34,019 nucleotides of DNA from an uncultured Myxococcales bacterium (lineage in GTDB: Bacteria > Myxococcota_A > Polyangia > Palsa-1104 > JAEUJZ01), in NCBI GenBank assembly GCA_937868485.1, contig CALMML010000501.1, positions 1-34,019 on the forward strand, written 5' to 3'. Below, piece by piece: positions 1-34,019 of this stretch (positions are counted from its first letter, which is position 1; every line of letters begins with the position of its first letter). The position numbers and the translations under genes were made by a program. The notes under the pieces are model-generated. The model saw only the letters and a list, made by a program, of their open reading frames with translations, had not been told where the DNA came from and searched no databases.

Positions 1-90
1 GCTGACCTTGGTAAGGCTGACCTTGATAAGGCTGACCTTGGTAAGGCTGACCTTGGTAAGGCTGACCTTGATAAGGCTGACCTGGATAGG
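1..90 (-). repeat. 15-bp tandem repeat encoding PYQGQ
   Basis: Six consecutive 15-bp units are visible. Five read gctgaccttg followed by gtaag or ataag; the sixth (76-90) is more diverged. The unit length is a multiple of three, so changes in copy number keep the reading frame. Each unit encodes one PYQGQ pentapeptide on the minus strand. The array continues beyond the window. Confidence 0.9.
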
Positions 91-253
91 GCTGCGCGCT
101 CGGATACTGGCCCGGATACGGCTGAGCGCCTGGCGGTGGCTGATAGCTCGGCTGCGGGTAGTTTCCGTACTGCGGATCTTGCTGCGCGTGAGTCACGGAG
201 GGCAGGGCACAAAGCAGTGCCACAAGTCCCCAAGGATGGGTCGGTCGTTTCAT
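1..253 (-). CDS. Secreted protein with PYQGQ repeats (C-terminus cut off by window edge)
   Basis: The reading frame is open from an ATG at 253 to the window edge, so only the first 84 residues are visible. The N-terminus is a clear signal peptide: basic start (MKRP), hydrophobic core and a THA|QQ cleavage site near residue 23. The mature part is rich in Pro, Gln, Tyr and Gly and turns into PYQGQ pentapeptides that run off the edge. Low-complexity Pro/Gln/Tyr/Gly segments are common linkers in exported myxobacterial proteins; I see no catalytic motif. A weak GAGG lies about 8 nt before the ATG. The gene lies 71 bp downstream of the kinase ending at 325, on the same strand, and could share its transcript. 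Any folded domain would lie outside the window, so function is unknown. Confidence 0.75.
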   Translation of the reverse strand, partial: MKRPTHPWGLVALLCALPSVTHAQQDPQYGNYPQPSYQPPPGAQPYPGQYPSAQPYPGQPYQGQPYQGQPYQGQPYQGQPYQGQ

Positions 254-324
254 GGTGAAGCCTCGCTGCGTTACAGATCGACTACGCACGGGTTCGCACA
301 GGGGCAACGAGAAGTCGCTCGCTG

Positions 325-2082
325 TTACTTGTTGGATCGACTGGAGCCGCCGCTGAGGGACGACTGACTGGCTTGGATGAGCGCGTTCTGTCCGGCGCGG
401 ATGGTCTGGCGTGTGACAAACTCCTCGAAGCCGTTCTTGGTGACGTGGATTGAAACCGACCACTCGGGAGCGCCTGTCGCCGACGTCAGCTCGTGCTGAA
501 CTTCGCCGCTGCCCGGCACCACGCCAATGTCTACGAAGTCAATCGACACCCGCGATCCTGGCAGCGCTCGCACCGTCAGCTTGGCCGGTCCCTTGGGTCG
601 CTGCGTCGCTGGCATTGTCGTCGGAGGCAGCGGATTTTGCGGCACCGTATTTTGCGGCCACAGCAGCAGCAGCGCCAGCACCGCGACGCCAATCGCAGCG
701 CCCGCAAAGATGAAGACCAAGCGACGAAGCTGTCCACTGCTCGGCGACGGAGCCACTTCATACGCCGGCGGTGCCGTCTGCGTGTAGCCACCGGGCTGAA
801 GATGCATGTTGCTCACCATCGGGCCCGACATCATGCCCGACGGATTCATCGCCATCGGCGCATTGACCATGCCCGACGGATTCATGGTCATCGGTGCGCT
901 GATGATTCCGCTCTGGTGCATGCCCATCTGCGCTTGCACTTGCCCTGGAACACCGTATGGACCGGGCTGCATCATCATCGGCGGAGCATAGCCAGGCGCG
1001 CCCATTCCCATCGGAATCACGCCCGGTGGAAAGGCTCCCGCGCGCATCGACATCGAGGGATCTGCCATCGGCGCAGGCATCACCGGCGCAACTGCCAGCT
1101 CTCCGTCGATGGCTTGCGCAAACTCCGTCATCGTCTGGAAGCGTCGCGCCCGGTCTTTGTCCATCGCCCGCAGACAGATGGCTTCCAGATCGGGCGGCAC
1201 GCTGCGGTTGCGACGGCTCGGCGGCTCCGGTGCCTCGAACATGTGCTTGGTCAGCGTGCCCATGTACGTCTCGGCGTGGAACGGCACTTTTCCCGTCAGC
1301 ATTTCGTACAGGATGCAGCCCAGTGCGTAGATATCGACGCGATGATCCGGCGTCTCGCCGCGCGCTTGTTCCGGGGACATGTACTCGGCGGTGCCGAAGA
1401 TCATGCCGCTCTGGGTCAGTCGTCCGCCGGGTCCGCCGCCGCCCGCTTCCATCGTCGTCATCTTGGCGATGCCGAAGTCGAGGATCTTCACGAAGTCGGA
1501 CTTGCCCTCTTTTTCGACGAGATAGATGTTTTCCGGCTTGAGGTCGCGGTGGACGATGCCCTTTTGGTGGGCCGCTGCGAGTGCTCGACAGAGCTGGCCC
1601 ATGATGTGACGGATGCGAGGAACCGGCATCGCGCCCATTCCCGTGATCGCGTGTGCCAGATCGTGGCCTTCCAGATACTCCATCGTGAAAAAGACGGAGC
1701 CCGAGGCTGTCTCGCCGAAGTCGTGGACCTCGACGATGTTTTCGTGACCAATCCGAGCGGCGGCGCGTGCTTCCTGAATGAAGCGCTGCACCAGATCCGG
1801 CTTCGAGGCAAAGTCCTGCGACAGGATCTTGATCGCCACTCGACGCTCGATCATGACGTGCTCGGCGAGGTACACCGCACCCATACCGCCAGCGCCGAGC
1901 TTCTTGATGATCTTGTACCGATCGTTTAGCAGCGTTCCGATGTACGGATCTTGAAACTCGGCAAGCTGCTTGAGCACCGCAGCTTCGCGCGCATCGAGGG
2001 CGCTGCCAGGAGACGAGTCTTTCGCTCCCAGCTTCGCGCCCGGCTGCGACGATGCGTCGTCGAGTTTGGGTGGATTTGGCAC
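325..2082 (-). CDS. Membrane-anchored Ser/Thr protein kinase (PknB type) with C-terminal extracytoplasmic domain
   Basis: 585 residues. The kinase domain spans about 55-325. It has a Gly loop at 64-71 (AGGMGAVY), VAIK lysine K85, catalytic HRDLKPEN at 178-185, DFG at 202-204 and GTAEYMSPEQA in the activation segment, so it should be active. A Pro/Met-rich linker (330-450) holds three 12-residue repeats. One membrane segment (about 454-476) is followed by a short C-terminal domain whose sequence resembles a PEGA domain. This is the usual layout of myxobacterial Hanks-type kinases: cytoplasmic kinase, extracytoplasmic sensor. The start is GTG with no obvious Shine-Dalgarno, so a leaderless mRNA or a different start is possible. 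The next gene upstream (2183-3928) is another kinase of similar layout, suggesting tandem duplication with divergence. Substrates are unknown. Confidence 0.93.
   Translation of the reverse strand: MPNPPKLDDASSQPGAKLGAKDSSPGSALDAREAAVLKQLAEFQDPYIGTLLNDRYKIIKKLGAGGMGAVYLAEHVMIERRVAIKILSQDFASKPDLVQRFIQEARAAARIGHENIVEVHDFGETASGSVFFTMEYLEGHDLAHAITGMGAMPVPRIRHIMGQLCRALAAAHQKGIVHRDLKPENIYLVEKEGKSDFVKILDFGIAKMTTMEAGGGGPGGRLTQSGMIFGTAEYMSPEQARGETPDHRVDIYALGCILYEMLTGKVPFHAETYMGTLTKHMFEAPEPPSRRNRSVPPDLEAICLRAMDKDRARRFQTMTEFAQAIDGELAVAPVMPAPMADPSMSMRAGAFPPGVIPMGMGAPGYAPPMMMQPGPYGVPGQVQAQMGMHQSGIISAPMTMNPSGMVNAPMAMNPSGMMSGPMVSNMHLQPGGYTQTAPPAYEVAPSPSSGQLRRLVFIFAGAAIGVAVLALLLLWPQNTVPQNPLPPTTMPATQRPKGPAKLTVRALPGSRVSIDFVDIGVVPGSGEVQHELTSATGAPEWSVSIHVTKNGFEEFVTRQTIRAGQNALIQASQSSLSGGSSRSNK
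811..918 (-). repeat. Three imperfect 36-bp repeats in the kinase linker
   Basis: Residues 389-424 of the kinase read as three 12-residue units of the form NPSGM-x2-APM-x2, the first beginning HQSGI. They lie in the Pro/Met-rich linker between the kinase domain and the membrane segment. They probably arose by in-frame duplication. Confidence 0.75.
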
Positions 2083-2182
2083 TGTAGGATTAGGTTATCA
2101 CAACCGGAATGGAGGAACCATTGCCGAAGCTGCTCGGCGACGGATGGTGTGCCAAAGCGCGGTCAGCGGTGGGGTAGGTTGC

Positions 2183-3928
2183 CTACTTACCGCGCGAGAA
2201 CGGATCGCGTAGCCCAGTCGGAAGCGAGGTTGGCGAAGACTTGCCAGCGGGCTTTTTGGTGTCTCCGGCCTTGGGCTTGTCCGTGGTCTTGGTCTCGGTT
2301 TTCTTCGACTCAGGACGCGACTTGCGAGCGGAACCGCCGGTCTTTTCCAGCGGCACATCCACGTCCTGATCCTTTTCAGGCTGCATGTCTTCCGCGTACG
2401 ACTCGAAGCCTTTGCGTCGCAGCTCCAAGTGCATCGGCTGACCCTTCTTTTGCGAGATCCGTAGCGGCGTGATGCCTCGCACTTCACCGTCGACCACAAC
2501 CTCTGCTCCGGGAGGCTTGGTCGTGATCATCAGGTACACCGGACCCGCTTCCGCGACCTTGGTCGGCTGCGGCGGCGGAGTCACTGGGTCCACTTTGTTC
2601 ACAATCGGCTTCGGCGGAGGCGGCGTCGTCACCGTCGGCTTCGGCTGATCTTGAGACAGCAGGAAGAACAGCAGCAGGCCAATCACCGCGACCAGCACCA
2701 CGGCGACGCCAATCAGTACTGGCTTTAGACCCTTGCCGGAGTCGAGTACTGCGCTCTTTCCGGTCGGACGCGGCGGCGTCGGCACGCCCATCGCTTGCGG
2801 AAACTGCGCCATCGGCTGCGAGAACATGCCGGGCTGAACGCCCATCCCTTGGGCCATGGGCTGCTGAAAGCCTGGCTGCGGCGGATATCCAGGCATCTGC
2901 GCGCTTGGCACCTGCGGGCTGGGCTGCGCGGGCTGACTCACCATGCTCGGATCATCGATGACGATCCGTCCGCCTTTCATCTCTTGCTCGACTTGCGTCA
3001 GCGCTTGTTCCAGCTCTTTCATCGACGGGAAGCGCGCTTCTGGCTTCTTGGCCATGGCGCGAATCACCACCGCATCGAGGCTGGCTGGAATCTTTAGCTC
3101 AGGCTTGCGCTTCCGAGGCGGAATGACGGGCTCAAAGACGTGCTTGGTCAGCGTCTGCGCCGGACGATCCCCGAGGAATGGCACCACGCCGGTCAGCATC
3201 TCGTACATGATGCAGCCCGTCGCGTACTGGTCGACGCGGTGATCGGTTTCTTGCCCGGTTGCTTGCTCAGGCGACATGTACTCGGGCGTTCCGAGCACCA
3301 TGCCGACCTGCGTCAGCTTCTGACCCGAGCCCACCTTCGCGATGCCGAAGTCGACGATCTTTACGTAGTCTTTTTGTCCCTCACGCTCGAGCAGGAAGAT
3401 GTTTTCCGGCTTGAGGTCGCGGTGGACAATGCCCTTTTGGTGCGCGGCGTTGAGCGCTCGTCCCATCTGCGCCGCGATCGTGCAGACCCGCGCCGGCTCC
3501 AGCGGTCCTTCTTGGATCGCTTGCGCCAGCGTCTGGCCGTGCAAAAACTCCATGACGAAGTAGGCGTGTCCGTCGGGGAGAACACCGAAGTCGGTGATGT
3601 CGACGATGTTGCTATGGCCGATCTTCGATGCGGACTTGGCTTCTTGAATGAAGCGCTGCACCGCCGCTGTGTCCTGCGCCGCTTCTTTGCGCAAGATCTT
3701 GATCGCCACCGGTTTGTCGATGAGTACGTGGCGCGCCTTGTAGACAACGCCCATACCACCTTCGCCGAGCCTCGATTCGATGGCATAGCGACCATCAATC
3801 GTGGTGCCAAGCAGCGGATCTGTCTCGACCTCTTTGGCGGCCGAGGTGTTTGGCAACGGGGACCCATCCCGCGGGCAAAACTCAAGCACGTCCGGGTACT
3901 TGATCTGACACTGGGGACAAGTCTTCAC
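2183..3928 (-). CDS. Ser/Thr protein kinase with N-terminal zinc-ribbon-like motif, membrane anchor and PEGA domain
   Basis: 581 residues. The N-terminus carries CPQC (4-7) and FCPRDG (17-22), a short zinc-ribbon-like cluster often seen on myxobacterial kinases. The kinase domain (about 48-315) is intact: GEGGMGVVY at 55-63, K77, HRDLKPEN at 169-176, DFG at 193-195 and GTPEYMSPEQA. A Pro/Gln-rich linker leads to a membrane segment around 408-428. A PEGA-type domain follows (TKPPGAEVVVDGEVRG, then TPLRI), with a Lys/Ser/Thr-rich tail. The start is GTG, with GAGG five bases upstream. The gene lies 100 bp upstream of the second kinase and 140 bp downstream of the TPR-zincin lipoprotein, all on the minus strand. 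The extracytoplasmic PEGA domain may sense or bind the envelope; this is inference. Confidence 0.93.
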   Translation of the reverse strand: MKTCPQCQIKYPDVLEFCPRDGSPLPNTSAAKEVETDPLLGTTIDGRYAIESRLGEGGMGVVYKARHVLIDKPVAIKILRKEAAQDTAAVQRFIQEAKSASKIGHSNIVDITDFGVLPDGHAYFVMEFLHGQTLAQAIQEGPLEPARVCTIAAQMGRALNAAHQKGIVHRDLKPENIFLLEREGQKDYVKIVDFGIAKVGSGQKLTQVGMVLGTPEYMSPEQATGQETDHRVDQYATGCIMYEMLTGVVPFLGDRPAQTLTKHVFEPVIPPRKRKPELKIPASLDAVVIRAMAKKPEARFPSMKELEQALTQVEQEMKGGRIVIDDPSMVSQPAQPSPQVPSAQMPGYPPQPGFQQPMAQGMGVQPGMFSQPMAQFPQAMGVPTPPRPTGKSAVLDSGKGLKPVLIGVAVVLVAVIGLLLFFLLSQDQPKPTVTTPPPPKPIVNKVDPVTPPPQPTKVAEAGPVYLMITTKPPGAEVVVDGEVRGITPLRISQKKGQPMHLELRRKGFESYAEDMQPEKDQDVDVPLEKTGGSARKSRPESKKTETKTTDKPKAGDTKKPAGKSSPTSLPTGLRDPFSRGK

Positions 3929-3937
3929 AGCCGCCTC

Positions 3938-3967
3938 AGCTTACCTTTCTTGCCTATCCACGGTCAA
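3938..3967 (-). promoter_or_regulatory. Candidate sigma-70-type promoter for the zinc-ribbon kinase
   Basis: On the minus strand, TTGACC (3967-3962) is followed by an 18-base spacer and TAAGCT (3943-3938), about 10 bases before the GTG at 3928. The -35 match is good and the -10 only fair. The spacing leaves a very short leader. Confidence 0.3.
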
Positions 3968-4068
3968 TTGGCCAAGCTGAGCGACTTTGCATTCTGTCGC
4001 TTTGCGCTGCCTTGACTCGGCAAACTGCCTGTTTTTTCACGGAAATCCGGCGCATGCGGCGTGATGTC

Positions 4069-5556
4069 CTACTCGAGTCCACGCGCCCGCAGCTCGTCAT
4101 CGTCTTCGCCGCGCAGGTGTCCTAGCTCGTGCATCAGCGTGGTGCGCACTTGCGCCGAAAGCTCGTCACGGGTTGTGACGATGCGCAGCAGGTTTTTTCG
4201 ATACAGCACGATCGATCGCGGCTCACTGTCCGGCATGCCGAGCGGCAGGCCACGAAACAGCCCCACGATCGTCGGTGACAGCGTTGGCTGATCGGCGGTG
4301 AGATCGCTTACGTCCGGCAGCTCGCTCAGCTCCAGCCGAACCAGCTTCAGATCCGATCGAAGTCCGACGGGGAGCGCTCGTATTTCTTTGTCAACCAGCG
4401 ACGAAAACTCAGTCATCGACACCGGCAGTGGCTCGGGAAAGTCACTCGGAGCCAGCTTTCGTGCCGTCGCCAGCTCTTTTTCCGCTGCCTGCGCTTCGCC
4501 CAGCATTTCCAGCACCAGGCCCAGCTGATGATGCGACCAGGCGTCGTCGGGAACCCGGCGAGTTAGCTCCGCAAATGTACGCTGTGCATCCTTGAATCGA
4601 CACAGATCGAACAGCACCAGGCCTCGCTCGTAGCGCGCTTGATCGCTATCCGACAGCGCGATCGCTTCTTCGAGCGGTGTCAGCGCCTGCGCCGCCCGTC
4701 CGAGATCGCTCAGCGCCTGACCTTCCAGCAGCAGCAGCCGAGACAGGATCGCGCGATCGTCGCTGGCTTTCACTGCTTGACGCTGCGGACGGTCGGAGTG
4801 GCTCGGCCCGCCCGGACTGCGCGGACTTGTCGACCGAGGCAGGCTCGGCAGCGCGGACACCGGACGTTTTTTGTGCAAGTCCGTCGAGCGACTGCGACGC
4901 AGGACCACTTTGGCATGTCGCACGTAGGCCAGGCCGATCAGCGTGTTGTCCGACGTCGGCGCGAGCTGATGAATGTACAGCTCAGCGGCTCCGAGCAGCG
5001 TCTCGGGATCATCTGGATCGATGGCGAGCGCGTGCGTGATGGCCTGCTTCGCATCGTCTTTTTGTCCCAGTCCAAGCAGTGCCAGCGCGCGGTTGTGATG
5101 CGCTTCCACCGACGCTTCATTTTGACGCAGCGACTCTTCGGCACAAGCCAGCGCTTCTTGATACAGCCGCTCGGGCGACTGTGGACCGTCTTTGTCCTGA
5201 CAGACGCGCTGCTGCTGTGCGGCTTGCTCCAAGCGATCGGCGGCGCGGTGAACCAGCTCATCGATCGATCGATGCGGCGACAGCGCGGTATCGTCCGAAA
5301 AGCAGCGACGCAGCACCGTCGGCTGTTTGTGATCGTCATGGCCCGCTGCGTGGATCGCTTTGCCATCCTGTGGATCGCCAGGCTTTGGGTTCGCTTGCGC
5401 GACTGCTTTTCCGTCGCTGTGATCCGATTTTGCTGAAGATGCGGACGATGCCGACGGGCTGGGCGCGCCAGACTTGTGACACGCCGCGATCGGCGATAGC
5501 GAAGCCACAAGGGCGAGCGGCACAAGGGAATGCAAACGAGTACGCAACGCCGCCAT
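4069..5556 (-). CDS. TPR lipoprotein with C-terminal zincin-like metallopeptidase motif
   Basis: 495 residues from the ATG at 5556. I chose this start because it opens a lipoprotein signal peptide ending in IAAC (Cys26); the frame stays open upstream but that part is Arg-rich and overlaps the divergent gene. A Ser/Ala/Lys-rich linker is followed by TPR-like helical repeats (about 110-370). The end carries TLMHELGH then GEDDDEL, with H476, E477 and H480 forming HExxH. The preceding TRDEL segment and the trailing acidic residues match the minimal zincin-like family (PF06262, possible metallopeptidase). That family is usually a small standalone protein, so its fusion to a TPR lipoprotein is notable. 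Whether it cleaves anything is unknown. It is divergent from the VWA gene at 5680. Confidence 0.82.
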   Translation of the reverse strand: MAALRTRLHSLVPLALVASLSPIAACHKSGAPSPSASSASSAKSDHSDGKAVAQANPKPGDPQDGKAIHAAGHDDHKQPTVLRRCFSDDTALSPHRSIDELVHRAADRLEQAAQQQRVCQDKDGPQSPERLYQEALACAEESLRQNEASVEAHHNRALALLGLGQKDDAKQAITHALAIDPDDPETLLGAAELYIHQLAPTSDNTLIGLAYVRHAKVVLRRSRSTDLHKKRPVSALPSLPRSTSPRSPGGPSHSDRPQRQAVKASDDRAILSRLLLLEGQALSDLGRAAQALTPLEEAIALSDSDQARYERGLVLFDLCRFKDAQRTFAELTRRVPDDAWSHHQLGLVLEMLGEAQAAEKELATARKLAPSDFPEPLPVSMTEFSSLVDKEIRALPVGLRSDLKLVRLELSELPDVSDLTADQPTLSPTIVGLFRGLPLGMPDSEPRSIVLYRKNLLRIVTTRDELSAQVRTTLMHELGHLRGEDDDELRARGLE

Positions 5557-5645
5557 TATTGCAAAATCCGCCGGAGCGACAAATGCCGGGACCGACTCGC
5601 TGCGCGCTTTTGCGTGCTGGGGCCGGGCTGCTGCGCGTCTTGCGC

Positions 5646-5673
5646 TTGAGTCACAAGGCTCGTCGCGCATAAT
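5646..5673 (+). promoter_or_regulatory. Candidate promoter of the VWA gene, consistent with a leaderless mRNA
   Basis: TTGAGT (5646-5651), a 16-base spacer and CATAAT (5668-5673) lie just before the ATG at 5680. Only six bases separate the -10 from the ATG, so transcription would start at or beside the start codon. No Shine-Dalgarno is present, which fits a leaderless transcript. Confidence 0.45.
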
Positions 5674-5679
5674 CCGCAT

Positions 5680-6861
5680 ATGCTGCTTCGCTTCTTTTTC
5701 CGACTGAGAGAGGTCGGGCTGCCCGTGTCTCTGACCGAATACCTGACGCTGCTCGAAGCGCTGTCGCAAAGGGTCGTGTCTGGCAGCGTCGAGGACTTCT
5801 ATTTTCTGTCGCGCTCGTGTCTGGTGAAAGATGAGCGGCATCTCGATCGCTTCGATCGGATCTTCGGCGAGACGTTTTCGGGTCTGGAGTCGCTGGCCGA
5901 TCCGCAGACTGGTGCGGCGATTCCCGAGGAGTGGCTACGGAAGCTGGCGGAAAAGCTACTGTCTGCCGAGGAAATGGCGCAGATACAGGCGCTCGGTGGC
6001 TTTGACAAGCTGATGGAGCGACTGGCCGAGCTGCTCAAGGAACAGCACGAGCGACACCAAGGCGGAAATCGCTTCATCGGTACGGCGGGCACGTCGCCGT
6101 TTGGTGCGTATGGCTACAATCCCGAAGGCGTGCGAATCGGTCAGGATCGCTCGCGTCACCGTCGGGCTGTGAAGGTCTGGGACAAGCGCGAGTTTAAGAA
6201 CCTCGACGACGACATTGAGCTGGGGATTCGCAACATCCAGATCGCGCTGCGCAGGCTGCGCCGCTTTGCCCGCCAAGGTGCAGCGACGGAACTGGATCTG
6301 CCGGGAACGATCTCTGCGACGGCAGAAAATGCCGGATTTTTGGATCTTCAGCTGGTTCCCGAGCGGCACAACACCGTCAAAGTGCTGCTGCTGCTCGATA
6401 TCGGCGGGTCGATGGATGATCACGTTCAGACCTGCGCCGAGCTGTTTTCGGCAGCGCGCAGCGAGTTCAAGCACCTCATCCACTACTACTTCCATAACTG
6501 TGTCTATGAGTCGTTATGGAAAGACAACGTGCGGCGTAGCTCGGATCGGACGCCGACGCATGATGTGCTGCGCACGTATCCCGACGACTACAAGCTGATC
6601 TTCGTCGGGGACGCAGCGATGAGCCCGTATGAGATTGTCCAGCGTGGTGGCAGCGTCGAGCACTGGAATGAAGAAGCGGGTGTGGTGTGGATGAAGCGGC
6701 TGCTCGATACCTATCCGCATGCGGTGTGGCTAAACCCACTTCCCGAGGCTGCGTGGCAGCACTATCAGTCGGTGGAGATGATGCGATCGCTGGTCAGTGG
6801 TCGCATGTTTCCCATGACGCTCCACGGGCTTGATGCGGCCATTCGAGAGCTGAGCCACTAA
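5680..6861 (+). CDS. VWA domain-containing CoxE-like protein
   Basis: 393 residues, soluble, no signal peptide. The N-terminus (FFFRLREVGLPVSLTEYLTL) is typical of CoxE-type VWA proteins. A central charged, partly disordered region follows. The VWA domain begins about residue 233 with a MIDAS-like D-I-G-G-S (240-244), where the usual motif is DxSxS. Further on are YYFHNCVYE and LIFVGDAAMSPYE, both typical of this family. CoxE-type proteins normally act with a MoxR AAA+ ATPase as metal-insertion or assembly chaperones, but no such ATPase gene is in this window. The gene is divergent from the TPR-zincin lipoprotein, with 123 bp between, and convergent with the Cys-rich lipoprotein, 17 bp away. 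Family assignment is firm; the target is unknown. Confidence 0.88.
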   Translation: MLLRFFFRLREVGLPVSLTEYLTLLEALSQRVVSGSVEDFYFLSRSCLVKDERHLDRFDRIFGETFSGLESLADPQTGAAIPEEWLRKLAEKLLSAEEMAQIQALGGFDKLMERLAELLKEQHERHQGGNRFIGTAGTSPFGAYGYNPEGVRIGQDRSRHRRAVKVWDKREFKNLDDDIELGIRNIQIALRRLRRFARQGAATELDLPGTISATAENAGFLDLQLVPERHNTVKVLLLLDIGGSMDDHVQTCAELFSAARSEFKHLIHYYFHNCVYESLWKDNVRRSSDRTPTHDVLRTYPDDYKLIFVGDAAMSPYEIVQRGGSVEHWNEEAGVVWMKRLLDTYPHAVWLNPLPEAAWQHYQSVEMMRSLVSGRMFPMTLHGLDAAIRELSH

Positions 6862-6878
6862 TCGTCGTCGAGCTTGCG

Positions 6879-7394
6879 CTACGGACGAGGCAGGGTGCAG
6901 GTTCCGGGCGTGCTGTAGCAAGCGCTGCCGACGCAGTAGCCGCTACAGTCTCGGCTCGTCGTACAGGACTTGCGGAGGCACTGGCCACCGTCGCAGCGAA
7001 AGTCGGTCGGGCAGTCGCTCGGGGCGATGCAGGCCTTGGGCTCACAGCGGTGACTTGCGCCGCAGCGCTGGCCTTCGCTGCACTCACTGTCGGCAGCACA
7101 GCCCTTCATGCACACGGTCTCGCTGCTGCACAGACACAGCGTCGGGCTGCTTGCGCAGATGTACGGTGATCCGAGCGCGCTACAGTCGGCATCGCTGCGA
7201 CAGATTTCGGATGGAAGTGGGCGACGGCAAATTCCGCAGCCAGCAAACGCACCGGGCGACAGGCACGGACCTTCGACGGGCTGACACTCTTGCTCGACGG
7301 CGCAGCGACCCATCGGAATCGGCTTGGTTGGGGTGTCACAGCCGGTCACAAGTGCAAGCAGGCTCAGTGCGGAGAGCAGACAGGTTCGGATCAT
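6879..7394 (-). CDS. Small Cys-rich lipoprotein
   Basis: 171 residues from the ATG at 7394. This start is chosen because AAGGAG lies six bases upstream and the N-terminus is a lipoprotein signal with lipobox VTGC (Cys19). The frame extends further upstream, but that stretch lacks such signals. The mature chain holds more than twenty Cys in short C-x(4-8)-C spacings (for example DADCSALG, DSECSEGQRCG, PSDCPTDFRCDGGQC), like the extracellular disulfide-rich repeats common in Myxococcota secretomes. It is probably anchored in the outer membrane and disulfide-stabilised; no enzyme motif is visible. It converges on the VWA gene with no room for a terminator and is divergent from kup. Confidence 0.8.
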   Translation of the reverse strand: MIRTCLLSALSLLALVTGCDTPTKPIPMGRCAVEQECQPVEGPCLSPGAFAGCGICRRPLPSEICRSDADCSALGSPYICASSPTLCLCSSETVCMKGCAADSECSEGQRCGASHRCEPKACIAPSDCPTDFRCDGGQCLRKSCTTSRDCSGYCVGSACYSTPGTCTLPRP

Positions 7395-7400
7395 CGGATG

Positions 7401-7406
7401 CTCCTT
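7401..7406 (-). promoter_or_regulatory. Shine-Dalgarno fixing the Cys-rich lipoprotein start
   Basis: AAGGAG on the minus strand with six bases to the ATG at 7394. It supports this start over the longer open frame reaching 7565. Confidence 0.75.
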
Positions 7407-7483
7407 CGGTGGATGGATCTTCGTTATCGGCGAATGGCGACGGCTGGAGCGCAGGCTGGACCAGCTTTTTGTTCCGTCGGAGA

Positions 7484-7542
7484 TTTGCGCAAAGATGGGG
7501 AATTTCTCGACGGAAAGTAGGCGGCGGGAAAATTTCGCGAAA
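7484..7542. promoter_or_regulatory. Two related palindromes between the Cys-rich lipoprotein gene and kup
   Basis: Two perfect 10-bp palindromes sit in the divergent intergenic region: TTTGCGCAAA (7484-7493) and TTTCGCGAAA (7533-7542). Their centres are 49 bp apart, close to a whole number of helical turns. They share the pattern TTT-N4-AAA with a G/C core and could be operator half-sites for a regulator of either gene. Short palindromes also arise by chance. Confidence 0.25.
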
Positions 7543-7567
7543 CTGTGCTTAATTCGTAACCACATTC

Positions 7568-9625
7568 ATGCAAGAAAGTCCGTCTTCACTGCCTGTTTCG
7601 GGCAGATCCCCGACGGGAACGCCCTCGAGTCGATCACTCGGTGGCTCCTCGTCTCCTGGTGTTTCTGGTTCCTTTCAACCCCAATCGCTGGCACACAGCC
7701 ACGGTCCCAAGATCGAAAACACCCGCGACTTGCTCAAGGTGTCCTTGGCGGCGCTCGGTGTCGTCTACGGAGACATCGGTACGTCGCCGCTGTACGCCTT
7801 CAAAGAGTGCTTCGCTGGAGAGCACGGAGTTCCCGTCGACAACGCCAACGTGTTTGGCATCTTGTCGCTCATCTTCTGGTCGCTGACGCTGGTGGTGGTC
7901 TTTAAGTACATGACCTACATCATGCGTGCCGACAACAATGGCGAAGGGGGCATCCTGTCGCTGTTGGCGGTGCTGGCGCCGCGAGGCAATGTTGACAAGC
8001 GAGCCGTCGGACGACTGTCGCTGGTGATGCTGGGTCTGTTTGGTGCCGCGCTGCTGTATGGCGACGGAATCATTACGCCGGTGATCTCGGTGTATTCGGC
8101 GGTCGAAGGCGTTCAGGTGTATGCGCCGACGCTGGGACACGGAGCCTGGGCGGTCTCCACGGCAAACCTCGTGCCTCCGCTGACGGTGTCGATCTTGGTG
8201 GTGCTGTTCCTGATGCAAAAGCGCGGCACGGCGGGCGTCGGAGCCCTGTTTGGCCCGGTGATGCTGGTCTGGTTTATTAGCATCGCGCTGTTTGGCATCG
8301 CTGGCATCGTCAAAAACCCGTACGTGCTGTCGGCGGTGAATCCGATTCACGCGATTCGCTTCTTTGCGCACCACAAGCTGCATGGCTTTTTGGCGCTCGG
8401 CGCGGTGGTGCTGTGTGTAACCGGTGGTGAGGCGCTGTACGCCGACATGGGACACTTCGGTCAGCGCTCGATTCGGCTGGCTTGGTACTCGCTTGTGTTC
8501 CCGGCGCTGCTGCTCAACTACTTCGGTCAGGGCGCGTATCTGCTGGCACACGGCAAAGGCACCGGGATGTTCAGCCCGTTTTTCCAGATTGTGCCGTCGC
8601 TGCTGCGTGGACCGATGGTGCTGGTGGCGACGATGGCAACGATTGTGGCCTCGCAGGCACTGATCTCAGGCGGGTTTTCGCTGACGCGACAGGCGGTGCA
8701 GCTTGGCTACTGGCCGCGCGTCGCGATTGTGCACACCTCGGGCGATGCAGAAGGTCAGATCTACGTGCCCGAGATCAACTGGGCGATGATGGTCGGCTGT
8801 CTGGCGCTGGTGCTGGCATTCCGTCGAGAAGGCTCGGGCGGTCTGGCGGCGGCTTACGGCATCGCAGTGACGGGCACGATGGCGATTACCTCGATTCTGT
8901 ATGGCGTGGTCGCGCATGAGCGCTGGGGCTGGAGCTGGTTCAAGATCAGCGGTCTGGTCGGGCTGTTTCTGCTGATTGATCTGTCATTCTTCGGGGCCAA
9001 CGTCGCCAAGATTGCCGACGGAGGCTGGATTCCGCTGGTGGTCGCGGTCGGCATCTTCATCATCATGACGACGTGGAAAGCGGGTCGCGCGGCGCTGGAG
9101 CAGTTTGTCCAGAGCGCCAGCCTGCCGATGGATCTGTTCCTGGGTGACTTGCAAGAGCGAGGGCTGCCTCGGGTGAAGGGAACGGCGGTGTTTATGACCG
9201 GCAATCCCGAGGGTGCGCCCGTCGTGCTGCTGCATCACATCAAGCACAACAAGGCGCTCCACGAGCAGGTGGTGCTGCTGTCGGTGCTGACGGATCGTGT
9301 GCCGGAAGTGCCTCCGTCGCGTCGCGTCAGCGTCAAAGAGCTTGGCCAAGGCTTCTTCCAAGTGATTGCGCACTACGGCTTTATGCAGAGCCCGAACGTG
9401 CCCGATGTGATTCGTCGCTGCAAAGACGCGGGGCTCAAGACCGCCGAAGGGGACATCAGCTACTTCCTCGGGCGAGAGACGCTGCTTACGACGGGAAAGA
9501 GCGGGCTCGCGCGCTGGCGCAAGACGCTGTTTGGCTATCTGTCGAGAAATGCGCGGACCGCGACGTCGTTCTTCGGCATTCCGCCGAATCGCGTGGTGGA
9601 AATGGGCGCTCAGATCGAGCTGTAA
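7568..9625 (+). CDS. kup: Kup-family potassium uptake transporter
   Basis: 685 residues, somewhat longer than the roughly 620 of E. coli Kup because of a 50-residue Ser/Pro-rich N-terminal extension. The family signature YGDIGTSPLYAF is at 67-78, followed by FWSLTLVVVFKY and RADNNGEGGILSLLA. About twelve hydrophobic segments follow, including GGEALYADMGHFG. A soluble C-terminal domain ends the protein, containing VFMTGNPEGAP and LHHIKHNKALHE. Kup proteins take up K+ in symport with protons at the inner membrane. The ATG at 7568 has no clear Shine-Dalgarno. It is a single-gene unit, convergent with the permease gene. Family assignment is very secure. Confidence 0.96.
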   Translation: MQESPSSLPVSGRSPTGTPSSRSLGGSSSPGVSGSFQPQSLAHSHGPKIENTRDLLKVSLAALGVVYGDIGTSPLYAFKECFAGEHGVPVDNANVFGILSLIFWSLTLVVVFKYMTYIMRADNNGEGGILSLLAVLAPRGNVDKRAVGRLSLVMLGLFGAALLYGDGIITPVISVYSAVEGVQVYAPTLGHGAWAVSTANLVPPLTVSILVVLFLMQKRGTAGVGALFGPVMLVWFISIALFGIAGIVKNPYVLSAVNPIHAIRFFAHHKLHGFLALGAVVLCVTGGEALYADMGHFGQRSIRLAWYSLVFPALLLNYFGQGAYLLAHGKGTGMFSPFFQIVPSLLRGPMVLVATMATIVASQALISGGFSLTRQAVQLGYWPRVAIVHTSGDAEGQIYVPEINWAMMVGCLALVLAFRREGSGGLAAAYGIAVTGTMAITSILYGVVAHERWGWSWFKISGLVGLFLLIDLSFFGANVAKIADGGWIPLVVAVGIFIIMTTWKAGRAALEQFVQSASLPMDLFLGDLQERGLPRVKGTAVFMTGNPEGAPVVLLHHIKHNKALHEQVVLLSVLTDRVPEVPPSRRVSVKELGQGFFQVIAHYGFMQSPNVPDVIRRCKDAGLKTAEGDISYFLGRETLLTTGKSGLARWRKTLFGYLSRNARTATSFFGIPPNRVVEMGAQIEL

Positions 9626-9633
9626 GAGGCTGG

Positions 9634-9665
9634 GCGTCCGTTGCGGGGAGGGTCTGCGCGGACGC
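9634..9665. terminator. Candidate bidirectional terminator between kup and the permease gene
   Basis: GCGTCCG (9634-9640) pairs with CGGACGC (9659-9665), giving a 7-bp GC-rich stem with an 18-base loop. It lies in the 54-bp gap between two convergent genes. A short T run (9678-9681) occurs further on for the plus strand. The long loop and distant T run weaken the call. Confidence 0.3.
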
Positions 9666-9679
9666 GTGAAGGTTGGCTT

Positions 9680-10552
9680 TTACAGACGGGGAACACCCAG
9701 CGAAAGCGGCGCGGTGCTGTGGTTCTTGCCGAGCAGTCCTCTCAGCATCAGCGTCAGCAGCGTCAGCACGTACGGCACGCTCTGCAAGATCCAGTTCGGA
9801 ATCAGCAGGCCGCGCGCTTGAAGAAAGATTCCCGTCGCTTCCGCCGTCGCAAACAGCAGCGCAGCAGCGGCTCCCCACACGGGTCGCCAGCCGCCGAAGA
9901 TCATCGCTGCCAAGGCCAAGAAGCCGCGTCCGCCTGACATCAGTGCCACAAACTGTCGCTGCTCGAAGACCAAGTAGACGCCGCCGATGGCCGTCAAAAG
10001 TCCGGACAGAGCGACGGCCCACATCCGCACGCTCAGCACCGACACCGACAGCGCTTGTGCTGCCGCTGGCTTGTCGCCGACCGCGCGCAGCCGCAGTCCC
10101 AGCACCGAGTGATGGAAAAGCCCGTGCAGCAGAATCACCGACGCGAACATCGCTCCCAGCAGCCACAGCGGACCACTGCCAACCAGCGCATCCAGCCGAG
10201 GTGAGTTCGATGTCGAGCCAAACACCACCTTCAGCAGCACGCGCGACAGCCCGTCTGCCAGCATGAAGATCGCGACGCCACAGACGATTTGATCGCCGCG
10301 AAACACGACGACCAGCAGTCCGTAGAGCAGCGAAGTGACAACGCCCGCAGTCAGTCCACACACAAGTGCCGTCGCTGCGCCATACGGTGCGCCGAGCGCC
10401 GTTCCAAGCGCCGAAACCAGCAAGATGCCTTCGAGTGCGATGTTGATGACGCCAGCGCGCTCACAGACCGTTCCGCCCAGCGCTGCCATCACATAGGGCA
10501 CCGAGATGCGCAGGATCGCCCACAAGAGCCCAAACAGAGCCAGAGAGTCCAC
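9680..10552 (-). CDS. ABC transporter permease, nucleoside/simple-sugar type (second of pair)
   Basis: 290 residues, almost entirely hydrophobic, with about eight to ten membrane segments. The family motif of the BPD_transp_2 permeases appears early (GVINIALEGILL, about 34-45). Similar proteins (YufQ/NupQ type) pair with a longer permease, an ATPase with two nucleotide-binding domains and a BMP-type lipoprotein to import nucleosides. Start is GTG, with GAGG six bases upstream. It begins three bases after the end of the longer permease gene, so the two are surely co-translated. Neither the ATPase nor a binding protein is in the window; the operon ends here, converging on kup. The substrate is inferred from family resemblance only. 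Confidence 0.87.
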   Translation of the reverse strand: MDSLALFGLLWAILRISVPYVMAALGGTVCERAGVINIALEGILLVSALGTALGAPYGAATALVCGLTAGVVTSLLYGLLVVVFRGDQIVCGVAIFMLADGLSRVLLKVVFGSTSNSPRLDALVGSGPLWLLGAMFASVILLHGLFHHSVLGLRLRAVGDKPAAAQALSVSVLSVRMWAVALSGLLTAIGGVYLVFEQRQFVALMSGGRGFLALAAMIFGGWRPVWGAAAALLFATAEATGIFLQARGLLIPNWILQSVPYVLTLLTLMLRGLLGKNHSTAPLSLGVPRL

Positions 10553-10555
10553 GTT

Positions 10556-11752
10556 CTACCTCGCAGCCCACGGAGAGACAGAGTCGGTCGCTTCCGGTTC
10601 GTCCAGCGGCGGTTCTGGAAGCTGCGTCGGTTCCGGTTCCCGACTCGGTGGCTTCGACGGTCGAGCGTCCCTGCTGTCGTCGTCGCGCTGCGGCTGCTGA
10701 AAGCGCGGCAGCAGGCGGCGAACTTCCGCTGAAGCTGTTGCGACCGCCAGGATCACCACCGCGCTGAGCACGTCGATCAGCTCTCGGGGCACCATCGCGT
10801 TGACGGCCAGACCGCCTTGCGCGAGCGTTCCGAAGAACAGCGCCGACAGCAGCACCCACAGAGGCCGGTTGTGAGCCAGCACCGCGACGGCAATGCCTAA
10901 GTATCCGACGCCCGCTGAAAAGCCGTCCTCGTAGTAGTACTTGTAGCCGAGCACGAAGTTGGCACCGCCGAGCCCCGCGAGTCCTCCCGACAGTGTCAGC
11001 GCCAGCGTCTGAATCCAGCCAATTCGCAGACCTGCCGCCGCCGCTGCATCGGGATTTTGACCGACCACGCGCAGCGCAAAGCCGAGCCTGGTTCGACGCA
11101 GCAGTAGCTCTACCATCACCGCGAGCAGCAGCGCGAGCCCAAGCGCCGCATTGACCGCCGAGCCATGAAGCTGCGGCAAGATCGTCGACAGCCTCGGCAA
11201 TTTCGCTGCGTCAATGACCGGCGCGGTGTGTACCGATTCCCGTAAGAACAGATATCCACCGACGCCGACCATGACGGCGCGCACGATGAAGTTCAAGAGG
11301 ATGGTGACGATGACCTCGTGGGCTCGACACAACCACTTGCACAGTCCGACGAAGGACCCGACGAGCCCGCCCGCGCAAAACGCAGCCACAAGACACAGCG
11401 GAACCGCCAGCACCGACGGAGTTGCGACCGGCAGATAGGCTCCGCACAAGGCCGCAGCGAGCGCTCCGACGATGAGCTGACCTTCCGCACCGACGTTGAA
11501 CAGTCCGGCTCGTAGGGCGACCGCCACCGCCAGCCCGGTACAGACGAGCGGTGTGGTCTTAAACAGAACCTGACCGATGCCGTAGATGCTGCCCCACGTA
11601 CCGGCGAGCAGCAGCCGATACATGCCGAGCGGGCTCTGACCGTACAGTCGAGCCAGCAGCGACGCCATCGCCATCGCCAAGAGCGCCGCCCACACAAACG
11701 GCAGCGCCCTTAGCCACAGCGGACCACGAGTTTGCTCGTGTGAGCCCGCCAT
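10556..11752 (-). CDS. ABC transporter permease, nucleoside/simple-sugar type (first of pair)
   Basis: 398 residues. Around ten membrane segments span about 15-345, with the family motif GLFNVGAEGQLIVGAL (about 83-98) and a later GLRIGWIQTLALTLSGGLAGL coupling region. This is the longer partner (YufP/NupP type) of the permease pair. The last 50 residues are an unusual hydrophilic tail rich in Pro, Glu, Arg and Ser, not a normal part of the family. The ATG at 11752 lies six bases after the stop of the large Ig-like protein gene, and no Shine-Dalgarno is obvious, so translation may be coupled to that gene. Its missing ATPase must be encoded elsewhere if the transporter works. Confidence 0.87.
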   Translation of the reverse strand: MAGSHEQTRGPLWLRALPFVWAALLAMAMASLLARLYGQSPLGMYRLLLAGTWGSIYGIGQVLFKTTPLVCTGLAVAVALRAGLFNVGAEGQLIVGALAAALCGAYLPVATPSVLAVPLCLVAAFCAGGLVGSFVGLCKWLCRAHEVIVTILLNFIVRAVMVGVGGYLFLRESVHTAPVIDAAKLPRLSTILPQLHGSAVNAALGLALLLAVMVELLLRRTRLGFALRVVGQNPDAAAAAGLRIGWIQTLALTLSGGLAGLGGANFVLGYKYYYEDGFSAGVGYLGIAVAVLAHNRPLWVLLSALFFGTLAQGGLAVNAMVPRELIDVLSAVVILAVATASAEVRRLLPRFQQPQRDDDSRDARPSKPPSREPEPTQLPEPPLDEPEATDSVSPWAAR

Positions 11753-11758
11753 GTGCGA

Positions 11759-14700
11759 CTACAGCGTCCCCGCCTTGCGTCGACGCGCCAAAAGCAGCAG
11801 CAGCGCCAGCACCGACAGCAGCGTCAGCGGTCCACCCACCGATCGCTGGCCCATCGAGCAGCCACTCGCTTCTTCCATCGGCATCGGACGGTTGATGCCG
11901 TCGCCCTCGGCGCTGACCTGAGCCAAGCTGACCACCGTGCCCTTCATGCGGATGTCGATGAGCTCCGACTTGCTGCCCGTGCCTTTGGGCGCAAACACCA
12001 CCGGCACCTTGGTTGCTTCACTCGGACCGAGTGCCAGCTTCACCTGCGACAGATCGACCAGCCACTCGTCGCCCGGAGGCACAATCACGTCCAGCTCCAG
12101 CGGCGTCGTTCCGTCGTTGGCAATCGTGATCGACAGCGGGTTCGACTGATCTCCAACGTAGACCGGACGGAAGCGCAGCGTCGTCGGGGAAACCGTCAGC
12201 AGCGCCGACATCGACGAGCCCTTGATCTGCACCGTCATCGGAACCTGAACACCGTCGGCTTCGACCACCGCCACGGCCTTGATTTCCGCTCGCGCCGTGC
12301 GCGGATCGAACGTGATGCCGATCTCGCTGCTCTCGCCGGGCATGATCTTGGTCTTGTAGCCCGTCACGACGGTAAAGTCCGCCGCACCATCGCCCGACAG
12401 CTTCACCGCCAGGTTGTCGATGACCACCGAGCCGGTGTTGGTCACTTTCACGACCTTCATCTCGCTCTTTTGTCCGACGTAAATCGGGGTGTTGAAGTCG
12501 AGCACAACCGGATCGACGGTGACGTTCGCCACCACGCCATTCACCGACAGAGGCAGCGAGAACTTGGTTCCGCCCGCAACCGCCGGATCGTCGGTGGTGA
12601 TGTCCAGCTTCGCCGTCGCCACTCCGACCATCGCCGGAATGCAGTTCACCGTGAAGCTTGCGCTGCCGCCCGCCGGGATCTTGGTTCCGTCGACAGGTGC
12701 GTTCACTGAAAACACGCTCACCATCGGGGAAATCGCGCTCTTGAGGATCGTCAGATCCTTGTTTCCAGTGTTGCTGAGCTTCACCACCTTCGAGACCGTC
12801 TGCTTGACCTTGGCATCGCCGAAGTCCACCTTCGCTACATCGAGCTGACCGACGGCACCATTGGCTTCCGCTTTCATTGCCACCGTCGCTGATCCTGAAG
12901 TCGCCAGATCCGTTACAACCCGCAGCGTCGCCGACAGCGAGCCCGCCGACTTGGGCGAAACCAACACCTGCGCGTTCACCTTGCTTCCGGCGCGCAGCAC
13001 AAACGGCGTGGCTTCCAGCGTCGATACCACGAATGAGTCAGCGCCCATTCCCGATGCAACGGCCACTTCCTTCACCAACAGATCACCGTCGCCATCGTTG
13101 CTTAGCTCGACCAGCTTCGGGGCCGACGTCGATCCAATGTTCACCGAGCCAAAGTCGAGCGAGGTGACGTTCACCTTGAACTTCGGCTCCGTCGCTGTTC
13201 CCGCCAGATCAATCGTTTTGTCCGAGCCCGGCGGTCCCGGCGGCTCGTTGCTCGACAGCGTCAGCTTGCCCGTACGCAGACCATTCACCGTCGGAGAAAA
13301 CACAATCTGGAAGGTCTTGGTCTGCTGCGCCTGCACCACCAGCGGGCTCATCGCCGTCGGCGTATTCGGAATCGAAAAGTCCGCGCTGTCCGTCACGATC
13401 GACGGCACGCTCAGGTCCGAATAGCCTTCGTTGGTCAGGTTGATCGTGATCGGAATGCCCTTGGTTCCCGTCGGAACATCCGGCATCAGCACCGACGTAT
13501 ACGGCAGCTTGGCTTTGGGCGGACCGGCCAGCGCACGCACTGGAATTTCCAGCGGGCTGCTTGCATCCGTCGACAAAACCGTGATGCTCGTCGAAAACTC
13601 GCCAGTGTCCATGCCCGGCGTGAACTTGACGTCGAAGCTGTAGGTCGCGCCCGCGAACATCGTGATCTTGGCGTCGGGACGCGAGGTCTTTAGCTCATAG
13701 TGCGTGGTGTCACCGATGGTTGGTTTTTCCAGGTCAATCGGCGACGTTCCCGCGTTCTTCAGTCGCACCGTCACGGGGCCTGCTGTCGATCCCGTCGGAT
13801 TTCCACCGAAGTCGATGGGCGACAGCGAGATCCACAGGTTTCCCTTGCTGGTTCCTTCGAGCACGCTTTCGATGCGTGGCAGGCCGTTTAGCGTCAGATA
13901 CAGCGTCGCGCGGTGGGTTCCTTGCACTTGCGGCTTAAACGCCACCTGCACCGGCAGCGACGATCCAATCGGCAGCGTCAGCGGGGAAGCGGCGCTCGGC
14001 GAGTAGTCGCTGCGCGAGACAAACTGCGCTTTGCCTGCGCCGTCGATGCCAATGCTCGTTACATCGATCGGAGCGTCGGAGATGTTGCGGAACGTGACCG
14101 TCGTCCAAGCGCTCGCACCACCGAGACCCGTGCTCGGGAAGCTGGGCTTGCGCGGGCTTTGCAGCATCGGGGCCGACAGATACAGGATGGCGTTGGTGAT
14201 TAGCTCTCCGCCGGTGCCGCCCCACGAACCAGTGATCGCGGTTTCGTCGCCGGGCAGCATGTTCAGGTCGACGCGCTTTTTGCCGCGCACCGCAAGCAGG
14301 GTTCCGTCCGCCCAGTAGGCGACGGCGGTGGCACCTGCTCGCAGGGCCGTGCCCGTGACGCGCTGGCAGTTCGAGCCGCACGAAAACTCCGTCACACCTT
14401 CGACGAGCGGATCGTTGCTTAGCACGGTGCCACGCTTGGTGGCCGACGTGGCATTGGTGGCGCTCTGCGAGGTGAGCGCGTAGTTTGCAAGGAAGCGACC
14501 CGCGATGGCCGGTGCCCCGAACAGGCCCGTCTGCCAGGTGTTCGGCTGGAACATCAGCACCGCCGCGCCCGGCACCATCGACATGTAGTCTCCGAGCGCG
14601 TTGCCAACACCGTCGGCGCTCGACAGGCCGTAGTCGCTCGACAGCACCACCACCAGCTTGTAGTTCTGAAGCTGCGTCAGCGTCGGATCGCTAAACGCCG

Positions 14701-14896
14701 AATCAATCTGATCGACCGCCGTGTACAGCCCGGTGGCGAGGATCTTTTGCTTCACATACTGCCACCACGCGCTCTCGCTGGAGCGGGTTGCGGTGACGAT
14801 GGCAGCCTTCTGCGCGCTGGCCGACTGGACGAAGCCACATATCGTCCAAAGCGCCAGCAGAAGGCCGCACACACGCGCAAGTCGAGATCGAGACAT
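11759..14896 (-). CDS. Large secreted Ig-like (ASH/HYDIN, choice-of-anchor D) protein with MYXO-CTERM-like tail
   Basis: 1045 residues from the ATG at 14896, chosen because AAGGAG lies eight bases upstream and a signal peptide follows (cleavage SASA|QK near 28). Residues about 30-250 form a Rossmann-like segment (KAAIVTATRSSES, then YKLVVVLSSDYGL) that may resemble ThuA/amidotransferase-like folds. Then come at least six to seven Ig-like repeats with the pattern LDFG-x-V-x-VG, then V-x-L-x-N-x-G, typical of choice-of-anchor D/ASH domains. The end (about 1012-1045) is GCSMG, a hydrophobic stretch and RRRK, like the MYXO-CTERM sorting tail, so surface anchoring after processing is likely. The permease genes follow six bases later. 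Binding partner unknown. Confidence 0.88.
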   Translation of the reverse strand: MSRSRLARVCGLLLALWTICGFVQSASAQKAAIVTATRSSESAWWQYVKQKILATGLYTAVDQIDSAFSDPTLTQLQNYKLVVVLSSDYGLSSADGVGNALGDYMSMVPGAAVLMFQPNTWQTGLFGAPAIAGRFLANYALTSQSATNATSATKRGTVLSNDPLVEGVTEFSCGSNCQRVTGTALRAGATAVAYWADGTLLAVRGKKRVDLNMLPGDETAITGSWGGTGGELITNAILYLSAPMLQSPRKPSFPSTGLGGASAWTTVTFRNISDAPIDVTSIGIDGAGKAQFVSRSDYSPSAASPLTLPIGSSLPVQVAFKPQVQGTHRATLYLTLNGLPRIESVLEGTSKGNLWISLSPIDFGGNPTGSTAGPVTVRLKNAGTSPIDLEKPTIGDTTHYELKTSRPDAKITMFAGATYSFDVKFTPGMDTGEFSTSITVLSTDASSPLEIPVRALAGPPKAKLPYTSVLMPDVPTGTKGIPITINLTNEGYSDLSVPSIVTDSADFSIPNTPTAMSPLVVQAQQTKTFQIVFSPTVNGLRTGKLTLSSNEPPGPPGSDKTIDLAGTATEPKFKVNVTSLDFGSVNIGSTSAPKLVELSNDGDGDLLVKEVAVASGMGADSFVVSTLEATPFVLRAGSKVNAQVLVSPKSAGSLSATLRVVTDLATSGSATVAMKAEANGAVGQLDVAKVDFGDAKVKQTVSKVVKLSNTGNKDLTILKSAISPMVSVFSVNAPVDGTKIPAGGSASFTVNCIPAMVGVATAKLDITTDDPAVAGGTKFSLPLSVNGVVANVTVDPVVLDFNTPIYVGQKSEMKVVKVTNTGSVVIDNLAVKLSGDGAADFTVVTGYKTKIMPGESSEIGITFDPRTARAEIKAVAVVEADGVQVPMTVQIKGSSMSALLTVSPTTLRFRPVYVGDQSNPLSITIANDGTTPLELDVIVPPGDEWLVDLSQVKLALGPSEATKVPVVFAPKGTGSKSELIDIRMKGTVVSLAQVSAEGDGINRPMPMEEASGCSMGQRSVGGPLTLLSVLALLLLLARRRKAGTL

Positions 14897-14904
14897 CGTT
14901 TGGA

Positions 14905-14910
14905 CTCCTT
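14905..14910 (-). promoter_or_regulatory. Shine-Dalgarno fixing the Ig-like protein start
   Basis: AAGGAG on the minus strand with eight bases to the ATG at 14896. It supports this start over the longer open frame reaching 14980. Confidence 0.75.
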
Positions 14911-15000
14911 GCATGGGTTCGCGGTCAAAATTGCGGGTAGGGAATGCGGACACACCTATGCCCAGGTGGGGGTTTAGCACAGCTTCCCCGGGGTCCGCCG

Positions 15001-16326
15001 CTAGAACGATAGGCGCGTCTGGATTCCGGTCTGAACCACGTTGCCTGCGACGGTAAAGTCACCGACTGCGGAGCGCGGATCGGACTTGCGGAAGGATCTC
15101 GTCGGAAGGTACGTCAGGCCGACGTAGCCATCGAAGGCGATGGGACGGGGCAGCACCTTGGTGATTCCCGATAGCTCGACGCCGAGTCCGACGCTGAAGA
15201 TGTGCTTGTCGCTGTCACCGAGGCTGGATTCGCCATCTTGCTCGGGAATGGGCGAGGCTTCGTAGCGATAGCCCGCGCGCGCGTCGACAGAAACGGGGCC
15301 CGCAGCATCGATGGCTCGCCACTCGACACCGACCGCCGGAATCAGCAGATCGCGAAATCCGACGGGCGGATAGTCTTTGGACTTGGGCAGCTTCACCAGA
15401 TCCGTCAGCTGTCCAATGTCGAGGTCGAGCGTAAACACAGCGGCGGGCGGTGGCTGATCTTTCCAGCGCGCATAGGTCAAGTCGACGCTGACCAGCACCC
15501 GTGAAAAGCGAGCGGCAGCGGCGGCGACAAGCTGCCAAGGCTGAAACAAATCGACGGAGCGCGCCAGCTCTTTGAGGCTGCCTTTTTCGACGACGGGACG
15601 CTGTCCGGGATCGGCCACTTGCGCATCAATTTGAAAGCCTTGTTCCAGATCGAGCGCAAAGCGATGTCGATACGTCAGCCCGAGCGACAGGTTCGGCGTC
15701 GCCGCAAACAGCAGCCCAACCTGCGGATAGCGAATCGCGAGCAGGTCTTGGGTGATCGACGGGGTCAGCTCACTTCGCTCGGGGTCCGAGATGCCAATGC
15801 GCCCACGCAGATACACCGTTCCCGACGAGCGCGACATAAACGCCAGACCGCCACCGACGTACAGCCCACGATAGATGTGAACCGCCAAGTTGGCCGCCAA
15901 ATACAGTCGCTGGGTTCGGTTGTCGTACATGTGCAGCCTCGGCTGATCGAAGCTGAGCACGCGAATCCTGGTCACATGCTGGTCGGGCAAAAACAGCGAA
16001 ACCCCGAAGGCAAAGCGCACAGGACCGATCGTTCCGGGCAGCACGACTCCGGCGGTGAGCCCGCGCGTATCGAGGAGCGGCTGACGCTGACCCGACACCT
16101 CGACGAGCGGACGCGCAAACTGATAGCCGACATCAATGCGCAGATCCGTCGTCCGTGCGAGCCCGGCGGGATTGTAGTAGTTGGCGGCACTGTCATCGGC
16201 GACGGCAGAATACGCAGAACCCAGCGCGGCGGCGCGGGCTCCGTAGCCAAAAGCGTCGATGGGATTGGCCTCGGCTCGACGGACCAGTGCGCTGACGACC
16301 AGCGCTGCCAAGACAACGCGCTTCAT
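15001..16326 (-). CDS. FadL/OmpP1-family outer-membrane protein (A)
   Basis: 441 residues. Signal peptide with cleavage AEA|NP near residue 20. The mature N-terminus has the family layout: GYGARAAALGSAYSAVADDS, then NPAGLA (52-57), the NPA hallmark of the FadL hatch region. The rest shows alternating hydrophobic/polar strands of a beta-barrel and ends in LSF, a typical outer-membrane beta-signal with terminal Phe. FadL-type barrels pass long-chain fatty acids or other hydrophobic compounds across the outer membrane; the ligand here is not readable. Its ATG overlaps the stop of the paralogue upstream by four bases (16323-16326), so the two are translationally coupled. Confidence 0.86.
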   Translation of the reverse strand: MKRVVLAALVVSALVRRAEANPIDAFGYGARAAALGSAYSAVADDSAANYYNPAGLARTTDLRIDVGYQFARPLVEVSGQRQPLLDTRGLTAGVVLPGTIGPVRFAFGVSLFLPDQHVTRIRVLSFDQPRLHMYDNRTQRLYLAANLAVHIYRGLYVGGGLAFMSRSSGTVYLRGRIGISDPERSELTPSITQDLLAIRYPQVGLLFAATPNLSLGLTYRHRFALDLEQGFQIDAQVADPGQRPVVEKGSLKELARSVDLFQPWQLVAAAAARFSRVLVSVDLTYARWKDQPPPAAVFTLDLDIGQLTDLVKLPKSKDYPPVGFRDLLIPAVGVEWRAIDAAGPVSVDARAGYRYEASPIPEQDGESSLGDSDKHIFSVGLGVELSGITKVLPRPIAFDGYVGLTYLPTRSFRKSDPRSAVGDFTVAGNVVQTGIQTRLSF

Positions 16327-17534
16327 AGCCGCACCCCCAGCGTCGCTCCACCGACGAAGAGCTGACCGCTCAAGCGACCATCCGGCGACAGCAGGTGCGC
16401 TTGTCCGAACACATCGATGTCGAGTGGAACGCTCTTGCGCAGGCTCAGGCCCAGACCGACGGTCAGGACGTGACGACTGGCATCGAGCAGGCTCTTTGCA
16501 TCGTCTTGCGGCTGCACTTGTGGCGTCGGTGTCCAGTCGAAGAAATAGCCACCGCGCAGCATGACACGCACCGCATCTGTCGTCGGTGCTTGATATTCCA
16601 TAGAGACGCGCGGCACCACTGTGTCGTGAAAGCCGGGCTCAGGCAGCGCGGGCGAATCTGCCGTCGCTTTTTCAATCGGATAGCGATAGTCGCTCCACTT
16701 TTTCCAGCCGAGCTGGGCAATCAGGGTCAGCGACGAAGAGACATGCAGCGCTGCCTCGGCAGCAAGCTGATGCGGATCGTACTGTGCGATCCCGGCAAAC
16801 GAAATCAGCGGCAGTCCGAGCGGAATCGCGTCGCCCAGCTCGGTGTGCAGTCGCAGCAGATACGACGAGCGCGATGCGCCTCGGTAGGTCAAGCCAAGCT
16901 GGATGCGATCACTGGGCGACGACCAGCGAATGCCCAAAATCGGCGCGTAATCGACGGTCAGCTGCTCTTCCGAGATGGTCGTGATGCGTCCCGTTCCGTC
17001 AGGTCGAATGATGATGTCACCGACGAGAGCAGCGAGCGCCAGCACGCCACCACCGATGCGCAGGCCAAAGGGCAAGCGCACGCCCATTCCGACGAGAACC
17101 GAGACAACCTCGGTGCGGGAGTCGAGGAGCACGGCGCGCGGCACTTCGGGATACGGAACGCTGACGCGGTTGACGACCCCGGCGGGTAGATACAGTCCCA
17201 GGCCGATGCCGATGCGGTCCGCAAGGACGCCACCGAGCGGAAGTGGCACGCTCGCACCAATCTGAACGCCAGCGGGATTGCTGAGCGAGATCGGCTGATC
17301 GTCGATGCGCAGTCGGTAGCCGCCGTACACAAAGCCGATCGAGAGCTTCTTGCTCGACGCCGACAGGCCTGCCGGGTTTTGATAGGTCGCTTCCCAGTCG
17401 TCGGCGACCGCAATGCCTGTGCCCGCCATCGCTGCGGAGCGCGGACCGAGTGAGATCAGATCCGGCAGCGACGCGAACGCTACACTCGGTAGCAGCGTCG
17501 TCAGCCCCAGCAGCAGTCGGGCGGCGCGCGTCAT
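16323..17534 (-). CDS. FadL/OmpP1-family outer-membrane protein (B)
   Basis: 403 residues. Signal peptide with cleavage AFA|SL near 21. The mature N-terminus reads LGPRSAAMAGTGIAVADDWE then NPAGLS (53-58), the same FadL-type hatch motif as the neighbour. A beta-barrel pattern follows to the end (GVRL). It is a clear but diverged paralogue of the gene it overlaps downstream, pointing to tandem duplication. Its ATG overlaps the dtd stop by four bases (17531-17534), and no Shine-Dalgarno is seen, so it depends on dtd translation. Probably a channel for hydrophobic substrates; specificity unknown. Confidence 0.86.
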   Translation of the reverse strand: MTRAARLLLGLTTLLPSVAFASLPDLISLGPRSAAMAGTGIAVADDWEATYQNPAGLSASSKKLSIGFVYGGYRLRIDDQPISLSNPAGVQIGASVPLPLGGVLADRIGIGLGLYLPAGVVNRVSVPYPEVPRAVLLDSRTEVVSVLVGMGVRLPFGLRIGGGVLALAALVGDIIIRPDGTGRITTISEEQLTVDYAPILGIRWSSPSDRIQLGLTYRGASRSSYLLRLHTELGDAIPLGLPLISFAGIAQYDPHQLAAEAALHVSSSLTLIAQLGWKKWSDYRYPIEKATADSPALPEPGFHDTVVPRVSMEYQAPTTDAVRVMLRGGYFFDWTPTPQVQPQDDAKSLLDASRHVLTVGLGLSLRKSVPLDIDVFGQAHLLSPDGRLSGQLFVGGATLGVRL

Positions 17535-18025
17535 GTGGCACTGGCCTGTGGGCTGGCGGTGTCAAACCAGATGGTGACGGGACCGTCGTTGCAGATGTCG
17601 ACGTCCATCATCGCGCCAAAGCGACCTGTCTCGACGACAAAGCCAGCGTTTTTGCAGCCCGCGATGAAGCGTTCATACAGCGGAATGGCGTCGCTGGGTG
17701 GCATCGCTGAAAGGAACGATGGTCGACGGCCTTTGCTCGTGTCGGCGTAGAGCGTGAACTGACTGACGACGAGCAGCGAGCCATGGGCGTCGCGCAGTGA
17801 GCGGTTGATGTTGCCGGGCTTGCGACCCTCGGGAACACTGCCGGGTGGGTCGGGAAACAGGCGCATGCCGGTGATGCGATCGACGAGCAGATCGACCTCT
17901 TTGCTGCTGTCACCTTGGCCGATGCCGAGGAGGACGCACAGTCCGACGCCAATTTTTCCGAGCACTTCGCCTGAGTCTTGGTCGCGCACCTCGGCGCGGC
18001 TGACACGTTGGACCACGGCACGCAT
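17531..18025 (-). CDS. dtd: D-aminoacyl-tRNA deacylase
   Basis: 164 residues, slightly longer than the usual ~145-150. It opens MRAVVQRVSRAEV and carries the two signature motifs: SQFTL at 88-92 and NDGPVT at 146-151, the latter holding the Gly-cisPro pair that selects D-amino acids. GRFGAMM (134-140) is also conserved. The enzyme hydrolyses D-aminoacyl-tRNA, and Gly-tRNA(Ala), in the cytoplasm for quality control. It is the first gene of a three-gene unit with two FadL-family proteins, an odd pairing for a housekeeping enzyme. No Shine-Dalgarno is seen before the ATG at 18025. It is divergent from the lytic transglycosylase gene, with 85 bp between. Confidence 0.95.
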   Translation of the reverse strand: MRAVVQRVSRAEVRDQDSGEVLGKIGVGLCVLLGIGQGDSSKEVDLLVDRITGMRLFPDPPGSVPEGRKPGNINRSLRDAHGSLLVVSQFTLYADTSKGRRPSFLSAMPPSDAIPLYERFIAGCKNAGFVVETGRFGAMMDVDICNDGPVTIWFDTASPQASAT

Positions 18026-18074
18026 GACGTCGCCGTAACACGTCGGCAGCGCGGGTGTAAAGCGGCTGGAAGCA

Positions 18075-18102
18075 TTGCCAGTTTCGGGCCACTGGCTACG
18101 AT
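18075..18102 (+). promoter_or_regulatory. Candidate promoter of the transglycosylase-FHA-kinase operon
   Basis: TTGCCA (18075-18080), 16 bases, then TACGAT (18097-18102). Eight bases separate the -10 from the ATG at 18111, and no Shine-Dalgarno is present. The transcript would be leaderless or nearly so, as suggested for the VWA gene. Confidence 0.4.
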
Positions 18103-18110
18103 GACAGAAG

Positions 18111-18818
18111 ATGCAGCGCGCACGGTTTGGGCGACAGATTCGATGGCTTGGTCGGGGCTCACGGTCCCTGGCTCAGCTCGTCTGTGGGTCGCTGATAGCG
18201 CTGATTTGCAGCGACGGACGAGCGGATCTGTGGAGCTACGAGCACGACGGAGTGGTCTACTTTAGCAACATTCCTCCGTCGGGACGCGATGGTCACAGGT
18301 GGTCGGTCGTGTCGCGCAGTGGACCGGGCAAGGCACAGACGGTGTCAGGCGTCAGCGGCTGTGAGCGCTCGCGGGCCGACGTGGTGCCGTCGCAAGATCA
18401 GAGCCCCGATCGCTTCCATCGCTACGATCGTCATATTGCCGAAGCAGCGACGGTGTTTGGGCTGCCCGAAGCGCTGATCCGAGCGGTCATCAAGGTCGAG
18501 TCGGACTACGATCCGCGCGTCGTGAGCTGCGCCGGGGCCAAGGGCTTGATGCAGCTGATGCCCGACGTGGCGACGGAGCAAAAGGTGCTCGACGTGTTCG
18601 AGCCGCGCAAGAACATCCTCGGTGGCTCGCGGCTGCTGCGGGTGCTGGCCAATCGCTTTCGTGGTGATTTGGTCTTGACAATTGCCGGATATCATGCTGG
18701 GGCAGGCGCTGTGATGAAATATGATGGCGTGCCTCCGTATGAAACGACGCAGCAGTACGTAAAGATGGTGCTGACGGAATATCAGCGCGAGCGGACGCGA
18801 CTCGGGGACAAACAGTGA
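18111..18818 (+). CDS. Lytic transglycosylase (SLT domain) with DUF4124-like N-terminus
   Basis: 235 residues. A long basic n-region and hydrophobic core form a signal peptide (cleavage near GRA|DL, residue 38). Next is a DUF4124-like stretch (DLWSYEHDGVVYFSNIPPSG). The SLT fold spans about 105-225: AVIKVESDYDP with catalytic Glu130, GAKGLMQLMP (142-151) and AGYHAGAGAV (192-201). The last motif is normally AYNAGPGAV, so His replaces the usual Asn. The enzyme should cleave peptidoglycan glycan strands in the periplasm with 1,6-anhydro product formation. Its TGA overlaps the GTG of the FHA gene (18815-18818), so peptidoglycan cleavage and phospho-signalling genes are translated together. Confidence 0.9.
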   Translation: MQRARFGRQIRWLGRGSRSLAQLVCGSLIALICSDGRADLWSYEHDGVVYFSNIPPSGRDGHRWSVVSRSGPGKAQTVSGVSGCERSRADVVPSQDQSPDRFHRYDRHIAEAATVFGLPEALIRAVIKVESDYDPRVVSCAGAKGLMQLMPDVATEQKVLDVFEPRKNILGGSRLLRVLANRFRGDLVLTIAGYHAGAGAVMKYDGVPPYETTQQYVKMVLTEYQRERTRLGDKQ

Positions 18819-20002
18819 GCGGCTGGCTGCGCCGCTTGTCGACGACGTATCGGATGGCTGTGGCTGCCGAAGCGGCGGGTGACTACCTGGAAGCAGCCAA
18901 AGCGTATGCACTGTGCGAGGAGCGACACAAGGTCGCGGAGATGCACATCCTCGAAGCAGCTCGACGGGCTGTTCCGGGCAGCGCAGCGGCAGAGCTTCTG
19001 ATTGCTGCCAACTTTTTGCATGACGATGAGTCGGCTCCGCAGGCGCTGCTGCGACGGCTCGGGGAAGCGCTGCTGCGGCTTGTGCGAAGTCGCGATCTCA
19101 TCGACAGTGACCGAGAGCTGGCGACGGTGGCTGCGCAGGTGCTGCGTCGGGCCGGGGAGCCACTGCTGGCAGCAGAAGCCTATCAGCGCGTCGGAGATGT
19201 CGATCGCGCCGTCGAGCTTCTGTCTTTGGCCGGTGAAGTCGAGCGCGTCGAGCAGCTGCTGTCCGGGCATCAGTCTGAGCGGGAGCAGGCCGAGCGCGAG
19301 CGTGAGCTGACGGCCAGCTATGAGTCGGCACAGCGGCTGGGTCGGCGAGACGAGGCGCTGTCGCTGCTGCGGCAGCTTGTGTCCGTCGCCAAAGACAAGC
19401 GTGAACCGCAGCGGCTGTGCGACGATCTTTCCCGACGGATGCTCAACAACGGTCAGATCGAGCTGCGGCTGTCGTCTTCCGTCGATGGTGGTACGGAAGA
19501 TCGCGTGCTGTGTGCGCTGCCGCCGCTTTTGTGGGGTCGTGGGGAAGAGTGTGGCGTCGTGCTCGGTGATCCGGGCGTGTCGCGTCAGCATGTTCGCTTG
19601 CAGTTCGACGAGCAGCTGGGCTTTTCGCTGGTCGATTTGGACAGCAAAAACGGGACATTTCTCGACGGAATGCAGGTCGGGCAGGGCGCACGGCTGCCGC
19701 TGCGACAGGTGGGCGAGCTGGGCCTGGGGCTTCACGTTCGCGCGCAGTTTACCGTCGAGCACAATGAGCTGTCGCTGAAGCTGCGAACCGGGATGCGACG
19801 AGGCCTGCGGGTGCGTCTGGCGACGAAAGAGCTGATCGTAGCTGGCCCGCTGCGGCTCCGCTTTTCCGACGGAAAGCCGCTGTTGTTTTGTGATGAAGAG
19901 GGACTGCGTCTAAACGGTCAGCGGGTGGCGTCAGGTGTGCAGCTTGTCGTCGGTGATGTCGTCGAGGCACAGGCGTTTCGCTGCGAGGTCTTGTCGAGAT
20001 GA
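18815..20002 (+). CDS. FHA domain protein with TPR-like N-terminus
   Basis: 395 residues, soluble. The first 210 residues are helical and TPR-like (AVAAEAAGDYLEAAKAYALC; EPLLAAEAYQRVGDVDRAVE). A forkhead-associated domain spans about 228-305, with the phosphothreonine-binding residues G241-R242, S256-R257-x-H259 and N279-G280-T281 all present. The final 85 residues end in LNGQRVASGVQLVVGD, the pattern of an FHA C-terminal half, so a second degenerate FHA is likely. The start is GTG, overlapping the transglycosylase stop by four bases; the stop overlaps the kinase ATG by four (19999-20002). The obvious inference is that it binds a phosphothreonine made by that kinase. Confidence 0.88.
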   Translation: MSGWLRRLSTTYRMAVAAEAAGDYLEAAKAYALCEERHKVAEMHILEAARRAVPGSAAAELLIAANFLHDDESAPQALLRRLGEALLRLVRSRDLIDSDRELATVAAQVLRRAGEPLLAAEAYQRVGDVDRAVELLSLAGEVERVEQLLSGHQSEREQAERERELTASYESAQRLGRRDEALSLLRQLVSVAKDKREPQRLCDDLSRRMLNNGQIELRLSSSVDGGTEDRVLCALPPLLWGRGEECGVVLGDPGVSRQHVRLQFDEQLGFSLVDLDSKNGTFLDGMQVGQGARLPLRQVGELGLGLHVRAQFTVEHNELSLKLRTGMRRGLRVRLATKELIVAGPLRLRFSDGKPLLFCDEEGLRLNGQRVASGVQLVVGDVVEAQAFRCEVLSR

Positions 20003-21450
20003 CGCTGTGGCAGCGGCTGCGTGCGCTCCTGCTGGGATCGTCGGAAGCGTCGCTGCCTGCCGTCGGTCGTCCCCTGCTGCCGCTGTCTGCCGAGGATGAG
20101 CCGCTTGCCCTTCTTCAGCGCTACAGTCGCCAGATTGGACACTTGACCGCGCGTCCTTCGTCGGTAGAACCGTCGGTGCTGACGGCGCTGGAGACGCTCT
20201 GCTCGCTTCGTCGCGAAGATGCCGCGATTCGCATCGCGCAGAGCTTGTCTCGAGCGATTCCGACGGATTCCGCGCTGGCGCTTTTGCTGGCCAAGCTGCT
20301 GCTGTCGTCTCGTCGCCATGCCGAGGCGATTGAGCCGCTTCAGCGGGTGCTTTCGCTGACTGCTCCGCTCGACGCACTGCCGATTCGCTGGCTGCTGGCG
20401 ACGACGCATCGAGAGCTGGGACAAGCGAGCGAAGCGCGAGCGCAGCTGGCCGAAATTGTCTCGATCGACATACGCTTTCCCGAGGCCCAAGCTGCGCTGC
20501 GGGCGCTTTCGTCTTCTGCGACGGAACCGCGACGAGCAAACACGCAAGGCGCGGTGCTGGGTGTGGTGCAGCGAGCAATTTTGCCGACGGTGGCGATGCA
20601 AACGGGTGGTCGCTATGCGCTGCTCCAAGAGCTGGGCGCGGGACGGACGGGGACGGTGTATCGGGCGCTCGACAAAGAGCTGGGCTGCGAGCTGGCGCTC
20701 AAGGTGTTCCATCCGCATCTGCGACAGCGAAACGACGACGATGCGCTTGTGCGGGCGCTTCATGAAGCACGGCTGCTGTCGGCGGCGCGACATCCGGGCA
20801 TTGTCGCGCTCTATGCCGTCGAAGGGGACGAGCTGGACTCGTCGCGGCAGCTGCCACTTTTGGCGATGGAGCTGTGCCGGGGCGGATCGCTGCGGATGCG
20901 GCTGCGCAGCGGGCGACTTCCCGTCGCGGTTGCGCTGGGTCGTGCGCGTGAGCTGTGCGAGACGCTGACGGAGCTGCATGCGGGCTCGCTGTCGCACGGT
21001 GATCTGAAGCCGGAAAACCTGCTGTTTCGGGGCGATGGACGGGGTCGGTTTGCGCTGCCGGAGTCCGAGTCATCCCTCGGAGACTTGGTGATTGCCGACT
21101 TTGGGCTGTCGCGACTGCGGAAAGAGCCTGGTGCCGTCGGTGTTGGCACGCCTGGATATCTGTCGCCGGAGCGCTTTGCCGGATCGCCGCCATCGCCTGC
21201 AGCCGATGTATTTTCCGTCGCAGTGGTGCTGTGCGAGCTGCTCTGTGGCGATGTGACCGAGGTGCTGGTTCCGTCGAAGAAAGAAGCGATTGGGGCTCAC
21301 GTGCTGCTCGCGTGCGTTCATCCTCAGCTGGCTGCGCTGGGGTCGCATGGTCCGTCGCTGCGTGCGCTGATCGCGGACATGCTCTGTGTCGATCCTACAG
21401 CCCGTCCGTCGGCAGCCCAGGTGAGTCAGCGACTGGCGGCGTGTCTTTAA
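19999..21450 (+). CDS. Ser/Thr kinase with N-terminal TPR region and HGD catalytic loop
   Basis: 483 residues. The first 190 are TPR-like helices. The kinase domain follows (about 205-480): Gly loop GAGRTGTVY (213-221), K235 in LALKVF, catalytic loop HGDLKPEN (333-340), DFG at 367-369 and GTPGYLSPE. The loop reads HGD where the plus-strand consensus is HRD; Asp335 remains, so activity is plausible but activation by loop phosphorylation may differ (non-RD type). No membrane segment is visible, unlike the other kinases here, so it is cytoplasmic. It is coupled to the FHA gene by a 4-bp overlap. Its last 56 bases overlap the 3' end of the convergent TPR gene. Confidence 0.9.
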   Translation: MTLWQRLRALLLGSSEASLPAVGRPLLPLSAEDEPLALLQRYSRQIGHLTARPSSVEPSVLTALETLCSLRREDAAIRIAQSLSRAIPTDSALALLLAKLLLSSRRHAEAIEPLQRVLSLTAPLDALPIRWLLATTHRELGQASEARAQLAEIVSIDIRFPEAQAALRALSSSATEPRRANTQGAVLGVVQRAILPTVAMQTGGRYALLQELGAGRTGTVYRALDKELGCELALKVFHPHLRQRNDDDALVRALHEARLLSAARHPGIVALYAVEGDELDSSRQLPLLAMELCRGGSLRMRLRSGRLPVAVALGRARELCETLTELHAGSLSHGDLKPENLLFRGDGRGRFALPESESSLGDLVIADFGLSRLRKEPGAVGVGTPGYLSPERFAGSPPSPAADVFSVAVVLCELLCGDVTEVLVPSKKEAIGAHVLLACVHPQLAALGSHGPSLRALIADMLCVDPTARPSAAQVSQRLAACL

Positions 21451-22435
21451 GGCTCGGGGCCGAAGGGGCACTTGGCGACGAAGCACAGCCCGGAACTTGG
21501 CTCTTGGTTTCGGCCAGATGTTCTTCGGCTCGACGGAGATGCGCACGCGGTGTCGTCGCTGGAGCCGTCTGAAGATAGCTGGTCAGAAACGACACACGGT
21601 CACAGCTTGGCGGACGCAGCAGCGCTTCGTAGTAGTCGCGATCTGCCGTCGGAACAAAGTCGCTCATCTTCAGAAAGCGCAGGCTCAGATCGCTGCGACG
21701 AAGCTGGGTCATCAGCTTGAGCGGTCTTTGTCGACGACTGCGATCCAGCGCTGCGAGCAGTCCTGCACAGCTTCGCGCGACGTTTACCAGCGGCTGTAGC
21801 GTCGGCAAGTCCAAGCAGGCTTGGCTGTAGAGCGGAATCGCTTCGTCGAGCCGACCTTGCGCCATCAGCACGTCGCCCAGACGATAGAGCACACGATGGC
21901 TCGGTCCGTCGCTGATCAGCATTCGACGATACTGCGCAATCGCGATGTCCAGCTCTCCTCGTCGGGTTTGACACAGCGCAATGCCAAGCTGGAGCGCTTG
22001 TCGATCACGCAAGCGATGCTCGATGGGCGACGACGGGGGCGCGCTGAGCATCCGCTCCATCAGCGACAGTCCGACGTCGCAGGCACCTTGCTCGGCGTAG
22101 GTCACGGCCAGCAGCAGCCAGGACTCGGTCTGCTCGGGAAACGTCTGCGTCGCATCTTGCAAGTCAGCGACGGTCTTACCGAGGTCAGCTCCCGGGGCCG
22201 TCTGTCCAAACAGAAGCTGGCTGCGCGCGCTGTGGATGATCTGTTCGTAGAGCTGACTGTCGGTGGCTCCGCCTCGCGAGGGACAGCCCCACAGCGACAG
22301 CGCACAGTCGCGAACCACCTTTTTGGGGGTCTTGGCTCCGACGGCGGGTCTGTCCGGCTTCGCTGCCTCATCCGCTCGCGTCACCGTCGAGCCCAGCAGC
22401 CCAATGCTCAGCATCAGCCCGAGACTTCGCTTCAT
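21395..22435 (-). CDS. Secreted TPR protein (B)
   Basis: 346 residues. Signal peptide with cleavage near TRA|DE (about residue 21). TPR-like repeats run about 85-235 (LDIAIAQYRRML; GRLDEAIPLYSQACLDL). DFVPTADRDYYEALL (259-273) and a later TTPRAHLRRAEEHL match parts of the TPR gene just upstream, so the two are paralogues. This one lacks the AgmX/PglI-type C-terminal domain and instead ends in a Pro/Ser-rich tail. The ATG overlaps the upstream stop by four bases (22432-22435). It is the last gene of the long minus-strand run and overlaps the 3' end of the convergent kinase gene by 56 bp. It is probably periplasmic; partner unknown. Confidence 0.84.
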   Translation of the reverse strand: MKRSLGLMLSIGLLGSTVTRADEAAKPDRPAVGAKTPKKVVRDCALSLWGCPSRGGATDSQLYEQIIHSARSQLLFGQTAPGADLGKTVADLQDATQTFPEQTESWLLLAVTYAEQGACDVGLSLMERMLSAPPSSPIEHRLRDRQALQLGIALCQTRRGELDIAIAQYRRMLISDGPSHRVLYRLGDVLMAQGRLDEAIPLYSQACLDLPTLQPLVNVARSCAGLLAALDRSRRQRPLKLMTQLRRSDLSLRFLKMSDFVPTADRDYYEALLRPPSCDRVSFLTSYLQTAPATTPRAHLRRAEEHLAETKSQVPGCASSPSAPSAPSLKDTPPVADSPGLPTDGL

Positions 22436-23781
22436 CGCGCCTCGAAGTGAATCGGAAGCGCCAGCTCGTCGTTGTCATCGTTGCCAGCGGCGGCGGGCGG
22501 AAAGCGAAAGCGCTGGAGCGCGTTTTGGACACAGCGAAGCAGCTCTGTCGCAGGTGGCATCGACGAGGTCTGCGTTCCCGTCGGCTTCCACGATCCACGA
22601 TCCGCCAGCGAGTTATCAAGCGGCTGAACCAGCAGCACCGCGCCGCTCGGATCGACGATCAGGGCCACCAGCATGTCGCCGCTGAGCCTTGGTGCGCGTC
22701 GCAGTCCTTGGGCGTAGCACTGACGCAGCTCGAGCATCTTGTCGCGGACACCTTTGTGGATGTCTTCTTCCGTGCGGTGCTTTTCGACGCCACCGCTGCT
22801 GTCTTCGGGCGCAAAGTGCGGTGAGCCCACGACGACGTTGGCGCGGAACAGCTCTGCGACGGGAATTCCCGGCAGCTTCTGCAAGTCTTCCAGGTGTTCT
22901 TTGGCGCGCGGCGTGTAGCGACTCTTGGGAAGCTCGACGACGAACTGACGGAAGGATCGCAGCGCTTCATCACGATTGCCGAGCGCTTCAGCCAGAAGAC
23001 CGTCGTAATAGAAGCGATCTCCGTCGGGAACAAAGAAGACTTCATCGCCTTGATAGATGCGCAGACCGGGATCAGCAGCCAGCGAGCGTCCGAGCGCTTC
23101 CCGACTTTTTTGCACCTGTCCGTCTCGATCGTAGGCCACCGCCAGACCCAGCGCATGCAGCGCGCTCTGATCGCCGGTATCCAGCTGCTCGGCTTGGCTG
23201 TAGCGACGGATTGCCTGGTCCAGCTTGCCCATCGCCATCAGCGCTTCCGCCGAGTTTGACAGCAGCGTCGCTTGCTGGTGCCGACTGGGAAACAGCAGCG
23301 AGTCCGGCTCTCCCGGTAGCAGTCGCAGCGCGCGATCGTATTCAGCGACGGCTTCCTCGAAGCGACCCAGGTGCGACAGCACGATGCCAAGCTGCGTCGC
23401 GATCTCGAAGTCCCAGCTGCCTGTGTCGTCGAACTTGCGGGCAAGCTGAAGCTCGGCAATCGCTTGCGTCATCGCGGGATTGCCCAGCTCTGGCCGCGAC
23501 ATCCACTCACCCAGCCAGACTCGAGCTTCGACATCGCTCGGTTCCAGCACCAGCGCCTTTTGCAGCAGCGAGATCGCGGTCTGGGTCATGCTGATTCGCT
23601 CTGGATGGTCGCGCCGACGGTGCTTCAGTCCCGCGTAATACAGCACCTTGGCGTTTTCCTTGAGCCGCGCAAGCTGCTGGACTTTGCTCTTTCCCGTCGG
23701 ACCGGGCAGTACATCGGCGCTGTGTCCCGACGGACAAAACAGGAGCGCCACGATGGCCCAAGTCACCACGAACAGTCGCAT
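22432..23781 (-). CDS. Secreted TPR protein (A) with AgmX/PglI-type C-terminal domain
   Basis: 449 residues from the ATG at 23781, which opens a signal peptide (cleavage near GHSA|DV). A GTG at 23814 would add 11 residues; neither start has a Shine-Dalgarno. TPR-like repeats span about 65-280 (LGRFEEAVAEYDRALRLLP; GKLDQAIRRYSQAEQLD). The C-terminal ~100 residues look like the AgmX/PglI domain: MLELRQCYAQGL, VALIVDPSGAVLLVQ, then LLRCVQNALQRFRFP, with Cys355 and Cys417 in the usual places. That domain is found in myxobacterial gliding-motility and envelope proteins. VFFVPDGDRFYYDGLL (248-263) marks it as a paralogue of the next gene, with which it shares a 4-bp overlap. Confidence 0.84.
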   Translation of the reverse strand: MRLFVVTWAIVALLFCPSGHSADVLPGPTGKSKVQQLARLKENAKVLYYAGLKHRRRDHPERISMTQTAISLLQKALVLEPSDVEARVWLGEWMSRPELGNPAMTQAIAELQLARKFDDTGSWDFEIATQLGIVLSHLGRFEEAVAEYDRALRLLPGEPDSLLFPSRHQQATLLSNSAEALMAMGKLDQAIRRYSQAEQLDTGDQSALHALGLAVAYDRDGQVQKSREALGRSLAADPGLRIYQGDEVFFVPDGDRFYYDGLLAEALGNRDEALRSFRQFVVELPKSRYTPRAKEHLEDLQKLPGIPVAELFRANVVVGSPHFAPEDSSGGVEKHRTEEDIHKGVRDKMLELRQCYAQGLRRAPRLSGDMLVALIVDPSGAVLLVQPLDNSLADRGSWKPTGTQTSSMPPATELLRCVQNALQRFRFPPAAAGNDDNDELALPIHFEAR

Positions 23782-23835
23782 ACCGGCAGTATAGCGGGGC
23801 TTGTGCGTGCTCACCCGTCGGATTGCACAGGGCAG

Positions 23836-25305
23836 CTACAGCGAGCGATTGAGCGCGATCGCAATCGTAGAGGGTGACAGCGCGAACGGATACCCAATCA
23901 GCACATCCGGCTTGTGGTCTGCGTCGATGTCCGTGGCGTAATAGACCACCGAGTTTACGCCGACACCGACGCTTTCTGGATAGATCACCGACGGACTTAG
24001 ATAGCCGCCTTGTCGATTCGACAGCATCACGAGCGAAGCACTCTGCGTCTTGTCGCCAAAGATGATGTCGGGCCAGCCGTCTCCGCTGATGTCTTCGGCC
24101 AGCACACGAGCAGACGGAGACCGTCCCGCTTCCAGCAGATTTCCCGTCGCCAAGACACTGTTCGTGTTGTAGATGGGAAGCAGTCCTTTGGCACACGTCA
24201 GCAGCAGATCGGGACGACCATCTTGGTTCAGATCGCGACACGTCAGCCCAGCGGCTGCACATCCCGGTGCGGGCACGATGCTCTGGGTAAAGTCTCCGGT
24301 TCCGCTTTTTTGAGCAACGTGAAGCTCGCCGGGACCATCGACCCAGTACAGCTCATCGGTTCCGTCGCCGCTGGTGTCGCAGGCTGCGGACTCTGCGATG
24401 AAGGTTCCGGTCGAAATCACCATGCTGCGCTCATACGATCCGTCGCTCTTGAGCGTCAACAGAGACAGGGTTCGATCCATTGCATCGCTGACCATCAGCG
24501 TTCGCTGCGGGCTCGGGGACAGCTTGGTCCAGACGATCTGCTCAGGTCGGGTTCCGGTCTGGATGGATGGACCCGCGACAAAGCTTCCTTTTCCGTCGCC
24601 ACGAAACGTCTGAATCAAGCCTGCGGTAGTCACCAGAAGATCCAGCATTCCGTCCCCGTCTGCGTCCACCGACTGGATGTCTTGTCCGCTCTGTGTGGAG
24701 TCGCCCAGCGTCAGATACGTTGCGGGTTGCAGGGTTCCGTTTCCTTGTCCCAGACAGACTGCAATCGCGGGCTCATTGCCGGTGACGAATGCAACATCTA
24801 GCTTTCCGTCTCTGTTGAAGTCTCCGATGGCGAGCCTGCGTGCGCTTCGCGGCTCTCCGTATCGCTGAATTGAAAAACGTGCGGCTTCGGAATAGTAGGA
24901 AAACAGATCCGTACGTTTGACCGCTTGTCCGGTGGGATTGCGCAGCGCAATAGGCGTCCACCAGGATCCGTCTTTGCTTGCAGGAAGCGAAAACGACAGC
25001 TCGATCGAAGATACGTACTGCACATCAGGAATCTTCTGTTCCTGCCAAAGCACTTCTACGCCGGGTAGGAATCGCTCTCCCAAGATGCGAACAGAGCCAC
25101 CACCGCTCGTCGGTGTCAGGCTGGGATTCACCGCATACATGGCCAGTGCAGGATGACAGATCTGATCTTGCGGATCACAGACTTCATCGGCCAAGCACAG
25201 ATCAGGACTTGCGACACAGTTTTCTGGATTGGGAATGCTGAGACTGCCCCAAACAGACTGGCATCCACAGAGCAATGTGGCGACGAGAAAAGTAGATGAT
25301 TTCAT
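23836..25305 (-). CDS. VCBS/FG-GAP repeat lipoprotein (B) with IPT domain
   Basis: 489 residues. Lipoprotein signal ending LCGC (Cys15). A four-Cys cluster follows (C30, C37, C43, C50), then an IPT/TIG-like Ig fold (NPSLTPTSGGGSVRILGERF). The rest is a beta-propeller of FG-GAP/VCBS repeats with calcium-binding loops, such as DFNRDGKLD, DADGDGMLD, DTSGDGTDE, DLNQDGRPD, DISGDGWPD and DIDADHKPD. Such propellers serve extracellular adhesion or protein-protein contacts. It is a paralogue of the lipoprotein at 26940-28433, which has the same order of elements. It lies 40 bp after the second PEGA protein on the same strand. Likely surface-exposed on the outer membrane. Confidence 0.87.
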   Translation of the reverse strand: MKSSTFLVATLLCGCQSVWGSLSIPNPENCVASPDLCLADEVCDPQDQICHPALAMYAVNPSLTPTSGGGSVRILGERFLPGVEVLWQEQKIPDVQYVSSIELSFSLPASKDGSWWTPIALRNPTGQAVKRTDLFSYYSEAARFSIQRYGEPRSARRLAIGDFNRDGKLDVAFVTGNEPAIAVCLGQGNGTLQPATYLTLGDSTQSGQDIQSVDADGDGMLDLLVTTAGLIQTFRGDGKGSFVAGPSIQTGTRPEQIVWTKLSPSPQRTLMVSDAMDRTLSLLTLKSDGSYERSMVISTGTFIAESAACDTSGDGTDELYWVDGPGELHVAQKSGTGDFTQSIVPAPGCAAAGLTCRDLNQDGRPDLLLTCAKGLLPIYNTNSVLATGNLLEAGRSPSARVLAEDISGDGWPDIIFGDKTQSASLVMLSNRQGGYLSPSVIYPESVGVGVNSVVYYATDIDADHKPDVLIGYPFALSPSTIAIALNRSL

Positions 25306-25345
25306 TGGCGCTGTTCGCCTTTCTGATTCAAAGAAGCGAATCGAT

Positions 25346-26953
25346 TTAGGGAATCAGAGCCCATGGTCCGGCGGACTCAAGCTGTCCGGGCGGAATCACG
25401 GGACGACTGGCATTGCGAGGTCCGGGCCACGCCAAAAGAAGCGCACCCGAGACGGTGAAAGCAGATCCAATTCCGACGAGTGCAGCACCAGCGGGAGTCG
25501 TTTGATACAGGTTTGAACAGACAGCCATCGGTGGCACTGCTGGCTCGATACACTGACCAGAGATCGCGAGTGCAGAGGCTCCCAGTGCGACCAGTCCCAG
25601 ACCGACTCCGATGCCTGCAATTCCGGTGGCAATCCGCCACTTTGGACGCGGATTCCGATTGGGAGGAAGTCGCACAATCAGCGGTGCTGTCTCTTCTGCA
25701 CGGAGGCTTATCGCAAGCTGCGTTGTCTGTCCTGGCCTCACTTCATTGCGAACGGTCTGCGCGGTGTATCCCGGACGCACAATCTCTAGCTCGATGTCTC
25801 CGGCGAACAGCGGAATGCGAAGCGGAGTGATTCCCAGCCTGCGATTCCGTAGCTTCACCAGCGCACCTGCGGGCTCGGTTTGCAGTGCGAGTGTGCCGCG
25901 ACCGCGTGTGACCGCATCGTGAATCAAGCGCGGAAGCTGCGAGGCTGCGGACTCTGTCACTGCGGCTTCCGTACAGGGACTACACGGCACCGCAAGCTGC
26001 GCGGCCACTTCCCCAATCTGCGGATCGTGGAGCGCAAGCCGCGCTTCTGTGGACTGTGCTGCGGAAGACTGCGCTGGATCTAGCGACAGACCAGAGACGG
26101 TTAGCAGATAGTCTGCGTACGACTGATCGGTCAGCTTCAGGATGCAGCGCGCGTCTCCCTTGCAGTCTTCTCGACCATGCGGAGGCGCAGAGATCACAAA
26201 CAGACCCGCTTGCTCCAGTCGCGAAAGGAGCGGTGCGTGTGAGTCTTGCTGCGCGCTCAGCGTGCGAACATACAGATCCTGTTCCACTTGAAGCAGCGCG
26301 GTCGGAAGCTGCGACAGAACCGGCGCGCTCGACGGATTCGCGGCAGTGTCTGTCTTCAAGAGATAGGCGCGATGCGCTTGTACAGAGACGGTCACTGTCT
26401 GTCGACTGTCTCCGTGTGTGAGCGTGATGTTGTGACTTCCTTCCGCGAGCAGCAGCGGCAAAGGAAGTGGCAACATGCCAACCAGTCTGTCGTCGACATA
26501 AACCTGCGTCTCGGGCTCTCCTTGAATCAGGAGATCGCCGCTTGATCCTTGTCCTTGCGAGACAATTCGCTCTGCTTCTGCGCGCTGCTGCGGACTTTGA
26601 TTTCCGGGACCTGCGCTGACCAGATAACGCCGCAGCAGATCCTGCGAAAGGAAGGTCTGTCCTTCGGTGTAAGCGACGATTCCCAGCTGATACAGCGTGT
26701 CTGGACGATGGTCGAGCAGATACGCTTCAGAGAGCGCTGCGTACGCCTGCGCAAAGTTGCGTGACACAAGCGCCAGCACACCTTGCGCGACAAGCTGCGC
26801 GCTGCGCTCCGAAGGACTCTCTACCGCAGGCTGCGGACGCGGTGCGCGGACTCCTTTGGTGTATCCCTGCGATGCCACAGAGAGCACGACAGAGACAGCC
26901 ATCCAGCGACTGACGCACAAGCTGCGCGGACGATGCAGATTACGGCGTGACAT
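25346..26953 (-). CDS. PEGA-domain membrane protein (B)
   Basis: 535 residues from the ATG at 26953, overlapping the upstream stop by 14 bases. A signal-like hydrophobic stretch lies at 18-30. A TPR-like region (50-135) is followed by a first PEGA-type domain (139-200, GEPETQVYVDDRLVGMLPLP). A middle domain holds CSPC (324-327). A second PEGA domain spans 353-418 (TEPAGALVKLRNRRLGITPL). Two membrane segments end it (about 440-466 and 487-510), with a loop containing GQCIEP and a second Cys. The order PEGA, Cys pair, PEGA, two membrane segments is shared with the protein at 28430-29761. This one alone has the TPR-like part. Role unknown; likely envelope-anchored with the PEGA domains extracytoplasmic. 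Confidence 0.83.
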   Translation of the reverse strand: MSRRNLHRPRSLCVSRWMAVSVVLSVASQGYTKGVRAPRPQPAVESPSERSAQLVAQGVLALVSRNFAQAYAALSEAYLLDHRPDTLYQLGIVAYTEGQTFLSQDLLRRYLVSAGPGNQSPQQRAEAERIVSQGQGSSGDLLIQGEPETQVYVDDRLVGMLPLPLPLLLAEGSHNITLTHGDSRQTVTVSVQAHRAYLLKTDTAANPSSAPVLSQLPTALLQVEQDLYVRTLSAQQDSHAPLLSRLEQAGLFVISAPPHGREDCKGDARCILKLTDQSYADYLLTVSGLSLDPAQSSAAQSTEARLALHDPQIGEVAAQLAVPCSPCTEAAVTESAASQLPRLIHDAVTRGRGTLALQTEPAGALVKLRNRRLGITPLRIPLFAGDIELEIVRPGYTAQTVRNEVRPGQTTQLAISLRAEETAPLIVRLPPNRNPRPKWRIATGIAGIGVGLGLVALGASALAISGQCIEPAVPPMAVCSNLYQTTPAGAALVGIGSAFTVSGALLLAWPGPRNASRPVIPPGQLESAGPWALIP

Positions 26954-28433
26954 TTTTGAACAGCGATAGCTTTCCGGTGCGCTGCGCAATCACCACATCC
27001 GGCTTTCCGTCGGCTGTGAGATCTCCTACGTAGATCGAACGTGCCAGCGCAAACGACTCCAGAGGATAGTTTGCGCTTCGCGTAAAGACTCCGCCACCGT
27101 CTCCTGCATGAACTTCAAAGCGCTCTGCTGCGGCATTGTAATCCAGGGCGACAATGTCGTTTGTTCCGTCTCCGTTCAGATCCGCGACACCACAGCACTC
27201 ATCGCTGGAAAAGCTATCGAAGCGCTGTCCAGCGACGGTGTTTCCCGTTCCATCGCCCCAAAACAGCTGAAGCTCTGTTGCACCGGACACCGATGAAACC
27301 ACATCCAGCAATCCGTCATGGTTCAGATCTGCGGCAACCGGGGTCAGCAGGGACCGCTGTGAGATGCTGTAAAACGAGCTACCGAGCGATCCGTTTCCCT
27401 GATTCAGAAAGACCCCGAGTCGTGTGTCTTTTCCGCTGGTCAGGATGATGTCCGAACGTCCATCTCCGTTCATGTCTCCGGTCGTGATCTGCGACGAAGC
27501 GTCCAGCAGCTGTAGCGTGTGCGGAAACTGTTTTGGCGTGCCAAACATCCCGGTTCCCAAGCTGGGATAGACAGACAGATTGGCTCCGTTTCCCAGCACG
27601 AGGTCGGCGTTTTTGTCGCTGTTTACATCCAGCAGAGCCAGTCCGCCCACCGTCACGGGAACTTGCAGCGAACCGACCACCGTGAAGGTTCCGTCCCCTG
27701 TTCCAAGCGCCACTTCCACCACCGGCTGTGGACCCGATTCAGTGACCACCACATCGGGTTTTCCGTCATTGTTTACGTCGCCCACTGCCATCGAGATCGG
27801 ACGGGCCGAAAACGCAATCGGAGCGATCTGACGCAGCGTTCCGTCTTGCTGTCCCAAGAAGATGGCAACCGGCGTGGCCGCATCTGCAGACTGCGCCAGA
27901 TCAGGACGTCCATCTTGGTTAAAGTCCGCCGAGCGCAGCATCCGAACGGTGGAAGGACTACTGATCTGTATCACCGGCGCAAACTGTGGAAACGGATAGT
28001 AGTGAAACAGCTTTCCTGCCAAAAGGACTTGTCCCGAAGGCGCGGTCAGCTGCACTTCCATCGCTTGCTTGGTTCCGCTCTGCGCGGGCGCCATTGCCGT
28101 GATCTGCGAGTTCGACACCACAGTCAGCTTCGTCGCTGGCTTGCCCCCGATGGTGAGCGTCATTCCTTCTACGAAGTTCTTTCCCTTGATCGTCAGCAGA
28201 ACTTCTTGATCGTACGGAGCCGCTTTGGGGGAAAGGGAATCGATCCGCAGCGCGGGTTCGCATTCCCTTGTGAGCTGGTTGCAGATTGTGTCCGGTTCCG
28301 TACACAGTTGCATATTTGCAACACAGCTTGCTGGATTCGACTGTGACAGTCCGCCAAACAGTGCTTCACAGCTTGCGCCGGTCAGCGCGGTTCCGAGTAG
28401 CAGCATGCGTGCGATGACTGCGCGGTGTCTCAC
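26940..28433 (-). CDS. VCBS/FG-GAP repeat lipoprotein (A) with IPT domain
   Basis: 497 residues from the GTG at 28433. This start is chosen because it overlaps the upstream stop as GTGA, has AAGGAG seven bases upstream and opens a lipoprotein signal ending GASC (Cys22); the frame itself is open to 28487. A four-Cys cluster (C37, C44, C51, C58) and an IPT/TIG-like fold (about 65-150) follow. The propeller has seven calcium loops: DFNQDGRPD, DVNNDGKPD, DVNSDKNAD, DMNGDGRSD, DLNHDGLLD, DLNGDGTND, DLTADGKPD. Seven blades are likely. It is the paralogue of the protein at 23836-25305. Coupled to PEGA protein A upstream; its own end overlaps PEGA protein B. Confidence 0.88.
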   Translation of the reverse strand: MRHRAVIARMLLLGTALTGASCEALFGGLSQSNPASCVANMQLCTEPDTICNQLTRECEPALRIDSLSPKAAPYDQEVLLTIKGKNFVEGMTLTIGGKPATKLTVVSNSQITAMAPAQSGTKQAMEVQLTAPSGQVLLAGKLFHYYPFPQFAPVIQISSPSTVRMLRSADFNQDGRPDLAQSADAATPVAIFLGQQDGTLRQIAPIAFSARPISMAVGDVNNDGKPDVVVTESGPQPVVEVALGTGDGTFTVVGSLQVPVTVGGLALLDVNSDKNADLVLGNGANLSVYPSLGTGMFGTPKQFPHTLQLLDASSQITTGDMNGDGRSDIILTSGKDTRLGVFLNQGNGSLGSSFYSISQRSLLTPVAADLNHDGLLDVVSSVSGATELQLFWGDGTGNTVAGQRFDSFSSDECCGVADLNGDGTNDIVALDYNAAAERFEVHAGDGGGVFTRSANYPLESFALARSIYVGDLTADGKPDVVIAQRTGKLSLFKNVTP

Positions 28434-29761
28434 TTGCCTACTCCTTGCGAGGGCTGCGTCTTGGGGGGAATCACGTTCCCGGGCCAAGCCATCGTCAGGA
28501 CGCCTCCCAGAATCAGCGCGGAACCCGTTGTGACAAGACCCAGTCCCAGGGGACGCGTGGCATAGAGCGCATCACAGTGACGCGCGGATCCTTCCGGTGC
28601 GGTGATGCACTGACCGTCGACAGACAGCGCGCCTGCACCGATTCCCAGAAGGACTCCTCCCACACCAATTCCTGCGGCTCCCGCTAGGAGTCGCCAGCGC
28701 GGACGCGGGGATCGTTCTACGCTGGGTTTGCTGCCATCAAGCACAATCACGCGACGCTTGCGCGCCGCCGCTTCCTGCTCGCTCCACTCTTGTTCCGCCG
28801 GTTCCAATTTCAGGGTCACGCTGGACTCTGCACTCTCTGCCACATCGACACGCTGCAGCAGCTCACGATATCCAGGCAGACTTGCACGAAGCTCGACGGT
28901 GCCAGCCCAGACTCTGCGCTGTAGCGGAGCCATTCCTACTCGCTCTCCGTTGATGAGCACTTCTGCTTGGGAAGGCTCTGTCTGGATGCGTAGGAATCCC
29001 TTTTTGCGCGTCAGCGCTGCACTGGCCAGCGGAGACAGCACTTGCGACAGCTTGTCCTTTAGCATCTCGACGCTACAGCTTGGACAGGATTCACTGATCG
29101 CACTGGCCTGCTGTCCGACGCTGCGATCCACAACCTGCGCTCGCACAGCATAGCTACGCACGCTTGCTGAATCACTCGGTCCTGCGCTCGCAGTGACAGA
29201 CAACACCACCGTGTAATCGACTTGCTGCTTGGCGGCTTGATCGGACAGACACGCAGTCTGTGTCAAACAGGAAGCGGGTGGCAGCGCATCGCGCGGAAGC
29301 TGAATCAGCGTCAGTCTCTGCTTCGACAGCGCGCGCACCGTCGCAATCGCCAGCTCTTCTTCCGCTGCTTTGGGAATCCCTTCGTACTGCTCTAGCAGCA
29401 GCGCATGCGGAGGCACCGTAATCGACACCGCTTGCACGCTGAAGCTGAAGCGAACTTCTTGCGCACGACCCGCGCGAACGTCCACCTGCGCGCTGAGCGT
29501 ACTGCGTCCTTGCGTTGCGGTGATCACATGCTGTCCCGCGCGCAGCAGCAGCGGAGCCGAAAGAGGAAGCTGCTGCGTCGGCTCGCCGTCGACGGAGATC
29601 TGGGTTCCGCGCTCCGCAAAGACCTCGACTTCACCGCTTGGCTGAACATCGACTGTGCTTGGCTGCGCACGCACCACTGGATCGATTCCCAGCGACAGCG
29701 CGATGAGCACACCGAGCCGCAGCAGCACTTGGTTGTGCCGCGAAGTCTGCTTCACGATCAT
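28430..29761 (-). CDS. PEGA-domain membrane protein (A)
   Basis: 443 residues from the ATG at 29761. This start overlaps the upstream stop as ATGA and has AGGAAG six bases upstream; the frame runs on to 29875. Signal peptide with cleavage near VRA|QP (32). First PEGA-type domain at 44-108 (AERGTQISVDGEPTQQLPLS), a middle domain with CPSC (226-229), then a second PEGA at 255-320 (TEPSQAEVLINGERVGMAPL). Two membrane segments (358-381, 405-427) flank a loop with GQCITAP and another Cys, ending AWPG. The same layout recurs in the protein at 25346-26953, so the two are paralogues. It lies between the kinase-HEAT protein and lipoprotein A, with 4-bp overlaps on both sides. Confidence 0.85.
   Translation of the reverse strand: MIVKQTSRHNQVLLRLGVLIALSLGIDPVVRAQPSTVDVQPSGEVEVFAERGTQISVDGEPTQQLPLSAPLLLRAGQHVITATQGRSTLSAQVDVRAGRAQEVRFSFSVQAVSITVPPHALLLEQYEGIPKAAEEELAIATVRALSKQRLTLIQLPRDALPPASCLTQTACLSDQAAKQQVDYTVVLSVTASAGPSDSASVRSYAVRAQVVDRSVGQQASAISESCPSCSVEMLKDKLSQVLSPLASAALTRKKGFLRIQTEPSQAEVLINGERVGMAPLQRRVWAGTVELRASLPGYRELLQRVDVAESAESSVTLKLEPAEQEWSEQEAAARKRRVIVLDGSKPSVERSPRPRWRLLAGAAGIGVGGVLLGIGAGALSVDGQCITAPEGSARHCDALYATRPLGLGLVTTGSALILGGVLTMAWPGNVIPPKTQPSQGVGK
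28441..28446 (-). promoter_or_regulatory. Shine-Dalgarno fixing the GTG start of VCBS lipoprotein A
   Basis: AAGGAG on the minus strand, seven bases before the GTG at 28433, inside the end of the PEGA protein A gene. Together with the GTGA overlap it decides this start. Confidence 0.8.
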
Positions 29762-32700
29762 GGACAGCTTCCTGCTTTCACCGTCTGCGTGGCTTTCACC
29801 ACCACCGTCTGCGGCTTTCCTTCGATCGTGATCTGATGACTTCCCGGCGGCATCCACAGCGGCAGCAGCGCGCACGACTTTTTGGAAAACTTGGGAACCA
29901 TCACCACCCCAAGCTGAGGCACCAGTCGCAGGATCGCGGCTTGGGTCGACGACTTTTCTTCCGCCTTCCCCGACACTTTCGGACTGAGCTTCATCGCCAG
30001 CTCAAACTCTGTCATCGCTTCTGCCGTGTGACCTTGGGCTTCGTGCGCGCGTCCGAGCAGCACCGACAGCTCAAACGACAGCTCTGCACAGCCCGGCGTC
30101 TTTTCCGACCGCGTACACAGCCGTCGCGCCTTTCCGAGCAGCTGCTCTGCCGCCGCGAAGTCTTTGGTGTCCAGCGCGTGCCGACCGCGCCGTGCCAGCT
30201 CTGCCACCTGCGTGGTCTTTTCCGTTCCGCTCGGACTCGCAATCGGAGTCGATCCCGTCGGTGGCGCACTGTCGTTAGGACTTGGCTCACGCGGTGGTGC
30301 CGTCGTCTTGTCGTCTGCTTTCTGCGGCGCGAGCTTCGTCGGCTGTGGCATCGGAAGCGCCAGCGCCGAGCTGCTCGCGGACACATTGAGCAAGCGCAGC
30401 AGCAGCGCCGCCGCTCGCGTTCGCACCACCGCATTGCCATCGTCGGACAGCAGTCGCAAGATTCCCAGACCTGCGGGCTTGCCGTCGATGAGCGGAAGCT
30501 CTGCCGCGACCTCTGCCGCCTGGCTTCGCACCTGCACCGATGGATCACGCGCCGCTTTCTGAAGCAGAGGCAGGCTCACCGTCAGCGGCGACAGCAGCAG
30601 TCCTTCCACCACCGCGACGCGCTGCTCGACCGGCACCGTCGTCGAAAGCTGTGACAGCAGGTTCGGCGGATCGACGTGCTCGCCCAGCTTCAGCAGCAGC
30701 CCATACGCCGTGGCCGCCGCGCTGCCCCCTTTGCCGAGCGCTTCCCGCAAGACCGGCACCGCCCGCACATCGCCCGCCTCGGCCAGCCGTCGCGCCGCCG
30801 CCATTCGCAGCGCCCAGCTCTCTTCGGACAGCGCGCGCTTCCACAGCTCGCGGTCCCCGTCTTCGCGATCGATGATCTGTCGTCGCTGCTCGTTGTCAGC
30901 TTTGCCGTACAGCTCGTTTAGCTGCTGTCGCTGCGACGTGTCACCGAGCCGCTCCAGCCCAATCCTCGCCAGGATCTGATCGGCCTGCTCCCCGCGCAGC
31001 AGCACGTCGGTCAGCCACGAGCGCACTTGACCCACAAGGTCGCTCTGCTTGAGCTTGGACAGCAGCGTCGTCACCTTCACCAGCGTGCGCAGCGCTTCGC
31101 TTCGTACTTCGCTCGCTTCGTCGGACAGACCTTGATGCAGCGCTTCCAGCGACGACGCATCACTCCGCTGTCCCAGCGCCCGCATCGCACTGCGTCGGAC
31201 GCTCGCAACCTTGTCCTTGGTCAGTCGCAGCAGCAGCGTCTCTGCCTGCGCCGAGCGGTCTTCGCTGAGCACGCCCGCCGCATCCGCTCGCAGCGCAAAG
31301 TCGTCGTCGTCACTCGCCAGACGCGCCCAGGTCAGGCTCTGATCCGATAGCGAGGTCGGCTCGCGGGCCGCAATGTCGACGATCGCAATCGCCGCCTGAT
31401 GTCGCAGCTCTTGGGACGGATCGCCGCTCAGGATCGACGCAAGCAGCCGCACATCCGTCGCGACACCCGACAGCGCCAGCCCTTCCATCGCAATCTGTCG
31501 CGATGCCAGCGTGGCATCTTGGGCCTCTGCCACCTTGCGAAACATATCGAGTCCCACCGGGCTTTCCGGCGTCGTCAGCAGGCGCGCCGCAAACAGCTGC
31601 TCTGCCCCCGGCTGCGCGGCCAGCTCCGTCAGAAATCGTCGTCCCACCTCGTCGTGAACCGCTGCCAGTCGACCCGCCGCCAGCAGCTTGTGCTCGCGTC
31701 GTCCCGGCCTGGTCAGTCGCTGTCGCAGCAGCGACTTCGCTTGCTCATCCCCGCCACGCGCCAGCCGTCCGAGCAGCCTCACCGCTTGCTCTTCCGACGT
31801 GCCCGACATCGTCGCCACTCCGAGAAGAATCTCAATCGCTTTCGGGTGCCCTTGCTCGCTCAGCCAGTACGCCGCTTTCTGTCGCGCCATCGGGTCGCTG
31901 CCGTCGAGCGCTTGCATCAGCAGCTTCTGACCCTGCGGATCACCCAGCTGAGACAGCGCCGCCGCCGCCGCAATCTGCACATTTGGTGCCGACTTTTGAT
32001 CGATCAGCATCTGAAGCCGAGGAATCGCTTGTCGATCGCCCAGCTCGCCAATGGCCGCTGCGGCTTGGGCTGCAATCTCGCTGTTTCCGTCGGAAAGAAG
32101 CGGCAAAAGCTTCGGCAGCAGGCTCAGGTCGTGGGTCCAGCCCAGCTCGCTCAGCACCGACGCACGCAGCTCGGGATCTGACGCGCGCAGCTCGCCCACC
32201 AAGAACGCCGTTGCTTGCGCTCGGGCTTCGGCCAGCTCACTCGGACGAAGCTGAAGCTGCGCGGCCTTGCGCTGGTTCGATAGGTAGCGACTGCCCAGGT
32301 ACAGACCGCCGCTGGCCAGCACCAGCACCGACGTCGCCGCAATCACCGAGCTAAGGAACACGCGCTGCTTGGCTTCCTTCGACAGCCCGCGAAAGCCGCT
32401 CTGCAACAGCTTCGCTGCGTCTTTGCCGAGCACCACACGCTCGCCCCGCTGAATCTGTAGCAGCTCAATTTCTTTGCCCAGCTCCGCGATGACTTCTTTC
32501 ATCGACGGATAGCGATGGTCAGCAGCCTTCGCCAGCAGCTTCATCACCAGCATGTCCAGCGCTTTGGTGATCTTCAGCTTCGGGTGCTTGCTGTGCAGCG
32601 TCGGCGCCGGCATCGAGACATGCTTGAACATCAGGCTCGTCGGTGTCGCGCCTTCAAACGGGAGCTGTCCCGTCAGCATCTCAAACAAGATGCAGCCGAG

Positions 32701-32979
32701 CGCATACTGATCCGCCCGCGCATCGACCTCTGCCGCGCACGCTTGTTCCGGCGACATGTACAGCGGCGTACCCAGCACCGACCCCACTTCCGTCAGTCGC
32801 CCGCTTCCGCTGTAGCTGTTGTCGCTGCGACCACTTCGCTGTGCCGCCGTGAGCTGCTCGATCTGCTCCTGACGCAGCGCCTGATTGGCTCGCAGTGCGA
32901 TGCCAAAGTCGACGATCTTGACGAAGTCCTTCTGCCCCGTCTGCTCCACCAAAAAGATGTTCTCTGGCTGAGGATTCAT
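29758..32979 (-). CDS. 5'-truncated Ser/Thr kinase fused to HEAT repeats and a TPR-like tail
   Basis: 1073 residues from the ATG at 32979; a TTG at 33102 would add 41 Arg/Ser-rich residues unlike any kinase. The protein begins MNPQPENIFLVE, which aligns with the middle of HRDLKPENIFL in the other kinases. The whole N-lobe, ATP-binding Lys and catalytic HRD are therefore missing. What remains is DFG (24-26), GTPLYMSPEQA (70-80), the C-lobe, a membrane segment (about 207-230), a long run of HEAT-like helical repeats (about 250-880), a Pro/Thr-rich linker, a TPR-like region and a short beta-rich end. It cannot be a working kinase but could survive as a HEAT scaffold. The stop overlaps PEGA protein A by four bases. 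It may be a decaying pseudogene. Confidence 0.8.
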   Translation of the reverse strand: MNPQPENIFLVEQTGQKDFVKIVDFGIALRANQALRQEQIEQLTAAQRSGRSDNSYSGSGRLTEVGSVLGTPLYMSPEQACAAEVDARADQYALGCILFEMLTGQLPFEGATPTSLMFKHVSMPAPTLHSKHPKLKITKALDMLVMKLLAKAADHRYPSMKEVIAELGKEIELLQIQRGERVVLGKDAAKLLQSGFRGLSKEAKQRVFLSSVIAATSVLVLASGGLYLGSRYLSNQRKAAQLQLRPSELAEARAQATAFLVGELRASDPELRASVLSELGWTHDLSLLPKLLPLLSDGNSEIAAQAAAAIGELGDRQAIPRLQMLIDQKSAPNVQIAAAAALSQLGDPQGQKLLMQALDGSDPMARQKAAYWLSEQGHPKAIEILLGVATMSGTSEEQAVRLLGRLARGGDEQAKSLLRQRLTRPGRREHKLLAAGRLAAVHDEVGRRFLTELAAQPGAEQLFAARLLTTPESPVGLDMFRKVAEAQDATLASRQIAMEGLALSGVATDVRLLASILSGDPSQELRHQAAIAIVDIAAREPTSLSDQSLTWARLASDDDDFALRADAAGVLSEDRSAQAETLLLRLTKDKVASVRRSAMRALGQRSDASSLEALHQGLSDEASEVRSEALRTLVKVTTLLSKLKQSDLVGQVRSWLTDVLLRGEQADQILARIGLERLGDTSQRQQLNELYGKADNEQRRQIIDREDGDRELWKRALSEESWALRMAAARRLAEAGDVRAVPVLREALGKGGSAAATAYGLLLKLGEHVDPPNLLSQLSTTVPVEQRVAVVEGLLLSPLTVSLPLLQKAARDPSVQVRSQAAEVAAELPLIDGKPAGLGILRLLSDDGNAVVRTRAAALLLRLLNVSASSSALALPMPQPTKLAPQKADDKTTAPPREPSPNDSAPPTGSTPIASPSGTEKTTQVAELARRGRHALDTKDFAAAEQLLGKARRLCTRSEKTPGCAELSFELSVLLGRAHEAQGHTAEAMTEFELAMKLSPKVSGKAEEKSSTQAAILRLVPQLGVVMVPKFSKKSCALLPLWMPPGSHQITIEGKPQTVVVKATQTVKAGSCP

Positions 32980-33081
32980 TCCTCGCACTTCCGTCGAGAA
33001 ATGGCTGGTTTTCAGTGCCCTGCGGAAGGAAGAGGGAAGTCGCTCTGTCGCCTGGGTCTTTCCGTAGCGCCAGACCCTCTG

Positions 33082-33185
33082 CGCGAGGGTTTGTCTGTGC
33101 AAAAAGGGATGTGCCGAACAGGCTGCGAGGGAACGGCCCGCCAGCCGAAGCGCTGAACGCGAGGGGACGAGGGTTCGCGCGAGGG
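33082..33185. repeat. Cluster of CGAGGG motifs in the intergenic stretch
   Basis: CGAGGG occurs five times in about 105 bp (33084, 33126, 33160, 33168 and 33180), mostly as CGCGAGGG. This is the only appreciable non-coding stretch of the right end, between the A/T-rich gene and the truncated kinase. Spacing is irregular, so it is not a tandem array. Besides this I see nothing in 32980-33210. Confidence 0.5.
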
Positions 33186-33210
33186 TCGAGGTCTGCCGTG
33201 AACCGTGAGC

Positions 33211-33996
33211 CTAGAACTCCAATATCGGCTCAGGAATCACTGGGATTCCACCGATATCAGCCAGTATGCACTTGAAGATGCCAGTGAGCTGGAGCTGTAA
33301 CTGGACCGGAATGGTAGACATTCTTTTTTCGTACTGCCTTCGATAATCCGCAATCACATGGGCCAAATGACCTTTCGCGGACGGACCGTATAGCTTCACA
33401 AGCATGCGATATGTATTGTAATCTTTTGTGGCCACATCTTTGGGGTATTCTAAGATATCAGTCAATAGTTCCATGTAAATCTGCCATGGAATCAAAACAC
33501 CAAAGATCTCATCGCGGTTTGGCACTTTTGCGAGATGCAGACAGATATGATGATAGGCAAGTAGATCACTGGAACGTAGCGCGATCGTTTGCGCAAGTAG
33601 CTCTTTGCTGATGATTCCGTTGTAGTTGAGCTTGTTTTCAAGCTCCCAGTATGTTCCCACTTCATCCAGCAGCTCTTCAGCAACGGGATCATAGATGAGC
33701 AGCTCTTGGAACAGGAGCTTGATCTCGTGTCTCCGTTTGTCCCATTGCGACGTGCCGTGATACTGCGCTTCACCTCGCTGTGCTTCTTCGACCTCTTGAT
33801 CTGCTTGATACACCAATGCACCAATATAGGTTACGATTGGACCGAATTTTTCCAGAAACTCGCGCGCAGTGCATCCATAGAGAGAATGCATGGTAAATGC
33901 CATTGGATACAGCACCGTATTGATCTTCTTTAAGCCCAACAGAGAGACGACAGGTACTCTGCTCTGGCTCCACGGCTGAATGTTTGGCTCCGTCAT
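33211..33996 (-). CDS. Hypothetical protein, A/T-richer than its neighbours
   Basis: 261 residues, not recognised. The ATG at 33996 has AAGGAG seven bases upstream, so the gene is complete and translatable. No signal peptide or long membrane segment is visible. The sequence suggests a mostly helical soluble protein (YQADQEVEEAQRGEAQYHG, ELLIYDPVAEELLDEVGTYW). I see no catalytic motif I can name. Base composition and codon choice (frequent A/T third positions) differ clearly from the GC-rich genes around it, suggesting recent acquisition. It sits next to the broken 5' end of the kinase-HEAT gene, so its insertion may be linked to that truncation. Confidence 0.75.
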   Translation of the reverse strand: MTEPNIQPWSQSRVPVVSLLGLKKINTVLYPMAFTMHSLYGCTAREFLEKFGPIVTYIGALVYQADQEVEEAQRGEAQYHGTSQWDKRRHEIKLLFQELLIYDPVAEELLDEVGTYWELENKLNYNGIISKELLAQTIALRSSDLLAYHHICLHLAKVPNRDEIFGVLIPWQIYMELLTDILEYPKDVATKDYNTYRMLVKLYGPSAKGHLAHVIADYRRQYEKRMSTIPVQLQLQLTGIFKCILADIGGIPVIPEPILEF

Positions 33997-34003
33997 ACCA
34001 AGA

Positions 34004-34009
34004 CTCCTT
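34004..34009 (-). promoter_or_regulatory. Shine-Dalgarno of the A/T-rich orphan gene
   Basis: AAGGAG on the minus strand with seven bases to the ATG at 33996. It shows the gene is complete at its 5' end despite lying at the window edge. Confidence 0.7.
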
Positions 34010-34019
34010 GCGGTGTTTT

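Follow-up and report, generated by a model that had tools for sequence, protein, structure and literature searches.

What kind of locus sets a kinase-HEAT gene, two pairs of PEGA and lipoprotein genes and two TPR genes in one row, and why does the first of these genes lack the N-lobe of its kinase domain? The window analyzed here is an entire contig (C501, 34019 bp) of a fragmented genome (G000; 6.36 Mb, 514 contigs) which, like the congeneric genomes G001 and G002, is metagenome-assembled. The named congeners of G000 are Myxococcales metagenome-assembled genomes (CALLYL01, JAEUKB01).

Layout and age of the seven-gene cluster

A sequence-only reading had placed on the minus strand, in this order, kinase-HEAT, PEGA-A, VCBS-A, PEGA-B, VCBS-B, TPR-A and TPR-B, and all seven genes were located there, with first overlaps of 4, 4 and 14 bp (given starts at 29761 (ATG), 28433 (GTG) and 26953 (ATG)) and a 4-bp overlap between the two TPR genes, as described. 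The kinase-HEAT gene (29758–32969), a 3′ fragment only, encodes a kinase C-lobe, a transmembrane (TM) segment and HEAT repeats (HEAT_2, 1e-39). PEGA-A (28430–29761; PF08308, 4.2e-14, and motifs) comprises a signal/TM segment, a PEGA-like domain, CPSC, PEGA, two C-terminal TM segments and AWPG, and is followed by the lipoprotein VCBS-A (26940–28433; PF13517, 6.9e-50; PF01833, 6.2e-11), PEGA-B (25346–26953; PF08308, 7.1e-12, and motifs) and the lipoprotein VCBS-B (23836–25305; PF13517, 8.4e-30; PF01833, 2.4e-4). The row ends with TPR-A (22432–23814), whose extra AgmX/PglI C-terminal domain (NF033768, 5e-11) was absent from the earlier description, and TPR-B (21395–22435; TPR_16, 7.9e-12).

Most of the shared motifs claimed for each paralogous pair were found as well. 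Both PEGA proteins have the CxxC pair (CPSC/CSPC), two hydrophobic C-terminal segments and AWPG tails, but not the two PEGA domains attributed to each: both pass the PF08308 cut-off in a Pfam search with one PEGA domain apiece (E 4e-14, 7e-12), and the N-terminal domain is only PEGA-like. They align at 31% identity with six invariant Cys in common, and the low-confidence predicted structure of PEGA-A (mean pLDDT 60, below use for fold search) has helices at residues 355–381 and 403–425. The two lipoproteins share a lipobox, a four-Cys cluster, TIG and FG-GAP propeller domains and DxNxDGxxD loops (five and three, respectively), and the two TPR proteins share VP-x2-DR-x-YY (VPDGDRFYY/VPTADRDYY).

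The proposed tandem paralogue pairs are borne out by a colinear locus in another genus of the same family (G003, contig C47), which reads kinase-PEGA-FGGAP-PEGA-FGGAP. Its first PEGA protein is closest to PEGA-A of the window (182 vs. 146 bits), as is its first FG-GAP protein to VCBS-A (231 vs. 132), and its second pair is closest to the B copies (260 vs. 91 and 176 vs. 75). With A matching A and B matching B, the pairs are therefore older than the divergence of the two genera, and the repeated [PEGA + FG-GAP/VCBS] block after the kinase-HEAT gene is, judging from these matches, an old tandem duplication. The seven-gene unit as such is kept only in part, as the kinase and both pairs stand in the second genus but TPR-A and TPR-B are not present at that locus. 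Other Myxococcota PEGA (PF08308) and FG-GAP/VCBS (PF13517) proteins belong to the same Pfam families as those of the window; what sets the window apart is the tandem kinase-[PEGA-VCBS]x2 layout, conserved at the family level and for which we know of no name.

A PEGA-VCBS association in G000 is real, but it is not obligatory. Among the ~17 PEGA genes examined in this genome, five adjoin an FG-GAP gene (at four loci), above chance expectation, and ~6 adjoin a kinase, a frequency equal to that of VCBS neighbors. That PEGA and VCBS are ordinary envelope families, expanded independently and neighbors by accident, is thus an account of the operon (and of the operon only) that we consider possible, if the less probable one: it fits the 23 PEGA and 46 VCBS matches in G000 and the approximately two-thirds of the PEGA genes examined that have no FG-GAP neighbor, but not the adjacency at four loci of this genome, nor the orthology of A with A and of B with B, in the same order, in another genus. 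Adjacency and orthology uphold part of the suggestion that each PEGA protein is matched to its own lipoprotein; obligate matching is not supported, because most PEGA and VCBS paralogues are unpaired. The functions that we infer for the operon proteins come from their domains. The operon would be an old envelope module, in which a transmembrane Ser/Thr kinase, its HEAT repeats serving as output or sensor part, is followed by two co-inherited pairs of PEGA membrane protein and propeller lipoprotein and, in this genus, by two TPR genes; the PEGA proteins may anchor the propeller lipoproteins.

The broken kinase-HEAT gene and its counterparts in the genus

The first gene does combine a C-lobe with HEAT repeats, as previously described, but it is not an intact kinase, as both the N-lobe and the HRD motif are missing. 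Its PF00069 match is confined to profile positions 125–256, and the frame upstream of the C-lobe does not encode kinase sequence. GC content drops from 65% to ~46% where foreign DNA starts (~32970) and, the window being a whole contig, its end falls inside inserted DNA. This inserted element (right end and part, 32970–34019, up to the contig end, no strand assigned) is marked by the GC drop and by a match to the element-end model R1 (35.3 bits, E 5e-9), with a bipartite end directed inward on the plus strand: CGTCG at 32992–32996 and a GGAAG...GGGAA motif to ~33040. ORFX (33211–33996), within the insert, had no match in Pfam, NCBIfam, PHROG or PADLOC.

Comparison with G001 and G002 places a core, AGCCAGA, drawn from the HRDLKPEN codons for K-P-E, at 32963–32969 on the minus strand, where the kinase C-lobe resumes. 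The window junction reads ...ATTTCTCGACGGAAGTGCGAGGAATGAATCCT followed by CAGCCAGAGAACATC, and at the same locus the G001 ortholog is uninterrupted (HRDLKPENIFLVEQ). In G002 a single contig holds both lobes, 3.45 kb from each other; in G000 the N-lobe is on a separate contig (C343, from position 2943), syntenic on that side with the DNA upstream of the G002 ortholog (86% DNA identity over 3 kb, 94.8% for the N-lobe). The locus is thus cut at the same codons in both genomes, with different insert content. The comparisons indicate that mobile DNA has severed the kinase-HEAT gene within its protein-kinase part, and annotations of this genome should not list the first gene of the operon as a functional kinase.

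Such cuts are a pattern of the genus, with dozens of kinases cut inside HRDLKPEN codons across the three congeneric genomes. Among the 150 PF00069 matches listed for each genome, G000 had 21 N-lobe-only and 6 C-lobe-only breaks at profile positions 120–134, and G002 had 10 of each at positions 118–129 (20 of 150), vs. none in the control G007, whose contig count is similar (430) (Fisher p-values 4e-9 and 1e-6, respectively). In G000, this amounts to about one-fifth of the ~150 matches examined. Several N-lobe halves stop within 1–3 bp of a contig end and are by themselves no proof of insertion, so that the stronger evidence comes from 16 kinases in which N-lobe, an insert of 0.24–8.0 kb and C-lobe follow each other on one contig strand.

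Element ends, recombinases and cargo

The inserts fall into types which differ in their point of entry. In the commonest, the cut follows AAGCC (K-P), the gene picks up again at AGCC, and the right end consists of TTCCC-N5-CTTCC, then CGACG, then the core; in a second, the cut follows CAYCGNGA (H-R-D), with a conserved leader preceding the start codon of a serine recombinase; and in a third, the gene picks up again with a stretch of HRDLKP codons that has been rebuilt. With the break after HRD or after KP depending on the element type, there is no single uniform system. Insertion duplicates a core: the own-locus sequence common to both insert ends averaged 8.5 nt, as against 6.0 nt when ends were mismatched (permutation p = 5e-5), and the direct repeat was unclear by this test in three of 17 inserts (L039, L154, L157). 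One locus (L101) holds two identical 1908-bp cassettes, head to tail and joined at CAGCC, and two others (L195, L199) have paired element ends in tandem.

A 76-position model of the end, built from element DNA, was applied to 116 genomes from the class; G000 had 26 hits, G001 had 34 and G002 had 21, and the best E-value among the other 113 genomes was 0.008. Nine of 22 newly fetched end hits directly abut kinase C-lobes and ~5 abut HRDLKPE-type fragments or tandem ends, the exceptions including a glycosyl-hydrolase-like gene and a repeat. The underlying alignment was partly seeded by a motif (regex) search; one earlier result and a leave-window-out test are independent of that seeding, and in the latter a model without the window row still recovered 32982–33039 of the window (E 1.1e-5) as the sole significant hit in 34 kb. 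A left-end DNA pattern (HRDLKP codons + 15 nt + CGTCG) was also tried as a detector and was dropped, as it matched intact kinases too, CGTCG being encoded within K-P-E-N-I-F-L-V-E itself. There is some hint here that element ends mimic their target. A weak end hit in G003 lies ~0.5 kb from a tyrosine recombinase of the family described below, so the element family may extend past the genus.

Two kinds of recombinase sit at the breaks. In the elements carrying one, tyrosine recombinases have the full R-K-HxxR-H-Y catalytic set (alignment A2; PF00589, 5e-16), and at six loci 76–84 bp separate their stop codon from a kinase half. The six fall into two separate clades of a tree of 33 relatives, 12 of which, mostly from other genera, adjoin tRNA genes (mostly tRNA-Ala). 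The family has 9 members in G000, 14 in G002 and 16 in G003, and at most three in the other genomes sampled. Serine recombinases (~370 aa; PF00239 and three PF07508 stretches) begin ~70–110 bp past the kinase HRD at three loci (L084, L090, L091); they are unable to explain all inserts, because PF07508 has only three matches in G000. Many inserts, and most cassettes, carry no recombinase.

Cargo is varied; the inserts carry genes in both orientations, and stop codons occur shortly past the break. It includes a type II restriction-modification system (methylase and DUF4928 enzyme), a HEC-01-like defense pair, CysNC and CysD with a chloride channel (an orthologous insert in two species, L103/L147), as well as TGT, TauD, an ABC-F-like ATPase, a desaturase, LysR and DJ-1. 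Phage and transposon identities were both considered for the elements and rejected: general PHROG integrase profiles match the recombinase K1, but K1 had no match in phage records and no relative in IMG/VR, and the elements target one codon motif, with no transposase in the cargo proteins scanned.

Proposed mechanism and alternatives

We favor, with a probability of about 0.8, the reading that an old envelope operon had its kinase disrupted by a site-specific integrative element whose family targets catalytic-loop DNA in this genus. The attachment site would be the stretch of DNA that codes for the catalytic loop of the kinase, H-R-D-L-K-P-E-N, and the element end has the form core - ~15–20 nt - CGTCG - ~27 nt - GGAAG.G.GGGAA. 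By joining this end to the half of the kinase codons that matches it, a recombinase would bring in an insert that separates N-lobe from C-lobe and duplicates a locus-specific core of 7–13 nt. At least three recombinase lineages would use the target, i.e., two tyrosine clades with class relatives beside tRNA genes and one ~370-aa serine clade, and a target both conserved and redundant (~150 kinase genes with the motif) would be akin to tRNA genes for classical islands. The linked recombinases presumably catalyze these events, cassettes lacking one would be mobilized in trans, and the split kinases probably lose their function.

An integron-like arrangement, in which a single recombinase acting in trans assembles arrays of cassettes at the kinase sites, would account for the many inserts without recombinase yet with common ends, for the identical cassettes at a CAGCC junction and the paired tandem ends (L195, L199), and for the diverse cargo; we nonetheless consider it unlikely, since at least three recombinase lineages sit at the breaks and their cross-over points differ. 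Far less probable is an assembly or binning artifact, with contigs breaking or misjoining at catalytic-loop DNA and the truncated kinase and its low-GC tail chimeric. N-lobe halves ending 1–3 bp from a contig end and a window ending 1 kb beyond the break could be read this way, but not the 16 kinases whose two lobes flank an insert on a single contig, the common end motif and core duplication, the orthologous cysND insert (L103/L147), the recovery of the window's end by the leave-window-out model or the control in 430 contigs, with 0 breaks among the 150 kinase matches listed. Introns and inteins have a preference for conserved active-site codons, yet self-splicing elements at the catalytic motif, whose removal from the transcript or the protein would restore function, are hardly credible here, as an Rfam gathering search found no group I or II intron in the window and 11 insert loci, genes lie on both strands with early stop codons past the break, and two identical cassettes stand in tandem.

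No precedent for elements targeting the kinase catalytic loop was found in open PMC papers. Among large serine-recombinase elements, skin in sigK splits a host gene. One of the two nearest analogs is another such element, SP-beta in spsM (PMC4191935), and the kinase-site elements resemble both in having a recombinase beside the att site and a host protein gene cut in two, but their recombinase is shorter (~370 aa) and their targets are many kinase genes and a calcium-loop gene. The other, the dusA islands (PMC4482086), belongs to the genomic islands that a tyrosine integrase places in tRNA genes or in conserved protein genes, and these share with the kinase-site elements an integrase gene at one end, a direct-repeat att core, a conserved target and variable cargo, as well as, for tRNA islands, class relatives of the recombinase adjoining tRNA-Ala genes. 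Unlike in those islands, the target motif is common to ~150 paralogs, so that each genome has dozens of occupied sites, the kinase gene is split and not rebuilt, and the inserts (0.2–8 kb) often lack an integrase. Integron cassettes are likewise small mobile units with common ends, mixed cargo and tandem copies, but differ in location (here inside kinase genes), in ends (here inverted and bipartite) and in recombinase type (here other serine and tyrosine families).

If the integrative-element reading holds, a conserved active-site motif of a large paralogous family can act as an integration hotspot, as tRNA genes do, and unrelated recombinases have converged on one kinase motif. This would account for the truncation of kinases and the breaking of contigs in genomes of this sort and offers recombinases with a defined natural target, and it raises the question of whether the splitting of about one-fifth of the kinases is neutral or works as a switch that can be reversed. 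It is tempting, if improbable, to speculate that the kinase genes form a genome-wide landing array for exchangeable cassettes with reversible splits, in which case excision would restore kinases, and recombinases would reshape the signaling repertoire and shuffle defense and metabolic genes.

Besides the kinase truncation, the sequence-only reading, otherwise accurate as to gene order and motifs, overlooked a split of VCBS-A in a congener. The codons of the second VCBS-A calcium loop (DVNNDGKPD; 27753–27779, minus strand) are intact in the window; in G001, VCBS-A homology stops in this loop, at a contig end, and in G002 the gene is split at the loop, with a decayed serine recombinase directly after the split.

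Cassettes and cargo between kinase halves

At one locus in the window's own genome (L101 3357-7168, contig C381), the N- and C-lobe halves of a kinase are separated by two identical cassettes of 1908 bp in tandem, and this sequence identity suggests very recent activity. Tyrosine recombinase genes run off the contig ends at three loci (L200, L210 and L212), and the L210 and L212 copies are almost identical, as expected for recent multi-copy elements. CysNC and CysD (sulfate activation) lie together with a chloride channel within the same kinase in two species (L103 2565-7106 and L147 1418-5999), and the inserts thus carry housekeeping-type genes. The window's element includes a low-GC open frame of 261 aa (33211-33996, minus strand), for which Pfam, NCBIfam, PHROG and PADLOC returned no match.

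Other insertion contexts

One element end in the window's genome (L208 5954, contig C438) directly adjoins not a kinase but a gene resembling glycosyl hydrolases. Two different kinases of the congeneric genome G002 have similar 0.5-kb inserts after HRDL, made up of short tandem repeats (GCGCGAGCCATTTCTGCGGTGAACATGG...; L039 3025-3552 and L156 1672-1091).

The propeller lipoprotein VCBS-A is also broken in G002, at the codons for its second calcium loop (L039 ~11690, L040 ~10716), where a decayed serine recombinase adjoins the break. In congeneric G001 (L041 5352 to end), VCBS-A homology stops at these same codons, which coincide with the contig end; the window's copy is unbroken, with the corresponding codons at 27753-27779.

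Kinase genes beyond the operon

Beyond the operon, the window encodes two more complete kinases in tandem (325-3928), and an FHA gene and a TPR-kinase gene (18815-21450) convergent with the operon. G002 keeps this latter pair and its position beside TPR-B, the last operon gene.
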